From Thermopolyspora flexuosa (GTDB taxonomy: Bacteria > Actinomycetota > Actinomycetes > Streptosporangiales > Streptosporangiaceae), in contig NZ_VFPQ01000001.1 in the NCBI RefSeq assembly GCF_006716785.1, positions 1,612,001 to 1,676,000 on the forward strand: a stretch of DNA of 64,000 nucleotides, read 5' to 3'. The notes below the pieces were generated by a model, which was not told the origin of the DNA, did no database searches, and was given only the letters and a program-made list of their open reading frames with translations. The position numbers were made by a program, and so were the translations under genes. Of the stretch, positions 1 to 64,000 are shown in pieces (the stretch's first letter is position 1; every line of letters begins with the position of its first letter).

Positions 1-2728
1 CCACGAGAGTCACGTCGATGCCGACCGGGGTGCCCCGGAAACCGAGTCCGGGGATCTGGTAAGCGGGGTGTTCGGCGAGCGTGATCTCGTACATGGACGT
101 GGTCGCGGTGATCGCGTCGGACACGTCGCCGCCGACGAACCGCACGATCGCCGGCGCCGCGGCCATGGCGAACCCGCCGAGCCCGGCGGTCTCGGTGATC
201 GTCGAGTCGCCGATGTCCGGGTTGGCGTCGTCCGGGCCGTACGCGCCGAGGTAGAGGCCGTCGGGCACCCCGGCCGGGCCGGTGAACCACTGGTCGGGCA
301 GCCCGGACACCTGGATGCCGAAGTCGGTGCCGTTGCGGGCCATGCAGACCACCATCGTCGAGCCCGGCACGCCGCGGGCCGCGTCCGCGCTCACCTTCGC
401 CGCGGCCATGCCCGGGTTGAGGAAGAAGTGGTCGTTGCCGTTGATGAACCGCAGCACCTCGGCGGCGTGCTCGGGGGAGGCCTCCACGATCGCCGGGGCG
501 AGCTCGCGCACCAGCAGCGAGGTCGCCGCCCGGTTGCGGTTGTGCAGCTCGTCGCCCATCTGCAGGGCCTGGGCGATCATCGCGCGCAGGTCGATCGGGC
601 CGGACCGCTCGAGGGCGGCGGCGAGCACCGGGCCGAGCACCTCGCTCATCCAGCGCAGCCGCTCGATCACCTCGGGGCCGTACGCGCCGTACCGCAGCAC
701 CTTGCCGAGGCCCTCGTTGAGCGAGCAGTACGCGGTGCCGCCGTGCTCGGCGTCGTGCACCTCGAACATCCACATCGACGGGCTCACCACGCCCGCCATC
801 GGGCCGACCGTGCGGTGGTGGTGGCAGGGGTCGAGGGTGATGCCGGTGCCCTTGGCGAGCTTCTCCTCGGCCTCCTCGGGGTCGGCGGCGAGCCCCTCGA
901 AGAGCATCGCGCCGATCAGCGCGCCGCGCATCGGCCCGGACGCCCGCTCCCAGGTGATCGGCGGGCCGGCGTGGAAGAACGTGCCGGGCGCGAGGTCGAG
1001 CACCTCGCTCGCCCGCCGTACCCCGACGAGCATGGGCCGCGCCGAGGTCATCCGCCCGATCGCGATCCGGTTCGCCTCCTCGCGCCGCGGGTCGGCGAGC
1101 ACCTTGGCGAGCGCCTCGGCCGTGCCGGGCAGCGGCGGGCGCCAGTCCACCGCGATGTGGTCGACCGCCTGCTGGTCGAGCGCCTCGGCGAGCACCGCGG
1201 TGCCGACGCTGATCACCCGCGGCTCGCCGGAGGGCAGCACGCCGGAGGCCGCGCCGTCCGCCTGCCCGGCATCTCCGGAGGTCACGACCTCCTCGCCGGT
1301 CGCGGCGGGCGCGGGCGCCTCGGCGCCGAGCAGCGCGGCCGCGTGCCGGGCCGCCGCCGCGTTCGACAGGAACACCGCCGCGCCGGCCTCCTGCAGCGCC
1401 GCCGCCTGCCGGTGCAGGCCCTGCGGGTCGGCCTCGGTGCCGACGAGCGCGACCACGACCGCCGCGCCCCGGTCCACCGCGGCCCGGATCGCGGGGGCGA
1501 GCCGCGCGGCCGGATCCGGGTCGGCGGCGAGGCCGAGCACCACGTCGAGCAGGATCACCGAGGCGTCGGAGCGCTCCAACGCCTCCAGCCGCAGCGACGG
1601 GTCGATCATCGGGTGGGGCCGTCCCCGGGTGTACTCGTCGTCCCCGAAGTCGGTGAACTCGCCGCCCGGCACGATCAGCCCGGCCTCGGCGCACAGCGTG
1701 CCGCCGGCGTACAGCCCGCGCAGCGTGCCGCCGGCCGGGACGGACGGCGCGGCGGGCGCCGCCCAGGACGGCCATTCGGGCACCTCGCGGCCGAGCGCGC
1801 GCAGCGCCTTCTCCGCCGCCGCGGTCAGGTCGTCCTGCCCCGGCCCGAGCAGCGCGGTCACCACCGGGGTACGGCAGGCCGCCGCGGCCTCGCGCACCTT
1901 CTCGGCGACCTCGGGCGCGGGCGGCTTGGAGATGAGGAGGATGAGCTCGGTGCCCGGGTCCTCGTCGAGCGCCCGCAGCGCGCGCAGCGTGGACAGCCCG
2001 CCGACCTCGGCCGACAGGTCGCGCCCGCCCACGCCGAGCACGTGGCTCACCCCGACCCCGGCGTGGTCGAGCAGCGCGGTCACCTGCTGCGCGCCGGTGC
2101 CGGAGGCCGCCACCACGCCCACCGGGCCGGGCCGCAGCACGTTGGCGAAGCCGAGCCCGACCCCGCCGATCACCGCGGTGCCGCAGTCCGGCCCGAGCAC
2201 CAGCGCGCCGGTCTCCTCGGCCCGCCGCTTGAGCGCGATCTCCTGCTCCACCGGCACGTTGTCACTGAAGATCATCACTGGCCGGCCGGCCGCGACCGCG
2301 TCCATCGCCTCGGCGAACGCGTGCTCGCCGGGCACGGACACGAGCACGACCGCGTCCGGCGCGAGCCGCGCCGCCGTCCGGGTGGTCCGGGGCGCGGCCG
2401 CCGCCGATGCGCCGCCACCCGTGCGCCGGGCCGCGGCGGCCAGCGCGGCGAACTGCCGCTCCAGCTCCTCGGCGGCGCCGCGCAGCTCCTCGGCCGAGGC
2501 GGCGCGGATCGCCACGAGCAGGTCGTTCGAGGTGCACTCGGGTACGTCGAACCGCAGCTCCCGGGCGAGATCGAGATTGAGGTCGGTGGCCATCGCGACC
2601 AGCGCCACCTCGACACCGGGCCGCGCCGTCAGGGCCTGGCTGATCCGCATCAGGCTCACCGAGTCGTGGTACACGCCCGTGCGCACCTCGACCAGGTCCG
2701 TGGCCTCCGCAATCGTGCCGTCACTCAC
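1..2728 (-). CDS. FdrA (AllF)-DUF1116 (AllG) fusion protein, 3' end cut by window edge
   Basis: The frame is open for at least 909 codons from a GTG at 2728, preceded by AAAGGCGGA, and runs off the left edge. Residues about 1-440 resemble FdrA/AllF, an acyl-CoA-synthetase-like NAD/CoA-fold protein; I see the GVVAASGTGAQQVTALL and LGVGGRDL stretches. A low-complexity Ala/Gly/Glu linker at about 450-475 leads into a DUF1116/YlbE (AllG) domain starting near VISVGTAVLAEALD and continuing through VDWRPP and LNPGM. In E. coli these are separate subunits of oxamate carbamoyltransferase with AllH; the combined size of about 930 residues matches this fusion, so only a few residues should be missing. 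The AllH-like gene lies 12 bp upstream in the same operon. Reaction by family: carbamoyl transfer between a ureido-acid and phosphate. The true substrate here is unproven. Confidence 0.85.
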   Translation of the reverse strand, partial: MSDGTIAEATDLVEVRTGVYHDSVSLMRISQALTARPGVEVALVAMATDLNLDLARELRFDVPECTSNDLLVAIRAASAEELRGAAEELERQFAALAAAARRTGGGASAAAAPRTTRTAARLAPDAVVLVSVPGEHAFAEAMDAVAAGRPVMIFSDNVPVEQEIALKRRAEETGALVLGPDCGTAVIGGVGLGFANVLRPGPVGVVAASGTGAQQVTALLDHAGVGVSHVLGVGGRDLSAEVGGLSTLRALRALDEDPGTELILLISKPPAPEVAEKVREAAAACRTPVVTALLGPGQDDLTAAAEKALRALGREVPEWPSWAAPAAPSVPAGGTLRGLYAGGTLCAEAGLIVPGGEFTDFGDDEYTRGRPHPMIDPSLRLEALERSDASVILLDVVLGLAADPDPAARLAPAIRAAVDRGAAVVVALVGTEADPQGLHRQAAALQEAGAAVFLSNAAAARHAAALLGAEAPAPAATGEEVVTSGDAGQADGAASGVLPSGEPRVISVGTAVLAEALDQQAVDHIAVDWRPPLPGTAEALAKVLADPRREEANRIAIGRMTSARPMLVGVRRASEVLDLAPGTFFHAGPPITWERASGPMRGALIGAMLFEGLAADPEEAEEKLAKGTGITLDPCHHHRTVGPMAGVVSPSMWMFEVHDAEHGGTAYCSLNEGLGKVLRYGAYGPEVIERLRWMSEVLGPVLAAALERSGPIDLRAMIAQALQMGDELHNRNRAATSLLVRELAPAIVEASPEHAAEVLRFINGNDHFFLNPGMAAAKVSADAARGVPGSTMVVCMARNGTDFGIQVSGLPDQWFTGPAGVPDGLYLGAYGPDDANPDIGDSTITETAGLGGFAMAAAPAIVRFVGGDVSDAITATTSMYEITLAEHPAYQIPGLGFRGTPVGIDVTLV

Positions 2729-2740
2729 CGAGTCCGCCTT

Positions 2741-3760
2741 TCACCGCACTTGTGCGATCTCTTCCACCCGCCCCGCGTCCCTGCGTGCGAGGGCGAGTAC
2801 GGCCGACAGACCGGCGCGGATGCCCCAGGTCAGGTCCGCGCCGGAGGTGTGTCCCAGGCGCAGCAGCCGTTGCACCGCGGCATCGAGGGACTGCAGCCCG
2901 ACGATGCCGCGCAGCACCGCCGCGGCCTCGGCGCAGCACTGGCCCTTCGCGGCGCAGTGCAGCAGCGTCGCCGAGATCGGGGTGGTGCGGGTGGGCGCGT
3001 CGAAGACGACCGTGGCGGCGAGCCAGTCGGCCAGCCACACCGCGCGCTCCACGCCCGCGGCCGTGCCGAGGTGGCGCAGCGCGGTGAGCAGGCCGGCGAG
3101 CATGTCGTCGCCGCTCGGGGTGAGCCCGGGGCCGAGGCCCATGATCTGCTCGGCCGCGGTGAGCGCCCCGAGCAGCGAGTCGTTCGCGCAGGCCGCCGCG
3201 AGCTGGGCGGGGAAGCCCGCCTCGTCGAGGCCGGTCGCGCGGCCGGTCGCGGCGCAGATGTCGGCGAGCCGTACCGCGGCACGCTCCAGCCGGGGGATCT
3301 CGGTGAGGCCCAGCGCGGGCATCGGATCCCACCAGCGGCGGATCCGCACCACGGCCCGGCCGGCCTCGACGACCCCGTCGCCGACCGCCGCCTCGTCGCC
3401 GACCGCGAGCGGTGGCAGCGGCTCGGCGAGCACGACCGCGTTGGGCAGTCTCGTCCCCTCCCCGGTCACCAGGCAGACCACGCGCGGCTCGTTCGGCCCG
3501 CGGGTCTCCAGGTAGGCCCCCAGCGGGAACACCGCGAGCACCCGGGCCGGGCGGCGCGACGCCTCCAGCGCCGGGCGCAGGGCCACGCTCGCCGCTCCGG
3601 TGAGCTCGGCCCGTGACCGGGACCCTGTCGCCTTCGTCGTTCCCCTCGTTGCTGCCCTCGTCGTCGCCGGGCGCGACGCGGCCGCCGCTTGTGGCTCGGC
3701 CTTGGCCCGCGCTCCGGACCGGGCGACCCGGGTGGGTGTCCGGCGTGTACCGACGCTCAT
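2741..3760 (-). CDS. DUF2877 (AllH/YlbF-like) subunit of carbamoyltransferase
   Basis: 339 residues from ATG 3760, which has GGGGAAG about six bases upstream. The DUF2877 core runs from about residue 60 to the end and shows the family's GLGPGLTPSGDDMLAGLL motif and a PTRTTPIS stretch. The first 60 residues are Ala/Arg/Thr-rich low complexity; a GTG at 3586 with GGAG eight bases ahead would give a 281-residue protein close to the E. coli AllH length, so the start is uncertain. It is the first gene of a minus-strand pair with the AllF-AllG fusion, 12 bp apart. DUF2877 proteins form the third part of the oxamate carbamoyltransferase complex, which makes carbamoyl phosphate for carbamate kinase. 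It diverges from the PucR regulator at 3940, which probably controls it. Confidence 0.82.
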   Translation of the reverse strand: MSVGTRRTPTRVARSGARAKAEPQAAAASRPATTRAATRGTTKATGSRSRAELTGAASVALRPALEASRRPARVLAVFPLGAYLETRGPNEPRVVCLVTGEGTRLPNAVVLAEPLPPLAVGDEAAVGDGVVEAGRAVVRIRRWWDPMPALGLTEIPRLERAAVRLADICAATGRATGLDEAGFPAQLAAACANDSLLGALTAAEQIMGLGPGLTPSGDDMLAGLLTALRHLGTAAGVERAVWLADWLAATVVFDAPTRTTPISATLLHCAAKGQCCAEAAAVLRGIVGLQSLDAAVQRLLRLGHTSGADLTWGIRAGLSAVLALARRDAGRVEEIAQVR

Positions 3761-3870
3761 GAATGCTTCCCCACTTGACGTCCCAGGACGGAAAACCTGA
3801 CGCGACCGTAGAACGGGCCGCCACGTCGCCGTACGGAGAAAGCTGCCAACACTTCCCGGAAAGGTTGGCT

Positions 3871-3886
3871 CTTGTTGCCAGACAAG
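3871..3886. promoter_or_regulatory. Dyad in the allH-pucR divergent region
   Basis: CTTGT-tgccag-ACAAG is a perfect 5-bp inverted repeat with a 6-base centre in the 179-bp gap between the divergent starts at 3760 and 3940. Its centre overlaps TTGCCAG, one base off the TTG(G/C)CAA element seen near 5837 and 56114-56162. An operator for the adjacent PucR protein is plausible but is inference. Confidence 0.35.
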
Positions 3887-3939
3887 GAGTTCGTTCAGAA
3901 TGAGGTGGCCCGTAACCGACCGTCTCGGGAGCACGAGCA

Positions 3940-5595
3940 ATGCCTACGGAACCCTCCCCCCCGGCCCCGCGACTGGCCAGCACCGGGACGATCATCTACG
4001 GCGTCTCCGTCGGGGAGGTGCTGGGCGTCTCCACCCTCGCCGGCGCCCGCCTCATCGCGGGCAAGGGCGGCCTCAACCGCATCGTGCAGCGGCTCAACGT
4101 CATGGAGGTGCCCGACATCCTCGCCTGGGTGAAGCCGCACGAGCTGCTGCTCACCACCGGCTACCCGCTGCGCAACACGCCCCAGTCGCTCGGCCGGCTC
4201 GTCGCCGACCTCGACGAGCGGGGCCTCGCCGCGCTCGGCATCAAGCTCGGCCGGTACGTCGACGAGCTGCCCGACGAGATGATCGAGCAGGCCGACCGGC
4301 TCGACTTCCCGCTGATCCTGCTGCCGAACGACGTCGGCTTCGACGACATCCTCAACCAGGTGCTCACCGACATCCTCAACCGGCAGGCCGCGATCCTCGC
4401 CCGGGCCGAGGAGGCGCACCGCGCGCTCGTCCAGGTGGTGCTCGCCGGGGGCGGGCTGCGCGAGGTCGCCGCCGAGGTGGCGAACCTGCTCGACGTCGCG
4501 GTGGCGATCCTCGACGGGGCCGGGCACGTGCTCGCCACCGCGGGCCCCCCGGACGACGTGGCCGTGCTGTGCGAGGCCGCCGTGCGGGAGTCCACCACGC
4601 CGGGGGTAACCTGGGCGGTGGCCTCGGGGTCCTCGGGGGTGGCCTGGCCGGGCGGTGACGGCGCCGACGGGGGGTTCGCGGCCGTACCGGTCGTCGCCGG
4701 CGGCCACCACCACGGCCGCCTCGTCGCCTACAGCCCCACCGGCACCCTCCGCGACAGCGACGTCGGCATCCTGGAACGCGCCGCGACGGTCGCCGCGCTC
4801 GTGATCACCAAACAGGAGGCGGTCACCGCCGTGGAGAGCAAGTACCGGGCGGACTTCCTTCGGGACGTGCTCATCGGGCGGGGCGGGCCGCGGGTCACCG
4901 AGCGGGCGCGCGCGTTCGGCTGGGACCTGGAGCGGCCGGTGACCGTGGTGGTCGCCGAGATGGACCCGGACGGGGAGGAGCGCTCGGCCCAGGACCGGCT
5001 GCTCTCCGCCTGGGTGTCGGCGGTGCGGCGGCACGACCCGCGCGGCGCGGTGGCGGGCTTCTCGCACGAGGTCGTCGCGATCGTCGGGGCCGGGGTGGAC
5101 GTCACCCGGCTCACCCGGGACGCCCAGACCGCGTTCGGCGACAGCGCCCCCGCCACCTTCTCCACCGGCATGAGCCGGGTCGCGCACGGCGTGGACCTGC
5201 TGCCCGACGCGTACGGCCAGGCGCTCAAGGCGGCCCGGGTCGGCCGCCAGCTCCACGGGCCCGGCGCGATCGCCCACTTCGACCAGCTCGGCGTCTACCG
5301 GCTGCTGTCGCTGGTGAACGACACCGCCGAGCTGCACGCGTTCGTCGCCGAGACGCTCGGCCCGCTCGCCTCCGACGACGACGCCGAGAACGTCGACCTG
5401 CGCCGTACCCTGCAGGTGCTGCTGGAGACGAACCTCAACGTCGCCGAGACGGCCCGGCGGCTGCACTTCCACTACAACACCCTGCGCTACCGCATCGGCA
5501 AGCTCGAGCGCATGCTGGGCCGGTTCACCGAGGACGCGCACCTGCGCCTCAACCTCACCCTCGCGCTGCACGTGCTGCGCATGCGCGGCATCTGA
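3940..5595 (+). CDS. PucR-family transcriptional regulator
   Basis: 551 residues. The N-terminal PucR domain (about 20-145) shows GVSVGEVLGVSTLAGARLIAG and an EVPDILAWVKPHELLLTTGYPL block. A CdaR GGDEF-like middle region lies near 290-410. The C-terminal HTH_30 domain (about 490-545) carries NLNVAETARRLHFHYNTLRY, the DNA-binding helix pair typical of PucR/CdaR proteins. Start ATG 3940 has a GGGAG-like site about 10 bases ahead. PucR proteins activate purine or other nucleobase catabolic genes in Gram-positive bacteria in response to a pathway intermediate. Here it sits between the divergent AllFGH-like genes and the permease/molybdenum hydroxylase operon, so it probably controls both sides. 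The inducer cannot be read from sequence. Confidence 0.88.
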   Translation: MPTEPSPPAPRLASTGTIIYGVSVGEVLGVSTLAGARLIAGKGGLNRIVQRLNVMEVPDILAWVKPHELLLTTGYPLRNTPQSLGRLVADLDERGLAALGIKLGRYVDELPDEMIEQADRLDFPLILLPNDVGFDDILNQVLTDILNRQAAILARAEEAHRALVQVVLAGGGLREVAAEVANLLDVAVAILDGAGHVLATAGPPDDVAVLCEAAVRESTTPGVTWAVASGSSGVAWPGGDGADGGFAAVPVVAGGHHHGRLVAYSPTGTLRDSDVGILERAATVAALVITKQEAVTAVESKYRADFLRDVLIGRGGPRVTERARAFGWDLERPVTVVVAEMDPDGEERSAQDRLLSAWVSAVRRHDPRGAVAGFSHEVVAIVGAGVDVTRLTRDAQTAFGDSAPATFSTGMSRVAHGVDLLPDAYGQALKAARVGRQLHGPGAIAHFDQLGVYRLLSLVNDTAELHAFVAETLGPLASDDDAENVDLRRTLQVLLETNLNVAETARRLHFHYNTLRYRIGKLERMLGRFTEDAHLRLNLTLALHVLRMRGI

Positions 5596-5625
5596 CCCGG
5601 GTCCCGCCGCCGCGGCGGCCACCGG

Positions 5626-5667
5626 GTCCGAATCACGGCTCCGGCGTGTCCGAAACGCGTCCGAAAC
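5626..5667 (+). repeat. Helically phased GTCCGAAWC direct repeats
   Basis: GTCCGAATC at 5626-5634, GTCCGAAAC at 5648-5656 and GTCCGAAAC at 5659-5667, with 22- and 11-bp offsets (two turns and one turn of DNA). A related TGTCCGACA lies at 5703-5711. They begin 31 bp after the pucR stop. Candidate regulator half-sites on one face of the helix. Confidence 0.4.
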
Positions 5668-5826
5668 CGGCCTGACACGACATCTGACAAACCTGACGCC
5701 GTGTCCGACAGGTCCTCGGGCGCGGCGTCACGGCGTCGCCGGGCACGTCCGAGGTGCCCGGCGAGGTCCACGCCGCCCACTCACCGCCACCCCGGTCGGC
5801 CGGTGCGCAAGAAAAACTCTGCCGAC

Positions 5827-5851
5827 GGCAGGACGTTTGGCAAATCCTGCC
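5827..5851. promoter_or_regulatory. Nested dyad upstream of the permease
   Basis: GGCAGGA (5827-5833) and TCCTGCC (5845-5851) are perfect inverted arms. The interior contains TTTGGCAAA (5836-5844), itself a dyad around its middle G. It lies 145 bp before the permease start. Operator-like; a terminator is less likely because no T run follows. Confidence 0.4.
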
Positions 5852-5995
5852 CATGAAGAGCCGCGTCACCACGTCTAACCTGCCCGCAACGGGTGACGGA
5901 CGTCACGTCCGGCCCGGTGGAAAGTGTTAGTCGCCGCGGTGGGTTTTGCCTGCGGGGTGGCGCCCGGCCGACGGCCCGGCACAAGAGGGGCTCAT

Positions 5996-7387
5996 ATGGC
6001 ATTCGGGTGGAAGGTGCACGGAGAGGGCCGCAAGCTGGCCCCTGGCGATGTGGTCAAGCCGGACGAGCGGCTGTCCTGGCCACGCACGATCGGATTCGGC
6101 GCCCAGCACGTGGTCGCGATGTTCGGCGCGACCTTCGTGTTCCCGCTCGTCATGGGGCTGGACCCGAATCTCGCCGTGATGATGTCCGGCGTCGCCACGA
6201 TCATCTTCCTGCTCATGGTGAAGGGGAAGGTGCCGAGCTACCTCGGCACCAGCGCCTCCTTCGTCGCCGGCGTCGCGGCGATCCGCGGGCTGTTCGGTGG
6301 TGACACGCCGGCCGTCGACAAGATCGTAACGGGTGCGATCCTCGTCGCCGGCCTCGTGCTCGCCATCTTCGGTCTGCTCATCCACTTCCTCGGTGTCGGG
6401 TTCATCCACCGCATCTTCCCGCCGGTGGTCACCGGCGGCGTGGTGATGCTGATCGGGTTCGGCCTCGCGTTCGTGGTCGCGGACACCTACTGGCCGCAGG
6501 ACCAGTGGATCGCCCTGATCACGATGGTCGTCACCTTCCTGATCATGGTGCTGTTCCGCGGCTTCATCGGACGCATCGCCGTACTGCTCGGCCTGATCGT
6601 CGGCTACGTGCTCTCCTGGGTGGCCGACCGGGTCTTCGGGAACATCACCGCCTTCAACGCCGGCACCGGCCAGGTGGACACCCACCCGCGGGTGGACCTG
6701 TCCGCCGTCGCCGACGCGCCGTGGATCGGCCTGCCGGACTTCCACGCGCCGGACATCCGGGTCTCCGCGGTGCTGCTCGTGCTGCCCGCCGTGATCGCCC
6801 TGATCGCGGAGAACATCGGGCACGTCAAGGCGGTGGGTGAGATGACCGGCGTCGACGCCGACCCGTACATGGGCCGGGCGATCGCCGCGGACGGCGTCGC
6901 GACCGTGGTCGCCACCTCGGTCGGCGGCTCGCCGACCACCACCTACGCCGAGAACATCGGCGTCATGGCCGCGACCCGGGTGTACTCCACGGCCGCCTAC
7001 TACGTCGCCGCGATCATCGCGATCCTGTTCGGCCTCTGCCCGAAGTTCGGCGCGCTCATCGCCGCGACTCCGGGCGGTGTGCTCGGCGGGGTCTGCGTGA
7101 TCCTCTACGGCATGATCGGCATGCTCGGCGCGAAGATCTGGGTGGAGAACCGGGTGAACTTCGCGGACCCGGTGAACATGGTCCCGGTCGGCGCGGGCAT
7201 CATCCTCGCCATCGGCCCCGTGGACCACGCGATCACCGGCGAGTTCACCATCGGCGGCATCGCGCTCGGCACGATCGTCCTGCTCGGCGGCTACCACCTG
7301 CTCCGCGCCCTCGCCCGGCGCGGGTCGTCGCCCGCGGAATCCGCCCCGGTCGGCGAGGTCGCGGCCGAGAAGGGCGCCGCCGGGTGA
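5996..7387 (+). CDS. NCS2-family nucleobase permease, uracil type
   Basis: 463 residues from ATG 5996, chosen because AGAGGGG stands six bases ahead; an upstream in-frame start at 5924 lacks this. About 12-14 hydrophobic segments. The NCS2 signature region near residues 275-325 reads AENIGHVKAVGEMTG and then SPTTTYAENIGVMAATRVYS, the form found in uracil/pyrimidine transporters such as UraA and RutG rather than in xanthine/urate members (which have a TTFSQN-type motif). The protein should be a proton symporter in the cytoplasmic membrane bringing in uracil or a related base. It is followed by the molybdenum hydroxylase genes after 73 bp. The pairing suggests the imported base is the hydroxylase substrate. 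Confidence 0.9.
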   Translation: MAFGWKVHGEGRKLAPGDVVKPDERLSWPRTIGFGAQHVVAMFGATFVFPLVMGLDPNLAVMMSGVATIIFLLMVKGKVPSYLGTSASFVAGVAAIRGLFGGDTPAVDKIVTGAILVAGLVLAIFGLLIHFLGVGFIHRIFPPVVTGGVVMLIGFGLAFVVADTYWPQDQWIALITMVVTFLIMVLFRGFIGRIAVLLGLIVGYVLSWVADRVFGNITAFNAGTGQVDTHPRVDLSAVADAPWIGLPDFHAPDIRVSAVLLVLPAVIALIAENIGHVKAVGEMTGVDADPYMGRAIAADGVATVVATSVGGSPTTTYAENIGVMAATRVYSTAAYYVAAIIAILFGLCPKFGALIAATPGGVLGGVCVILYGMIGMLGAKIWVENRVNFADPVNMVPVGAGIILAIGPVDHAITGEFTIGGIALGTIVLLGGYHLLRALARRGSSPAESAPVGEVAAEKGAAG

Positions 7388-7390
7388 TCC

Positions 7391-7404
7391 GTGCCGGACG
7401 GCAC
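7391..7404 (+). terminator. Short hairpin after the permease gene
   Basis: GTGCC-ggac-GGCAC, a 5-bp stem directly after the permease stop and 57 bp before the next start. No U tract. It may only attenuate read-through into the downstream hydroxylase genes. Confidence 0.2.
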
Positions 7405-7460
7405 ACCGTCACCGTGAACGATCAACGCACGTCAACGGGTACCTGGGGTAGGACGGACAC

Positions 7461-8333
7461 GTGAAACCGCCCCCATTCGACTACCACGCCCCGCGCACCG
7501 TCGGCGAGGCCCTCGAGGTCCTCGCCGACGCGGGGCCGGAGGGCAAGGTTCTGGCCGGGGGACAGAGCCTCATTCCGCTCATGAACATGCGTCTCGCCGC
7601 ACCGGCGAGGCTCGTCGACATCAACCGGATCGGCGCGCTCGACACCGTCGCCGCCGACGCCCGCGGCGTACGGGTCGGCGCGCTCGCCCGGCACGCCACG
7701 GTGGAGCGCTCGGCCGCGGTGGCCGAGCGCCAGCCGCTGCTGCGCCAGGCGCTGCGGCACGTCGCCCATCCGGTGATCCGTAACCGCGGCACCGTGGTCG
7801 GCAGCCTCGTGCACGCCGACCCGGCCGCGGAGCTGCCGGCCGTGCTCGCCCTGCTGGGCGGCACGGTACGGCTCGCCCGCCACGGCGCGCCGGAGCGCGA
7901 CGTGCCCGCGGACGAGTTCTTCCTCGGGCCGCTGGAGTCCGCGCTGCAGCCCGGCGAGCTGGCGGTCTCGGCGTTCTTCCCGGCCCTGCCGCCGGGCTCC
8001 GGCACCGCGTTCTGCGAGATCGCCCGGCGGCACGGCGACTTCGCGCTCGCCGGGGTCGCCGCGCTCGTCACCCTCGACGACGACCTGCGCATCACCACCG
8101 CCAAGGTGGCCTGCATCGGGGTCGGCCCGGTGCCGGTCGTCGTCGACGTGTCGGCCGAGTGCGCGCGCCGCCCGGCCGCCTCGGCGGACTGGCCCGCGGT
8201 GGCGGCCGCCGTACGGGACCGGGTGGAGCCCGAGGACGACATCCACGCCACGGCCGAGTACCGGCGGCACCTGACCGGGGTGCTCGCCGAGCGCGCCCTG
8301 CGCATCGCCGCGGAACGGGCGTCGCATGGCTGA
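7461..8333 (+). CDS. Molybdenum hydroxylase FAD-binding subunit (CoxM-like)
   Basis: 290 residues from GTG 7461. The N-terminal PCMH-type FAD domain shows AGGQSLIPLMNMRLAAP (about 31-47) and RGTVVGSLVHADPAAELPAV (about 112-130), the two flavin-contact loops of CoxM and XDH FAD subunits. The C-terminal CO_deh_flav_C domain follows. It passes electrons from the iron-sulfur subunit to an acceptor. Gene order M-S-L with overlaps (8 nt into the next gene) is that of CO dehydrogenase-like and xanthine dehydrogenase-like heterotrimers. The locus, with PucR and a uracil-type permease, argues for a nucleobase oxidase or dehydrogenase rather than CO oxidation. Confidence 0.9.
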   Translation: MKPPPFDYHAPRTVGEALEVLADAGPEGKVLAGGQSLIPLMNMRLAAPARLVDINRIGALDTVAADARGVRVGALARHATVERSAAVAERQPLLRQALRHVAHPVIRNRGTVVGSLVHADPAAELPAVLALLGGTVRLARHGAPERDVPADEFFLGPLESALQPGELAVSAFFPALPPGSGTAFCEIARRHGDFALAGVAALVTLDDDLRITTAKVACIGVGPVPVVVDVSAECARRPAASADWPAVAAAVRDRVEPEDDIHATAEYRRHLTGVLAERALRIAAERASHG

Positions 8334-8904
8334 AGGCGCACCTGAAGCGAAGGGGAGTACCGGGGTGGGGACCGAAACCCTGTTCGACATATCGCTGACC
8401 GTCAACGGCGTGGTCCGGGAGGCGAGGGTGCCGGCGCGGCGGCTGCTGTCCGACTGCCTGCGGCACGATCTCGGGCTCACCGGCACCCACGTGGGCTGCG
8501 AGCACGGCGTGTGCGGCTGCTGCACGGTGCTGCTCGACGGCGAGCCGGTGCGCTCCTGCCTCACGTTCGCGGTCTCCGTGGACGGGCACGAGATCACCAC
8601 GATCGAGGGCCTCGCCGCCCCGGACGGCACGCTCTCGCCCGTGCAGCGCGCGTTCGCCGAAAGCCACGCCCTGCAGTGCGGGTTCTGCACGCCGGGCTTC
8701 CTGTGCACGGTGACCGCGCTGCTCAGGGAGAACCCTTCGCCGAGCGACGAGGAGATCCTCGAGGGCATCTCCGGCAACCTGTGCCGGTGCACCGGCTACC
8801 AGAACATCATCAAGGCCGTGCACCGCGCGGCCGAGATCGCCGCGGAGGAGAACGGGGCCGGGGTGCCCGCGGGGAGCCACCGAGCAGTGACGGAGGAATC
8901 GTGA
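8326..8904 (+). CDS. Molybdenum hydroxylase [2Fe-2S] subunit (CoxS-like)
   Basis: 192 residues. Both cluster motifs are complete: Cys58, Cys63, Cys66, Cys78 in the plant-ferredoxin domain and Cys118, Cys121, Cys153, Cys155 in the helical domain (QCGFCTPG and NLCRCTGYQNI). It relays electrons from the molybdenum centre to FAD. The frame begins 8 nt before the CoxM-like stop; the first ~18 residues exceed typical CoxS, and a GTG at 8365 is an alternative start. The 3' end overlaps the large-subunit start in a GTGA motif, so the three products should be made in fixed ratio. Confidence 0.93.
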   Translation: MAEGAPEAKGSTGVGTETLFDISLTVNGVVREARVPARRLLSDCLRHDLGLTGTHVGCEHGVCGCCTVLLDGEPVRSCLTFAVSVDGHEITTIEGLAAPDGTLSPVQRAFAESHALQCGFCTPGFLCTVTALLRENPSPSDEEILEGISGNLCRCTGYQNIIKAVHRAAEIAAEENGAGVPAGSHRAVTEES

Positions 8905-11300
8905 CGACCAGCCTGTTCGGCGAGCGGGTGCAGCGGCTGGAGGACCCGCGGCTGATCACCGGCAACGGACGCTACCTCGACGACCTCGGCAGGGACGCGC
9001 TCGCCGTCGCCTTCGTCCGCTCCCCGCACGCGCACGCCCGGATCCGGGACATCAACGTCGACCGCGCGCTCGACGTGCCCGGCCTGGTCGCCGTCTACAC
9101 CTGGGAGGACCTGCCGGCGCGGGTCGGCGAGCCGCTGCCGCTGCTCATCCCGCACCCGGCGCTCACCCACGGCCGCACCGCCCGCCCGCTCGCCAAGGAC
9201 GTGGTCCGCCACGTCGGCGAGCCCGTGGTGATGGTCGTGGCCGAGGACCGGTACACGGCCGAGGACGTCTGCGACCTGATCGAGGTCGACTACGAGCCGC
9301 TCCCGGCGGTGGTCGGCATCGAGGAGGCGGTGCGCGGCGAGCACCTGGTGCACCCGGACGTGCCCGGCAACGTCGGCGCCCACCTGGTGCAGGAGGTGCC
9401 CTCGGCGGACGGCCGCAGCGCCGCCCAGATGATCGAGTCGGCCCCGCACCGGCTCGAGTTCCGGCTCGACATCGAGCGCAGCGCGTCGATGCCGCTGGAG
9501 GGGCGCGGCGTGTACGCCCGCTGGGACCCGGACGACGGGTCGCTGCGCGTCTACTCCTCCACGCAGACCTCGACCAGCGTGCGCATGGCGATCGCGGCCA
9601 AGCTCGGCCTGCCGCTGCCCAAGGTCGAGGTGATCGCCCCGGACGTCGGCGGCGGGTTCGGCGTCAAGATCGTGCACCCGTGGCCGGAGGAGATCCTCAT
9701 CCCGTGGGCGGCTCGCACGCTGGGCCGCGAGATCAAGTGGACCGAGGACCGGCGCGAGCACTTCATCTCCTCCGCCCACGAGCGCGGCCAGGTCCAGTAC
9801 GTGCGGGTCGGCTTCGACGACGACGGGCGCATCCTCGGCCTGGACGTGACGTTCCTGCACGACCACGGCGCCTACACGCCGTACGGGATCATCGTGCCGA
9901 TCATCACGTCCACCCAGCTGCTCGGGCCGTACAAGCCCGGGGCGTACCGGGTGGAGTTCTCCTCGGTCTACACCAACACGGTGATCGTCACCCCGTACCG
10001 CGGCGCGGGCCGGCCCCAGGGCGTGTTCTGCATGGAGCGCACCATGGACCGCATCGCGGCCTACCTGGGCAAGGACCGCACCGAGGTGCGCGCGGCGAAC
10101 TTCATCCAGCCGGACGAGTTCCCCTACGACCACAAGATGACCTTCCAGGACGGGAGGCCGCTGATCTACGACAGCGGCAACTATCCCGAGGCCCTGCGCA
10201 TGCTCAAGGAGCTCATCGGCTGGGACGAGTTCGAGAAGGAGCGCGAGCGCGCCGCGGCCGAGGGCCGCCGCCTCGGCATCGGCATCGGCTGCTACGTGGA
10301 GGGCACCGGCGTCGGGCCGTACGAGGGCGGGCACGTGCAGATCACCTCGGACGGCCGGGTGCACGTGTCCACCGGCCTCACCTCCCAGGGCCAGGGCCAC
10401 CAGACGGCGTTCGCCCAGATCGCGGCGACCGAGCTCGGGGTGCCGATCGAGCGGGTCTCGGTGGTCACCGGCGACACCCGCCGGTTCGGGTACGCCGTGG
10501 GCACCTTCGCCTCCCGCGCCGCGGTGATGAGCGGCAACGCGATCGCGCTCGCCTGCCGCAAGGTGCGCGACAAGGCGCTGCGCATCGCCGCCGAGGCGCT
10601 CGAGGCCGACCCGGCCGACCTGACGATCACCGACGGGATCGTGCACGTCAAGGGCAACCCCTCGGCCTCGATCCCGCTCGCCACCGTCGCGGTGCTGTCC
10701 AACCCGCTGCGGTACGCCTTCGACGAGGAGGCGCAGCGCGCCACCCAGTTCGCCACCGCGGCCTCGGACGACAAGCCGCCGGTCGCGGAGGGGGAGGAGC
10801 CGGGCCTGGAGGGCCGCGACTACTACTCGCCGGTCCGGTCCACGTTCGCGTACGGCATGCACGCGGCGATCGTGGAGACCGACCCGGAGACCGCCGAGAT
10901 CAAGGTGCTGCGGTACGCGGTGGTGCACGACTGCGGCCGCCTGATCAACCCGATGATCGTCGACGGCCAGATCCACGGCGGCGTGGCCCAGGGCATCGGC
11001 GGCGCGCTGTACGAGCGCATGGTCTACGACGAGCACGGCCAGCTGCTGAACGCCTCGTTCATGGACTTCCTCATGCCGTACGCCACCGAGGTGCCCCGGG
11101 TCGAGACCGCCCACCTGGAGACCCCGAGCCCGCTCAACCCGCTCGGCATCAAGGGCGCGGGCGAGGCGGGCGTCATCCCGGTCTCCGCGGTGATCGCGAG
11201 CGCGATCGAGGACGCCGAGGGCATCCCGATCATGAGGATGCCGATCTCCCCCTCGGAGCTCTTCCACCTCCGCCGTACCGCCACCGAGCGGGTCGGCTGA
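8901..11300 (+). CDS. Molybdenum hydroxylase large subunit (CoxL/XDH-like)
   Basis: 799 residues from GTG 8901 with GGAGGA four bases ahead. Ald_Xan_dh_C and molybdopterin-binding domains are complete. The loop at 365-371 reads PYRGAGR, the form II CoxL-like type (AYRGAGR) and not the AYRCSFR loop with catalytic Cys of true CO dehydrogenase, so CO is an unlikely substrate. The conserved base Glu is at 755 in KGAGEAGVIP. Family members hydroxylate carbons next to ring nitrogens. With the uracil-type permease upstream and a barbiturase-family enzyme at 57 kb, uracil/thymine dehydrogenase activity is an attractive guess; xanthine or hypoxanthine remain possible. Confidence 0.9.
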   Translation: MTTSLFGERVQRLEDPRLITGNGRYLDDLGRDALAVAFVRSPHAHARIRDINVDRALDVPGLVAVYTWEDLPARVGEPLPLLIPHPALTHGRTARPLAKDVVRHVGEPVVMVVAEDRYTAEDVCDLIEVDYEPLPAVVGIEEAVRGEHLVHPDVPGNVGAHLVQEVPSADGRSAAQMIESAPHRLEFRLDIERSASMPLEGRGVYARWDPDDGSLRVYSSTQTSTSVRMAIAAKLGLPLPKVEVIAPDVGGGFGVKIVHPWPEEILIPWAARTLGREIKWTEDRREHFISSAHERGQVQYVRVGFDDDGRILGLDVTFLHDHGAYTPYGIIVPIITSTQLLGPYKPGAYRVEFSSVYTNTVIVTPYRGAGRPQGVFCMERTMDRIAAYLGKDRTEVRAANFIQPDEFPYDHKMTFQDGRPLIYDSGNYPEALRMLKELIGWDEFEKERERAAAEGRRLGIGIGCYVEGTGVGPYEGGHVQITSDGRVHVSTGLTSQGQGHQTAFAQIAATELGVPIERVSVVTGDTRRFGYAVGTFASRAAVMSGNAIALACRKVRDKALRIAAEALEADPADLTITDGIVHVKGNPSASIPLATVAVLSNPLRYAFDEEAQRATQFATAASDDKPPVAEGEEPGLEGRDYYSPVRSTFAYGMHAAIVETDPETAEIKVLRYAVVHDCGRLINPMIVDGQIHGGVAQGIGGALYERMVYDEHGQLLNASFMDFLMPYATEVPRVETAHLETPSPLNPLGIKGAGEAGVIPVSAVIASAIEDAEGIPIMRMPISPSELFHLRRTATERVG

Positions 11301-11406
11301 GCACCCCCCACCCACACCCGGCCGCCCCCGGCCGCATGCCGGCGTCCCTCGCCGCCGGTACCGGCCGGGGGCGGTCGCCTCGCCCGCCTCGGCGGCACCG
11401 GGCGGT

Positions 11407-11435
11407 GATCCTCCCGCCCTCTCGCCGGGAGGATC
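11407..11435. terminator. Bidirectional hairpin between convergent genes
   Basis: GATCCTCCCG (11407-11416) and CGGGAGGATC (11426-11435) form a perfect 10-bp stem with a 9-base loop, midway in the 185-bp gap between the converging hydroxylase and monooxygenase genes. Confidence 0.6.
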
Positions 11436-11485
11436 GGGACCCGGGCCGGTCCCGTGCGCGCCCCGGTACGGCGGGCCGGGGCGGG

Positions 11486-13048
11486 CTAGCGGGACAGGAT
11501 CGTGGCGAGCGCCGCGGCGAGGGCGCCGGGGGTGGTGGAGCGCCAGGCGACGAAGCCGTCGGGGCGGACCAGGATCGCCTCGCCGGGGGCGAGGTCGTGG
11601 GCCTCGGCGGCGGTTGCCGGGGTGAGGTCGACGCCGAAGCGGTACACGTCGACGGGCACGGGCAGGTCCTTGGCGGCCGCGGCCCAGGCGTTCCCGTCCG
11701 GGCCGGTCAGCAGCACGAAGCGGAAGCCGTACAGGTCGAGGGTGGAGACGGGCTTGCCGTCGCGCTCGACCGCCACGTGCGGGGCGCGGGTGCCGGGCCG
11801 GCCGCGCAGCTCGCCGAGGGGCAGCGGGTCGGCGGCGGGGGCCGCGCCCAAGATCGCCGATGAGCGGTACTGGTAGCCGAGGGCCACCGAGCCGTACTCG
11901 ATGATCTCGGGCGCCTCGCCGGGGCCCATGCGGGTGCCGAACCGGGCGAGCGCCTGGCCCATCGTCATCAGGCCGGTGGGGCGGCGCTCCGCCTCGTAGC
12001 TGTCGAGCAGGCCGGGCCCCGCCAGGCCGTCGGTGACGAAGGCGAGCTTCCAGGCGAGGTTGTGCGCGTCCTGGATGCCGGCGTTGGCGCCGAGGCCGCC
12101 GGTGGGCGGCCACACGTGCGCGGCGTCGCCGATGAGGAAGACGCGGCCCGCCCGGTAGGCGCGGGCGACGTGCGCGCCGATGGGGAAGGCGAGCACCTTC
12201 AGGTCGGTGCCGGGGATCTGCGGGCGCAGCCGTACCTCGAGGCCGGGAAGGCCCGCGGCCTCGCGCACCATGGCGGCGACCCGCTCGTCGGTGAACGACT
12301 CCACCGGCTCGGCGGACGGGTCGTGGCCGGTGCCGAACACCCAGCGGGTGCCCTCGTCGTCGTGCGCCATCAGGATCGTGTTCGGGCGCGGGCGCCGCAG
12401 GTACGCGATGGTGGCCCGCCGCCCGCGCAGCGCCGGACGCAGGTCGGCGTCGACGATCGCGGTGATGGTGTCGAACAGCCGCCCGGGGCCGTCGACCGGG
12501 ATGCCGAGCCGGTGGCGGATCGGGCTGTGGAAGCCGTCGGCGGCGACGAGGTACTCGGCCCGCACCCGCTCCGACACGCCGGTCGTGCGGTCCTTGAGCA
12601 CGGCGGTCACGCCGGCCTCGTCCTGCTCGAAGTCGGTCAGCTCGGTGGAGTACCGGAGCCGCGCGCCGAGACGCCGGGCATGGTCGCGGACCAGGGCCTC
12701 GAGGCGGTCCTGGTCGATCGGCCCGAACGGGCACGGGCTCGCCTCCGCGCCGTCGCTCTCGTGCGGCTCGTCGGGGGACTCGTACCGGTCGTCGCTCAGG
12801 GTCTCGGCGCGCACCGGGACCCAGGCGAAGCCGGGACCGGCGAACGCCGCGGCCCGGATCCGCTCCTCCAGCCCGACCTGCCGGTACAGCTCCATGGTGC
12901 GCGGGGTGATCCCGCGGGCGCGCGGGTGGCCGAGCAGGTCGGGGTGGCGCTCCACCAGCAGGCACGGCACCCGGTGGGCGGCGAGGAACAGCGCGCAGGA
13001 CAGCCCGGTGATGCCGCCGCCCACGATGAGCACGGGGACTTGCCTCAT
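11486..13048 (-). CDS. FAD-dependent aromatic hydroxylase (PheA/TfdB family)
   Basis: 520 residues from ATG 13048, preceded by AAGGAGA. The N-terminal dinucleotide fold shows G10-x-G12-x-x-G15 (IVGGGITGL). The DG motif appears as EYLVAADGFHSPIRHRLG and the second FAD motif as RVFLIGDAAHVWPPTGGLG. These three blocks define class A flavoprotein monooxygenases that use NAD(P)H and oxygen to hydroxylate phenols or polyketides. A C-terminal thioredoxin-like domain (about 400-520) fits the PheA/TfdB/RdmE subgroup. It is divergent from the LuxR-type regulator at 13192, its likely controller. The substrate is unknown; a role in antibiotic inactivation or modification is as possible as aromatic degradation. 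Confidence 0.88.
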   Translation of the reverse strand: MRQVPVLIVGGGITGLSCALFLAAHRVPCLLVERHPDLLGHPRARGITPRTMELYRQVGLEERIRAAAFAGPGFAWVPVRAETLSDDRYESPDEPHESDGAEASPCPFGPIDQDRLEALVRDHARRLGARLRYSTELTDFEQDEAGVTAVLKDRTTGVSERVRAEYLVAADGFHSPIRHRLGIPVDGPGRLFDTITAIVDADLRPALRGRRATIAYLRRPRPNTILMAHDDEGTRWVFGTGHDPSAEPVESFTDERVAAMVREAAGLPGLEVRLRPQIPGTDLKVLAFPIGAHVARAYRAGRVFLIGDAAHVWPPTGGLGANAGIQDAHNLAWKLAFVTDGLAGPGLLDSYEAERRPTGLMTMGQALARFGTRMGPGEAPEIIEYGSVALGYQYRSSAILGAAPAADPLPLGELRGRPGTRAPHVAVERDGKPVSTLDLYGFRFVLLTGPDGNAWAAAAKDLPVPVDVYRFGVDLTPATAAEAHDLAPGEAILVRPDGFVAWRSTTPGALAAALATILSR

Positions 13049-13140
13049 CGTTCGTCTCCTTCGGTCGTCCCGGGGAACGGTCGGGGAGCAGCCTCGCCCG
13101 CCGGGCGGTCCCGGCACACCGGGCAGATGCCCTATCCGCC

Positions 13141-13191
13141 GCCTTATCGTGGCCGCCGTAGCGCCGCGCGGCCGGCCTTATCGTGGTCGCC
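13141..13191. repeat. Pair of 17-bp imperfect direct repeats in a divergent promoter region
   Basis: gccttatcgtggccgcc (13141-13157) and gccttatcgtggtcgcc (13175-13191) match at 16 of 17 positions with a 34-bp offset. The second copy ends against the ATG of the LuxR-type regulator at 13192. They fill much of the 143-bp gap to the divergent monooxygenase gene. Candidate tandem operator or recent small duplication. Confidence 0.5.
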
Positions 13192-16134
13192 ATGGGGCTG
13201 CTTGGCCGGCAGGAGGAGCTCGCCTTCCTCGGGGAGGCCGCCCGCGCGGCGCAGGACGGCGACGCCGGGATGGTGGTGGTCGGCGGGGAGGCCGGGATCG
13301 GCAAGACGTGCCTGCTCGACCACCACGCGGCGCGGGCGGCGCGGGCGGGCTGGCGGGTGCTGCGCGGCGCCTGCGTGGAGCTCGGCGCCGAGGGCCTGCC
13401 GCTCGCCGCGGTCACCACGGTGCTGCGCGAGCTCGCCCGCGAACCCGGCCCCGACCGGCTCACCCGGCTGCTGCCCGCCGCCCGCGAGCTGCTGGAGCTG
13501 CTGCCCGAGTACGGCACGGCCGCGCGGGTCCGCGCGGGCGAGGACGGCGGCGCGCGGCTCTTCGAGCTGGCCGAGCTGTTCGCCGTGCTGCTGCGGCGGC
13601 TCGGCGAGGAGCGGCCGGTGCTGCTCGTCGTCGACGACCTGCACTGGGCGGACCGGACCACCCGGGAGCTGCTCGGCTACCTCGCCCGCACGCTCCGCCC
13701 CGCCCGCGTCCTGCTGCTCGCCGCCTACCGCGACGACGACCTCGGCCGGGCGCACCCGCTGCCGCCGTACCTCGCCGCGCTGGAACGGCTGCCGGGGGTG
13801 CGCCGGCTGCGCCTGGCCCGGCTCACCCGGGCCGAGGTGGGCGAGCTCGTCGCCGGGGTGCTGGGGCGGCGGCCGGACGAGCGGCTCGTCGAGACGGTGT
13901 ACCGGCGCTCGGGCGGCAACCCGTTCTTCGCCGAGGAGCTCGCCCGCGCCTCCGGGCCGGCCGATGACGCGCTGCCCGACACGCTGCGCGACCTGCTGCT
14001 CCACCGGGTCGACCGCCTGCCCGCCGACGCCCACCACACGGTACGGCTCGCCGCCGTGGGCGGGCCGTGCGTGCCGTACGAGCTGCTGCGCCGTACCAGC
14101 GGGCTCGACGAGACGGCGCTGCTCACCACCCTGCGCGCGGCGGTCGACGCGCGGATCCTGCTGCCGGAGCGGGACGGGTACCGGTTCCGGCACGCGTTGC
14201 TGCGCGAGGCGGTGCTCACCGATCTGCTGCCCGCCGAGCGGGTGCGGCTGCACCGCGCCTACGCCGAGGCGATCGACGCCGCGCCGGACCTGCTCGCCCC
14301 CGAGCGCCGGGCCGCCGAGGAGGCCTTCCACTGGTACGGCGCGCGGGAGCCGCGGCGCGCCCTGCCCGCGCTGCTGCGCGCCGCCGAGACCGCGGAGGCG
14401 ATGCACGCGCACGCCGAGCAGGCGCAGATGCTCCGCCGCGCCCTGACGGTGTGGCCGGATGACGCCGATCCCGGGCCGGACCGGCGGGAGACCTGGCTCA
14501 AGGCGATCATGGCGTCGCTGTGGGCCGGGGAGGACGCCGCGTCCCTCGACCTCACCGAACAGGCCCTCGCCGAGGCCGGGGACGACCGGCCCGAGGAGAC
14601 GGCGATGCTGCTCGCGCTGCGGGCGATGGCCCTCACCAACGTGGGCGACCGCGAGGCCATCGCGTGCGCGGAGCGCGCCGCCGCACTGGCGCCCGCCGGG
14701 GACTCGCCGGGCCGGGCCCGGGTGCTCGACGTGTACGGGGTGGTGCTGCTGCTGTTCGGACGGCCGGAGCGGGCCCGCGCGGTCGCCGCGGACGCGGTGC
14801 GCGTCGCCCGCGCCGCCGGTGACCCCGGCACCGTCGCGAACGCGCTGGTCACGCTCGGGGCCGCGCTGGCGCAGCGGGGCGAACACGAGGCCGGGCTCGC
14901 CGCGCTCGCCGAGGGGCGCGAGCTCGCCCGGCGGCGCGGCGACGTGGTCCGCCTCACCCGGGCGGAGCTCAACACCGCCGACGCCCTCGCCTGGGCCGGG
15001 CGCGCCGAGGAGGCGATGGCGATGGCACGGGCCGGCCTCGGCACCGCCCAGGCCGCCGGGCTCGGGCGCACCCTCGGCACGTTCCTGCGGCTGTCGGTCG
15101 CCGGGCTGCTGCTGCGGCGCGGCGACTGGGACGAGGCGGACCGGGCCGCCGCGGCGGCGCTCGAGGAGGACCCGGCGGGCGGGCCGGGCGCGCTGCTGCA
15201 CGCGCTGCGCGGCGAGGTCGCGCTGCTGCGCGGGGAGACCGAGGCGGCACGCGAGCGGCTGTCCCTCGCCCGCGCGCTCGCCGGTGAGCACCCCGGCATG
15301 CCCCTGGTCGCGGTCTCGCTCGCCCGGCTCGCGGCCGAGATCGCGCTGCGGGACAACCGGCTCGCCGACGCCCGCGCGGCCGTCGCGGACGCCCTGCCGT
15401 ACGCGCGGGACATCCCGTTCCTCGGCTGGCCGCTGCTGGTGACCGCCGCCCGGGCCGAGGCGCGCGCCCACACCCGGGCCCGGGCGCTCGGCGAGCCGGT
15501 GGACGAGGCATGGGCGGGCCGCGTCCGCGAGCTCGCCACCGGCCTGCCCGCCCCCGAGCCGCTGTGGTCCGCCCACGCGGCCTGGGCCGACGCCGAACTC
15601 ACCCCGCCCGGCGAGGACTCCACGGCCCGCTGGGAACGGGTGGCCGAGGCGTGGGCCGCGGTCGGCGACCCCTACGCCGAGGCGTACGCCCGCACCCGCG
15701 CCGCGGAGGCCGCCGCCCTGGCGCAGCACCGCACCCGTGCGGCGGACCTGCTGCGCCGCGCCGCCGAGCTGGCCGAGCCGCTGCGCGCCGCGCCGCTGCT
15801 CGACGAGATCCGCATGATCGCCCGCCGCTCGGGAGTCGCCGTACCGGACGCCACCGGCTCACCCCCGGCCGACGACGACCCCCTGGCACGCCTCGGCCTG
15901 ACCGCCCGGGAGATCGAGATCCTCCGCCTCGTCACCGCCGGCCGCACCAACCGCCAGATCGCCGAGTCCCTGGTCATCAGCGTCAAGACCGTCAGCGCCC
16001 ACGTCTCCCACATCCTGGCCAAGCTCGGCGTGGCCACCCGAGGCGAGGCCGCCGCCCTCGCCCACCGCCTCGGCGTGTTCCCTGCCTCCGATCTCGAACC
16101 GACGACGCCCGACGCCCGGGCATCTGCCGGGTAA
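13192..16134 (+). CDS. Large LuxR-type ATPase regulator (LAL/AAA type)
   Basis: 980 residues. The N-terminal AAA ATPase has Walker A at 31-39 (GGEAGIGKT) and Walker B near 143-150 (VLLVVDDLHWAD). A long alpha-helical TPR-like middle (about 380-880) is rich in Ala/Arg/Glu. The C-terminal LuxR HTH (about 905-965) shows LTAREIEILRLVTAGRTNRQ. This is the LAL architecture (large ATP-binding LuxR family). ATG 13192 is preferred over an in-frame GTG at 13183. Such proteins sense a small molecule and often activate neighbouring catabolic or antibiotic genes. It is divergent from the aromatic hydroxylase and shares its promoter region with the direct repeats there. The ligand is unknown. Confidence 0.9.
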   Translation: MGLLGRQEELAFLGEAARAAQDGDAGMVVVGGEAGIGKTCLLDHHAARAARAGWRVLRGACVELGAEGLPLAAVTTVLRELAREPGPDRLTRLLPAARELLELLPEYGTAARVRAGEDGGARLFELAELFAVLLRRLGEERPVLLVVDDLHWADRTTRELLGYLARTLRPARVLLLAAYRDDDLGRAHPLPPYLAALERLPGVRRLRLARLTRAEVGELVAGVLGRRPDERLVETVYRRSGGNPFFAEELARASGPADDALPDTLRDLLLHRVDRLPADAHHTVRLAAVGGPCVPYELLRRTSGLDETALLTTLRAAVDARILLPERDGYRFRHALLREAVLTDLLPAERVRLHRAYAEAIDAAPDLLAPERRAAEEAFHWYGAREPRRALPALLRAAETAEAMHAHAEQAQMLRRALTVWPDDADPGPDRRETWLKAIMASLWAGEDAASLDLTEQALAEAGDDRPEETAMLLALRAMALTNVGDREAIACAERAAALAPAGDSPGRARVLDVYGVVLLLFGRPERARAVAADAVRVARAAGDPGTVANALVTLGAALAQRGEHEAGLAALAEGRELARRRGDVVRLTRAELNTADALAWAGRAEEAMAMARAGLGTAQAAGLGRTLGTFLRLSVAGLLLRRGDWDEADRAAAAALEEDPAGGPGALLHALRGEVALLRGETEAARERLSLARALAGEHPGMPLVAVSLARLAAEIALRDNRLADARAAVADALPYARDIPFLGWPLLVTAARAEARAHTRARALGEPVDEAWAGRVRELATGLPAPEPLWSAHAAWADAELTPPGEDSTARWERVAEAWAAVGDPYAEAYARTRAAEAAALAQHRTRAADLLRRAAELAEPLRAAPLLDEIRMIARRSGVAVPDATGSPPADDDPLARLGLTAREIEILRLVTAGRTNRQIAESLVISVKTVSAHVSHILAKLGVATRGEAAALAHRLGVFPASDLEPTTPDARASAG

Positions 16135-16251
16135 CAACAACACCCGTGTCGATGCCGGACCCGACGCCTCGGTGGGACCAAGGCGGCATAGTGGCCGCCC
16201 TGTGCGTGACGGATCTGATGGGTCGAGGGCAGGAATCACGCTTCTCCCGCG

Positions 16252-16659
16252 CTATGTGCCGTCGCCATTGATCTCGAACCAGACCTCACGGGTGGACTCA
16301 TGGTCGGTGACGCCCCAGCGTTGGGAGAGCGCCGCAACGAGAAAAAGGCCTCGTCCTGTCACCTCATCCGGGGCATTGCGGACATACGGCTTAGAAGCGG
16401 AGCCCTTGTCGATTACGCCGATGCGGATCGATCCCTGCGACGCCTTCTTGAAGATCTCGACCGTGATCTCGCCGCCTCCGCGGGAGTCGGAGTGAATGGC
16501 GCTGTTCGTGACGAGCTCCGACGTGAGGAGCTTGGCGTCGTCCAGGGCAGGGTGAGCATCACCAAGGACTTTCTCGACAAAGGCACGCGCGGCCGAAGCC
16601 GATTCCGGTCTTCCTGCCAGTGTGATCGCCCCGAGAAGTTCGCCCATGTCTGACGGCAT
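16252..16659 (-). CDS. RsbW-like ATP-binding protein (HATPase_c_2), AbaA/WhiJ-cassette type
   Basis: 135 residues from ATG 16659 with GAGGG six bases ahead. The GHKL fold is seen in LLTSELVTNSAIHSDSRGGG (N box), GVIDKGSAS (G1 box, with IDKG rather than VxDxG) and GRGLFLVAALSQRWG (G2 box). Proteins of this size are anti-sigma-factor-like kinases common in actinomycetes. It is divergent from the XRE regulator and DUF397 gene at 16817-17834. This trio is the WhiJ/AbaA-type arrangement linked to development and secondary metabolism in Streptomyces. Codon use in these three genes is visibly less GC-biased than in their neighbours, a trait often seen in such cassettes. Confidence 0.85.
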   Translation of the reverse strand: MPSDMGELLGAITLAGRPESASAARAFVEKVLGDAHPALDDAKLLTSELVTNSAIHSDSRGGGEITVEIFKKASQGSIRIGVIDKGSASKPYVRNAPDEVTGRGLFLVAALSQRWGVTDHESTREVWFEINGDGT

Positions 16660-16816
16660 GTTTGCCCTCGCATGATTGCGTTGGGTAAGCGTTTGCCTTC
16701 CAAGGGTGACCGGATGGGGCTAAACTCAGGTGGGTAATGGCCCCACAGTCTCCCCGCAATTCGTGTGGGGTTCACGTGGGATAGGGAGGGTGGGTGAATG
16801 GCTGGAGAAAAGCAAT

Positions 16817-17650
16817 ATGTCTAATCCTGTACGAATTAATCCTGATGAGTCCCCGCGTGCCCGTTTCGCCTACGAGTTGCGGGAATTGCGGCGCGCGCAC
16901 GGACTCACCCAACGCCAGTTCGGCGAGCGCATCGGTTACTCCGAGTCCACCATCGGCATGATCGAACAGGGCAAACGCGCGCCTACCCAGCACTTCGCCG
17001 ATCTCGTGGACGAGGCTTTCGGCCTCCCCGGCACCTTCGCCAGGCACTACCTCAAGACCACCTGGGCCGGAGCTCCTGAGCACTTCCGCCCTTGGCTCAT
17101 CGAGGAACAGGAAGCCACCTCATTGAAGAGCTACGAGCCCATCCTCGTTCCGGGCCTCTTCCAGACCGAGGCCTATGCGCGAGCAGTGTTGCAATCCGAA
17201 CCCGGCATCACCGCCACTCAGGTAGAAGAGCGGGTCTCAGCGCGCCTCGAGCGCAAGTCAATCCTGACCCGTTCTGATCCGCCCCAAATCACCGCGATCC
17301 TCGACGAGGGAGTGCTCCAGCGTCCTGTCGGCAGCCCGGAGATCATGCGGGAGCAGCTCGAACACCTGCTGGCGCTCGCGCAGTACCCACACATCACGCT
17401 GCAGATCGTTCCGTATACGGCACAGGCGCTGTTCGGCCTCGCAGGAGGGTTCATCATCGCCGAGCGTGACGGGCGAGCCTATGCCGCTCACATAGCCGGG
17501 CAACCGCAAGGCCTCACGACGGACGATCGGGGCCTGATTGCGAAGCTCTACCAGCGTTACGATGCGATCAGGGCTGAGGCGCACCCCCAGCGCCTTTCAC
17601 TCCAGATGATCTCGGAGATGGTGGCCAATGGACATCCTTCATGGTGCTAG
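16817..17650 (+). CDS. WhiJ-like XRE regulator with DUF5753 domain
   Basis: 277 residues from ATG 16817, with GGAGA nine bases ahead. The N-terminal HTH (about 15-70) contains LRELRRAHGLTQRQFGERIG and STIGMIEQGKRAPTQ. The DUF5753 domain (about 95-270) has the typical YEPILVPGLFQTEAYARAVL and VERRxxR-like ERVSARLERKSIL segments. Its stop overlaps the DUF397 start by 23 nt, so the two are co-translated. In Streptomyces, WhiJ-type repressors are relieved by their small DUF397 partner. A TAAACT -10-like element lies at 16721-16726, without a clear -35. Confidence 0.9.
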   Translation: MSNPVRINPDESPRARFAYELRELRRAHGLTQRQFGERIGYSESTIGMIEQGKRAPTQHFADLVDEAFGLPGTFARHYLKTTWAGAPEHFRPWLIEEQEATSLKSYEPILVPGLFQTEAYARAVLQSEPGITATQVEERVSARLERKSILTRSDPPQITAILDEGVLQRPVGSPEIMREQLEHLLALAQYPHITLQIVPYTAQALFGLAGGFIIAERDGRAYAAHIAGQPQGLTTDDRGLIAKLYQRYDAIRAEAHPQRLSLQMISEMVANGHPSWC

Positions 17651-17834
17651 GTGGCGTACCAGTAGCTACACCAACAGCGACGGCGGCAACTGCGTCGAGG
17701 TGGCCACCAATCTTGAGGGCGTTGTGGCCGTCCGGGACAGTAAGGACCGTAGCGGTCCGGTGCTGGTCTTTACGCGTGACGAGTGGCGGGATTTCCTCGC
17801 TGCCGTGAAGGCCGGAACCGTGGGTCACTTCTGA
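17628..17834 (+). CDS. DUF397 small protein, partner of the WhiJ-like regulator
   Basis: 68 residues. The DUF397 pattern is complete: W9-R-T-S-SYTNSDGGNCVEVA, then VAVRDSKDRSGPVLVFTRDEW and a C-terminal FLAAVKAG. It starts inside the regulator gene (23-nt overlap in another frame). DUF397 proteins act with cognate DUF5753 regulators, probably by direct binding that blocks DNA contact. Chromosomes of this group hold many such pairs, so this is a family member rather than a specific ortholog. Confidence 0.92.
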   Translation: MDILHGARWRTSSYTNSDGGNCVEVATNLEGVVAVRDSKDRSGPVLVFTRDEWRDFLAAVKAGTVGHF

Positions 17835-18227
17835 GCCGGATAATCGTTCGCCCGATCACGCGGTGCACCCCCTGCGCGCCGTGTGGCGGGAAGGGCAAGT
17901 GGTCGCCGGACCCGTCGTCCGCGGAATGACGACCAGGCGGTCCCTAAACGATCAGTTCTGGAAGAGGGGCCCGGCTCGATGTATTGACCTCAATAATGGT
18001 TGAGGTTGCATGCTGTCCGCATGAGCGTTGCAGGCGCGGCGTACGCCGTGAACGTCAAGGTCGGCGGGCGGATTATGGCCGTCAGGGGACACCGCTGGTG
18101 GCTGGGCGGACGGACGAGAGCCGGTCCGCGGGACCGTCGCCGGGTGCTGCGGAGGGTGGGGTACGGCACGATGCCCGCCGGGGCCTGGCGGGGAAAGTGT
18201 CGGTGGCGTCTGGGAGGGTGGGCCTTT
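17835..18227. other. 393-bp intergenic region with a MerR/SoxR-type promoter
   Basis: The AlkC-like frame is open through the right half of this gap, from an ATG at 18021, but the sequence before GTG 18228 is Arg/Gly/Trp-rich and resembles no AlkC N-terminus I know. The left half shows no gene. The main feature is the spacer-dyad promoter at 17984-18014. Confidence 0.45.
17984..18014 (+). promoter_or_regulatory. SoxR/MerR-type promoter (dyad in a 19-bp spacer)
   Basis: TTGACC (17984-17989) and CATGCT (18009-18014) are 19 bp apart. Inside lies ACCTCAA (17987-17993), a 6-base centre, and TTGAGGT (18000-18006), a perfect 7-bp dyad. The ACCTCAA-N6-TTGAGGT pattern and over-long spacer match SoxR-type MerR promoters. 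A start about 7 bases after the -10 would fall on the ATG at 18021, giving a leaderless mRNA. Confidence 0.7.
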
Positions 18228-19322
18228 GTGGCGCAACCTCTCAAAGAGCTGATCAATCGGGGGTCGGTGGCGACGCTCGCGGACGGGCTGGCGGCGGCGG
18301 GGCGGGCGTTTCCGCGGGACAGGTTCGTGCGGGAGGCCGCGGCCGGGCTCGACGGGCTGGAGCTGAAGGATCGGGTGCGGCATGTGGCGGGGGTGCTCGC
18401 CACGGTCCTGCCGGAGCGGTTTCCGGAGGCGGCGAGGGTCATCCGGGAGGCGGCGGGGCGGGTCCGGCTCGATCTGTGGAGCGGGTGGCCGGCGACCGAG
18501 TACGTGGGGGTGCACGGGGTCGGCCATCTCGCTGAGGGCATGGAGACGCTCGCGGTGCTCACGCCGTACGCGACGGGGGAGTTCGCGGTGCGGCCGTTCC
18601 TGGAGCGCCACCGGGAGGACGCGCTCGCGATCATGACGGGGTGGGCGCGGTCGGAGGACGAGCACGTGCGGCGGCTGGCGTCGGAGGGTACGCGGCCCAG
18701 GCTGCCGTGGGGCGCCCGGGTGCGGTGGCTGATGGAGCCGGGGCCGACGCTGCCGATCCTCGATCTGCTGCGGGACGATCCGAGCGAGTACGTGCGGCGG
18801 TCGGTGGCGAACCATGTGAACGACCTCGCCAAGGACCATCCCGAGTTCGCGGTGGAGGTGCTGCGGCGCTGGCGGGAGGAGGGTGGCCGCCACGTCGACG
18901 CGGTGGTACGGCGCGCGGTGCGCGGGCTGCTCCGCGCCGGGCATCCCGGGGCGCTCGCTCTGGTCGGGGCCGCGCCCGGGGTCGGGGCGGTGGAGGACCT
19001 GGTGCTGGAGAGCGATCGGGTCGCGGTGGGGGAGCGGCTGCGGTTCACCGTGACGATCTCGGCCGAGGAGCCCGGGCCGGTCGTGCTGCGGTACGCGGTG
19101 CGCCGGGACGGCTCCCGCCGGGTGTTCCACCTGGGGGAGCGGGTCGCCGGCCGTCCCGGCGAGACCTTCACGATCACCAAGGCGCACTCCTTCCGGCCCG
19201 TCACCACGCGGGTGGAGCCGCCGGGCGCCCGGCTGCTGGAGATCGTGGTGAACGGCACGGTGCGGGCGACCGCGCCGTTCGAGCTGGTTCCCGCCCCGGA
19301 GCACGCGACCTCGCCGTCGTGA
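18228..19322 (+). CDS. alkC: AlkC-like DNA alkylation repair protein
   Basis: 364 residues from GTG 18228, with GGGAGGG nine bases ahead. The start MAQPLKELINRG and the sequence LELKDRVRHVAGVLATVLPERFPEA match AlkC N-termini. Then EFAVRPFL, TGWARSEDEHVRRLASEG and the HEAT-like block DDPSEYVRRSVANHVNDLAKDHP follow, all family signatures. AlkC removes alkylated bases (3-methyladenine type) with an all-helical HEAT repeat fold. A beta-rich C-terminal extension (about 255-360, with LRFTVTISAEEPGPVVLRYAV) looks like an Ig-like domain, which some AlkC proteins carry. An in-frame ATG at 18021 lies exactly where the SoxR-like promoter would start transcription; that would add 69 residues. Confidence 0.85.
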   Translation: MAQPLKELINRGSVATLADGLAAAGRAFPRDRFVREAAAGLDGLELKDRVRHVAGVLATVLPERFPEAARVIREAAGRVRLDLWSGWPATEYVGVHGVGHLAEGMETLAVLTPYATGEFAVRPFLERHREDALAIMTGWARSEDEHVRRLASEGTRPRLPWGARVRWLMEPGPTLPILDLLRDDPSEYVRRSVANHVNDLAKDHPEFAVEVLRRWREEGGRHVDAVVRRAVRGLLRAGHPGALALVGAAPGVGAVEDLVLESDRVAVGERLRFTVTISAEEPGPVVLRYAVRRDGSRRVFHLGERVAGRPGETFTITKAHSFRPVTTRVEPPGARLLEIVVNGTVRATAPFELVPAPEHATSPS

Positions 19323-19615
19323 GACGTGCCGCGGCCGGTCGTCTCGACGGTCCGGCTCGACGTCGGCGTGCACGGTGACCGGCCGGGGGAGGCGGCGGGC
19401 CGTCGTCCGGGCCGGGAACAAACCCGCCGGTCACCGACTTGATCCGGTCAGGCGTGCCCGCCGTACCGTTCCAGCCCGGACGGCGAGCGCCGACCGCTCG
19501 CCCACGGCGATACGCCCGTGGCGGCCCGGCCCGCCGCGGGCGGTACCCGTGGGCGGCCAGCGAGAGCCCGGGACACGCTCAGGCGGGCCCGGTGGCGTAC
19601 GAAAGGCAGACATTG

Positions 19616-21076
19616 ATGAACGACCGGTTGACCGCCGAGGCATCCGTGAAGACGCAGACGCAAGGGAGGGCGGCGGCACCGCCCTGGCTCATCCTCACGT
19701 TGGTGTGCACCGCCCAGTTCATGGTCGTGCTCGACGTGTCGATCGTGAACATCGCGCTGCCGGCCATGGACGCCGAGCTGGGGCTCGGCGTGGAAGGGCT
19801 GCAGTGGGTGGTGAACGGGTACGTGCTCACCTCGGCCGGGTTCCTGTTGCTGGGCGGCCGGGCGGCCGACCTGTACGGGCGGCGGCGGGTGTTCATCGCG
19901 GGCATGGCGCTGTTCACGCTGGCGAGCCTGGTGGGCGGGGCGGCGACCACCGCGGGGCTGCTGGTGGCGGCGCGCGTGGTGCAGGGGCTGGGCGCTGCGG
20001 TCATCTCACCGGCGACGCTGACCATCCTCACCACCTCGTTCGCCGAAGGGGCGTACCGGACGAAGGCGATCGCCACCTGGGGCGCGATCGGCGCGGTCGG
20101 CGGCGCGGCCGGGTCGATCCTCGGCGGGTTCCTCACCCAGGCGCTGTCCTGGCGGTGGATCCTCCTGATCAACGTGCCGATCGGGATCATCGCGATCGGG
20201 ATCGCGTTCCGGTACCTCGCCGAGAGCCGCGACGGGGTCGGGCGGCGGCTCGACCTGACCGGGGCGATCACCGTCACGCTCGGGCTGATGGGCCTGGAGT
20301 ACGGGCTGATCCGCACCCACGACGAGGGGTGGGGCTCGCCGTACGCGCTCGTCCCGATGACGGCCGGGGTGCTGCTGCTCGCCGCCTTCGTCGTGGTGCA
20401 GGCCCGCTTCGCGAAGGATCCGCTGGTGCCGCTGCGGGCCTTCCGGGTGCGCTCGGTCACCGGGGCGACCGTGGTGCAGCTGCTGCTCGGCGCGGCGGGC
20501 TTCGCGATGTGGTACTTCCTCTCGCTCTACCTGCAGCAGGCGCTGCACTACAGCCCGGTGCAGGCGGGCCTCGCGATCATCCCGCACTCGCTCGCCATCG
20601 TGGTGGCGTCGAAGATCACGCCCCGCCTGATCGGCCGGATGGGGCTCCGCTCGCTGATCGCGCTCGGCGCGCTGATGGCGTCCGCCGGGTTCCTGTGGCA
20701 GGCGCAGATGACGGCGGACAGCGGCTACGTTACCGGGGTGCTGCTGCCCGGCCTGCTCATCACCACCGGCATGGGGCTGAGCTTCGCGCCGCTGGCCCTG
20801 GCCGCCACCACCGGCGTGGCCCGCGGCGAGGAAGGGCTGGTCTCGGGCCTGCTCAACTGCTCCCGCCAGTTCGGCGGCTCGCTGGGCCTGGCCGGTCTGG
20901 TCACCCTGGCCGCCGCGCACACCCTCGCGCTCAGCACCGCGGGCACCCCGGAGGTGTCGGCGCTCTCCGCCGGGTACGCGCGGGCCTTCCTCGTCTCCGC
21001 CGTCATCGCCGCGGTCGCGGCCCTCGCCACGATCGCGATCCCGGGCCGGCGGGCCACCCGCGACGCCGGGCACTGA
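19616..21076 (+). CDS. DHA2-family MFS drug exporter (EmrB/QacA type)
   Basis: 486 residues from ATG 19616, with GAAAGG about ten bases ahead. The N-terminus shows TAQFMVVLDVSIVNIALPAM (motif D1 of the 14-TM class), GGRAADLYGRRRVF (loop 2-3 motif A) and RWILLINVPIG (motif C region). About 14 hydrophobic segments are expected. Proton-driven export of drugs or cationic compounds is the family role. The gene stands alone after a 293-bp gap without features I can support. Its TGA abuts the TGA of convergent cydB with no gap: the six bases TGATCA at 21074-21079 serve both stops. Confidence 0.88.
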   Translation: MNDRLTAEASVKTQTQGRAAAPPWLILTLVCTAQFMVVLDVSIVNIALPAMDAELGLGVEGLQWVVNGYVLTSAGFLLLGGRAADLYGRRRVFIAGMALFTLASLVGGAATTAGLLVAARVVQGLGAAVISPATLTILTTSFAEGAYRTKAIATWGAIGAVGGAAGSILGGFLTQALSWRWILLINVPIGIIAIGIAFRYLAESRDGVGRRLDLTGAITVTLGLMGLEYGLIRTHDEGWGSPYALVPMTAGVLLLAAFVVVQARFAKDPLVPLRAFRVRSVTGATVVQLLLGAAGFAMWYFLSLYLQQALHYSPVQAGLAIIPHSLAIVVASKITPRLIGRMGLRSLIALGALMASAGFLWQAQMTADSGYVTGVLLPGLLITTGMGLSFAPLALAATTGVARGEEGLVSGLLNCSRQFGGSLGLAGLVTLAAAHTLALSTAGTPEVSALSAGYARAFLVSAVIAAVAALATIAIPGRRATRDAGH

Positions 21077-22060
21077 TCACCTCGTCCCGCCCGCGACGCG
21101 GCGCGGCGTCGCGGGCCGCTTCCCGGGCGGCGACGGCGACACGGCCGCCCTGGTCAGGCGCTTGCGGAACACCCAGTACGTCCAGCCCTGGTAGGCGAGG
21201 ACGAACGGGAGGGCGACCGCGGCGATCCAGGTCATCACGGTGAGGGTGTACGGCCCGGAGGCGGCCTCGGCGACCGTGAGGCCGGGCAGCGGGGAGTGCC
21301 ACAGCACGCCGAACAGGGCGGCCGTGGTGCAGGCGATCGCCGCGGCGGTGGCGGTGAAGGCGGCGCCCTCGCGGCGGCGCCAGGCCAGGACGACCCCGGC
21401 GGCGAGCGCGGCGGTCGCGGCGCCCGCGGCGACCCAGGGCAGCGGCCGGGCCTCCCGGGCGGCCGGGATCGCGGGCAGCGCGGCGAGGGCGGCCGGTACG
21501 GCGGCGGCCGCCGCGCGCAGCGCGAGGCGGCGGGCGCGCAGCCGTACCGGGCCCGCGGTCTTCAACGCGACGAAGGCCGCGCCGTGCAGTGCGGCGAGGG
21601 TGAGGGAGAACGCCCCGCCCACCGCGGCGGCGAGGGCCGTGCCGCCGAGCATGCCGCCGAACACGGCGCCCCACAGGAAGGCGGGCAGCACGCTCCCGGC
21701 CACGATGCCCGCGTCGCAGAGCGCGCGCTCCCGGGCCGAGCCCACCTTGCCCCGCCACTCCAGCCCGACGCCGCGCACGATCAGCGCGGCGAGGATGCCG
21801 AGCAGCGGCAGGTACCAGGCGCTGAGCAGGCCGGAGTACCAGCCCGGGAACGCGGCGAACATGGCGCCGACCGCGGTGATGAGCCAGACCTCGTTACCGT
21901 CCCACACCGGGCCGATCGTGGCGAGCACCTGGCGGCGCTCGGCCTCGTCCCGGGCGAGCAGCGGCAGCAGCGCGCCCACGCCGAAGTCGAAGCCCTCCAG
22001 CACGAAGTAGCCGGTCCACAGCACGGCGACGAGGACGAACCAGACGGTGACGAGATCCAT
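21077..22060 (-). CDS. cydB: Cytochrome bd oxidase subunit II
   Basis: 327 residues from ATG 22060. The CydB N-terminus is clear: TGYFVLEGFDFGVGALLPLLARDEAERR, followed by IGPVWDGNEVWLITA. Eight to nine membrane helices are expected. It pairs with CydA, 25 bp upstream in the same operon, to form the quinol oxidase that reduces oxygen at high affinity without proton pumping. The cydDC exporter genes that often follow in actinobacteria are absent; the next gene is a convergent MFS exporter. Confidence 0.95.
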   Translation of the reverse strand: MDLVTVWFVLVAVLWTGYFVLEGFDFGVGALLPLLARDEAERRQVLATIGPVWDGNEVWLITAVGAMFAAFPGWYSGLLSAWYLPLLGILAALIVRGVGLEWRGKVGSARERALCDAGIVAGSVLPAFLWGAVFGGMLGGTALAAAVGGAFSLTLAALHGAAFVALKTAGPVRLRARRLALRAAAAAVPAALAALPAIPAAREARPLPWVAAGAATAALAAGVVLAWRRREGAAFTATAAAIACTTAALFGVLWHSPLPGLTVAEAASGPYTLTVMTWIAAVALPFVLAYQGWTYWVFRKRLTRAAVSPSPPGKRPATPRRVAGGTR

Positions 22061-22085
22061 GGGCGTTCACCTCAGCGCATGAGCC

Positions 22086-23510
22086 TCAGTACATGAGGAG
22101 GGCGGGACGGCCGGGCGCGGCCGGTTCGGGGCTGTCCTGCGGCGGCGCCGGCTCGGGCGCGGGGCCCGCCTTGACGTGGCGCGCCAGCAGCACGCCCTCG
22201 GCCACCGCGAGCGCGCCGTACAGGAGGGTGAAGACGGTCAGCGAGACGGCCACCTCGGTGAGGGTGACGCCGGGGGAGACGCTCGCCGCGGTGAGCAGCT
22301 CGCCCATGACCGTCCACGGCTGGCGGCCCATCTCGGCGAGCAGCCAGCCCGCGATCGACGCGGCCGTGGGCAGCGGGAGCGCGAGCAGGCACAGCCGGGC
22401 GAACCAGCCGGGCACCGGGCGCGCCGCCCGCCAGGCCGCGCCGCCGGGGCCGCGGATGCGGCGGGTGCGGGTGAGCCACAGGCCCAGCGCCGCCAGGCCC
22501 GCCGTGACCAGGCCGAAGCCGATCATCACGCGGAACGACCAGTAGACGAGCGGCAGGTTCGGCGTGTAGTCGCCGGGGCCGAACCGCTGCTCGTAGCGCC
22601 GCTGGATGTCGTCGATCCCCTGGACCGTGGCGTCGACGTCGTGCGCGGCGAGCACGCTGAGCAGGCCGGGCACCTCGACGCCGGGCACGACCGAGAACGG
22701 CGCGGCGGACCGGTCGTGGCGCAGGCCCTCGGCGGCGGCGAGCTTCGCCGGCTGCTGCTCGTGGAGGAGCCGGGCCGACGCGTCGCCGCTGGCCGCGACG
22801 ACCACGCCCGCGACCGCGGTCATGACCAGCGCGCCGCGCATGGCGCTCCGCCACATCGGCGCCTCGCCGGGGCCGCCCGCCGTACGGCGCTCGCGCAGGA
22901 TGCGGTAGCCGCAGACGGCGAGCACGAAGCCGCCCGCGACCGTGAACGAGGCGGCGATCACGTGCGGCACCTGGGCGAGCGCGGTGGAGTTGGTGAGCAC
23001 GGCCCAGATGTCGGTCAGGCGGGCGCGGCCGTCGACCACCTCGTAGCCCACCGGGTGCTTCATCCAGGCGTTCGCGGCGAGGATGAAGTACGCCGACAGG
23101 TTCGAGCCGATCACCGCGGCCCAGATCGTCGCCAGGTGGACGCGCCGCGGCAGCCGGTCCCAGCCGAAGATCCACAGGCCGAGGAAGGTCGACTCCAGGA
23201 AGAAGGCGAGCAGCGCCTCCATCGCCAGCGGCGCGCCGAACACGTCACCGACGAAGCGGGAGTACTCGCTCCAGTTCATGCCGAACTGGAACTCCTGCAC
23301 GATGCCGGTGACCACGCCCATGGCGAAGTTGATGAGGAAGAGCCTGCCGAAGAACTTCGTGAGCGTGAGGTAGTGCTCCCGGCCCGTGCGGTGCCAGGCG
23401 GTCTGCAGCGCCGCGACGAAGGTCCCCAGCCCGATCGTCAACGGGACGAACAGGAAGTGGTAGATCGTGGTGACCCCGAACTGCCACCGTGCCAGATCAA
23501 GCGCGTCCAA
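22086..23510 (-). CDS. cydA: Cytochrome bd oxidase subunit I
   Basis: 474 residues, TTG start at 23510. The start is fixed by homology, since CydA proteins begin MDALDLARWQFGVTTIYHFLF; His18 is the high-spin heme b595 ligand. GRQPWTVMGELLTAASVSPG near residue 375 and WSEYSRFVGDVFGAPLAMEALLAFF near 80 are also conserved. The periplasmic Q loop is of the short type. It oxidises quinol (menaquinol in actinobacteria) in the membrane. The weak TTG start and three CTAC-N5-GTAG dyads 25-70 bp upstream suggest tight control. cydB follows after 25 bp. Confidence 0.95.
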   Translation of the reverse strand: MDALDLARWQFGVTTIYHFLFVPLTIGLGTFVAALQTAWHRTGREHYLTLTKFFGRLFLINFAMGVVTGIVQEFQFGMNWSEYSRFVGDVFGAPLAMEALLAFFLESTFLGLWIFGWDRLPRRVHLATIWAAVIGSNLSAYFILAANAWMKHPVGYEVVDGRARLTDIWAVLTNSTALAQVPHVIAASFTVAGGFVLAVCGYRILRERRTAGGPGEAPMWRSAMRGALVMTAVAGVVVAASGDASARLLHEQQPAKLAAAEGLRHDRSAAPFSVVPGVEVPGLLSVLAAHDVDATVQGIDDIQRRYEQRFGPGDYTPNLPLVYWSFRVMIGFGLVTAGLAALGLWLTRTRRIRGPGGAAWRAARPVPGWFARLCLLALPLPTAASIAGWLLAEMGRQPWTVMGELLTAASVSPGVTLTEVAVSLTVFTLLYGALAVAEGVLLARHVKAGPAPEPAPPQDSPEPAAPGRPALLMY

Positions 23511-23534
23511 CGGATGCCCCCGACGTTTTTTCCT

Positions 23535-23580
23535 CTACGCATCGTAGTTTTTCTACAAGCTGTAGTACTACAAGCTGTAG
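23535..23580. promoter_or_regulatory. Triple CTAC-N5-GTAG operator upstream of cydAB
   Basis: Three 13-bp dyads: CTACGCATCGTAG (23535-23547), CTACAAGCTGTAG (23553-23565) and CTACAAGCTGTAG (23568-23580). Centres are 18 and 15 bp apart. The junction of the last two creates a perfect TGTAGTACTACA palindrome. They lie 25-70 bp ahead of the cydA start in an unusually AT-rich patch. The TACA-N3-TGTA core resembles BlaI/MecI/CopY-family operators. Confidence 0.65.
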
Positions 23581-23689
23581 AGCAACCCGGCTGTGAGATT
23601 GGCCGCACCGGCCCGGGGCCCGGGAGCAGGAGTGATCTATGTCTCCTTGATCGTTTGACTCCGCCGCGTCGTCGCAGGTGAGGGTCGTC

Positions 23690-23721
23690 GTGACCGTTCG
23701 CCGTCACTGTTTGTGACCGTT
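23690..23721 (+). repeat. GTGACCGTT direct repeats between cydA and entA
   Basis: GTGACCGTT at 23690-23698 and 23713-23721 (23-bp offset). GTCAC (23703-23707) with GTGAC (23713-23717) forms a small dyad around the second copy. They sit 90-120 bp before the siderophore operon start and might bind an additional regulator. Confidence 0.25.
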
Positions 23722-23755
23722 TGTGTGCATAGGCCGTCTTGAGGAGCAGTGCGAT

Positions 23756-23794
23756 ATAGGTAAGGCTTGCCTTAATAAGGCAAGGCTTTCCTAA
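23756..23794 (+). promoter_or_regulatory. Tandem iron boxes (IdeR/DmdR type) before the siderophore operon
   Basis: Two 19-bp sites each match about 14 positions of the IdeR/DmdR1 consensus TTAGGTTAGGCTAACCTAA: 23756-23774 and 23776-23794 (TAAGGCAAGGCTTTCCTAA). TTGCCT (23767-23772) and TAATTT (23792-23797), 19 bp apart, could be the -35 and -10, so bound repressor would cover the promoter. The entA start is at 23811. Confidence 0.75.
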
Positions 23795-23810
23795 TTTGGG
23801 AGCTCGCTGA

Positions 23811-24545
23811 GTGAACGGCATCACCGGCAGGATCGCCGTGGTCACCGGCGCGGCCCAGGGCATCGGCGCCGCCGTGTGCGCCGGGCTCGCCAAGGCCGGG
23901 GCCACCGTGGCCGCGTTCGACGTCCGGCCCGTGCCCGAGACCAACCCGGGCCGGCCGTACCGGGTGGACGTGCGCGACGCGGCGGCCGTGGAGGAGGCCG
24001 TCGACCGGGTCGAGCGGGAGCTGGGGCCGGTCGACATCCTCGTCAACGTGGCCGGAGTGCTGCAGCCCGGGCCGGTCACGTCGATCACCGACGAGCAGTG
24101 GCGGCGGCACTTCGCGGTCAACACCGACGGCGTCTTCCACCTGTGCCGGGCCGTCGCCCGGCGCATGGTGCCGCGCCGCCGCGGCGCGATCGTCACGGTC
24201 GCGTCGAACGCGGCCGGCATCCCGCGCATGGACATGGCCGCCTACGCCGCGTCCAAGGCCGCGGCCGCCCTGTTCACCAAGTGCCTCGGGCTGGAGCTCG
24301 CCCGCCACGGCATCCGCTGCAACGTGGTCTCGCCCGGCTCGACCGACACCGCGATGCTCGCCGCGCTCGGCATCGCCGACCCGGTCGGCGGCGACCTGAA
24401 GCGGTACCGGGTCGGCATCCCGCTCGGCCGGGTCGCCGCCCCCGAGGACATCGCCGACGCGGTGCTCTTCCTCGCCTCCGACCAGGCCCGGCACATCACC
24501 ATGCACGACCTGTACGTCGACGGCGGGGCCACGCTGCGCGCCTGA
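23811..24545 (+). CDS. entA: 2,3-dihydro-2,3-dihydroxybenzoate dehydrogenase
   Basis: 244 residues from GTG 23811. Classical [14 protein letters not shown] near residue 10 binds NAD, NVAGV near 80, and the catalytic Tyr-x3-Lys is in [19 protein letters not shown] near 143. The length and the [18 protein letters not shown] segment fit EntA/DhbA. It oxidises 2,3-dihydro-DHB to 2,3-dihydroxybenzoate, the aryl cap of catecholate siderophores. First gene of the iron-box-controlled operon; isochorismate synthase, the DHB-AMP ligase, isochorismatase, a carrier protein and an NRPS follow. Confidence 0.92.
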
Positions 24546-24601
24546 CCCCGGCACCGCCCGGAGGCGCCCATTCGTCATGCCCGCACACGGAGAAGGAACA
24601 G

Positions 24602-25714
24602 ATGCACGCCCCACCACCTGAGACCGGTGCCTTCGACCCCGCCCGGTCCGCCATCTTCGCCTCGCCGCGCCGTACCCTGCGCGCGGACGGCGTCGCCGCC
24701 CGCCTGACCGGCGGGCTCGACGGGCTCGCCCACCGGGTCGCCGAAGCGCTGCGGCCCGGCTCCCTCGCCGTGGGAGCCGTCTCCTTCGACGGCGCGGGCC
24801 ACCTGGTCGTGCCGGAGACCCACACCTGGGGCGAGGGCGACGACGCCCTGCTCGCCGCCGCCCCGGCCCCCGCGCGCGACTGGCGGATCACCCTGGTGCC
24901 GCACCCCCGGGACTACGCCAAGGCGGTACGGCTCGCGCTCGACCGGCTCGAGGCCGGGGCGCTCACCAAGGTCGTGCTCGCCCGCAGCCTCACCCTGCGG
25001 GCGCCCGGCCCGGTGAGGGCGGCCGAGCTGCTCGCCACCCTGCCCGCCGAGGGGTACCGGTTCGCGGTGCCGCTGCCCGGCGGCCGCACCCTCCTCGGGG
25101 CGAGCCCCGAGCTGCTCGTCCGCCGGGAGGGCGACGCGGTCGTCGCCAACCCGCTCGCCGGGTCCGCCGCCCGCAGCGCCGACCCCGCCGAGGACCGGCG
25201 GCGTGCCGAGGCGCTGCTCGCCTCGGCGAAGGACCGGCACGAGCACCGGGTCGTGGTGGAGGCGGTGGCCGACGCGCTCGCGCCGTACTGCGCCGAGCTC
25301 GACGTGCCGGAGCCGGAGGTGATCGCCACCGGGGCGGTGTGGCACCTGTCCACCCGGATCACCGGACGGCTGCGCGACGCGGACACGCCGGTGCTCGAGC
25401 TCGCCGCCGCGCTCCACCCCACCCCGGCGATCTGCGGCACCCCGGTGGCCGACGCCCGCAAGGTGATCAAGGAGCTGGAGCCGTTCGACCGGGGCTTCTA
25501 CACCGGGCTTGTCGGGTGGACCGACGCGTCCGGCGACGGCGAGTGGGCGATCGCGCTGCGCTGCGCCGAGCTCGACGGCGAGACCGCCCGGCTCTTCGCG
25601 GGCGCCGGGATCGTCGCCGGATCCGAGCCCGAGGCCGAGCTCGCCGAGACGTCCGCGAAGTTCCGCACCATGCTGCGCGCACTGGGGGTGAACACCGATG
25701 CCGCCGACGCCTGA
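24602..25714 (+). CDS. entC: Isochorismate synthase
   Basis: 370 residues from ATG 24602, with AGAAGGA seven bases ahead. The chorismate-binding domain spans about 100-360. The [46 protein letters not shown] and [10 protein letters not shown] motifs are those of EntC/DhbC, including the conserved Glu and Lys residues for Mg2+ and water activation. It converts chorismate to isochorismate, using the product of the aroC pathway encoded at 59.8 kb. It overlaps the next gene by 17 nt. Confidence 0.94.
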
Positions 25715-27257
25715 CGGGGTCGTGCCGTACCCGCCGGAGTTCGCCGAGCGGTACCGCGCCAAGGGCTACTGGCGCGGGCAGACCTTCGGCGGCCTGCTCC
25801 GCGAGCTCGCCGGGAGGTACGGCGAGCGCACCGCGATCGTCGACGGGGACCGGCGGTGGACCTACCGCGACCTCGACCGCAAGGCCGACCGGCTCGCCGC
25901 CGGGCTGTACGGGCTCGGCATCCGGCCCGGGGACCGGGTCGTGCTCCAGCTCCCCAACATCGCCGAGTTCTACCAGGTCTGCTTCGCCCTGTACCGGATC
26001 GGCGCCTGGCCGGTGTTCGCGCTGCCCGCGCACCGGTCGGCCGAGATCGGCTACTTCTGCTCGTTCACCGAGGCCGTGGCGTACATCCACCCGGGGGTGC
26101 ACGCCGGGTACGACCACGCCGAGATCGCCCGCGGCCTCGACGTGCGGCACGTGCTCACCCCGGACACGCTGCCCGAGACCGACCCGATCGAGCTGCCCGG
26201 ACCGAAGCCGGGCGACGTCGCCTTCCTCCAGCTCTCCGGGGGCAGCACCGGCCTGCCCAAGCTCATCCCCCGGACCCACGACGACTACATCTACAGCTTC
26301 GAGGCGAGCGCGCGGATCTGCGAGCTCACCCCGGAGAGCGTCTACCTGTGCGCGCTGCCCGCGGCGCACAACTTCCCGATGAGCTCGCCCGGCGTGTTCG
26401 GCGTGCTGTCCGCCGGGGCGACCGCGGTGATGGCCCCCGACCCCAGCCCGGACACCTGCTTCCCGCTCATCGAGCGCGAGCGGGTGACGATCACCGCGCT
26501 GGTGCCGCCGCTCGCCCTCGTCTGGATGGACGCCGCGCCGAAGACCAGGCACGACCTGTCGAGCCTGCGGGTGCTCCAGGTCGGCGGGGCGAAGTTCACC
26601 GAGGAGGCCGCCCGGCGGGTACGGCCCACGCTCGGCTGCACGCTCCAGCAGGTGTTCGGCATGGCCGAGGGGCTGGTCAACTACACCCGGTACGACGACC
26701 CCGAGGAGATCATCGTCACCAGCCAGGGCCGCCCGATCAGCGAGGACGACGAGATCCGCATCGTCGACGACGAGGACCGCGAGGTGCCCGAGGGCACCGT
26801 GGGCCACCTGCTCACCCGCGGGCCGTACACGATCCGCGGCTACTACAAGGCCCCGGAGCACAACAAGAACGCGTTCACCGAGGACGGCTTCTACCGCACC
26901 GGCGACCTGGTACGGCGGCTGCCGAGCGGCCACCTCGTCGTCGAGGGCCGGGCCAAGGACCAGATCAACCGCGGCGGCGACAAGATCGCCGGCGAGGAGG
27001 TGGAGAACCACCTGCTCGCCCACCCGAACGTGCACGACGCGGTCGTGGTCGGCGTGCCCGACCCCTACCTGGGCGAGCGCGCCTGCGCCTACGTGATCCC
27101 GAAGGGCGAGCCGCCCACCCGGGCCGAGCTGCGCAGGTTCCTGCGCGACCGCGGCATCGCGGCCTTCAAGATCCCAGACCGGTTCGAGTTCGTGGACGCC
27201 TTCCCCACCACCGCCGTCGGCAAGGTGAGCAGGCGGCGGCTGCGCGAGCTCTCCTGA
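25698..27257 (+). CDS. entE: 2,3-dihydroxybenzoate-AMP ligase
   Basis: 519 residues. Stand-alone adenylation enzyme with [20 protein letters not shown] (A3 loop), [15 protein letters not shown] (A5, aryl-acid type), [20 protein letters not shown] (A7/A8) and the catalytic Lys in [12 protein letters not shown]. The NYTRYDD and [11 protein letters not shown] segments are characteristic of EntE/DhbE aryl-acid ligases. It activates DHB and loads it onto the aryl carrier protein at 27912. Translationally coupled to entC. Confidence 0.95.
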
Positions 27258-27268
27258 GAGGACCGACC

Positions 27269-27919
27269 GTGGCGATTCCCCACATCTCCCCCTACCCGAT
27301 GCCGGCCGAGCCGCCCGCGCCCAACCGGGTGGCGTGGACCCCCGACCCGCGCCGGGCCGTACTGCTCATCCACGACATGCAGAACCACTTCCTGCGGCCG
27401 TTCACCCCGGGGCGCTCGCCGCTCACGGAGCTGCTCGCCAACGTCGCCACCCTGCGCGACCACTGCGCCGCCCTCGGCATCCCCGTCGTCTACTCGGCCC
27501 AGCCGGGCGCGCAGACCGCCGAGCAGCGCGGGCTGCTCAGCGACTTCTGGGGCGCGGGGATCGGCCCCGACCCGGAGGACGCCCGCATCGCCGACGCGGT
27601 CGCCCCGCGCCAGGGGGACGTGCACCTCACCAAGTGGCGGTACAGCGCGTTCCAGCGCACCGGGCTCGCCGAGCTGCTCGACGGGTGGGGCCGCGACCAG
27701 CTCATCGTGTGCGGGATCTACGGGCACATCGGCGTGCTGATGACCGCCTGCGAGGCGTTCATGCGGGACATCCGGCCGTTCGTGGTCGCCGACGCGATCG
27801 CCGACTTCTCCGCCGAGCACCACCGGATGGCGCTGGAGTACGCGGCGACCCGCTGCGCCATGACGGTCACCACGGCCGGGCTGATCCGCGAGCTGTCCGG
27901 GCAGGTGGCCGGTGTCTGA
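27269..27919 (+). CDS. entB: Isochorismatase (without carrier domain)
   Basis: 216 residues from GTG 27269. The Asp (LLIHDMQNHFLRPF) and Lys (LTKWRYSAFQRT) of the isochorismatase fold are present. The position of the usual catalytic Cys is Gly in VCGIYGHIGVLMTACEAFMRD, as in EntB and PhzD, so this is a true isochorismate hydrolase. It yields 2,3-dihydro-DHB plus pyruvate. EntB and DhbB normally carry a C-terminal aryl carrier domain; here the protein ends before it, and the carrier is a separate gene overlapping by 8 nt. Confidence 0.93.
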   Translation: MAIPHISPYPMPAEPPAPNRVAWTPDPRRAVLLIHDMQNHFLRPFTPGRSPLTELLANVATLRDHCAALGIPVVYSAQPGAQTAEQRGLLSDFWGAGIGPDPEDARIADAVAPRQGDVHLTKWRYSAFQRTGLAELLDGWGRDQLIVCGIYGHIGVLMTACEAFMRDIRPFVVADAIADFSAEHHRMALEYAATRCAMTVTTAGLIRELSGQVAGV

Positions 27920-28169
27920 GCCGACCCCTGCCGCCGCCGCGCTGCGCGCCCGCATCGCCGAGCTGATGTACCTCGAGCCGGAGGACCTGGAGTTCGACGA
28001 GAGCCTCATCGACCAGGGGCTCGACTCGATCCGGGTGATGACCCTCATCGAGGAGTGGAAGACCGAGGGCATCGAGCTCACCTTCCCCGACCTCGCCGAG
28101 GACCCGACGATCACCGCCTGGGCGAGGCTGCTCGACGAGGCGCGGGCCCGCCTGGGGGAGGGGCGATGA
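27912..28169 (+). CDS. Stand-alone aryl carrier protein (ArCP)
   Basis: 85 residues from GTG 27912. The phosphopantetheine site is Ser39 in [17 protein letters not shown], the GLDS(I/M)R form of aryl carrier domains. It carries the DHB thioester from the ligase to the starter condensation domain of the NRPS. It starts inside entB (8-nt overlap) and overlaps the NRPS by 4 nt. Split from isochorismatase, unlike the fused EntB/DhbB, either by domain fission or as a different lineage. Confidence 0.92.
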
Positions 28170-31100
28170 GGCTCACCGGTGCCCAGCCGGGCATCTGGTT
28201 CGCGCAGCGCCTCGACCCGGAGAACACCGTCTACAACACCGCCGACCGGATCGACATCCGCGGCCCGGTCGACGTGGCCGCGCTGCGGCGGGCGATCGAG
28301 CGGTGCATGGCCGAGGCGGAGATCTTCCGGGCCCGGTTCACCGAGCGGTACGGCGAGCCGGAGCTGCACCTCGACGGCGGGATCCGGCCGGTGGCCGTGG
28401 CCGACCTGCGCGGCGAGCCCGACCCGCAGGCGGCGGCCGAGGCGTGGATCGCCGCCGACCTCGGCCGGCCGCAGGACCTGGTGACCGGGCGGCTCTACAC
28501 CCAGGCGCTGCTGCGCCTCGCCGACGACCACGTGGTCTGGTACCAGCGCATCCACCACATCCTCGTCGACGCCTACGCGCTCACCCTGCTCGTCGACCGG
28601 GTCGCCGAGCTGTACGGCACGGCCGACCCTGGGCCGAGCCCGTTCGGGCGGCTCGCCGCGCTCGCCGACGAGGAGGAGGCCTACCGGAACTCCGGCCGGT
28701 ACGCGGCCGACCGCGCGTACTGGGCGGGCGTGCTCGCCGACCGGTCGGAGACCGGCCCGGCCACCCCCGCCCGCCGCATCGTGCGGCACGCCACGGCGCT
28801 GCCCGGCCCCGCGCACTTCGCCGACCTGGCCCGGCACGCCCGGGTCACCTGGGGCGAGATCGCGGCCGCCGCCGTCGCGATCTACCTGGGCCGCCTCACC
28901 GGCCGCGACGAGCTGCTGCTCGGCCTGCCGATGATGAACCGCACCGGCGCCGCGCTGCGGGTGCCGTCGGCCACGGTGAACGTGGTGCCGCTGCGGCTCG
29001 CCGTACCGCCCACGCTGCCGCTGGACGAGCTGCTGCGGCAGGCCGCGCGGAGCATGGCGCAGGCGCGGCGGCACCAGCGGTACCGGATGGAGGACATCCG
29101 GCGGGACGCCGGGCTCGCCGGGAGCGCGGACGCGCTGTTCGGCCCGGTGATCAACATCAAGCCGTTCGCCCGCGCGGTGTCCTTCGGCCCGTGCAGCGCG
29201 ACGGTGACCAACCTCGCCGCGGGCCCGGTCGACGACCTCGCGGTCGCGGTGATGCCGGACGGCGACCGGCTGCTGCTCGAGCTCGACGGCAACGCCGACC
29301 GGTACACCCCCGAAGACTTGGCGGCCCATGCCGGGCGGCTCGCCCGGCTGCTGGCGCGGCTCGGCGAGGTGCCGCCGGACACCCCGCTCGGCGCGCTCGA
29401 CGCGCTCGGCGCCCCCGCGCTCCCCGAGCCCGCGGCGGCCGCCGACCGGCCGCTGCTGCCCGAGGTGTTCGACCGCCAGGTGGCGGCCACCCCGGACGCG
29501 GTCGCGCTCGTCGCGGGGACCGAGCGGCTCACCTTCCGCGAGCTGGGCGATCGGGTGCACCGGCTCGCCGCCGAGCTGGTACGGCGCGGCGCGGGCCCCG
29601 GCCGGCTGGTCGCGATCCGGCTGCCCCGCTCGGCCTCGTTCGTGGTGGCCGTGCTCGCCGTGCTGCGCAGCGGCGCCGCGTTCCTGCCGATCGACCCCGA
29701 GTACCCGGCCGAGCGCCAGGGCTTCATGCTCGGCGACGCCCGGCCGCTGCTCACCGTCACCGAGGACGGGATCCTCGCCGGTCCGGCGGCGGCGCAGGGG
29801 GACGCCGCCGACCCCGCAGGGCCGCGCGCCTTCCCGGAGATCACGCCGGACGATCCGGCGTACGTGATCTACACGTCGGGCTCCACCGGCCGCCCCAAGG
29901 GCGTGCTCGTCCCGCACCGCGGCCTGGCCGCGCTGTTCGAGAGCCACCGCGACCGGCTGTTCCCGGACCGGCCGATCCGGGCCGCGCACACCGCCTCGTT
30001 CTCCTTCGACGCCTCGCTCGACCCGCTGCTGTGGCTGGCCGGCGGCCACGAGCTCCACCTCGTCGACGACGAGACCCGCCGCGACCCCGAGGCGCTCACC
30101 GCGTACCTGCGCGAGCACGGCATCGGCTACCTCGACCTCACCCCGTCCCACCTCGCCGAGCTGCCCGCCGTACTCGACAACCCTCCGGCGATCACCGTGG
30201 TGGGCGGCGAGGCCGTGCCCGAGCCGCTGTGGCGGCGGCTCGCCGCGGCCGAGGGCGTCACCGCGGTCGACCACTACGGCCCCACCGAGGCCACCGTCGA
30301 CGCCTACACCTGGCTCGGCGACGGCACCGAGGGGCCCACCGCCGGGACCCGGGTCTACGTGCTCGACCAGGCGCTGCGGCCGGTCCCGCCCGGCGTCGCG
30401 GGCGAGCTGTACCTCGCGGGCGAGGGCCTCGCGCTCGGCTACCTGGGCCGGCCCGGGCTCACCGCCGAGCGGTTCGTCGCCGACCCGTACGGCCGGCCGG
30501 GCGAGCGCATGTACCGCACCGGCGACCGGGCCCGGTGGACCGCCGACGGCAGGCTGGAGCTGCTCGGCCGCGGCGACGACCAGATCAAGGTGCGCGGCGT
30601 GCGCATCGAGCCCGCCGAGGTGGAGGCCGCGCTCGCCGCCCACCCGCAGGTGACCGCCGCCGCGGTCGCGGTCCGCGGCGGGCGGCTCGTCGGCTACGTC
30701 ACCGGCGACGCCGACCCCGAGGCGGTGCGCGCGTTCGTGGCCGAGCGGCTGCCGCAGGGCATGGTGCCGAGCGTGGTCGTGCCGGTGGACGCGCTGCCGC
30801 TCACCCCGAACGGCAAGCTCGACCGGGCCGCGCTGCCCGACCCCGGCGTGGAGGCGTCCGGGCGGCCGCCGCGCACCCCGGCCGAGCGGGCGCTGTGCCG
30901 GATCTTCGCCGAGGTGCTCGGCGTGCCCGCGGTCGCCGCCGACCGGTCCTTCTTCGATCTGGGCGGGCACTCGCTGCTCGCCGCCCGGCTCAGCGTGCGC
31001 ATCCGCGCCGAGCTGGGCGCCCGGATCTCGGTGGCGGACATCTTCGCCGCGCCCACCGTGGCCGAGCTCGCCGTGCGGCTCGGCGAGGCGGCCGCGGCGG

Positions 31101-34100
31101 CCGAGCGGCCCCCGCTGCTGCCCCGGCCCCGCCCCGAGCGCCCGCCGCTCTCCTACGCCCAGGCGCGGCTGTGGTTCCTCCACCGTCTCGAGGGGCCGAG
31201 CCCGACGTACAACATCCCGCTCGTGCTCACCCTCACCGGCCCGCTCGACGTCGACGCGCTGCGCGCCGCGCTCGGCGACGTGGTGGCCCGGCACGAGATC
31301 CTGCGCACCGTCTTCCCCGACGAGGGCGGCACGCCGTACCAGCTGGTGCGCGAGCCGGAACCGGTGCCGCTGCCGGTGACCGAGCCGGACGACCCGCAGG
31401 CGGCGATCCGGGAGCTCGCCCGGCACCCGTTCGACCTCGCCGTCGAGACCCCGCTCCGCGCCCACCTGCTGCGCACCGGCCCCGAGGAGCACACGCTGCT
31501 GCTCGTGCTCCACCACATCGCCGGGGACGGCTGGTCGACCGGGCCGCTGCTGCGCGACCTCGCCGCCGCGTACGCCGCCCGGCGGGAGGGCCGGGCGCCG
31601 GACCTCGCGCCGCTGCCGGTGCAGTACGCCGACTACACGCTCTGGCAGCGGGAGCTGCTGGAGACCGTCGCCGACGAGCAGCTCGCGTACTGGACCGAGG
31701 CGCTGCGCGACCTGCCCGACCGGCTCGAGCCGCCCGCGGACCGGCCGCGGCCGCCCGCCGCCACGTACCGGGGCGGCACCGTGCCGGTCGCCTTCGACGC
31801 CGAGGCGCTGGCCCGGCTCGCCCGGGACGGCGGCGCGAGCGTGTTCATGGTGCTGCAGGCCGGGCTCGCCGCCCTGCTCCACCGGCTCGGCGCGGGCACC
31901 GACGTGCCGATCGGCACCCCGATCGCCGGGCGGGACGACCCCGCGCTGGAGGACCTCGTCGGGTTCTTCGCCAACACGCTCGTGCTGCGCACCGACCTGT
32001 CCGGCGACCCCACGTTCCGGGAGCTGCTGGAGCGGGTGCGCGGCACCGACCTGGAGGCGTACGCGCACGCCGAGCTGCCGTTCGAGCGGCTGGTCGAGGC
32101 GATCAACCCGGCCCGGGCGCGCAACCGGCACCCGCTGTTCCAGGTGATGCTCGTCCACCAGGGCGGCCAGGACGCCGTTGTGGAGTTCCCCGGCCTGACC
32201 GCCCGGCTCGGCCTCGCCACCACCGGGACCGCCAAGTTCGACCTCACCCTCAACGTGGGGGAGGACGGCACCGGGTTCCTCGAGTACGCCGCCGACCTGT
32301 TCGACCACGCCACCGCCGAGGACCTCGCCCGGCGGCTGGAGCGGCTGCTCGCCCAGGCCGTCGCCGACCCCGACCGCCGGGTGAGCGAGTACGACGTGCT
32401 GCTCCCCGGCGAGCACGACCGGCTCGTCCGCGAGTGGCGGGCCGCCCCGCCCGGGGACGGCCCGGACTGGAGCGGCCGCACCCTGCCGGAGGTCTTCGCC
32501 GAGCAGGTACGGCTCCGCCCGGACGCGGTCGCGGTCACCATGGGGGAGGAGCGGCTCAGCTACGCCGAGCTCGACCGGCTCGCCAACCGCCTCGCCCACC
32601 GGCTCATCGCCCAGGGCGCCGGCCCCGAGCGCATCGTGGCCCTCGCCATGCCGCGCTCGGTCCGGCTGGTGGCCGCGCTGCTCGCGGTGCTCAAGGCGGG
32701 CGCCGCCTACCTGCCGCTCGACCCCGACTACCCGGCCGAGCGCATCGAGTACATGGTCCAGGACGCCCGGCCGGTGTGCGTGGTCGACGAGGGCTGGTTC
32801 GCCGGCCTGGACGCCTGGCCGGACCACGACCCGGAGGTCACGGCGGGGCCCGGCAACGCCGCGTACGTGATCTACACCTCCGGGTCCACCGGCCGCCCCA
32901 AGGGCGTGGTGGTCACCCACGCCAACGTGCTGCGGCTGTTCACCGCCACCGACCACTGGTTCCGGTTCGGCCCGGACGACGTGTGGACGCTCTTCCACTC
33001 CTACGCCTTCGACTTCTCGGTGTGGGAGCTGTGGGGCGCCCTGCTGTACGGCGGCCGGCTCGTGGTCGTGCCGTACCGGGTGTCCCGCTCGCCGGGCGAC
33101 TTCCTCGACCTGCTCGAGCGCGAGCGGGTCACCGTGCTCAACCAGACGCCGTCGGCGTTCTACCAGCTCGTCGCGGCCGACGACGGCCGGGAGCTGGCGC
33201 TGCGGTACGTGATCTTCGGCGGCGAGGCGCTGGAGCTGTCCAGGCTGCGCGACTGGTACGCCCGCCGCCCGGACCGGCCGCTGCTCGTCAACATGTACGG
33301 CATCACCGAGACCACGGTGCACGTCACCCACCGGGAGCTGTCGCCCGCCGACCGGGAGGGCGGCCCGATCGGGCGGGGCATCCCCGACCTGCGGGTCTAC
33401 CTGCTCGACGAGCGGCTCCGGCCGGTCCCGCCCGGCGTGGTCGGTGAGCTGTACGTCGGCGGCGCGGGCGCGGCCCGCGGCTACCTCGGCCGCCCGGGGC
33501 TGTCCGCGATCCGGTTCGTCGCCGACCCGTACGGCCCGCCGGGGTCGCGCATGTACCGGTCCGGCGACCTGGCCAGGTGGCGGCGGGACGGCACCCTCGA
33601 CTACGTGGGCCGCGCCGACCACCAGGTGAAGGTGCGCGGCTTCCGCATCGAGCTCGGCGAGATCGAGGCGGTGCTGCTCGACCACCCGGCCGTGGCGCAG
33701 GTCGCCGCGGTGGTCCGCGAGGACCGGCCGGGCGACCGGCGGATCGTCGCCTACGTGGTGCCCGCGGACGCCGAGCTCGCGGCCGACCCGCGGCGGCTCG
33801 CCGCCACGCTGCGCGGCCACGCCACGACCGTGCTGCCGGACTACATGGTGCCCGCGGCGTTCGCGCCGCTGGAGCGGCTGCCGCTCACCGCGAACGGCAA
33901 GCTCGACCGGGCCGCGCTGCCCGCGCCGCAGGTGCTCGGCGACGAGTCGCGGCCCCCGGCCGACCCGCGCGAGGCGACGCTGTGCGAGCTGTTCGCCGAG
34001 GTGCTCGGCGCGGCCCGGGTCGGCGTCACCGACGGGTTCTTCGACCTGGGCGGGCACTCGCTGCTCGCGGTCCGGCTGGTGAGCCGGATCCGGGAGACGC

Positions 34101-34963
34101 TCGGCGTGGAGATCTCGATCGGCGACCTGTTCGAGGCGCCCAGCCCGGCCGCGCTCGCCGCGCTGCTCGACCGCGGCGAACGGGCCGACCCGCTCGGCGT
34201 GCTGCTGCCGCTGCGCTCCGCCGGGGACCGGCCGCCGCTGTTCGCGATCCACCCCGCGGGCGGGCTGAGCTGGTGCTACAGCGGGCTGATCCGCGCCATC
34301 CCGGCCGGGCACCCGATCTACGGCGTGCAGGCGCGGCGCGACCCGCTGCCGGCGAGCATGACCGAGCTCGCCGCCGACTACGTCGCGCAGATCCGGTCGG
34401 TGCAGCCGCGCGGGCCGTACCACCTGCTCGGCTGGTCGGCCGGCGGGATCATCGGTCACGAGGTCGCGGTGCAGCTCCGGGAGGCCGGTGAGGAGGTCGC
34501 CACGCTGGCGATGCTCGACGCCTACCCGGCGGACGGCTTCCGGCTGCTGCCGCCCGCCGACGAGGCCGAGGCCATGGAGGCGCTGCTCACCATGGGCGGC
34601 TTCCACCCGGACATCGTGCCCAGGCTCGAGCTCGACGCGGTGATCGAGGTGTTGCGCCGCGAGGGCAGCCCGCTCGCCGGGCTCGGGCCGGAGGTGCTCG
34701 CCTCGCTGAAGGACCTCTACCTCAACCTCAACCGGCTGATCCGGGAGTTCTCGCACCGGACCTTCGACGGCGACGTGCTGTTCTTCCGCGCCGTGGTGGA
34801 CACCGTGGACGACGGCCTCACCGCCGACACCTGGCGGCCGTACGTCACCGGGCGGATCGTCAACCACGAGGTGGCGTGCAGCCACAAGGACATGACCCAG
34901 CCCAAGCCGATCGCCGAGATCGGCGCGATCGTCGCGGCGCGGCTCAAGGAGCGGCACCCGTGA
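28166..34963 (+). CDS. Dimodular siderophore NRPS, C-A-T-C-A-T-TE (DhbF-like)
   Basis: 2265 residues from ATG 28166, overlapping the carrier gene (ATGA). C1 has HHILVDA at 130-136; A1 has [10 protein letters not shown] near 570 and Lys884; T1 Ser936; C2 HHIAGDG at 1116-1122; A2 [10 protein letters not shown] near 1571; T2 Ser1965; TE Ser2091 in GWSAGG. Reading pocket residues by alignment to GrsA gives A2 = D F W N I G M V H K, the canonical Thr code. A1 = D A D D V G H V D K (Asp615 first) has several acidic residues and suggests Arg, Lys or Orn. Layout and terminal Thr imply threefold iteration by the TE and a trilactone, as in bacillibactin or griseobactin. No epimerisation domain is present, nor an MbtH partner in the window. 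Confidence 0.95.
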
Positions 34964-36465
34964 GCCGGACCCGCGAGCCCGGGCGTGACCCGGAGGGGAG
35001 CCCGGTGAGCGGCCCGGGACCGGCCACCGAGCGGGGAGGCGGCATGGGCGGGCGCCCGGCCGCCTCCCGGCCGCCGGCCGTGCTCGGATTCGTCTACGTG
35101 GCCGCGATGGTGATGAGCGGGCTCGACGCCACGATCGTCAACCCCGCGCTGCTCACCATCGGCACCGACCTCGGCGTCGCGCCCGCCGCCACCAACCTGG
35201 TGGAGTCGGCGTTCCTGGTGAGCCTGTCGGTGGCGATGCCGGTCGCCGGGTGGCTGTGCGACCGGTACGGCGCGGCCCGCACCTTCCTCGCCGCGCTCGC
35301 CGCCTTCACCGCGGCCTCGGCGCTGTGCGGGCTCGCCTGGAACCTCGCCGCGCTCGTCGCCTTCCGGGTGGTGCAGGGCGTCGCCGGGGGCCTGCTCACC
35401 CCGGCCGGGATGACCATGCTCTTCCAGGCCTACCCGCCCGAGCGGCGCATGCGGCTGTCCCGGCTGCTCGCCATCCCGACCGCCCTCGCCCCCGCGGCCG
35501 GGCCGATCCTCGGCGGCCTGCTCACCGAGCACGCCACCTGGCGGTGGGCGTTCCTCGTCAACGTGCCGCTCGGCGTGCTCGCGGTGGCCTGCGGGCTGCG
35601 CCCGCTCGGCCGCATCGGCGACCGGCCGCCCGAGGCGTCCCGGCTCGACCGCACCGGGCTGCTGCTCGCCGTACCCGGGTTCGGGATGCTGCTGTACGCG
35701 CTCGGCGACGGGCCGTTCCGCGGGTGGGCCTCGCCGGTGATCCTGGTGCCGCTGCTCGGCGGCCTCGCGCTCGCCGCCTGCTACGTGCGCACCGCGCTGC
35801 GCACCCCCGAGCCGCTGCTCGACCTGCGGCTGCTTCGCGACCGGCGGTACGGCGCGGGCACGGCGGTCACCTCGCTGGCGGCGGCCGGGCTCATGGGCAT
35901 GCTGTTCGTGTTCCCGCTGCGGTACCAGGACGAGCTGGGGGCGAGCGCGGCCGACGCCGGGCTCGTGGTGTTCCCCGAGGCGCTCGGCCTCATGGCCGCC
36001 TCGTCCGTGGTCGACCGGGTCTGCGCCCGGGCCGGCGCCCGCCCGGTGATCGCGGCCGGGCTCGCGGGCGGGGCCGCGCTGTTCGCCCTGCTCGGCCTGA
36101 CCGACCTCGATCCGTGGAGCCTGCGCGCGGCCATGTTCGGCGTCGGTTTCGTGCTCGGCCATGCGGTGCTCGCGGTGCAGGTGGCCTCGTTCGACACGAT
36201 CCCCGGGGACGCGATGGGCCGGGCGATGGCGCTGTTCCAGTCGGTGCGCATGCTCGGCGGCTCGCTCGGCGTGGCGGCCTGCGCGATCGCGGCCGCCGCC
36301 TCCTACGCGGCGGGCCTGCTCGTCGCCGCCGGCCTGCTCGCGGTCGCGTTCGGGGTCACCGTGGCCGCGGCCGCGCTCGGCGGACGCCCGGCCCCGGCAG
36401 GCGCGGCCGAGCCGTCCGGCCCGTCCGGCACGGCGCCGCCCGAGCCGTCCCCGGCCGAGGGGTGA
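34960..36465 (+). CDS. MFS exporter of the siderophore locus (EntS/DHA2-like)
   Basis: 501 residues if it starts at GTG 34960 (GTGA overlap with the NRPS). GTG 35005 (GGAGGGGAG ahead) and ATG 35044 (GGGGAGG ahead) are equally good or better starts and remove a Gly/Pro-rich leader. From [25 protein letters not shown] the DHA2 pattern is clear: 12-14 helices, [13 protein letters not shown] after TM2 and [11 protein letters not shown] in the middle. Its position directly after the NRPS suggests it exports the finished siderophore. The C-terminus is a Pro/Ser/Ala tail. A strong hairpin follows. Confidence 0.88.
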
Positions 36466-36471
36466 TCGAAA

Positions 36472-36503
36472 GGCGCCGTATCGGGAGCTCCCGCTACGGC
36501 GCC
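36472..36503. terminator. 32-bp near-perfect palindrome between convergent operons
   Basis: Arms 36472-36487 and 36488-36503 pair over 16 bp with one mismatch (36481/36494); the centre is GGGAGCTCCC. It starts 6 bp after the exporter stop and ends 27 bp before the convergent amidohydrolase stop. A bidirectional terminator ending both siderophore transcripts. Confidence 0.8.
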
Positions 36504-36530
36504 TGTTACTGATAGGTGCGCGGGGCCGCC

Positions 36531-37658
36531 TCAGGCCGCGCCGCCGGCGAGATCGGCCGCGGTCCAGGCGAGGGCGGTGGCGCCGTCGAGCACCGCCCGG
36601 TCCGCCGAGGCGGAGACCGCGAGCGCGGCGAACGCCTCCTCGTGCGGCGCCGCGCTCCCGTCCCCGATCATGATCATCGGGTGGATCGCCCGGGTGACGT
36701 GGGAGACGTTCGCCATGTCGGTCATCGCGAACGGCTCCTTCTCCACCGGCTCCGGGCGGCCGAGCGCGGCCGCGTTCGCGCCGTAGCAGGCGGCGAGCGG
36801 GGCGTCGTCCCGGAAGTCGAGGTAGTCGGGCTCGGGCCGGGTGAACGTCACCCCGCACCCGGTGGCGATCGCCCCGGCACGGAAGCAGTCCTCGGTACGG
36901 CGGCGCAGCTCGGCCAGGTGCTCGGCGCGGGCCGCCCGCAGCTCGTAGCTCGCCGCCGACCGCGCGGGCACGATGTTCGGGGCGTCCCCGGCGTGCGTCA
37001 CCACGCCGTGCACGTGCCGGTCCCGGGGGAGCGCCTGGCGCAGCATGCCGATCGCCACCTGGGCGAGGGTCATCGCGTCCGCGGCGTTCCGCCCCTCCCA
37101 CGGGGCGAGCGTGGCGTGCGCGGCCCGGCCGCGGAACTCCACCTCCAGCGTGCCGAGCGCGAACGAGCGGAACCGCACGGTCTCGAACGGGCCGGGGTGC
37201 ACCATCATCGCCGCGTCCACCCCGTCGAACACCCCGGCCTCGAGCAGCAGCGCCTTGCCGCCGCCGCGCTCCTCGGCCGGCGTGCCGATCACCTTCACCG
37301 TCAGCCCGAGGTCGTCGGCGACCGGGGCGAGCGCGAGCCCCGCGCCCACCGACGCCGCGGCGATGACGTTGTGGCCGCAGGCGTGCCCGAGGCCCGGCAG
37401 CGCGTCGTACTCGGCGCAGAACGCCACGGTCACCGGCCCGGATCCGGCGGTCGCGGCGAACGCGGTGGGCAGCCCGCCCGCGCCCGGCGTCACCGCGAAC
37501 CCGCCGTCGGCGAGCAGCTCGGCGCACCAGCGGGCGGCGCGCTCCTCCTCGAACGCGGTCTCCGGGTGGGCGTGGATGCGGTGGCTCAGCCCGAGCAGCG
37601 CCTCGCGCCGCCCCTCGACGGTGGTCCGGATCGCGTCCTTCGCCGTCTGCACGTGCAT
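36531..37658 (-). CDS. M20-family amidohydrolase (AbgB/ACY1L2-like)
   Basis: 375 residues from ATG 37658, with GAGGAGG ahead. The M20 signature is strong: LSHRIHAHPETAFEEERAA, AFCAEYDALPGLGHACGHNV, GTPAEERGGGKALLLEAGVF, and HPMIMIGDGSAAPHEEAF near the end. This subgroup includes AbgB, which cleaves p-aminobenzoyl-glutamate, and other N-acyl amino acid hydrolases. It is last in the minus-strand operon permease-esterase-amidohydrolase (11 bp after the esterase stop) driven from the iron boxes at 40.95 kb. Cleavage of the dihydroxybenzoyl-amino acid amide after uptake is therefore a reasonable guess; it has not been shown. Confidence 0.88.
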   Translation of the reverse strand: MHVQTAKDAIRTTVEGRREALLGLSHRIHAHPETAFEEERAARWCAELLADGGFAVTPGAGGLPTAFAATAGSGPVTVAFCAEYDALPGLGHACGHNVIAAASVGAGLALAPVADDLGLTVKVIGTPAEERGGGKALLLEAGVFDGVDAAMMVHPGPFETVRFRSFALGTLEVEFRGRAAHATLAPWEGRNAADAMTLAQVAIGMLRQALPRDRHVHGVVTHAGDAPNIVPARSAASYELRAARAEHLAELRRRTEDCFRAGAIATGCGVTFTRPEPDYLDFRDDAPLAACYGANAAALGRPEPVEKEPFAMTDMANVSHVTRAIHPMIMIGDGSAAPHEEAFAALAVSASADRAVLDGATALAWTAADLAGGAA

Positions 37659-37669
37659 CCTCAGCCTCC

Positions 37670-38830
37670 TCAGCCGTCCCGGCCCCAGGCGCGGGTCAGG
37701 TGGATGAGCCCGTCGGCGAGCCCGCCCCGCCAGCAGGCGTAGTCGTGGCCGCCGTGGAACTCGCGGAAGGTGATGTCGTAGCCCTTGTCCCGCAACGTCG
37801 CGGCGAAGCGGCGGTTCTCGTCGAGCAGCAGCCACTCCAGCCGCCCCGCCTCCAGGTAGAACCGCACCGGCCGCCGCTCCGCCGCGGCGTACCGGCGGGT
37901 CAGCCACTCGGGGTCGTCGTCGCTCCACCAGTACGAGCCGGACTGGGAGAGCACGTTGCCGAACCGCTCCGGGGCGAGGAACGCGGCGAACGAGGCGGTG
38001 AGCCCGCCGAAGCTCTGCCCGGCGATGATCGTGCGCGCCGGGTCGGCGGTCACGCCGTGCTCGGCCTGCGCCCACGGCAGCAGCCGGTCGGCGAGGAACC
38101 GCACGAACGGCTCGTGGCAGGCGAGCTCGGCGTGCCGGGTGTCCCGGTCCACCGCGTCCGGCATCACCACCACCATCGGCGGCACCACCCGGTCCGCGAC
38201 GAGGTTGTCCATCGTCGTCGGGGCCATGTCCTTCCACACGTCCCCGTCGAGCAGCACGAGCACCGGGTACGGCCCGGCACCCGCGGCCGGGGTGTGGACC
38301 CAGACCCGCCGCCCGTCGAGCACGTGCTCGTGCACGGTCCCGCGCGGCACGCCCGGACGCTCGGCCACGTACGGCTGGGCCGGGGCGTCCGGCAGCTCGA
38401 GCAGCGAGGACGGCGGCCTGCCGTGCTGGCCGGGCAGCACGGCCGGGTTGCGCGGGTCGGGCAGGGCCTCGTCGAGCACCCGCCGCCAGGTGTCGCGGTC
38501 GGTGCCGGGCGGCTCGTCGCAGGGGAGGATCTGGTAGGACACGCGCAGGTCGGAGCCGAGCTCGTAGCTGCGGTAGAGCACGTCGGTGCCCGGCACCCGC
38601 TCCATCAGGTGCCCGGACAGGTCCCCCTCCCAGCGGGCGCGGTCGGTGAGCGTGTGGAGGAGCACCAGCGCCCCGCCCTTCTCCGCCCGCCACAGGAAGG
38701 TCACCCGCCGCGTTCCGGGGTCGGCCGTCTCCTCCACGATGGGGCAGCGGTCCACGCTCTCCCAGAACCCGGGCCGCGCCATGCGCTCGGTCAGCGAGTC
38801 CACCGGCGACACGTCATCCCCTCCGGTCAT
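37670..38830 (-). CDS. fes: Enterochelin esterase-like siderophore hydrolase
   Basis: 386 residues from ATG 38830 (4-nt overlap with the permease gene). The N-terminal Fes-type beta domain (about 10-150) has WRAEKGGALVLLHTLTD and DPRNPA. The C-terminal esterase-D domain contains the nucleophile Ser in IIAGQSFGGLTASFAA and the His in FHGGHDYACWRGG. A GTG at 38812 behind GGAGGGG is an alternative start. It has no signal peptide and should act in the cytoplasm, opening the trilactone of the ferric siderophore to free iron. Co-transcription with the fused permease fits uptake and release. Confidence 0.9.
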   Translation of the reverse strand: MTGGDDVSPVDSLTERMARPGFWESVDRCPIVEETADPGTRRVTFLWRAEKGGALVLLHTLTDRARWEGDLSGHLMERVPGTDVLYRSYELGSDLRVSYQILPCDEPPGTDRDTWRRVLDEALPDPRNPAVLPGQHGRPPSSLLELPDAPAQPYVAERPGVPRGTVHEHVLDGRRVWVHTPAAGAGPYPVLVLLDGDVWKDMAPTTMDNLVADRVVPPMVVVMPDAVDRDTRHAELACHEPFVRFLADRLLPWAQAEHGVTADPARTIIAGQSFGGLTASFAAFLAPERFGNVLSQSGSYWWSDDDPEWLTRRYAAAERRPVRFYLEAGRLEWLLLDENRRFAATLRDKGYDITFREFHGGHDYACWRGGLADGLIHLTRAWGRDG

Positions 38831-40941
38831 CCGTTCCGATCGGTGAGCAGGGTCCACAGCAGGAAGGGGCCGCCGAGCACGCTCGTCACCACCCCGACCG
38901 GGATCTCCGCGCCGGACACCACCACCCGGCCGAGGGTGTCGGCCGCGACCACGAGCGCGGCCCCGGTGAACGCCGAGCCGAGCAGCGGCACCGCGGCCGG
39001 CCCGGCGAGGCGGCTCGCGATCACCGGCGCGGCGAGCGCGACGAACGCGATCGGCCCGCCCACGCCCACGGCGAGCCCGGCGAGCGCGACCGCGGTGGCG
39101 AGGGTGGCGAGCCGGGCCCGGGCGGCGTTCATGCCGAGCGCGGTGACCACCTCGTCGCCGAACCGCATCAGCCCGAGGCGGCGGCAGGCGGCGATCGTGG
39201 CGGGCAGCAGGATCGCCAGGCCGATCGCCACCGGCAGCGCCACGCCGTACCCGCGGCCGTTGAGGCTGCCGATCGACCAGACGTAGACCGCGGTGGCCGC
39301 GGTGAGCCCGCGCCAGGCGAGCACGGTCTCGGTGAGCGCGGCGGCGATCGCGGTCACCGCGAGGCCGGTCACGATGATCCGGTAGCCCTGGGTGCCGGTG
39401 CCGCCCGCGATGGCGAGCACGACCAGGGCGGCCACCGCGGAGCCGAGCGGGCCGATCCACCAGTGCGCGAACATCGTCGGCGCGGCGCTGACCAGCCCGG
39501 CGACGAGGATCGCGACCACCGCGCCCTGGTTGACGCCGAGCAGGTCGGGGGTGGCGAGCCGGTTGCGGGCGAGGGTCTGGGTGAGGCACCCGGACAGGCC
39601 GAGCGCCGCCCCGGCGACGAACCCGGCCGCCACCCGGGGCAGCCGGAACTCGTGCACGAGCATGGTCGTGGCCGGATCGCCGAGCCCGACCAGGGCCCGG
39701 GCCGCCTCGGCCACGGTGGCGCCCGCCTGCCCGGCGGCCACCCCGGCGAGCACCGCGGCCCCGGCGAGTACGGCGAGCAGCGTGGCCGCGACCGCCGGGC
39801 GGACGCGCACGCGCAGCGACACCGGCCCGGCCCGCAGCACCCGCGGCCGGTCGGTGCGCGGCCACGGCGGCCGCACCGGGAGCCGCCAGGGGAGCGCCCG
39901 CGGACGCCGGCCCGCGGCGCGGCGCACGAGCCGGTCCCCGGCGCCCGCCGCCACCGCCCGGGAGCGGGCCACGACGATCAGCACCGGCCCGCCGACCAGC
40001 GCCACCAGCAGCGACACCGGCGCCTCGTACGGCCGGATCACCACCCGGGCGAGCACGTCGGCGGCGAGCAGCACCACGGCGCCGATCAGCCCGGACGCGG
40101 CGAGCCGCGCCCCGACGTTCGCGCCCGCCACGGCGCGCGCGAAGAAGCCGGACAGCAGCCCGAGGAACCCGATCGGCCCGGCCACGGCGACCGCGGCCGC
40201 GCTGAGCAGGGTGACCGCCGCGGTCACCGTGATCCGGGTGAGCGCGGGCCGGCTGCCGATCGCGCGGGCCACGTCGTCGCCGAGGGAGAGCGCGGCGAGC
40301 GGCCGGACCGCGGCGATCGCCACGGCGAGCCCGACCGCGAACGCCGGGGCGACCGCGGCGAGCCGCTCCGGCGGCACCCCGGCGAGCGAGCCGAGCACCC
40401 AGAACCGGTACAGGTCGTAGGTGGTGGTGTCGGACATGAGGATCGCGGAGGTGAGCCCGCCCAGGGTGGCCGAGAGCGCGGCCCCGGCGAGCACCAGCCG
40501 CAGCGGGGAGGCGCCGCGGGCGATGAGCAGCACCACCGCGCTCGTGGCGAGTGCCCCGCCGAGCGCCCACACCAGGTACGCCCCGCCGGTCTGCGCGCCG
40601 GCGAGCGTGATGCCGAGCACGACGCCGAGGGCGGCGCCGGAGTTGACCCCGAGCAACCCGGTCTCGGCGAGCGGGTTGCGGGTGACGGTCTGCAGCAGCA
40701 TCCCGGAGATGCCGAGCGCGGCCCCCACCACCACGGCGGCGGCCGTGCGGGGCAGCCGCAGCGTGGTCACCACCATCTCCAGGTGTGCGTCGGCCGACTC
40801 GCCGAGCAGGTACGCGATGACCTGCCCCGGCCCGATCCGGCCGGCCCCGGTGAGCATGGAGGCGCACGCCAGGAGGATGAGCGCCAGACCGAGCGCGGTG
40901 AGGACGGTGCGGACACCGGCACGGCGCACTTGCGTAAGCAT
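38827..40941 (-). CDS. Fused FecCD-type iron-siderophore ABC permease
   Basis: 704 residues holding two FecCD domains, about 1-335 and 365-704. Each has the family's RLPR block (TTLRLPRTAAAVVVGAALGISG and HEFRLPRVAAGFVAGAALGLSG), then NPLAETGLLGVNSGA or NRLATPDLLGVNQGA, and a GPIGFLGL or GPIAFVAL segment. About 20 helices in all; in most systems these are two proteins. The connecting segment is Arg/Pro-rich and cytoplasmic. The ATG at 40941 directly abuts the iron box, leaving no room for a ribosome site, so either the mRNA is leaderless or translation starts lower. No ATPase gene is adjacent. Confidence 0.93.
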   Translation of the reverse strand: MLTQVRRAGVRTVLTALGLALILLACASMLTGAGRIGPGQVIAYLLGESADAHLEMVVTTLRLPRTAAAVVVGAALGISGMLLQTVTRNPLAETGLLGVNSGAALGVVLGITLAGAQTGGAYLVWALGGALATSAVVLLIARGASPLRLVLAGAALSATLGGLTSAILMSDTTTYDLYRFWVLGSLAGVPPERLAAVAPAFAVGLAVAIAAVRPLAALSLGDDVARAIGSRPALTRITVTAAVTLLSAAAVAVAGPIGFLGLLSGFFARAVAGANVGARLAASGLIGAVVLLAADVLARVVIRPYEAPVSLLVALVGGPVLIVVARSRAVAAGAGDRLVRRAAGRRPRALPWRLPVRPPWPRTDRPRVLRAGPVSLRVRVRPAVAATLLAVLAGAAVLAGVAAGQAGATVAEAARALVGLGDPATTMLVHEFRLPRVAAGFVAGAALGLSGCLTQTLARNRLATPDLLGVNQGAVVAILVAGLVSAAPTMFAHWWIGPLGSAVAALVVLAIAGGTGTQGYRIIVTGLAVTAIAAALTETVLAWRGLTAATAVYVWSIGSLNGRGYGVALPVAIGLAILLPATIAACRRLGLMRFGDEVVTALGMNAARARLATLATAVALAGLAVGVGGPIAFVALAAPVIASRLAGPAAVPLLGSAFTGAALVVAADTLGRVVVSGAEIPVGVVTSVLGGPFLLWTLLTDRNG

Positions 40942-40979
40942 AAGGTAAGGCTAACCTAAAGAAGGTAAGCCTTACCTTT
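40941..40979. promoter_or_regulatory. Divergent iron boxes between permease and binding-protein genes
   Basis: TAAGGTAAGGCTAACCTAA (40941-40959) matches the IdeR/DmdR1 consensus at 17 of 19 positions. AAGGTAAGcCTTACCTT (40962-40978) is a perfect 17-bp palindrome of the same type. They fill most of the 56 bp between the divergent starts at 40941 and 40998 and should repress both genes when iron is plentiful. Confidence 0.85.
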
Positions 40980-40997
40980 GCATCGGGAGCTTTTCGC

Positions 40998-41978
40998 ATG
41001 TTCGCATTCCGCCGCGTGGGCGGGCTGATCGCCACCACGGTGCTCGCCGCGCTGGCCCTGGCCGGCTGCGGTGGCGGCGGTGACTCCGCCACCACCGGTG
41101 AGGCCGCCCCCGACTCCTCGTCCTCCGCCGCCGCGACGCGGCAGATCAAGGACGCGACCGGCACGATGATCACCGTGCCGGCGAACCCGCAGCGGGTGGT
41201 CACCCTCACCCAGGAGGACCTCGACGCCGCCCTCGCCCTCGGCGTCAGGCCGGTCGGCATCACCAACGGCCAGGGCCTCGACAGGCCTCCGGCGTACCTG
41301 GAGGACAAGGTCGCGGGCATCCCGATCGTCGGCAACCTGCTCCAGCCGGTGATCGAGAAGGTGGTCGAGGTCAAGCCCGACCTCATCCTCGCCGGTGACA
41401 TGCAGGACCAGCAGATCCTCGACCAACTCAGGAAGATCACCCCGGCGACCGTCGTCACGATGGCCCCCACCGACGACTGGAAGCTGTCGTTCAAGGCGAT
41501 CGCCAACACGCTCAACAGGCTCGACGAGGCCGAGAAGGTGCTCGCCGACTACGAGGCCAAGGTCGCCGAGGTGAAGGGCAGGCTCGGAAAGAACGCCGGC
41601 GCCGAGGTGAGCATCGTGCGGTGGAACCCGCAGGGCCCGAGCTGGATGGAGAAGCGGCAGTTCTCCAGCATGATCGCCACCGACCTCGGCCTCAAGCGGC
41701 CCAAGGCCCAGGACAAGGACGGCACCGCCCACTCCATGCCGCTCAGCCTCGAGGCCCTCGACGAGATCGACGGCGAGTGGCTGTTCTTGTCCAGCCTCAC
41801 CGAGGACGGCCGGAAGGCGCTCGACGAGGTCAAGGAGACCAAGGCGTTCAAGGAGCTCGACGCGGTCAAGAACGGCCGCGTGGTCACCGTGGACGGCTCG
41901 GTGTGGAGCACCCGCGGCGGCCCGCTCGCCGCCCAGGTCGTGCTCAGCGACTACGCCAAGGCCCTCGCCGACGGGTGA
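40998..41978 (+). CDS. Iron-siderophore binding lipoprotein
   Basis: 326 residues from ATG 40998, GGGAGC ahead. Lipoprotein signal: MFAFRR, a hydrophobic stretch, and lipobox LAGC with Cys24; a Ser/Ala linker follows. The mature FecB/FhuD-type fold shows ATGTMITVPANPQRVVTL at the start, VEVKPDLILAGDMQDQQILDQL in the middle and RVVTVDGSVWSTRGGPLAAQVVL at the end. It captures the ferric siderophore outside the membrane for the fused FecCD permease encoded divergently. Both share the iron-box region. No ATPase follows; the gene is monocistronic. Confidence 0.93.
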   Translation: MFAFRRVGGLIATTVLAALALAGCGGGGDSATTGEAAPDSSSSAAATRQIKDATGTMITVPANPQRVVTLTQEDLDAALALGVRPVGITNGQGLDRPPAYLEDKVAGIPIVGNLLQPVIEKVVEVKPDLILAGDMQDQQILDQLRKITPATVVTMAPTDDWKLSFKAIANTLNRLDEAEKVLADYEAKVAEVKGRLGKNAGAEVSIVRWNPQGPSWMEKRQFSSMIATDLGLKRPKAQDKDGTAHSMPLSLEALDEIDGEWLFLSSLTEDGRKALDEVKETKAFKELDAVKNGRVVTVDGSVWSTRGGPLAAQVVLSDYAKALADG

Positions 41979-42095
41979 CCGGCTCCCCCTGACCGGAAAA
42001 CCTCGCCATCCCCGCGTTCCAGCGTTCCCCCGACGCTCCGCACCCCCGCGCGCACCGGCTCACCGCGCGATCATGCGGCCGGTTAGCATGCGGGG

Positions 42096-42797
42096 GTGCG
42101 AACGCTTGTGCTCTGGGACATCGACCACACCCTCATCGACGTCGCAGGGCTGAGCCGGGAGATCTACGGCGCGGTGTTCCGCGACGTCACCGGCCGCCCG
42201 GTCACCCGTTTTCCGGACATGTCGGGCCGGGCGGACCGCTCGATCATCACCGCGCTGCTCGACCTCAACGGCGTCCCCGCCACCGGCGACCTCGTGGACA
42301 CGTTCGCCGAGGCACTCGCCAAGACGTACGAGGACCGGCGGGACGAGCTCACCGTCCGCGGCCGGGAGCTCCCCGGCGGCCGGGCCGCGCTCGCCGCGCT
42401 CGCCGGGCGCCCCGACGTGGCCCAGTCGGTCCTCACCGGCAACATGAAGCCGATCGCGATCTGCAAGCTCACCGCGTTCGGCCTGCACGAGTACGTCGAC
42501 TTCGACATCGGCGCGTACGGCCTCGACGGGCTGGAGCGGCCGTCCCTCGTCCGGTTCGCCCGCGAGCGGGCCCGGGCGAAGTACGGCCGGGCCTTCGGCG
42601 CGCACGACACCGTGCTGATCGGCGACACGCCCCGGGACGTGCAGGCCGGGCACGAGGGCGGCGCCCGGGTGGTCGCGGTCGCCACCGGACGCAGCGACGC
42701 CGCCGCCCTGCGCGCCGCCGGCGCCGAGATCGTGCTGCCCGACCTCGCCGACACCGCGGCCGTGATCCGGTCGATCCTCCAGGCCGGCGACGGCTGA
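42096..42797 (+). CDS. HAD-superfamily hydrolase (phosphatase)
   Basis: 233 residues from GTG 42096. HAD motif I is LWDIDHTLID with Asp8 and Asp10; motif II is Thr in SVLTGNMKP; motif III Lys is near the cap return (AFGLHEYVDF region); motif IV is TVLIGDTPRDVQAG. The cap is the small alpha-helical C1 type of phosphoglycolate phosphatase-like enzymes. Substrate unknown. It stands alone, 117 bp after the binding-protein gene, with no iron box of its own. Confidence 0.9.
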   Translation: MRTLVLWDIDHTLIDVAGLSREIYGAVFRDVTGRPVTRFPDMSGRADRSIITALLDLNGVPATGDLVDTFAEALAKTYEDRRDELTVRGRELPGGRAALAALAGRPDVAQSVLTGNMKPIAICKLTAFGLHEYVDFDIGAYGLDGLERPSLVRFARERARAKYGRAFGAHDTVLIGDTPRDVQAGHEGGARVVAVATGRSDAAALRAAGAEIVLPDLADTAAVIRSILQAGDG

Positions 42798-42944
42798 GCC
42801 GGAGGCCGCCGAGGGCGAATCCACACCGTGCGCAAGAGCCGGCCGTGAGCGAGGGCTGACGATCCCGGCCCTGGTTGTGGGGCAGATCTTGCCGTTAAGG
42901 CGTGGCCGGGGCGTTCCTTAGAGTGGCGGGCACGGAGGTTCGCC

Positions 42945-43697
42945 ATGAAGATCACCGGCAGTGCCGTACTCGGTGTCGAACGCGCCCGATTGTGGGCGGC
43001 GTTGCAGGACCCGGCGGTGCTCGCGTGCACCATTCCCGGATGTGAGCGGCTTGAGGCCCTCGGCGGCGACGTCTACCGGATGACGCTGACCGCCGGGGTG
43101 GCGTCGATCAAAGGCGTGTACGAGGGCGAGGTCGCGCTCGCCGAACCGGAGGAGCCCGAGCGGTTCACGCTCCGGGCCCGCGGCCAGGGCGCGCCCGGCA
43201 CCGTGGACGCCACCGTCCGGGTACGGCTCAGCGAGACCCCGGGCGGCACCCGGGTCGACTACGACGCCGAGGCCGTGGTCGGCGGCATGATCGGCGGCGT
43301 CGGCCAGCGCATGCTCAGCTCGGTCGCCCGGCGCACCGCGGGCGAGTTCTTCGCCGCCGTCGAGCGCCACCTGACCGCCGCCCCCGTCGCGGCGGCCGTA
43401 CCCGCTCCCGCGCCCGCCCCGGAGACCGCCTCCGCGGCCGCCGCGGGGAGCCCGGTCGAGGCCGCGGCCAACGGCGCCGCGGCCGCCGAGCCCGCCGCCG
43501 CGACGGCTGCTCCCGCGCCGTCGGCCGGGTCGCGTCCCGTCGCCGGGCAGGTGTTCGAGCGCCCGAAGGAGCCCGCCAAGCAGGCCGCGCAGCACCCGCA
43601 GGCCTGGACGACGCTCACCGCCTTCGTCCTGGGCGCGATCATCGCGCTCGGCAGCGCGGTCATCGGCTGGCTGCTCGGCCGCGCCGGCCGCCGGTGA
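42945..43697 (+). CDS. CoxG-like SRPBCC protein with C-terminal membrane anchor
   Basis: 250 residues. Residues 1-145 are a CoxG-type lipid-binding fold: MKITGSAVLGVERARLWAALQDP, IPGCERLEALGGDVYRMTL and GGMIGGVGQRMLSSVARR. A long Ala/Pro linker (about 145-200) leads to a single membrane segment near 222-245 (FVLGAIIALGSAVIGWLLG) and an Arg-rich end. CoxG proteins help CO dehydrogenase-like molybdenum enzymes work at the membrane. The only such enzyme in this window is 32 kb away (7.5-11.3 kb), so a link is inferred. Good start: GGAGG six bases before the ATG. Confidence 0.88.
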   Translation: MKITGSAVLGVERARLWAALQDPAVLACTIPGCERLEALGGDVYRMTLTAGVASIKGVYEGEVALAEPEEPERFTLRARGQGAPGTVDATVRVRLSETPGGTRVDYDAEAVVGGMIGGVGQRMLSSVARRTAGEFFAAVERHLTAAPVAAAVPAPAPAPETASAAAAGSPVEAAANGAAAAEPAAATAAPAPSAGSRPVAGQVFERPKEPAKQAAQHPQAWTTLTAFVLGAIIALGSAVIGWLLGRAGRR

Positions 43698-44058
43698 CGC
43701 CGGCCGGAAGCGGCTGATCGGCGCCGGCCAGGGGTTGACCGTACGGCGCCGGCCGGGAGGTAATGCTCACGCGGCGCCGTACACGGCGATGGCAAAAGCC
43801 GACAACGACCGACGCGGTTTTGCAGCACGCGATTCACACCACGCGATTGGCACACGCGATTGACGCGGTGAACGGGCGGTGGCCCGGCCGCGCCGGCGGG
43901 CCGTGGGGCGGCCCGCGCCGAGCCGGCCGGGCCACGGCCATGCGATCGGGGGCATTCTGGCAACGATCACCGAAAAGCCCGGCTCCCTTGGGCAGGGTAT
44001 GCCGATTCCCCCGGGCCACCACCATCGATAGACACAGGGATATGGGTGCGGAGAAGGC
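43698..44058. other. 361-bp intergenic region before the hyuA-like gene
   Basis: No credible gene on either strand. It contains the direct-repeat block at 43811-43869 and should hold the promoter of the 44-48 kb operon. Locally richer in A and T than its surroundings. Confidence 0.5.
43811..43869 (+). repeat. CACGCGATT x3 repeats flanked by GACGCGGT x2
   Basis: CACGCGATT at 43826-43834, 43840-43848 and 43853-43861 (14- and 13-bp offsets), bracketed by GACGCGGT at 43811-43818 and 43862-43869. About 190-250 bp ahead of the hyuA-like start. Candidate multi-site operator. Confidence 0.5.
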
Positions 44059-46143
44059 ATGAGTCGGGACAAGGCACGCGTGCGGATCGGCATCGACACC
44101 GGCGGCACGTTCACCGACGTGGTCGCGGTCGATGAGACCACCGGCCGGATCGTCACCACCAAGACCCCCTCGACCCCGGCGGACCCGGCGGACGGCTTCA
44201 TGGCCGGCGTGGCGAAGGTGCTGTCCGACGCCTACGGGCTCGACATCACGCTCGACGACGTCGTCGGCATCGTGCACGGCACCACCGTGGCGACCAACCA
44301 GCTGCTCGAGGACCGGCCGCAGGACCTCGGGTTCATCACCACCGAGGGCTTCGAGTTCCTGCTGGAGATCGCCCGGCAGAGCGTGCCGGACGGCTACGGC
44401 AACTCGTACTTCTGGGTGAAGCCGCCGCGCATCGTCCCGGTGCACCGGGTCAAGACCGTGGGCGGCCGCCTCGACCACCTCGGCAACGAGGTGCGCCCGT
44501 TCGACGAGGAGGAGGCCGTGCGGGTGGCGCGGTGGTTCCGCGACCGCGGGATCAACGCGATCGGCGTGTGCTTCCTGCACTCCTACGCCAACCCCGCGCA
44601 CGAGGAGCGCATGCGCGAGGTGCTCGCCCGCGAGCACCCGGAGGCGGTCGTCTCCATCTCCAGCGAGGTGCTGCGCGAGTACCGCGAGTACGAGCGCTCG
44701 GTCACCACGCTCGTCGACGCCTCGGTCAAGCCGACGATGCGCCGCTACATCGCCATCCTGTCGCAGCGGCTCGGCCGCGGCTTCTCGGTGATGAAGAGCA
44801 ACGGCGGCGTGCTGTCCGCGACCGAGGTGGTCAACCAGCCGATCACCACCGTGCTGTCCGGCCCGGCCGCGGGCGCGCTCGGCGCCGCGCTCATCGCCTC
44901 CACCGCGGGCCACCCCTCGGTGATCACCCTCGACGGCGGCGGCACCTCCACCGACGTCGCGGTCATCGTGGACGGCGAGCCGTCGATCACCACCGAGGGC
45001 ACGATCGGCCGCTACCCGTGCAAGATCCCGATGATCGACATCGTCACGGTGGGCGCGGGCGGCGGCTCGATCGCGTGGATCTCCCCGGAGGGCACGCTCA
45101 AGGTCGGCCCGCGCAGCGCGGGCGCCGACCCCGGCCCGGTGTGCTACGCCCGCGGCGGCACCGAGGTCACCGTCACCGACGCGCACGTGTTCCTCGGCCG
45201 CATCCCGCCGCACCTGCTCGGCGGCGAGATCCCGCTCGACGTCGCCGCCGCCAGGGCCGCGATCGAGGAGCTCGCGACCAAGCTCGGCCTCACCCCCGAG
45301 CGCACCGCCACCGGCGTGCTGGAGATCAGCGCGTTCAACCAGTCGAACGCGATCCGGCAGATCACCGTGCAGCGCGGCCTCGACGTGCGCGACTTCCCGA
45401 TGGTCGCGTTCGGCGGCTCCGGCCCGCTGCTCGTCTGCCGGCTCATCGACATCCTCGGCCTCAAGGCGGTGATCGTGCCGCCGGACCCGGGCAACGTGTC
45501 CGCGTTCGGCCTGCTCACCGTGGACGTGAAGAACGACTACGTGCGCACGTTCGTCACCCGCGACCGGGACCTCGACCTGGCGGCCGCCGCGCGCGTCCTC
45601 GCCGAGCTGGAGGCCCAGGCCGCCGACGCCCTCGACCGCGAGGGGTTCGCCCGCGACCGGCACGTCTACGCCCGCAGCGTCGACCTGCGCTACTACGGCC
45701 AGGCGTACGAGGTGCGCGTCCCGGCACCGTCCGGCCCGGTCGACGAGGCGTGGCGGGCGGCCGTGGTCGACCGGTTCCACGAGGCCCACGAGCGGCTGTA
45801 CGGCTACGCGTACCGGGACGACCCGCGGCACGCGGTCGAGTGGGTGAACCTGCGGGTCTCCGGCATCGGGCCGATCAACCGGCCGAAGATCGCCGAGCGG
45901 CCGCGCCGCGCCCCCGGCGAGCGGCCGCCGCAGCCCGCGTACCGGCGCGTCTTCTTCGACGAGGACGGCGCCGGCTGGCGCGACACGCCCGTGTACGACC
46001 GGGGCGGCCTCGCGCCCGGCGACGTCATCGACGGCCCCGCCGTCATCGAGGAGTACGGCTCCACCCTTCCCCTCCACCCCGGCTTCCGGGCCGAGGTGGA
46101 TGCCTACGGCAACATCGTGGTCGAGCGCAGGGAGAACCAGTGA
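44059..46143 (+). CDS. hyuA: Hydantoinase/oxoprolinase family protein, subunit A
   Basis: 694 residues from ATG 44059. Hydant_A_N begins RIGIDTGGTFTDVVAVDETTG, an ASKHA phosphate-binding loop; the hydantoinase_A core shows GIVHGTTVATNQLLE, TLDGGGTSTDVAVI and MVAFGGSGPLLVCRL. The family uses ATP to open five-membered cyclic amides such as hydantoins or 5-oxoproline, or to carboxylate ketones (acetone/acetophenone carboxylase). Subunit B overlaps by 4 nt. Nothing in sequence fixes the substrate; a nucleobase-derived ring such as a hydantoin would fit the neighbourhood. Confidence 0.9.
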   Translation: MSRDKARVRIGIDTGGTFTDVVAVDETTGRIVTTKTPSTPADPADGFMAGVAKVLSDAYGLDITLDDVVGIVHGTTVATNQLLEDRPQDLGFITTEGFEFLLEIARQSVPDGYGNSYFWVKPPRIVPVHRVKTVGGRLDHLGNEVRPFDEEEAVRVARWFRDRGINAIGVCFLHSYANPAHEERMREVLAREHPEAVVSISSEVLREYREYERSVTTLVDASVKPTMRRYIAILSQRLGRGFSVMKSNGGVLSATEVVNQPITTVLSGPAAGALGAALIASTAGHPSVITLDGGGTSTDVAVIVDGEPSITTEGTIGRYPCKIPMIDIVTVGAGGGSIAWISPEGTLKVGPRSAGADPGPVCYARGGTEVTVTDAHVFLGRIPPHLLGGEIPLDVAAARAAIEELATKLGLTPERTATGVLEISAFNQSNAIRQITVQRGLDVRDFPMVAFGGSGPLLVCRLIDILGLKAVIVPPDPGNVSAFGLLTVDVKNDYVRTFVTRDRDLDLAAAARVLAELEAQAADALDREGFARDRHVYARSVDLRYYGQAYEVRVPAPSGPVDEAWRAAVVDRFHEAHERLYGYAYRDDPRHAVEWVNLRVSGIGPINRPKIAERPRRAPGERPPQPAYRRVFFDEDGAGWRDTPVYDRGGLAPGDVIDGPAVIEEYGSTLPLHPGFRAEVDAYGNIVVERRENQ

Positions 46144-47990
46144 CCGAGCAGAAGGCGCCCGCCGCCACCGTGGACCCGGTGCTGATCGAGATCGTCGAGG
46201 GCACCCTCGCCTCGGTGGAGAAGGAGGTGGAGACCGCGATCGCGCGGACCGCCCGCTCCCCGATGATCCGCGACGCGCACGACTTCCGCGCCGGCATCCA
46301 CGACGTGAAGCTGCGCAAGCTCACCGGCCGCTCCTACTCCGCCCTGGTCAACCCGATCGTCCGGGACTTCCCGATCGAGACGATGAACCCGGGCGACGTG
46401 TTCTTCCACAACGACGTCTACCTGTCCGAGGGCGGCATCGGCCACCTGCCCGACCTGTGCGTCACCGTGCCGGTGTTCCACAAGGGCGAGGTGGTGGCGT
46501 TCGTCCAGGCGTTCGGCCACCACGACGACATCGGCGGGGCGGTGCCCGGCTCGATGCCGTCGCACGCGCGCAGCGTGTTCGAGGAGGGCCTCATGGTCCC
46601 GCCGATCAAGCTGTGGGACCGCGGCGTGCCGAACGAGGCCGCGCTGCGCATCATGACCCGCAACTCCCGCATGCCGGACTCGCTCGCCGGCGACCTCGAC
46701 GCCGAGTGCTCGGCCTGCCTCATGGGCGCCCGGCGGCTGGCGGAGCTGTTCGACCGGTACGGCCGGGAGGCGGTCGAGGCCTGCTTCGACGCGATCATCG
46801 AGAAGACCACCGAGACGTTCCGGCGCGAGCTGCTGTCGAAGATCCCCGAGGGCGCGTACGTCTGGGAGGACTACGCCGAGCACGACGGCGTGGACGAGCC
46901 CAAGCTGCACACCCAGCGGATCACCCTCACCGTCGACCACAGCAGGCCCGCGCCGCTGCTCATCGACTTCACCGGCACCTCGCCGCAGGCGAAGGGCCCG
47001 ATCAACCACGCCGGGGACTACGCCGACGGCGTGTTCCTCAAGAAGTGGCTCGCCCCGATCCTGCGCAACCTCGCCGACACGCCCGAGCGCATGGCCGAGC
47101 TCGACGTGAACGAGGGCGTGGTGCCGCTCATCGAGATGCGGTTCCCGGAGAAGGGCACCCTGCTCACGCCGATCTTCCCGGCGCCGACGAACGCCCGGAC
47201 GTTCGTCATCCTGCGGCTGCTCGGCGTGCTCGCCGGGGTGCTCGCCAAGGCCACCGGGGGCCGCATGCCCGCCGACCAGGAGACGATCCGGTACACCGGC
47301 GTGTACGGCACGAACGACGACGGCGAGCCGTACCTGATGCGCGAGGTGCTCGGCGGCGGCTCCGGCGGCCGCTGGTACGCCGACGGCGAGGACACCATCC
47401 ACGTGGTGCCGGACTCGCGGAACATCCCGGTGGAGTTCGCCGAGGCGCGCTGGCCGCTGCGGGTGGAGCGGCTCGGCCTCGCCGTGGACAGCGGCGGCCC
47501 CGGTAGGTTCCGCGGCGGCCTCGGCTACGACAAGCACATCCGCATGCTGCGCGACGCCTCGTTCATGTCGATCGCCGACCGGTCGATCCTGTCCTGCTGG
47601 GGCGTGAACGGCGGCAAGGCGGGCCGGCCGTTCCGGGTGGAGATCGAGGGCCGCGAGCTGGAGGGGCTCGTCGACGACGAGCCGGTGCGCGCGGGCGAGG
47701 TGATCCGCATCCGCACCACCGGCGGCGGTGGCTGGGGCTCGCCGTACGACCGGGAGCCGGAGCGGGTCGCCGCGGACGTGCGCGACGGCAAGGTCTCCTT
47801 CGAGGGCGCCCGCGACGACTACGGCGTGGTGCTCACCGGCCCGCAGGACGAGCCGCAGATCGACTGGGAGGCGACCGAGAGGCTCCGCGCCCGGCTGCGC
47901 GCGGCCGACGACACCCCGTTCTTCGACCGCGGCCCCGGCTACCCGATCCTCTCCGGCGGCAAGCTCCACGCCGACGTGGACGTACTGTAA
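46140..47990 (+). CDS. hyuB: Hydantoinase/oxoprolinase family protein, subunit B
   Basis: 616 residues from GTG 46140 (GTGA overlap with subunit A). Hydantoinase_B hallmarks: DPVLIEIVEGTLASVEKEVE, ARTARSPMIRDAHDFRAGI, NPGDVFFHNDVYLSEGGIGHLPD, GHHDDIGGAVPGSMP and a glycine-rich end with TTGGGGWGSPYDREPERVAAD. It pairs with HyuA as an ATP-dependent cyclic amidase or carboxylase. Metal ligands of the family (HxD-type pairs in FHNDVYLSEG and HHDDIGG) are present. The following histidine phosphatase starts 5 bp later and may be part of the same transcript. Confidence 0.9.
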   Translation: MTEQKAPAATVDPVLIEIVEGTLASVEKEVETAIARTARSPMIRDAHDFRAGIHDVKLRKLTGRSYSALVNPIVRDFPIETMNPGDVFFHNDVYLSEGGIGHLPDLCVTVPVFHKGEVVAFVQAFGHHDDIGGAVPGSMPSHARSVFEEGLMVPPIKLWDRGVPNEAALRIMTRNSRMPDSLAGDLDAECSACLMGARRLAELFDRYGREAVEACFDAIIEKTTETFRRELLSKIPEGAYVWEDYAEHDGVDEPKLHTQRITLTVDHSRPAPLLIDFTGTSPQAKGPINHAGDYADGVFLKKWLAPILRNLADTPERMAELDVNEGVVPLIEMRFPEKGTLLTPIFPAPTNARTFVILRLLGVLAGVLAKATGGRMPADQETIRYTGVYGTNDDGEPYLMREVLGGGSGGRWYADGEDTIHVVPDSRNIPVEFAEARWPLRVERLGLAVDSGGPGRFRGGLGYDKHIRMLRDASFMSIADRSILSCWGVNGGKAGRPFRVEIEGRELEGLVDDEPVRAGEVIRIRTTGGGGWGSPYDREPERVAADVRDGKVSFEGARDDYGVVLTGPQDEPQIDWEATERLRARLRAADDTPFFDRGPGYPILSGGKLHADVDVL

Positions 47991-47995
47991 GCGCC

Positions 47996-48670
47996 ATGGG
48001 ACCTTCAGTGATCATGGCCGTACGGCACGGCGAGAGCGCGGCGAACGCCGCGTTCGCCGAGGCCGCCCGCCGCGGGGAGCCGCTCGCCTTCCCCCGGCCG
48101 GACTCCGCCGTCCCGCTCACCGACCGCGGCCGCAAACAGGCGGCCGCGCTCGGCCGGTGGCTCGCCGCCCTCCCGGAGGGGCGGCGGCCGCAGGTCGCCT
48201 GGACCTCGACCTACCTGCGGGCCCGGGAGACCCTGCGGATCGTGTGCGAGCAGCTCGCCGAGCCGCCGCCGGTGCACGAGGACGAGCGGCTGATCGACCG
48301 GGTGATGGGCGAGCTGTCGCTGCTCAACCCGGAGGCGGTGGCCGAGCGCTTCCCGGAGGAGGCGCGCCGCCGACAGGAGGTGGGGTGGTGGGTCTACCGG
48401 CCGCCGGGCGGGGAGTCGTTCCCCGACATCGCGGCCCGGCTGCGCTCCTTCCTCGCCGACCTGGAGCGGGAGGCGGCCGGGCGGCGGGTGCTCGTCGTCG
48501 CCCACGACTCGGTCGTGGCCCTGCTGCGGCACGTGCTCGAACACGACGACGACACCGACGTCCGCCACATCGCCGGGTACGGCGAGGTCGCCAACACCGG
48601 GATCTCGACGTGGGAGCGCCGGGACGGCCGGCTCCACCTGGTGGAGTTCAACGCCGTCCCCCACCTGTAG
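47996..48670 (+). CDS. Histidine phosphatase family protein
   Basis: 224 residues. The RHG signature is at residues 9-11 in MAVRHGESAANAAF; the second catalytic His is in VLVVAHDSVVALLRHVL. The WTSTYLRARET segment supplies the conserved Arg. Phosphoglycerate mutase-like fold. Substrate unknown: sugar phosphates, nucleotides and others are all possible. Five bases after HyuB, likely co-transcribed; converges with the P-loop kinase at 48720. Confidence 0.88.
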   Translation: MGPSVIMAVRHGESAANAAFAEAARRGEPLAFPRPDSAVPLTDRGRKQAAALGRWLAALPEGRRPQVAWTSTYLRARETLRIVCEQLAEPPPVHEDERLIDRVMGELSLLNPEAVAERFPEEARRRQEVGWWVYRPPGGESFPDIAARLRSFLADLEREAAGRRVLVVAHDSVVALLRHVLEHDDDTDVRHIAGYGEVANTGISTWERRDGRLHLVEFNAVPHL

Positions 48671-48719
48671 GGCCGGTGCCATGCCACACGCGACACGGTA
48701 CGGCGGGCGGCCTGCGCGG

Positions 48720-49325
48720 TCAGGCGTCCGCGGGCGGCACCGCGAACTCGGCGGACGGGTCGTGCGGCACCGTGGGCGCGCCGTCCACGCGCAGGTCGGC
48801 CCGCGCGGCCGTGCCGTCGGCCGTGAACCACGCGCGCTCGGCGCGCATCCAGTGCTCCCAGCGCTCGCGCAGCTCCGGGCCGTCCCGGCGCAGCACGCGC
48901 GCCAGCCGTACCGGATCCGGGGCGGTCACCCAGATCGTGTACGCGAGCAGGTGGGCCGTGGCCCGCCGGGCCGCGCCCACCCCCTCGATCAGCAGCACCG
49001 GCGCGGGCGGCACCTCGACCCACTCGACGTACGCGCCGCGCTTCCAGTCGTAGCGGCGGAACCGCCCCGGCCGCCCGTCGGCGAGCGGGGTGAGCACCTG
49101 CTCGGTGAGCGGGGCGAACCACGCGTCCGGCGGGCCGTCCCAGGGCACCGGGAAGTCGTCGCTGTGGATCACCTGCGCCCGCGCCGCCGCCCCGAGCCGG
49201 CCGGCGAACGTGGTCTTTCCCGAGCCCGCCGGGCCGTCGATCGCGATCAACCGGATGTCTCCCCAGCTTGGCCGTAGGTTTCGGAGAAGTTCCGCCAAGT
49301 CGGCAAAGGGGAGGAACGACGGCAT
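48720..49325 (-). CDS. Uridine-kinase-like P-loop protein
   Basis: 201 residues from ATG 49325 (weak ribosome site; a later start is possible). Walker A is GPAGSGKTTFAGRL near residue 32; HSDDFPVPWDGPP is the substrate-binding DD region; LLIEGVGAAR resembles Walker B of uridine kinases, and RDGPELRERWEHWMRAE the lid. Such actinobacterial proteins are annotated as uridine kinase or AAA ATPase without proof of substrate. It diverges from the CoA-transferase gene with 33 bp between starts, so promoters overlap. Confidence 0.82.
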   Translation of the reverse strand: MPSFLPFADLAELLRNLRPSWGDIRLIAIDGPAGSGKTTFAGRLGAAARAQVIHSDDFPVPWDGPPDAWFAPLTEQVLTPLADGRPGRFRRYDWKRGAYVEWVEVPPAPVLLIEGVGAARRATAHLLAYTIWVTAPDPVRLARVLRRDGPELRERWEHWMRAERAWFTADGTAARADLRVDGAPTVPHDPSAEFAVPPADA

Positions 49326-49358
49326 GAAGTAGATGATCCCAAGGTTGGGAGGCACGCC

Positions 49359-50525
49359 TTGCACGGACCCCTCGGCGACATCGTCGTGCTCGATCTCTCC
49401 CGCGCGCTGGCCGGGCCCCACGCCGCGCAGATGCTGGGCGACCTCGGGGCCAAGGTCATCAAGGTGGAGCACCCGCAGGGCGGGGACGAGTCGCGGGGCT
49501 GGGGCCCGCCGTTCGTCGGCCCCGACCGCGACATCTCCACCTACTTTCTGTCGGCCAACCGCAACAAGCTCTCCATCACCGTCGACCTGAAGTCCCCGGA
49601 CGGCAAGAAGCTGCTGGAGCGGCTGGTCCGGCAGAGCGACGTGCTCATCGAGAACTTCCGCACCGGCGTGCTCGACCGCCTGGGTTTCCCGGTGGACCGG
49701 CTGCACGAGCTCAACCCCCGGCTCGTGGTGCTCTCCATCACCGGCTTCGGCCACGACGGCCCCGAGGGCGGCCGCCCCGGCTACGACCAGATCGCCCAGG
49801 GCGAGGCCGGGCTGATGAGCCTCACCGGGCCGAGCCCGGACGAGCCGTACCGGGTCGGGGCGTCCATCGCCGACCTGCTCGCCGGCATGAACGGCGCGTA
49901 CGGCGTGGTCGCCGCGCTGTATGAACGCGAGCGCACCGGTAAGGGGAGGGTGGTGCGTACCTCGCTGCTCGCCTCCGTGGTCGGCGTGCACGCCTACCAC
50001 GGCACCGCGTGGACCGTGGGCGGGGTGGTGCCGAAGGCCCAGGGCAACCACCACGCCTCGATCGCCCCGTATGGAGCGTTCCGCTGCGCCGACGGCATGA
50101 TCCAGATCGCCTGCGGCAACGAGACCCAGTGGCGCAGGCTCGCCCCGATCCTCGGCATCGACCCCTCCGACCCGCGGTACGCCACGAACCAGCAGCGGTT
50201 CGCCCACCGCGACGAGCTCATCGCCGACATGGAGAAGGCGCTCGGCACCGCGGACCGCGCCCACTGGCTCGGCCTGCTCGCCGAGGCGGGCATCCCGGCC
50301 GGGGCGATCCGCTCCATCGACGAGGTCTACAACTGGGAGCAGACCCGCTCCCAGGGCCTGGTCGTCGAGGTCGACCACCCGGTGCTCGGCCGCATCGAGC
50401 TGCCCGGGCCGACGCTGCGGTTCGACGGCCTGCCACCGCGGGAGCACACCCCGCCGCCGCTGCTCGGGGAGCACAACGACGCGGTGCTGGAGTGGCTCGC
50501 CGAGCGGGAGGAGCGGGAGCGGTGA
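49359..50525 (+). CDS. CaiB/BaiF-family (type III) CoA transferase
   Basis: 388 residues from TTG 49359, with GGGAGG seven bases ahead. Type III CoA transferase: HGPLGDIVVLDLSRALAGPHAAQMLGDLGAKVIKVE at the N-terminus (CoA-binding), IENFRTGVLDRLG, and the catalytic Asp in GRPGYDQIAQGEAGLM. The C-terminal part with TRSQGLVVEVDHPVLG and GPTLRF is typical. It transfers CoA between carboxylic acids, classically from succinyl- or acetyl-CoA. It ends three bases before the fused carboxyltransferase, forming an operon. Substrate unknown; a dicarboxylate is possible. Confidence 0.9.
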   Translation: MHGPLGDIVVLDLSRALAGPHAAQMLGDLGAKVIKVEHPQGGDESRGWGPPFVGPDRDISTYFLSANRNKLSITVDLKSPDGKKLLERLVRQSDVLIENFRTGVLDRLGFPVDRLHELNPRLVVLSITGFGHDGPEGGRPGYDQIAQGEAGLMSLTGPSPDEPYRVGASIADLLAGMNGAYGVVAALYERERTGKGRVVRTSLLASVVGVHAYHGTAWTVGGVVPKAQGNHHASIAPYGAFRCADGMIQIACGNETQWRRLAPILGIDPSDPRYATNQQRFAHRDELIADMEKALGTADRAHWLGLLAEAGIPAGAIRSIDEVYNWEQTRSQGLVVEVDHPVLGRIELPGPTLRFDGLPPREHTPPPLLGEHNDAVLEWLAEREERER

Positions 50526-50527
50526 CC

Positions 50528-52027
50528 ATGTCCGGCCTGAAGCGTCCGGACGCCCGGACGCTCATCACCTCCGTACTCGACGAGAACTCGTGGCGGTCCT
50601 GGGACGAGCCGCCGGTCGACCCGGCGCCGCCCGGCTCGCCGTACGCGGACGAGCTCGCCGCGGCGCGCGAGCGCACCGGGTACGACGAGGCCGTGGTGAC
50701 CGGAGAGGGCCTGCTCGGCGGCCACCGGGTCGCCGTGGTCGCCTGCGAGTTCTCCTTCCTCGCGGGCACGATCGGGGTCGCCGCGGCCGACCGGCTGGTG
50801 CGGGCGATCGAGCGGGCCACCCGGGAGCGGCTGCCGCTGCTCGCCGCCACCGCCTCCGGCGGCACCCGGATGCAGGAGGGCACGCTCGCCTTCGTGCAGA
50901 TGGTGAAGATCAGCGACGCGGTGATGGCGCACCGCGCCGCCGGCCTGCCGTACCTGGTCTACCTGCGGCACCCGACCACCGGCGGGGTGTTCGCCTCGTG
51001 GGGCTCGCTCGGCCACCTCACCGCGGCCGAGCCGGGCGCGCTCGTCGGGTTCCTCGGCCCCCGTGTCTACGAGTCGCTGCGCGGCCACCCGTTCCCCGAG
51101 GGCGTGCAGGTCGCCGAGAACCTGCACGCGCACAGCCTGGTGGACGCCGTGCTCGAGCCGGGCGAGCTGCGCAGGGCCGCGGTGCGCGCGCTCAACGTGC
51201 TGCGCGCCCCGGTGCGCGGCCTCGACCCGGGACCCGCGCCGCAGGAGCGGGCGGCCGAGGTCGACGCGTGGGAGGCGATCACCCGGTCGCGGCGGGACGA
51301 CCGGCCGGGCGTGCGCGAGCTGCTCGAGCACGCCGCCGCCGACGTCACCCCGCTCAACGGCACCGGCACGGGGGAGGGGGACCCCGGCATGGTGCTCGCC
51401 CTCGCCCGGTTCGGTACGGCTCCCGCCGTCGTGCTCGGCCAGGACCGGGGGCGTGGCGGGCGCGTGGTGCCGCCGCTGGGGCCCGCCGGGCTGCGGGCGG
51501 CGCGGCGCGGCATGCGGCTCGCCGCCGAGCTGGGGCTGCCGCTGGTGAGCCTCATCGACACCGCCGGGGCCGACCTGTCCCGCCAGGCCGAGGAGGGCGG
51601 GCTCGCCGGGGAGATCGCCCGGTGCATCGCCGACCTGCTCAAGTTGCCGGTGCCCACGGTGTCGGTGCTGCTCGGCGAGGGCGCGGGCGGCGCGGCGCTC
51701 GCGCTGCTGCCCGCCGACCGGGTGCTGTGCGCCCAGCACGGCTGGCTCGCGCCACTGCCCCCGGAGGGCGCGTCGGCGATCCGCTACCGCACCGTCGACC
51801 GGGCGGCGGAGATCTCCCGGGCGCAGGGCGTCGGCTCGGCCGACCTGCGCCGCTCCGGCGTGGTGGACCGGATCATCCCCGAGCTGCCGGACGCCGCGGC
51901 CGAGCCGGCGGAGTTCTGCGCGCGGGTGGCCCGCACCCTCGAGTACGAGATCGCCGTGCTCACCGGGCGCGACCCGGCCGAGCGGCTCGCCGCCCGGCAC
52001 GCCCGGTACCGCACGCTCGGCGGCTGA
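50528..52027 (+). CDS. Fused acyl-CoA carboxyltransferase (AccD-AccA, AccD3-like)
   Basis: 499 residues from ATG 50528; a GTG at 50522 in a GTGA overlap is equally possible. The N half is AccD-like (AATASGGTRMQEGTLAFVQM, FASWGSLGHLTAAEPGALVGFLGPRV) but lacks the zinc finger of bacterial AccD. The C half is AccA-like (PLVSLIDTAGADLSRQAEEGG, LLGEGAGGAALALLPADRVL). Size and layout match mycobacterial AccD3. It would move carboxyl from biotin to an acyl-CoA. No biotin carboxylase or carrier gene is near, so partners must be elsewhere, or the protein works in reverse as a decarboxylase subunit. Confidence 0.85.
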   Translation: MSGLKRPDARTLITSVLDENSWRSWDEPPVDPAPPGSPYADELAAARERTGYDEAVVTGEGLLGGHRVAVVACEFSFLAGTIGVAAADRLVRAIERATRERLPLLAATASGGTRMQEGTLAFVQMVKISDAVMAHRAAGLPYLVYLRHPTTGGVFASWGSLGHLTAAEPGALVGFLGPRVYESLRGHPFPEGVQVAENLHAHSLVDAVLEPGELRRAAVRALNVLRAPVRGLDPGPAPQERAAEVDAWEAITRSRRDDRPGVRELLEHAAADVTPLNGTGTGEGDPGMVLALARFGTAPAVVLGQDRGRGGRVVPPLGPAGLRAARRGMRLAAELGLPLVSLIDTAGADLSRQAEEGGLAGEIARCIADLLKLPVPTVSVLLGEGAGGAALALLPADRVLCAQHGWLAPLPPEGASAIRYRTVDRAAEISRAQGVGSADLRRSGVVDRIIPELPDAAAEPAEFCARVARTLEYEIAVLTGRDPAERLAARHARYRTLGG

Positions 52028-52030
52028 CGG

Positions 52031-52453
52031 TCAGGAGCCCCCGGCGGCCTCCGCCGGGCGGCACGGGATCGGGATGCGCTCCACCCGGATCGAGGTGACC
52101 TCCTCGCGGGGCACGACCACCTCGTAGGCGCCGTGGTCGACCATCCAGTAGCCCAGCGCCTCGGCCTGCGTGCCGTTGTGCCCCGCGTAGGCGATGTGCA
52201 GGCCGTCGGTGTCCTCGTCGAGGACGAGGCACGGCTCGCCGGCGAACGCGCCGACCGTGCGCACGAGCATGAGCCACTCCAGCTCGTCGCGCCGCACCGT
52301 GAGCCGCCAGTAGCCGTCGGCCTGCTCGAACCCCTCGCGCGGCTCCTCGCTGAACAGCACCACGTCGTCGCTGTCCGGCCCGACCGCGGCCGGGTGGGTG
52401 TGGCCGCGGTACCGGGCGAGATAGCCGCAGCCCACCGGCTCGACATCGGTCAT
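52031..52453 (-). CDS. Uncharacterised protein (140 aa)
   Basis: 140 residues from ATG 52453, with GGAG eight bases ahead; a GTG at 52459 is too close to it. Soluble, acidic, no signal peptide or membrane segment. Visible segments: GYWRLTVRRDELEWLMLVRT, EPCLVLDEDTDGLHIAYAG and YWMVDHGAYEVVVPREEVTS. I do not recognise the family. It is last in a minus-strand run DUF418-nitrilase-155 aa protein-this gene. The gap to its upstream neighbour is 37 bp, so it may be co-transcribed. It converges on the carboxyltransferase with 3 bp between stops. Confidence 0.65.
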   Translation of the reverse strand: MTDVEPVGCGYLARYRGHTHPAAVGPDSDDVVLFSEEPREGFEQADGYWRLTVRRDELEWLMLVRTVGAFAGEPCLVLDEDTDGLHIAYAGHNGTQAEALGYWMVDHGAYEVVVPREEVTSIRVERIPIPCRPAEAAGGS

Positions 52454-52490
52454 CGGCACACTCCGGTCCTGCCTTCCGCCGGCGACCCGG

Positions 52491-52958
52491 TCACCGGGCC
52501 GGCCGCCACGTCAGCCCATCGTAGATCGCGAACAGGTGCTCGCCGTCCTCGTCCACCCGGTAGATCTCCGCCCCGGCCGGGATCGGCATCGGCATGGTGT
52601 GGAACTGCGGCACCACGTGGCCGCGCGACGAGGTGAACCCGTTGCCGGCGAACGGCGGGCTGTCGTGCCAGTCGCCGCCCATGTGCGGGCCGTACGGCAC
52701 GGCGTAGCCGTCGCTGTCGCGGGCGTACCACCGCAGCAGGTAGAGCTCGGGCACGTCGGGGGTGAGCTGGGAGCCCTCGAAGCCGAGGTCGAGCGCCTCG
52801 TACAGCAGCCGCGGCGTGGTGAGGCGGAGGCAGTCCTGCACCCGGTACACGTAGCCGGAGATCACCGTGCGCTTGCCCTGCAGGTACGGCACGAGCAGCC
52901 GCGGCGGGATCACCTTCTGCATCCGGGTCCGGGCGGCCGGCGCGCTCAGCTCGCTCAC
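52491..52958 (-). CDS. Uncharacterised protein (155 aa)
   Basis: 155 residues from GTG 52958. Soluble. Distinctive block: ELYLLRWYARDSDGYAVPYG, GGDWHDSPPFAGNGFTSSRG, HVVPQFHTMPMPIPAGAEIY and a final LFAIYDGLTWRP. The Gly/Trp/His-rich loop suggests a ligand-binding or catalytic pocket, but I cannot place the family. It lies 10 bp after the nitrilase-family gene in the same direction and is probably translated from the same mRNA. No signal peptide. Confidence 0.7.
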   Translation of the reverse strand: MSELSAPAARTRMQKVIPPRLLVPYLQGKRTVISGYVYRVQDCLRLTTPRLLYEALDLGFEGSQLTPDVPELYLLRWYARDSDGYAVPYGPHMGGDWHDSPPFAGNGFTSSRGHVVPQFHTMPMPIPAGAEIYRVDEDGEHLFAIYDGLTWRPAR

Positions 52959-52968
52959 GAGCGCCAGT

Positions 52969-53763
52969 TTACGATCCGTTTCCCCGCAGCCGCCGGTGTT
53001 CCAGACAGGGCAGGACGGCGCGGACCCGCTCGGTGGCCGCGAGGTCGAGCTCGGCGACCCGCACCGCCGCCTCCGGGCCGAGGTCGGTGCGCACCACGCC
53101 CATCGGGTCGACGAGCATGCTGCGGCCCACGCCGAAGCCGTCGCGGAACTCGGGGGCGGGGGCCTGGCCGACCGCGATCGTCCACATCGTGTTCTCGATC
53201 GCCCGCGCCCGGACCAGGGTGACCCAGTGGTCCTCCTTCATCGGCCCCGACCCCCAGGCGGCGATCACCGCGAACGCCTCGGCGCCGAGGTCGACCAGCC
53301 GCCGGGCCAGCTCGGGGAAGCGCACGTCGTAGCAGGTGACCAGGCCGAGCCGCAGCCCGGCGAGCCCCACCACGACCGGCGTGTCGCCCGGGCGCACCAG
53401 CTCCGACTCCCGGCCGCCGAAGGAGTCGAACAGGTGGATCTTGCGGTAGCTCCCGGCGAGCGAGCCGTCCGCCTCGATCGCGACCGCGGTGTTGTAGACC
53501 CGGCCGTCCCCGGACGGCTCGAACACCCCGGCGAGCACCGCGACGCCGTGCTCCCGCGCCGCCTCGGCGAGCCCGGACACGAACGGCCCGTCGAGCGGCT
53601 CGGCGGCGGCCAGGGCGTCCCGGCCGAAGCGGACCAGGGTCGCCTCGGGGAGGACGGCGAGGCGGGCGCCCCCCGCGGCGGCCTCGGCCACGGCCGCGCG
53701 GGCGCGCTCCAGGTTGGTCTTGGGGTCCTTGGTGACCGCGAGCTGGCAGAGGGCGACGCGCAT
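52969..53763 (-). CDS. Nitrilase-superfamily amidohydrolase
   Basis: 264 residues. The catalytic Glu-Lys-Cys triad is complete: Glu in LAVLPEATL (near 41), Lys in YRKIHLFDSFGG (near 110) and Cys in LVTCYDVRFPELARRL (near 145). The second Glu is in the ENTMW region. These sequences fall in the omega-amidase/carbon-nitrogen hydrolase branch, which hydrolyses short dicarboxylic monoamides, rather than in true nitrilases. It overlaps no neighbour but is only 4 bp from the DUF418 gene. Possible substrates here include alpha-ketoglutaramate, given the aminotransferase at 54.9 kb, or malonamate. Confidence 0.9.
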   Translation of the reverse strand: MRVALCQLAVTKDPKTNLERARAAVAEAAAGGARLAVLPEATLVRFGRDALAAAEPLDGPFVSGLAEAAREHGVAVLAGVFEPSGDGRVYNTAVAIEADGSLAGSYRKIHLFDSFGGRESELVRPGDTPVVVGLAGLRLGLVTCYDVRFPELARRLVDLGAEAFAVIAAWGSGPMKEDHWVTLVRARAIENTMWTIAVGQAPAPEFRDGFGVGRSMLVDPMGVVRTDLGPEAAVRVAELDLAATERVRAVLPCLEHRRLRGNGS

Positions 53764-53767
53764 GCGC

Positions 53768-54805
53768 TCATTCTCCCCCGGCCGTGCCGTACCGGACCGG
53801 ATCGGGGCGCCGGTTGGGGGTGATGCGCCACCAGGTGGCGCACCGCCAGACCCACTCCAGCGGGCCGTACCGGTGGGTGCGCAGCCACCACCGGGCGAAC
53901 GCGAACTGGACGGCGAGCACCAGGGCCGAGTACCCGATCACCGACAGGTGGGTGGTGTCCCGGGCCAGCAGCGGCAGCGCCGCGAGGATGAACGGCGTGC
54001 TCGTCAGGTAGTTGGTGAGCGCCATCCGGCCCAGCGGCTCCAGCACGGCCGAGACGGCGCGGCTCGCCCGCGCCACCAGCACCGCGCCGAGCGCGTACGC
54101 GGCGGCCCCGAAGAGCGCGGCGACCAGCCCCGCCGCGTACGGGTCGATCCCCGGGTCGAGCGCCTCGCCGAGCTCCAGGTGCAGCCAGAGGGCCGCGGCG
54201 GCGAGCACCGCCGAGGCGGCGAACGACGGCACGAGCAGCCGCGGCGCGGGCCGGTAGCGGACGAGCGCCATGCCGACCGGGAACAGCCCGGCGATGAGCA
54301 GCCAGGCGTCGACCAGCGCCACCGCCGCGGCGACCCCGGCGAGCCCGGCGGCCAGCGCGGCCCAGCGCGGCAGGTAGGACAACGGCAGCAGCAGCACCAG
54401 GCCGAACGCCGCGTACGGCAGCAGCACCTCGCCCTCGTTGACGGTCTGGTGCAGCAGGCCGAAGCAGGCGAGCACGACGAGCCGCATGAACAGCGCGAGC
54501 CGGGGGTGCTCGGTGCGCTCCCGGGCGGAGTCGAGGAAGAGCACGAAGCTCATCCCGAACAGCAGCGAGAAGATCGGGTAGAACCGGCCCTGGAGCAGGG
54601 CGCCGATCACGTCGTCGACCGGGCCGCCCTCGTGCGTGGACCAGGTGGCGGCGCGCACGAACTGCCAGGTGTTCACCACCATGATCCCGCAGATCGCGAA
54701 GCCGCGCAGCGCGTCGAGCTCGCGGACCCGCGGCCGCGGCGGCGGTTCGCCGGTGGGTGAGTCGGGCACCGGCGGGTTCTCGGGGACGCGGCGCGGCTCG
54801 GCCAT
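53768..54805 (-). CDS. DUF418 (YeiB-like) membrane protein
   Basis: 345 residues from ATG 54805. A Pro-rich cytoplasmic leader (1-30) is followed by LDALRGFAICGIMVVNTWQF and about nine further hydrophobic segments; the C-terminal DUF418 domain shows GRMALTNYLTSTPFIL and RFAFARWWLRTHRYGPLEWVWR. Related to acyltransferase-3-like proteins; function unknown. It heads the minus-strand run with the nitrilase gene and diverges from the aminotransferase with 103 bp between starts. Confidence 0.85.
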   Translation of the reverse strand: MAEPRRVPENPPVPDSPTGEPPPRPRVRELDALRGFAICGIMVVNTWQFVRAATWSTHEGGPVDDVIGALLQGRFYPIFSLLFGMSFVLFLDSARERTEHPRLALFMRLVVLACFGLLHQTVNEGEVLLPYAAFGLVLLLPLSYLPRWAALAAGLAGVAAAVALVDAWLLIAGLFPVGMALVRYRPAPRLLVPSFAASAVLAAAALWLHLELGEALDPGIDPYAAGLVAALFGAAAYALGAVLVARASRAVSAVLEPLGRMALTNYLTSTPFILAALPLLARDTTHLSVIGYSALVLAVQFAFARWWLRTHRYGPLEWVWRCATWWRITPNRRPDPVRYGTAGGE

Positions 54806-54908
54806 ACCGCCAGTTCATCACGATGGGTGGACTCGGCGCGAGCGGCCCGTGCCCGTTCGCCGCGCCACCCCCTCGGCGTGGCCGCCTCCGCGCACTACGC
54901 TGAAGCCC

Positions 54909-56096
54909 GTGACAGAGCCTCTCGTCGCCAGGATGCGGGCGTTCGGCACCACGGTCTTCGCCGAGATGACCGCGCTCGCCGTACGCACCGGGTCGCTCAA
55001 CCTCGGGCAGGGCTTCCCCGACACCGACGGGCCCGCCGCGATGCTCGACCGCGCGGTCGAGGCGGTCCGCTCCGGGCTCAACCAGTACCCGCCGGGCCCC
55101 GGCCTGCCGGAGCTGCGGCAGGCGGTCGCCGAGCACCACAAGGAGCGGTACGGCCTCGCCTACGACCCGGACGGCGAGGTCCTCGTCACCGTCGGGGCCA
55201 CCGAGGCGATCACGGCCGCGGTGCTCGCGCTCTGCGAGCCGGGCGACGAGGTGATCGTCTTCGAGCCGTACTACGACTCCTACGCCGCGGCGATCGCGCT
55301 CGCCCAGGGGGTGCGGCGGGCGGTGACGCTGCGGCCGGTGGCGGGCCGGTTCGCGGTCGACCCGGACGAGCTGCGCGCCGCGGTCGGCCCGCGCACGAGG
55401 CTGATCATCGTCAATTCGCCGCACAACCCGACCGGCACCGTGTTCACCCGGGAGGAGCTGGAGGCGATCGCGGCGGTGTGCCTCGAGCACGACCTGATCG
55501 CGATCACCGACGAGGTCTACGAGCACCTCACCTTCGACGGCACCCCGCACATCCCGCTCGCCACGCTGCCGGGCATGCGGGAGCGCACCGTGATGATCTC
55601 CTCGGCGGGCAAGACGTTCTCGGTGACCGGCTGGAAGACCGGCTGGGTCTGCGCGCCCGCGCCGCTCGTCACCGCGGTGCAGACGGTCAAGCAGTTCCTC
55701 ACCTTCACCGCGAACGGCCCCTGGCAGGCCGCGGTCGCCTACGCGCTGCGCAACGAGATGGCCTGGGTGGCAAGCCTGCGCGACGAGCTGCAGGCCAAGC
55801 GCGACCGGCTCGTCGCCGGGCTCACTGAGGCCGGGTTCGCCGCGCTGCGGCCCGCCGGGACCTACTTCGTGCAGGCCGACATCCGGCCGCTCGGCTTCAC
55901 CGACGGGCTCGACCTCGCCCGCCGGCTGCCCGAGCTCGCGGGTGTGGTCGCGATCCCCACCCAGGTGTTCTACGACGACGCCACGGCGGGCCGGCACTTC
56001 GTGCGGTTCGCGTTCTGCAAGCGGGACGAGGTGATCGACGAGGCGGTACGGCGGCTCGCCCGGCTCGGCGGCGCGAGCCGTACCGGGGCCCGCTGA
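54909..56096 (+). CDS. PLP-dependent aminotransferase (class I/II)
   Basis: 395 residues from GTG 54909. Fold-type I: SLNLGQGFPDTDGPAAMLD at the N-terminus, VGATEAITAAVLALCEPGDEV, NSPHNPTGTVFTREEL, ITDEVYEHLTFDG, and the PLP Lys in SSAGKTFSVTGWKTGW. The NLGQGFPD start places it with kynurenine/glutamine transaminase K/methionine aminotransferase-type enzymes rather than with aspartate aminotransferases; actinobacterial members are also labelled DapC. It is divergent from the DUF418-nitrilase operon. Glutamine transaminase and omega-amidase are a known metabolic pair, which would fit this layout. Confidence 0.88.
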   Translation: MTEPLVARMRAFGTTVFAEMTALAVRTGSLNLGQGFPDTDGPAAMLDRAVEAVRSGLNQYPPGPGLPELRQAVAEHHKERYGLAYDPDGEVLVTVGATEAITAAVLALCEPGDEVIVFEPYYDSYAAAIALAQGVRRAVTLRPVAGRFAVDPDELRAAVGPRTRLIIVNSPHNPTGTVFTREELEAIAAVCLEHDLIAITDEVYEHLTFDGTPHIPLATLPGMRERTVMISSAGKTFSVTGWKTGWVCAPAPLVTAVQTVKQFLTFTANGPWQAAVAYALRNEMAWVASLRDELQAKRDRLVAGLTEAGFAALRPAGTYFVQADIRPLGFTDGLDLARRLPELAGVVAIPTQVFYDDATAGRHFVRFAFCKRDEVIDEAVRRLARLGGASRTGAR

Positions 56097-56113
56097 GCCG
56101 CCCCGCCACCCGC

Positions 56114-56162
56114 TTGGCAAGGAACGCCGACAACCCGCCGGTTGTTGGGCACCCGTTGCCAA
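56114..56162 (+). promoter_or_regulatory. TTGSCAA elements and dyad before the carbamate kinase gene
   Basis: TTGGCAA (56114-56120) and TTGCCAA (56156-56162) flank a perfect dyad ACAACC-cgcc-GGTTGT (56130-56145). They lie 37-85 bp before the GTG at 56199. The same 7-bp element occurs in the dyad ahead of the permease (5837) and, with one mismatch, in the allH-pucR region (3875-3881). Confidence 0.4.
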
Positions 56163-56198
56163 TGAGAGCGCGGGAGTCCTGCGGATAGCTTTCGCGGT

Positions 56199-57137
56199 GT
56201 GGGCGAACGCGTACTGATCGCATTGGGCGGCAACGCGATGACCGGCCCGGACGGCAGCGCCGCGCCGGAGGACCAGCGGCGCGCCATCGAGGAGGCGATG
56301 CGGCACGTCGCGGAGCTGCGGGCGCGCGGCCACCAGGTGATCCTCACCCACGGCAACGGCCCCCAGGTGGGCAACGTGCTGCTGAAGAACCAGCTCACCG
56401 CCGACGTGGTGCCGCCGGTGCCGCTCGACTGGTGTGTGGCGACCACCCAGGCCACCATCGGCACGCTCGTGCTCAACGCGCTGGGCGGCCGCACCGCCGT
56501 GGTGGTCACCCGCACCCTGGTCGACGCCGCCGACCCGGCCTTCGCCGACCCGGTCAAGCCGATCGGCCGCTACTTCACCGAGGAGGAGGCGGCCCGGTTC
56601 GAGCGGTTCGGTGAGACCTGGCGGCGGTTCGACAAGGGCTGGCGGCGGGTGGTCGCCTCCCCCGAGCCGGTGGAGATCCTCGACGCCGAGGCCGCGGTCG
56701 CGCTCATGGAGAGCGGCTTCACCGTCGTCGCGGCCGGGGGCGGGGGAGTGCCGGTGGTGCGCGAGCCCGACGGCACGCTGCGCGGCGTCGCCGCGGTGAT
56801 CGACAAGGACCTCGCCGCCGCGGTGCTCGCCAGGGACGTCAAGGCGTCCACCCTGGTGATCGCGACGAACGTGCCGCACGCGTTCGTCGGGTACGGCACG
56901 CCGCGGCAGCGTCCGGTCGGGCGGGTGACGCCCGAGGAGCTGCGGGCACTGCAGGCCGAGGGGCACTTCGCCCGCGGCAGCATGGGCCCGAAGATCGAGG
57001 CGGCGGCGCGGTTCGTCGAGAACGGTGGGGAGCGCGCCGTGATCACCACGCTGGAGCGGATCGGCGAGGCGCTCGACGGCGAGGTCGGCACCGTGGTCCG
57101 GACGGCCGCGGGGCATGGGACTGGCGAAAACGGATGA
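56199..57137 (+). CDS. arcC: Carbamate kinase
   Basis: 312 residues from GTG 56199. Amino acid kinase fold: [64 protein letters not shown] and [18 protein letters not shown] are all carbamate kinase signatures, including the PVK loop ([10 protein letters not shown]). It makes ATP from carbamoyl phosphate and ADP, releasing ammonia and CO2. No arginine deiminase or ornithine carbamoyltransferase is near; instead the next gene, 16 bp on, is a ring-opening amidohydrolase. The window's only candidate source of carbamoyl phosphate is the AllFGH-like complex at 1-3.8 kb, as E. coli pairs AllFGH with carbamate kinase. Confidence 0.95.
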
Positions 57138-57153
57138 CGAAAGGTTGATGGGG

Positions 57154-58260
57154 ATGCCGGATCCGATCGAGGTACGCAAGGTTCCGATCGAGAGCGTGAC
57201 CGACGCGTCCGGGCTGGCCAAACTGATCGACGACGGCGTGATCGAGGCCGACCGGGTGCTCGCGGTCATCGGCAAGACCGAGGGCAACGGCGGCGTGAAC
57301 GACTACACGCGCATCCTCGCCGACCGGGCCTTCCGCGAGGTGCTCGTGGCCAAGGGCACCCGTACGCCGGAGGAGGTCGCGCAGGTCCCGCTCGTCTGGT
57401 CGGGCGGCACCGACGGCGTGATCAGCCCGCACGCCACGATCTTCGCGACGATCGACCCGGCCAAGGCCGTGAAGACCGACGAGCCCCGCCTGTCGGTCGG
57501 CGTCGCGATGAGCGAGGTCATCCTGCCGGAGGACATCGGCCGCCCGGCGATGGTGGAGAAGGTCGCCGCCGGCGTGCGCGAGGCGATGAAGATCGCCGGC
57601 ATCGAGGACCCGGCGGACGTGCACTACGTGCAGACCAAGACCCCGCTGCTCACCCAGGCGACGATCGCCGACGCGCACAGCCGCGGCAAGACCGTGGTCA
57701 CCGAGGACACGCTCAAGTCGATGGACATCTCGAACTCCACCACCGCGCTCGGCATCGCCGTGGCGCTCGGGGAGATCGAGATGCCGCGCGAGGACCAGAT
57801 CCACCGCGACCTGTCCCTCTACTCGAGCGTCGCCTCCTGCTCCTCGGGCGTCGAGCTCGACCGGGCGCAGATCGTCGTGGTCGGCAACGTGCGCGGCATC
57901 GGCGGCCGGTACCGCATCGGCCACTCGGTGATGAAGGACGCGCTCGACACCGACGGCATCTGGGAGGCGATCCGGTCCTCCGGCCTCGACCTGCCGGAGC
58001 GGCCGCACCCGTCCGACCTCAAGGGCCGCCTCGTCAACGTGTTCCTCAAGTGCGAGGCCGACCCGACCGGCCGGGTGCGCGGGCGGCGCAACATCATGCT
58101 CGACGACTCCGACGTGCACTGGCACCGCCAGATCAAGGCGGCCGTGGGCGGCGTCGCCGCCTCGGTGACCGGCGACCCGGCGGTGTTCGTGTCGGTCGCC
58201 GCGGTGCACCAGGGCCCGTCCGGTGGCGGTATCGTCGCCGCCATCTCCGACCTGGGGTGA
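57154..58260 (+). CDS. Ring-opening amidohydrolase (barbiturase/cyanuric acid hydrolase family)
   Basis: 368 residues from ATG 57154 (GAAAGG nine bases ahead; ATG 57148 is too close, ATG 57115 lies inside the kinase gene). Family start [12 protein letters not shown] and the three repeat units with Ser-Lys dyads are visible: Lys41 in [39 protein letters not shown] near 161, [19 protein letters not shown], and [13 protein letters not shown] at the end. The family hydrolyses barbiturate to ureidomalonate or cyanurate to carboxybiuret. In an actinobacterium with a uracil-type permease and molybdenum hydroxylase, barbiturase is favoured, but sequence alone does not decide. Confidence 0.9.
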
Positions 58261-58300
58261 GCCGCCGGCCCGCAGAATGCCGCCGGTAGGCTCGGGTGCC

Positions 58301-58837
58301 GTGCCGAGCATTCCGCAGCCGATCCTCCCTGACGACGACGGGTCCCCCGACCCCGCGCTCGCGAAGGCGCTCGCCGATCTCGCCGCCGGGTCGGGTGACC
58401 CCTCGGCGGTGGTCGCCGCGCTGCAGCACGCGCGGCTGCTCATGCCGGCCGTGGTCGTCGACGCGTCCGAGCTGCCGGGGGAGGCGTGCGGGAGCGGGAG
58501 CGACATGGCGCTGCCCAAGCTGATCGGCAAGGACGGCCGGGCGGCCGTGCCCGCCTTCACCGGGCTGGAGGCGCTGCGCCGCTGGCGGCCCGACGCCCGG
58601 CCGATCCAGGTGCGGGCCGCCCAGGTCTGCCACACCGCCGTGCACGAGGACGCCGCCGCCGTGGTGATCGACGTGGCGGGGCCGGTACCGTTCCCGATCG
58701 AGGGGGCGCTGCTGCACGCGCTCGCCGCGCTCGACGCGCCCCCCGGCCAGGTCCTGGAGCGCATCCAGGAGATGCCGGACGCGGTGGTGGCCCGGGTGAC
58801 GCCGCCCCGCCGCAGGTTCCGCTGGTTCCGCAGGTAG
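58301..58837 (+). CDS. SseB-like N-terminal domain protein
   Basis: 178 residues from GTG 58301; a longer in-frame start at 58223 would overlap the amidohydrolase gene. SseB N-terminal pattern: ADLAAGSGDPSAVVAALQHARLLMPAVV, DMALPKLIGKDGRAAVPAFTG and LEALRRWRPDARP. SseB-type proteins were named for serine sensitivity enhancement; in actinobacteria they are conserved single-domain proteins of unknown role. Strongly basic tail (RRRFRWFRR). Stands alone, 40 bp after the previous gene. Confidence 0.8.
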   Translation: MPSIPQPILPDDDGSPDPALAKALADLAAGSGDPSAVVAALQHARLLMPAVVVDASELPGEACGSGSDMALPKLIGKDGRAAVPAFTGLEALRRWRPDARPIQVRAAQVCHTAVHEDAAAVVIDVAGPVPFPIEGALLHALAALDAPPGQVLERIQEMPDAVVARVTPPRRRFRWFRR

Positions 58838-58916
58838 CGCCGATCCCGGAACCGGTTGTCCACAGCCCTGATCACGGGCCGCCCCCGGGTGGCCATGGTC
58901 GCCTAGTCTCGATCGG

Positions 58917-59642
58917 GTGACCGCTCTCGCCGTCGCCGCAGCCGCGCTCTTCGGGTTGCTCGCGGGCCGGTACGTCCGCGAGTTCGCCCGCCGGTACGGC
59001 CCGCACAAGGGCGGCCCCGCGCCCGGGGACGGGGGCGGGGCCGGACCGCTGGAGCAGGGCGCGGAGGATCCCGGGCCCGGGGCGCTTGGCACGCTACGCG
59101 CGGTCGCGCGCACGGTCCCGGTGCCCGCCTGGCCGCCCACCGTGGAGGCGGCCACCGCCGCGGTCTGCGGCGCGGTCGCCTGGCGGCTCGCCGGGGAGTC
59201 CGGCTGGCTGCTCGCCGCCTGGCTCTACCTCGCGGTCGCCGGCATGGCGCTCGCCGTCGTCGACTGGCGCACCCACCGGCTGCCCGACGCGGTCACGCTG
59301 CCGTCGTACCCCGTGCTGCTCGGCATGCTCGCCCCGAGCGGCGCCCTGCCGCCCGCGCTCGCCGGGATGCTCGCGCTCGGCGCGATCTACGCCGTGCTGT
59401 GGCTGGTACGGCCGGACGCCCTCGGCCTCGGCGACGTGAAGCTCGCCGGGCTCATCGGCCTGGTCACCGGCGCGCTGGGCCCGCAGCCCTGGATCACGGC
59501 CGCGGCCGGCGGGCACCTGCTCGGCGCGGCCTACGCGATCGGCCTGCTCGCCACCCGCCGCGGCACGCTGCGCAGCGAGTTCCCGTTCGGCCCGTTCATG
59601 CTCGCCGCGGCGCTCGCCGCGCTGCTCCTGCCGTACCCGTAG
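58917..59642 (+). CDS. Prepilin peptidase, short A24 type
   Basis: 241 residues from GTG 58917. An N-terminal membrane segment, a Gly/Pro-rich loop, then about six helices. The catalytic Asp pair is seen in VVDWRTHRLPDAVTLPSYPVLLG and LGLGDVKLAGLIGL. The methylase domain of full PilD is absent, as in TadV/CpaA-type enzymes. It cleaves the leader of type IV or Flp pilins at the membrane. Its place directly ahead of aroC is a common actinobacterial arrangement. Confidence 0.9.
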   Translation: MTALAVAAAALFGLLAGRYVREFARRYGPHKGGPAPGDGGGAGPLEQGAEDPGPGALGTLRAVARTVPVPAWPPTVEAATAAVCGAVAWRLAGESGWLLAAWLYLAVAGMALAVVDWRTHRLPDAVTLPSYPVLLGMLAPSGALPPALAGMLALGAIYAVLWLVRPDALGLGDVKLAGLIGLVTGALGPQPWITAAAGGHLLGAAYAIGLLATRRGTLRSEFPFGPFMLAAALAALLLPYP

Positions 59643-59765
59643 CGGATCACCGGGGCCGGGGCGGGCCGACCGGCGCCGCACGGCGGAGCCCGATCCCCGC
59701 GACACCCGACCGGGAGGGGCCATCCGGGGACACCGCACGGTGCCGCACATGGAAGACTTGTCCCC

Positions 59766-60944
59766 ATGTTGCGTTGGTTGACCGCCGGGGAGTCCCACGG
59801 CCCCGAACTCGTCGCGATCCTTGAGGGGCTGCCCGCGGGAGTTGAGGTGACCACGGCCGACATCGCCGAGGCGCTGCGCCGCCGCCGGCTCGGCCACGGC
59901 CGGGGTGCCCGGATGAAGTTCGAGCAGGACGAGGTCACCATCGTCGGCGGCGTGCGGCACGGGCGCACCCTGGGCAGCCCGGTCGCGATCCGCATCGGCA
60001 ACACCGAGTGGCCCAAGTGGCAGACGGTGATGGCCGCCGACCCGGTGGACGAGGCGCTGCTGGCGAACCAGGCGCGCAACGCCCCGCTGTCCCGTCCGCG
60101 CCCGGGCCACGCCGACCTGTCGGGCATGCAGAAGTACGGCTTCGACGACGCCCGCCCCGTGCTCGACCGGGCGAGCGCCCGGGAGACCGCCGCCCGGGTG
60201 GCGCTCGGCCAGGTCGCGCGGAACTTCCTCAAGCAGGCGCTCGGCGTCGAGATCGTCAGCCACGTGGTGGCGATCGGCGAGGTGTCCGCGCCCGAAGGCC
60301 TGCTGCCCACCCCGGCGGACGCCGCCGCGCTCGACGAGAACCCGGTGCGCTGCCTCGACCCGGCCACCTCCGAGGCGATGATCGCCGAGATCGACGCCGC
60401 GCGGAAGGACGGCGACACCCTCGGCGGCGTGATCGAGGTGCTCGCGTACGGCCTGCCGCCGGGGCTCGGCAGCTACGTGCACTGGGACCGGCGGCTCGAC
60501 GCCCGGCTCGCCGCCGCGCTCATGGGCATCCAGGCGATCAAGGGCGTGGCGGTCGGCGACGGCTTCGAGACCGCCCGCCGCCGCGGCTCCCGCGCCCACG
60601 ACGAGATCGTCAACACTCCCGAGGGTGTACGGCGAGTCACCAACCGCGCGGGCGGCATCGAGGGCGGCATGACCAACGGCGAGCCGCTGCGGGTGCGCGC
60701 CGCGATGAAGCCGATCTCCACCGTGCCGCGGGCGCTGCAGACCATCGACATCAAGACCGGCGAGCCCGCCAAGGCGATCAACCAGCGGTCGGACGTGTGC
60801 GCGGTGGTCCCGGCCGCGGTGGTGGGCGAGGCGATGGTCGCGCTCGTGCTCGCCGACGCCGCCCTGGAGAAGTTCGGCGGCGACTCGGTCGAGGAGGTCG
60901 CCCGCAACCTGAACGGCTACCTGTCCGCGCTGGTGGTGAAGTGA
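59766..60944 (+). CDS. aroC: Chorismate synthase
   Basis: 392 residues from ATG 59766, the canonical [21 protein letters not shown]. Signatures: [38 protein letters not shown] and [11 protein letters not shown], with flavin-contact residues. It makes chorismate from EPSP with reduced FMN. First of four shikimate genes that overlap by 1-4 nt (aroC-aroK TGATG; aroK-aroB ATGA). Its product feeds aromatic amino acids and, here, the siderophore isochorismate synthase at 24.6 kb. Confidence 0.97.
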
Positions 60945-61477
60945 TGACGGCGGCCACCCCGGCGGAGCACGCGACCCGGCCGCGCGCGGTGCTGATCGGA
61001 CCGCCCGGCTCCGGCAAGACCACGATCGGGCGGCTGCTCGCCGACCGGCTCGGCGTCGGCTTCCGGGACACCGACGCCGACGTCGAGGCCACCGCGGGCA
61101 AGACCGTCTCGGACATCTTCGTCGAGGATGGCGAGGAGCACTTCCGCGAGCTCGAGGCCGCCGCGGTACGGCTCGCGCTCGCCGAGCACGCCGGCGTGCT
61201 CGCCCTCGGCGGCGGCGCGATCCTGCGCCCCGAGACCCAGGAGCTGCTCGCCGGCCACACCGTCGTCTACCTCGAGGTGGGCCTCGGCGAGGCGGTGGAG
61301 CGGGTCGGCCTCGGCGCGGCCCGGCCGCTCCTCGTGCTCAACCCGCGCGCCCGGCTCCGCAAGCTCATGGAGCAGCGGCGCCCGATCTACGAGCGGCTCG
61401 CCACGCTCCGGGTGAGCACCGAGGGCCGGGATCCCGAGGAGATCGTCGAGCAGATCGTCAAGGAGCTGCCGGCATGA
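60944..61477 (+). CDS. aroK: Shikimate kinase
   Basis: 177 residues from ATG 60944, sharing one base with the aroC stop. Walker [16 protein letters not shown] (about 20-34), the shikimate-binding [25 protein letters not shown] and LALGGGAIL, and the lid [19 protein letters not shown]. It phosphorylates shikimate at the 3-position with ATP. An extra N-terminal stretch of about 13 residues precedes the core. Confidence 0.96.
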
Positions 61478-62550
61478 CGGCGACGCGGATCGGCGTCGGC
61501 GGGGCCGAGCCGTACGAGGTGGTGGTGGGCGGCGGCGTGCTCGGCGAGCTGCCGTCGCTGCTGGGCGACAAGGTGCGCACGGTCGGCCTGGTCCACCCGG
61601 TGACGCTGCCGGAGATCGCCGGGCGGGTCGAGGCCGCGCTGCGCGAGGCCGGCTACCGGGTGATCCCGCTGCCCGTGCCCGACGGGGAGCAGGCCAAGTC
61701 GGTGCAGGTCGCCGCCGAGCTGTGGTCGGCGCTGGGACAGAACGGTGTCACCCGCTCGGACGCGGTGGTCGGCGTCGGCGGCGGGGCGACCACGGACCTC
61801 GCCGGGTTCGTCGCCGCCACCTGGCTGCGCGGCGTGAAGGTGGTGCTCGTGCCCACCACGCTCCTCGCCATGGTGGACGCCGCGGTCGGCGGCAAGACCG
61901 GCATCAACACCCCCGAGGGCAAGAACCTGGTGGGCGCGTTCCACCCGCCCGCCGGGGTGCTGTGCGACCTCGAGACGCTCGCCACCGTGCCGCCCGCGGA
62001 CTACGTGGCCGGGCTCGCCGAGGTGATCAAGGGCGGGTTCATCGCCGACCCGGAGATCCTCGCCCTGGTGGAGAAGGACCCGGAGGGCGCGCGCACCCCC
62101 GAGGGCCGGCACACCCGGGAGCTGATCGAGCGCAAGATCCGGGTGAAGGCCGAGGTGGTCGGGGCCGACCTGCGCGAGTCCGGGCTGCGGGAGATCCTCA
62201 ACTACGGCCACACGCTCGGGCACGCGATCGAGCGGGTCGAGGACTACCGGATGCGGCACGGCGAGGCGGTCGCGATCGGCATGGTGTTCGCCGCGGCGCT
62301 CTCCCACCTCGACGGCCGCGTCGGGCCGGAGCTGGTGGAGCGCACCCGGTCGATCCTCACCGCGGTCGGCCTGCCGGTGCGCTACCGGCGCGACGCGTGG
62401 CCGCGGCTGCGCGAGCACATGCGCGTGGACAAGAAGAACCGCGGCGCCACCGCCCGCTTCGTGGTGCTCGACGACGTGGCGAAGCCCTCCCGGCTGGTGA
62501 ACCCGTCCGAGGAGCTGCTCGAGGCGGCGTTCGAGGCGGTCGCGGGCTGA
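61474..62550 (+). CDS. aroB: 3-dehydroquinate synthase
   Basis: 358 residues from ATG 61474 (ATGA overlap with aroK). NAD site [23 protein letters not shown], active-site [30 protein letters not shown], and metal ligands in [20 protein letters not shown] and [11 protein letters not shown] are all present. Second step of the shikimate pathway, converting DAHP to 3-dehydroquinate with Zn2+ and NAD+. Confidence 0.97.
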
Positions 62551-62585
62551 CGGCGCATCCGGTACGACACGAGAGAGTCAACGGG

Positions 62586-63038
62586 GTGAACGTGAGGCAG
62601 GTCCTGGTTCTCAACGGGCCCAACCTGGGCCGGCTGGGCAGCAGAGAGCCCGACGTGTACGGCTCGAGCACCTTCGAGGACCTCGTCGAGCTGTGCCGCA
62701 GCGCGGGCCGCGAGGTCGGGCTCTCGGTGGAGGTGCGGCAGACCGACGACGAGGCCGAGCTGGTCAAGTGGGTGCACGAGGCGGCGGACGCCCGGATTCC
62801 GGTGGTGCTCAACCCGGCCGCGTTCACCCACTACTCCTACGCGCTGCGGGACGCGCTCGCCCAGCGCACCGCCCCGCTGGTGGAGGTGCACATCAGCAAC
62901 CCGGCGGCGCGCGAGGAGTTCCGGCACACCTCGGTGGTCGCGGGCGTGGCCACCGGCACGATCGCCGGGTTCGGCCTGTACTCCTACGTGCTCGCGTTGC
63001 ACGCGATCGCGCGGCTGCTCCGGGAGGAGGGGAACTGA
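62586..63038 (+). CDS. aroQ: Type II 3-dehydroquinate dehydratase
   Basis: 150 residues from GTG 62586; GTG 62592 would also suit. Type II signatures: [21 protein letters not shown] with the catalytic Tyr, [14 protein letters not shown], and [18 protein letters not shown] with the catalytic His region, then [15 protein letters not shown]. It forms 3-dehydroshikimate as a dodecamer. It lies 35 bp after aroB in the same direction. No aroE is present in the window. Confidence 0.95.
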
Positions 63039-63040
63039 CC

Positions 63041-63838
63041 ATGCCGGACATCGACCTCACCGGCTCGGCGCCCGCCCGCGGCTACCGCACCTTCGTCGCG
63101 ATTGGCGACAGCTTCACCGAGGGCCTCAACGACCCGGGCAAGGACGGCCGGTTCCGCGGCTGGGCGGACCGGGTGGCCGAGCGCCTCGCCACGCTCAACC
63201 CCGAGTTCCGGTACGCCAACCTCGCGATCCGCGGCAAGCTGCTCGACCAGATCGTCCGCGACCAGGTGCCCGCCGCGCTCGAGATGAAGCCCGACCTGAT
63301 CAGCTTCTGCGGCGGGGCGAACGACCTGCTCCGGCCGGGCTCCGACCCCGACCGGGTGGCCAAGACGCTCGCCCGCACCGTACGCGAGCTGCGCCGTACC
63401 GGGGCCGAGGTGCTGATGTTCACCGGGGTGGACCTGCGCGACACCCCGGTCATGCGGCGGCTGCGCGGCAAGTTCGCCGTCTTCTACATGCACGTCCGCT
63501 CGATCGCCGACCTGTACGGCTGCCGCCTGGTGGACCTGTGGCCGATGCAGAGCCTGCGGGACTGGCGGGCCTGGTCCGAGGACCGGCTGCACATGAACTC
63601 CGAGGGGCACCGGCGGGTCGCCGCCCGGGTGCTCGAGGTGCTCGGCGTGGAGAGCGAGGACGACTGGCGCACGCCGTGGCCGCCGCGCGAGCCGGTCGAC
63701 CCGTGGGTACGGCGGCGGGAGGACATCCGCTGGGTGCGCGAGCACCTCGTGCCGTGGATCGGCCGGCGGCTGCGCGGCACCTCGTCGGGCGACGGGCTGG
63801 ACCCGAAGCGCCCGGTGCCGCTGCCCTACGAGCCGTGA
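63041..63838 (+). CDS. SGNH/GDSL-type hydrolase
   Basis: 265 residues from ATG 63041, with GGAGGAGGGGA ahead, two bases after the aroQ stop. Block I GDSFTEGLND gives the nucleophile Ser; block III is GGANDLLRP with Asn; block V is SEDRLHMNSEGHRRVAA with Asp-x-x-His. There is no signal peptide, so it acts in the cytoplasm, as many actinobacterial SGNH esterases of this size do. It is probably co-transcribed with the aro genes although unrelated in function. Confidence 0.92.
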   Translation: MPDIDLTGSAPARGYRTFVAIGDSFTEGLNDPGKDGRFRGWADRVAERLATLNPEFRYANLAIRGKLLDQIVRDQVPAALEMKPDLISFCGGANDLLRPGSDPDRVAKTLARTVRELRRTGAEVLMFTGVDLRDTPVMRRLRGKFAVFYMHVRSIADLYGCRLVDLWPMQSLRDWRAWSEDRLHMNSEGHRRVAARVLEVLGVESEDDWRTPWPPREPVDPWVRRREDIRWVREHLVPWIGRRLRGTSSGDGLDPKRPVPLPYEP

Positions 63839-63884
63839 GCGGGAAGGGGCCCGGCGGGGGCCGCCGGGGCGCGCCCGCCCGGGC

Positions 63885-64000
63885 TCACCACTCGCGGCGG
63901 CGGCCGTGCGGGTCGCGGTCGTCGGCCGGCGGCTGCTGCCGCTCGCCGGTGGCGTACGCGGGCTCGGCCGGGTAACCGCCGGGGGCCTGCCCGTAGCCCT
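63885..64000 (-). CDS. 3' end of a Gly/Pro/Tyr-rich protein (partial)
   Basis: The last 37 codons of a minus-strand gene that enters from the right edge, ending in TGA at 63885-63887. The tail is rich in Gly, Pro, Tyr and Gln, then acidic and Arg-rich, ending in RRREW. Low-complexity tails like this follow membrane or secreted proteins and some kinases in actinobacteria; no function can be given. It converges on the SGNH gene with 46 bp between stops. Confidence 0.55.
   Translation of the reverse strand, partial: GYGQAPGGYPAEPAYATGERQQPPADDRDPHGRRREW

Follow-up and report, generated by a model that had tools for sequence, protein, structure and literature searches.

The fused F-G gene

The window analysed here is a stretch of 64,000 nucleotides from the genome of the actinobacterium Thermopolyspora flexuosa. 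Its first gene (1..2728, minus strand) encodes an FdrA-type protein (F), a small module and a DUF1116/AllG protein (G) in a single frame. This frame begins with a GTG codon at 2728, exits the window at base 1 and continues for another 149 bases outside it. Its full length in the genome is 958 codons without an internal stop (locus L002, 11852-14728, 958 aa), and the gene is present as a single copy. In the full protein, Pfam recognizes, in this order, CoA_binding (residues 201-289, E 1.5e-5), Ligase_CoA (339-465, E 1e-24) and AllG (PF06545, 630-842, E 6e-100). The profile search thus agrees with the original prediction that proteins of the FdrA and DUF1116 families are joined here in one polypeptide, with the reservation that the NCBIfam FdrA model NF004760, matching residues 15-545 of the part encoded in the window, scores 391 bits, below its cut-off of 433. 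OTCase-type domains were not found in the protein by Pfam at E 0.001, which places it outside the aspartate/ornithine transcarbamylases.

The F part (residues ~1-470; 1319..2728) resembles succinyl-CoA synthetase, and is followed by an Ala/Gly-rich linker (residues ~471-503; 1220..1318) that differs from the linkers of other fused genera. This linker had been predicted to lead into the DUF1116 domain. The Ala/Gly-rich stretch does exist, but behind it lies a module of 45 residues (~504-548; 1085..1219) that had been overlooked. The G part comprises residues 549-958, of which 549-909 are encoded within the window (1..1084). All these parts are on the minus strand. Both halves have solved relatives, i.e., FdrA (3dmy, query 102-475) for F and 3clq (query 550-954) for G.

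A structure model was made for a complete fused ortholog, that of Acrocarpospora corrugata (L036; 933 aa, 36 rows), and reached a pLDDT of 88.1 and a pTM of 0.80. The module is predicted to be folded (blocks 481-530 at 85-91), while the linker is modeled with less certainty (blocks 451-480 at 73-85). Foldseek matches of this model are 3clq, 3dmy and alpha chains of succinyl-CoA synthetase. Across 21 aligned rows, GPDCGT (179-184), SGTG (209-212), HPM (372-374), K676, W693 and G725-D726 are among the residues conserved without exception or with a single one; in the G columns, this single exception is affected by a misframed Photobacterium G with 15 stops. These residues are candidates for mutants.

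Neighboring genes

Directly upstream of F-G, on the same strand, lies the gene of a third subunit, H (DUF2877/AllH; 2741..3760, start uncertain; PF11392, E 2.6e-26). No solved relative of H was found by sequence. Its model has a pLDDT of 85.2 but gave no Foldseek match at E ≤0.001, and the best VIA-align Z score was a middling 5.5. Divergent from H, and like the permease and hydroxylase genes after it on the plus strand, is a gene for a PucR-family regulator (3940..5595). It is followed by an NCS2 nucleobase permease (5924..7387), for which RutG is the best NCBIfam match, below its cut-off, and by the FAD subunit (7461..8333), the 2Fe-2S subunit (8326..8904) and the Mo-binding subunit (8901..11300, start approximate) of a molybdenum hydroxylase. 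The nearest solved structures of the Mo-binding subunit are N-heterocycle hydroxylases; its NCBIfam class is aerobic CODH group 5.

Most or all of this set (PucR, NCS2 permease, Mo hydroxylase and H) flanks F-G in most loci of the Streptosporangiaceae, as seen in flanks of 6 kb. Within the same 6 kb, this also holds for Actinomadura, Nocardioides, Pseudonocardia, Embleya and Glycomyces. Exceptions at this distance are L076 and L081, where no members other than PucR and H were seen, and the Modestobacter loci, with only the Mo hydroxylase.

Further into the window, catecholate siderophore genes are located at 23811-24545, 25698-27257, 28055-34963 and 40998-41978. In this order, they comprise a 2,3-dihydro-2,3-dihydroxybenzoate dehydrogenase, a dihydroxybenzoate-AMP ligase, a frame of 2302 codons that is perhaps a peptide synthetase, and an iron-siderophore-binding-like protein (below cut-offs).

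Relation to the E. coli AllFGH and YahEFG systems

Bit scores against the two E. coli systems take no clear side. The window F reaches 267 bits with YahF compared to 256 with AllF, its G 388 with YahG compared to 365 with AllG, and its H 51 with AllH compared to 41 with YahE. The gene order in the window is H-F-G as in yahEFG, whereas the E. coli all genes are ordered F-G-H. The module offers a second comparison, as it is found at the C-terminus of AllF (513-554) and at the N-terminus of YahG (12-53), the two matching with 28.6% (E 0.001). In 14 of the 16 split rows of the alignment, YahG and 13 other split relatives, the gene border lies ahead of the module; the two All-type rows, those of E. 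coli AllF and of Photobacterium, whose F has 553 aa, have the border behind the module. Since the module ends AllF but starts G elsewhere, the alignment indicates that the order F-module-G is constant and that the gene border has moved. In a tree of 20 rows, built without the Photobacterium row, the window protein falls into a clade of actinobacteria (100/100), and a second clade (100/100) holds E. coli AllFG together with two distant fusions.

For E. coli AllFGH, assays with carbamoyl phosphate and oxamate as substrates have shown oxamic transcarbamylase activity (PMC11326118). The system in the window shares with it all three subunit families, the carbamate kinase partner and, presumably, the chemistry, in which an N-carbamoyl amide and phosphate give an amide and carbamoyl phosphate. 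It differs by its fused H-FG organization and its barbiturase-linked lineage, compared to the separate genes in the order F-G-H, the module on AllF, the allantoin gene context and the separate clade of AllFGH. Taken at its Pfam names, and in line with the original prediction, F-G with H would be an oxamate carbamoyltransferase acting on oxalurate from allantoin. The identity of the three families, of which PF06545 and PF11392 are named by Pfam after AllG and AllH, and the slightly higher score of H to AllH speak for this. On the other hand, All-type F-G proteins form their own fully supported clade, and the gene order and gene border in the window cluster and its split relatives are unlike the All-type. 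Moreover, the AllD family (PF02615), looked for as the source of oxalurate, is missing from the window genome and from four more (G434, G407, G478 and G567) of the ten genomes tested; it is present in the other five, and all ten have a PF09663 (barbiturase family) gene. An oxalurate-cleaving function is accordingly improbable, even if it is the best of the alternatives weighed here. With its clade apart from E. coli AllFG, its yahEFG-like order and border, the lack of an AllD family and its tie to barbiturase, the fusion does not appear to be AllF/AllG in function, and the name AllF-AllG probably misleads.

The E. coli yahEFG-yahI genes have in common with the window the H-F-G order, the module at the start of G and a nearby carbamate kinase-like gene, but they are split and group with Peptoclostridium, apart from the window clade. 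Neither the locus annotation nor a literature search gave a function for them. In E. coli K-12 (L147, 2926-8116) they are annotated without a substrate, and their order and border are common to the relatives of the window cluster.

Linkage to barbiturase and carbamate kinase

At 54 kb from F-G, beside aroC/aroB, the window contains a carbamate kinase gene (56199..57137, plus strand), directly followed on the same strand by a gene of the barbiturase family PF09663 (57115..58260 from the first start; the true start is probably ~40 bases later). The kinase passes the cut-off of the subfamily model NF009007/PRK12352; against TIGR00746 it scores 335 bits, below the cut-off of 358. All ten genomes examined have a PF09663 gene, adjoined by a carbamate kinase match in nine of them, the window genome included; in G646, no carbamate kinase was seen beside it. 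For the PF09663 protein of the window, the match to barbiturase 5hwe reaches 620 bits, compared to 320 for the best cyanuric acid hydrolase. Streptosporangium, Thermobispora and Rhodococcus erythropolis JCM3132 are listed in group VI of the AtzD/barbiturase family (PMC3758960). The NCBIfam cyanuric acid hydrolase model NF052395 passes on the window protein as well (479 against a cut-off of 360). As regards JCM3132, we take this strain to be the source of the characterized barbiturase.

Co-occurrence within the Actinomycetota was followed in a family sample (297 genomes) and a phylum sample (396 genomes). The family sample has AllG in 192 genomes and PF09663 in 188; 183 have both, 9 AllG only, 5 PF09663 only and 100 neither, counts for which kinship leaves a p-value little meaning. 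Eight of the 192 have weak AllG matches (E above 1e-80). The match is strong (E below 1e-80) in the other 184, and PF09663 occurs in 182 of these, in G647 only weakly (E 3.4e-18). In 33 of the 183 pairs, chosen mostly from few-contig genomes, the two genes are on one contig in 32 cases, 25-120 kb apart.

The phylum sample has AllG in 49 genomes and PF09663 in 27, with 22 having both, 27 AllG only and 5 PF09663 only. In the G tree, these 22 group as a single clade (99/94), apart from E. coli AllG, and the ten other phylum rows fall outside it; this tree was built without the 17 lower-scoring AllG genomes, none of which has PF09663. Co-occurrence requires one change on the tree, compared to a mean of 8.7 in shuffles, none of 500 being as low. 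The sister clade consists of five rows with F-G but without barbiturase.

In 14 of these 22 genomes, which belong to other families, AllG and the PF09663 gene share a strand, at a distance of 3.7-17.7 kb. The 14 fetched loci contain H (14), carbamate kinase (12), the NCS2 permease (11) and the Mo hydroxylase, coxM (10). No carbamate kinase was seen in the fetched loci L218 and L226, and of the four without a Mo hydroxylase, three have ~2 kb or less of sequence past G. The usual order is PucR, then BAR (the PF09663 gene), in some cases an amidohydrolase, NCS2 permease, carbamate kinase, H, F, G and coxM-S-L. In L229, where the sequence is cut before F and G, coxMSL precedes carbamate kinase. 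L086 (Acidimicrobiaceae) has consecutive BAR-H-F-G-coxMSL genes and, past them, a cytosine/purine permease; the PF09663 copy of this operon scores 591 bits to barbiturase and 317 to cyanuric acid hydrolase.

A related arrangement is found on the Aminobacter plasmid pSR8, where an F-G pair is accompanied by a carbamate kinase and by TrzD, a cyanuric acid hydrolase that scores 810 bits to 5t13. It resembles the window in combining F-G with a PF09663 enzyme and a carbamate kinase, and differs in having cyanuric acid hydrolase in place of barbiturase, split genes and a position in another clade. The cluster (L148, 6992-12085) is located on a conjugative plasmid. By analogy, its gene content suggests phosphate-dependent cleavage of biuret with a gain of ATP. 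Together with the NF052395 match, pSR8 raises the question whether the fused F-G has biuret or carboxybiuret as its substrate, as a step of cyanuric acid breakdown. We consider this quite unlikely, as the window PF09663 protein is much closer to barbiturase and the barbiturase-linked clade does not include the pSR8 pair. In addition, we know of no place for a nucleobase permease and a Mo hydroxylase in cyanuric acid breakdown. In nitrifiers, allFGHK has been described beside biuret genes (PMC12625717).

Purine breakdown with a xanthine dehydrogenase has also to be weighed, in which case co-occurrence with barbiturase would reflect shared ancestry only. PucR and NCS2-type neighbors suit purine clusters as well, as illustrated by the Peptoclostridium H-F-G genes, which are flanked by a xanthine permease and PucR, and the family genomes are mostly close kin. 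Nevertheless, the Mo-binding subunit scores only ~175 bits to xanthine dehydrogenase compared to 461 to 6-hydroxypseudooxynicotine dehydrogenase and 457 to quinoline 2-oxidoreductase, and in other families the PF09663 gene is situated within the same cluster, which makes a purine route very doubtful.

Proposed function in the oxidative pyrimidine pathway

Barbiturase opens the ring of barbiturate to yield ureidomalonate (N-carbamoylmalonamate), a homolog of oxalurate that is one carbon longer and has the same N-carbamoyl amide end. Carbamate kinase, as a member of a breakdown cluster, is a sign that carbamoyl phosphate is formed; taken together with the barbiturase product and the AllFGH families, phosphorolysis of ureidomalonate is the simplest joint reading. 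The same logic would apply to biuret for TrzD, F-G and carbamate kinase on pSR8. The F-G fusion and H are thus probably a carbamoyl-phosphate-forming transcarbamylase that cleaves ureidomalonate, from a lineage that is dedicated to oxidative pyrimidine breakdown. We infer the reactions, and above all ureidomalonate as the substrate, from context, i.e., from the fused frame, families, gene content, linkage and clade observed here.

In the proposed pathway, the NCS2 permease would import uracil, which the Mo hydroxylase would convert to barbiturate, the substrate of barbiturase. H and F-G would then turn ureidomalonate and phosphate into malonamate and carbamoyl phosphate, from which carbamate kinase would form ATP, ammonia and CO2. 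This differs from the oxidative pathway as outlined in PMC3758960, in which ureidomalonase gives malonic acid and urea; a phosphorolytic step with a gain of ATP is proposed here. Against the proposed pathway stand the genomes that have PF09663 without AllG, 5 of 27 in the phylum sample and 5 of 188 in the family sample, as well as the F-G rows without barbiturase, the large distance between F-G and barbiturase in the window and its family, the loci that lack carbamate kinase or Mo hydroxylase genes, and the match of the window PF09663 protein to the cyanuric acid hydrolase model. No paper pairing "barbiturase" with "carbamate kinase" was found in a literature search, and none of the literature matches listed links FdrA or DUF1116 to barbiturate in its title or the start of its abstract.

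Concerning the fate of malonamate, no gene was identified in the window or in the operon gaps scanned. With regard to an amidase, the gaps of L217 and L224 hold PAS or response-regulator proteins and the gap of L219 gave no match. The protein at 25698-27257 was considered as a malonyl-CoA synthetase and rejected, as it passes the 2,3-dihydroxybenzoate-AMP ligase model. Two other genes of the window encode a caprolactamase-alpha-like protein (44059-46143, below cut-off), which we take to be of the HyuA type, and a class III CoA-transferase (49359-50525). Relatives of both are found near coxL in G434 (L181), and caprolactamase-alpha-like proteins also in L220 and L226. It is possible that these two proteins carry out later steps of the pathway.

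Authenticity and probable repeated origin of the fusion

A frameshift at the junction could mimic a fusion. In the F-G frame, however, third-position GC stays at 0.93-1.0 in each 30-codon window across residues 421-615, and residues 456-515 contain no homopolymer of at least four, which speaks against a frameshift. Frames of like kind occur in seven named species of Acrocarpospora and Herbidospora, each in its own assembly. Within the genus of the window organism, the fusion rests on one genome and is unconfirmed by a second: another genome of the genus (G452, 78% complete) gave no AllG match, and the nearest record (L079, 94% identical) stops at residue 344, before G. The window linker contains GAGGAGGTC-GTGA, with GAGGAGG upstream of GTGA; on the basis of this motif, it may represent a former start of G, which is a suggestion only. 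Although the linker carries these signals, the junction is covered by no second genome of the genus, and F and G are separate genes in 55 of the 62 named loci that carry them on the same strand (overlapping by 4 bases in 24 of the 55), it is highly improbable that the frame is an assembly or sequencing frameshift and that two proteins are made in the cell, given the even codon-position GC, the lack of homopolymers and the seven fused species of two other genera.

As anticipated, F and G appear to work together: of 64 named loci, 62 have them either next to each other or fused, and they have been fused more than once. The survey of their architecture in actinobacteria shows that the fusion is rare: seven of the 64 are fused (four Acrocarpospora, three Herbidospora) and 55 split; the record L079 breaks off ahead of G, and in L092 the two genes are encoded on different strands. 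Besides the 4-base overlaps of the G start with the F stop, five of the 55 split loci have an eight-base one; with overlaps so frequent, a small frame change is able to join F and G. The family sample was surveyed through open frames of at least 850 codons, in addition to the loci from searches. It has 36 such places, nine of them fused, of which five have a sequence identical to that of a named locus from Acrocarpospora or Herbidospora and four carry the same two genus labels. The phylum sample has four, two fused (G380 and G388) and two without a detectable F. Open-frame length was therefore discarded as a sign of fusion, since only 11 of the 40 places are fused, 27 being split with G in another frame and two lacking F.

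In a tree of 84 F+G rows, three changes are required to account for the 14 that are fused. The fusions of the window gene, Acrocarpospora and Herbidospora are therefore most simply explained by separate events; one gain and two losses within the family would cost one change more. The linkers of these three groups are unlike one another. G380 and G388 group with E. coli AllFG, and by this placement their fusions arose independently, in the All-type lineage. The F-G fusion is rare, yet it recurs, being found in the window gene, in Acrocarpospora and Herbidospora and in two distant genomes. It would have formed more than once from neighboring, often overlapping genes by stop loss or a frame change, leaving the chemistry unchanged. 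A fixed 1:1 ratio of F to G, presumed in the original prediction, is a plausible consequence.

DUF1116 genes also occur alone on some plasmids. L151, L152 and L153 encode DUF1116 proteins without a listed F or H nearby; their neighbors are glutamine-synthetase-like genes (Rhodococcus), a Mo hydroxylase and HpxZ (Azospirillum) and a Mo hydroxylase (Paraburkholderia), respectively. In Arthrobacter pAD51 (L156, 7001-8397), a partial G match lies just ahead of carbamate kinase and atzC; the gene table of PLSDB for this plasmid, which is incomplete, shows no G gene.

Biological significance

On balance, it seems likely that H and the F-G fusion are specific for ureidomalonate and make the barbiturate route of actinobacteria energy-conserving, and that the FdrA/DUF1116/DUF2877 proteins are phosphorolases of N-carbamoyl amides, sorted by clade according to their substrate (oxalurate, ureidomalonate and probably biuret). 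To our knowledge, the ureidomalonase step of uracil breakdown is known only as an enzyme activity. If the proposed function is correct, a gene set for this step would be at hand in ~200 sampled actinobacterial genomes, the step could save ATP, and the Pfam names AllG and AllH would cover a family with several substrates. The shifting gene border and the repeated fusions, in turn, make F-G a clean case of a multi-subunit enzyme turning into one chain.

Follow-up and report, generated by a model that had tools for sequence, protein, structure and literature searches.

In most accounts, an esterase performs the last step of iron release from trilactone catecholates. In Dickeya, the hydrolase CbsH is reportedly homologous to Fes, with serine as its nucleophile, and mutants lacking it are said to accumulate chrysobactin. 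In Streptomyces griseus, a 2010 report is said to have identified griseobactin, a cyclic siderophore of DHB-Arg-Thr units. The griseobactin cluster of S. griseus and its relatives contains DHB genes, a two-module NRPS, an exporter, a binding protein, Fes and an M20 metallohydrolase. The window analysed here, a stretch of 64,000 nucleotides from Thermopolyspora flexuosa, resembles it in all of these, including matching adenylation codes, and its M20 falls in the same clade. The arrangement differs, however, since in S. griseus the M20 gene is divergent from the NRPS gene and has its own iron box, while the window has it behind Fes, in the permease operon. The esterases Fes and BesA hydrolyse enterobactin and bacillibactin, respectively, in the cytoplasm after uptake (PMC8891985). 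CbsH is listed as "chrysobactin oligopeptidase" (PMC4079955). The esterase in the window is of the same type as Fes and BesA. To our knowledge, the operons described for enterobactin and bacillibactin do not encode a further enzyme that cuts amides.

The window operon consists of three minus-strand genes in the order permease, esterase, M20. The first encodes a fused ferric-siderophore FecCD permease of 704 amino acids (38827-40941; Pfam FecCD, 2.3e-145). The second encodes a Fes-type trilactone esterase of 386 amino acids (37670-38830) with Enterochelin_N and Esterase domains and a GQSFGG nucleophile motif (Ser273), scoring 266 bits against the NCBIfam enterochelin esterase cut-off of 222. 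The third encodes an M20 metallohydrolase of 375 amino acids with a dimerisation domain (36531-37658), which reaches 184.6 bits with TIGR01891, above the curated cut-off of 153.75. The ATG of the esterase gene overlaps the permease stop codon by 4 nt (ATGA), the M20 gene starts 11 bp past the esterase stop, and no terminator-like sites were found within the operon. An inverted repeat 3' of the M20 gene forms a strong predicted hairpin (36471-36504; folding z -5.9) and is likely to be the common end of this operon and of the convergent exporter gene; no T-run terminator was found there. A gene for a ferric-siderophore binding lipoprotein (40998-41978, plus strand) diverges from the permease gene, and between the two lies an iron box of the DtxR/IdeR type, TAAGGTAAGGCTAACCTAA (40941-40959). 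It has 2 mismatches to the palindrome, while 100 shuffles yielded no site even at 3 mismatches. The preliminary description had proposed an iron-box operon of permease, trilactone esterase (4-nt overlap) and M20 (11-bp gap), and the coordinates, domain models and shuffle control bear it out; the iron box suggests that the operon is regulated by iron. By eye, no signal peptide is evident in the esterase or the M20, and both are therefore probably cytoplasmic. No ABC transporter ATPase gene adjoins the permease or binding protein genes in the window (41979-42100); in Streptomyces loci, such a gene adjoins that of the binding protein (e.g. L109, 12341-13132). Further downstream (44059-47990), two large plus-strand genes resemble paired hydantoinase/oxoprolinase-type subunits, as judged by eye only.

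The biosynthetic genes lie on the plus strand. They encode a DHB dehydrogenase (dhbA, 23811-24545), an isochorismate synthase (dhbC, 24602-25714), a DHB-AMP ligase (dhbE, 25698-27257), an isochorismatase (dhbB, 27269-27919, assigned by likeness to the isochorismatases of related loci and not by a family-model score), a stand-alone aryl carrier protein (27912-28169), an NRPS with the layout C-A1-T-C-A2-T-TE (28166-34963) and an MFS exporter (34930-36465, start approximate). Upstream of dhbA, the region 23756-23794 holds two tandem weak iron-box-like sites (at 23756 and 23776), with 5 mismatches each. The specificity codes of the adenylation domains were read by hand from their motifs. A2 has the code DFWNIGMVH, which is a Thr code, and A1 has the Arg-like code DADDVGHVD, identical at 8 of 9 positions to that of S. 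griseus (DADDVGLVD). The DHB-X-Thr unit that had been proposed can thus be read from the neighbouring NRPS. Because the A1 code is so close to that of the griseobactin maker, X is probably Arg, a reading that leans on this code and on the reported chemistry of griseobactin. The DHB genes and an NRPS of the form C-A(Arg)-T-C-A(Thr)-T-TE place the locus, as far as specificity codes can tell, among the griseobactin-type clusters.

The M20 proteins of siderophore loci form a single clade on a long stem (SH-aLRT 99 in a quick tree), and between them and other M20s identity drops from 71% to 56%. Among the named genomes, loci with an M20 of at least 65% identity are nearly all DHB clusters, including those of S. 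griseus, S. anulatus, S. globisporus, Kitasatospora and Embleya, while those at or below 57% are not. In the sample of the window's order, 7 of 200 further genomes have an M20 of about 74-79% identity, each adjoining a Fes, so that the clade stands beside Fes in 8 of 8 genomes having it; M20s below 60% identity do not adjoin Fes. Almost all members of the clade lie in DHB-siderophore loci, and none were found in plasmid records. Across 247 Streptomyces genomes, an Arg-type A1 domain is present in 16, the M20 in 17 and both in 16; that is, the M20 occurs in 16 of 16 genomes with the Arg-type NRPS and in 1 of 231 without it, and in the 16 the two lie near each other on a single contig. The corresponding Fisher p of 3e-24, from which relatedness is not removed, overstates independence, because the counted genomes inherited one cluster. 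All first-module A domains readable in loci of the clade are Arg-type, one position of the code varying between Val and Ala, except in two enterobactin-type loci (G711 and G867).

Gene order varies within the clade. In the window's family the M20 gene follows Fes, with a 4-nt overlap in Nonomuraea spiralis, whereas in Streptomycetaceae it adjoins the NRPS gene divergently. In the order sample, genome G176 carries a close Fes, with the M20 and other cluster genes absent nearby; this orthologue (65%; L142, 9073-10209) stands without siderophore genes around it and possibly serves foreign siderophores. Three loci from one genus of the window's order (L242, L243 and L245) hold a different DHB cluster with Fes and a fused FecCD, in which the A domain reads about DAWGAGAVN; these three genomes have no M20 of the clade.

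A structure model of the M20, built from 66 diverse sequences, has a pLDDT of 96.6. The nearest solved folds, both matching over the full length, are HmrA (Z 51.2) and PM20D2 (Z 49.4, rmsd 1.5, 37% identity), with rmsd values of 1.5-1.9 and identities of 36-37%; the next group follows at Z 37. In these terms the predicted structure is of the PM20D2/HmrA-like group, but this fold does not tell the substrate class. It had been described as AbgB-like, which is correct at the level of the superfamily (TIGR01891), but not in detail: AbgB (3io1) scores Z 35.5 at 22% identity, and in the comparison with solved structures it gives E 4e-10 against 2.1e-63 for HmrA. The metal-site residues C94, H96, E130, H154 and H339 and the catalytic E129 are unchanged across the 66 relatives. 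Y279 aligns with Tyr314 of PM20D2, the residue mutated in 8xzc. Positions specific to the clade include F163, F166, L184, F310 and P338.

Taken together, the genomic evidence makes it fairly probable that the M20 is a cytoplasmic, iron-repressed metallohydrolase that takes part in the use of a griseobactin-type siderophore by breaking down DHB-Arg-Thr, the product of Fes. In general terms, the actinobacterial M20 kept with griseobactin-type genes probably degrades the fragments that the esterase leaves in the cell. The ferric (DHB-Arg-Thr)3 trilactone would be imported through the binding protein and FecCD, and Fes would open its esters to release DHB-Arg-Thr. The M20 would then hydrolyse this product at the amide beside the free carboxylate, most likely from the C-terminal end, with Thr removed first and DHB-Arg split afterwards. 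In this way DHB, Arg and Thr could return to the pool, iron affinity would drop and the chelating peptide would be kept from accumulating. A fuller proposal is more tentative, and we put it at slightly below an even chance: a separate M20 clade would consist of DHB-amino acid amidohydrolases and carry out the second step, amide cleavage after ester cleavage, in taking apart actinobacterial catecholate siderophores, so that DHB and amino acids can be reused. DHB-Arg-Thr is also known as benarthin, a peptidase inhibitor, and this inhibition offers a possible reason to remove it.

It could also be imagined that the M20 is a carboxypeptidase that cuts the Arg-Thr bond only, leaving DHB-Arg with its DHB amide intact. 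As a rule, the amide that an M20 enzyme cuts must lie beside a free carboxylate, and in the Fes product that amide is Arg-Thr; for this reason the Arg-Thr bond may go first in any case. Furthermore, the main partner of the clade is the Arg-Thr NRPS, in 16 of 16 genomes. PM20D2, however, is a dipeptidase for basic C-terminal residues, as indicated by the names of its structure entries, and the preference of this type of enzyme fits DHB-Arg better than Arg-Thr. In addition, G711 and G867 carry intact M20s of the clade, 92% alike, next to a cluster of the enterobactin type that has Fes and a single-module synthetase with the Ser code DVWHFSLVD. Since the only amide of enterobactin is DHB-Ser, the pair favours DHB-amino acid cleavage, although its weight is limited: it is a single lineage, no iron box was found preceding its two M20 genes, and most genomes with this type of synthetase have no M20 (see below). 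We regard cleavage confined to the Arg-Thr bond as unlikely. These two genomes also exclude an exclusive partnership of the M20 with Arg-type NRPSs, and an M20 general to enterobactin-type clusters is excluded by about 20 other Streptomyces with an enterobactin-type synthetase (as judged by the starter condensation domain) that have none. In these genomes, as in the three genomes of the window's order that lack the M20, Fes alone seems to be enough.

The M20 might instead be an ordinary peptidase that sits in the operon by chance and works in the general salvage of peptides or arginine. The broader subfamily is indeed widespread in actinobacteria outside siderophore loci, at 45-57% identity. 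Against this, the siderophore M20s have a clade of their own, and the gene is kept in 16 of 16 loci despite rearrangement. They also have their own iron boxes, which the outgroup loci lack. Nearly all Streptomycetaceae loci in which the M20 gene lies apart from Fes have such a box 29-263 bp upstream of it, most often at 75-150 bp, and in three further named loci a box is found at 5 mismatches; in the 16 named outgroup M20 loci, no box was found at 4 mismatches (0/16). Siderophore-locus M20 genes thus nearly always have an iron box, either their own or that of the operon. Of all the signs that the M20 belongs to the siderophore system, this apparent retention of iron control through changes of gene order is the strongest, and a chance association seems quite improbable.

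A role in siderophore use, which we consider likely, is favoured by the window operon and by the arrangement in Streptomyces sp. I05A-00742 (L097, G833), where the FecCD, Fes and M20 genes form an operon, the last two overlapping by 4 nt, with the binding protein and ATPase genes alongside and the DHB genes elsewhere in the genome. The presence of those genes, with a degenerate A domain, excludes this strain as a siderophore thief devoid of biosynthesis and reduces the argument to the M20 travelling with the uptake genes. Beside its DHB genes lies the gene for a short, possibly inactive C-A protein (L189, 10495-13233), whose adenylation core motif is degenerate. A biosynthetic M20 that trims a siderophore precursor, as PvdQ does in pyoverdine maturation, would suit the Streptomycetaceae, where the gene is divergent from the NRPS gene with a common iron box region, but it is very improbable, since the M20 gene is the last of the permease-Fes operon in the window's family, stays with the uptake genes and away from the DHB genes in G833, and accompanies an NRPS of normal C-A-T-C-A-T-TE layout that needs no trimming.

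A literature search turned up no M20 with this siderophore role (the 2010 griseobactin report lay outside the search) and no demonstration of amide cleavage by this M20. If the proposed degradation of the Fes product is correct, it would account for the fate of the still-chelating DHB-peptide and put an enzyme to a DHB-amide bond for which no hydrolase has been assigned in this group. A second, metal-dependent step, present in 16 of 16 sampled griseobactin-type Streptomyces, would then revise the picture in which the esterase ends iron release. Among the known M20 enzymes, human PM20D2, a beta-alanyl-lysine/Xaa-Arg dipeptidase, and HmrA have the same full-length fold, metal-site residues and tyrosine (Tyr314/Y279), but differ in gene context and in the clade-specific residues. 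AbgB belongs to the same amidohydrolase superfamily, but is farther from the window M20 than PM20D2 is, and the operon has no AbgA-like partner. As for siderophore systems, CbsH, like the M20, is a hydrolase that has been proposed to act in the intracellular breakdown of a cationic DHB-amino acid-amino acid siderophore; it is said to be a Fes homologue, however, while the window enzyme is a metal-dependent M20. The claim in the preliminary description that no characterised catecholate system has an amide step was therefore too strong, since CbsH (PMC4079955) is a partial precedent for splitting DHB-peptides inside cells. In comparison with these systems, the M20 appears to be a conserved extra component in a siderophore system of a familiar kind.
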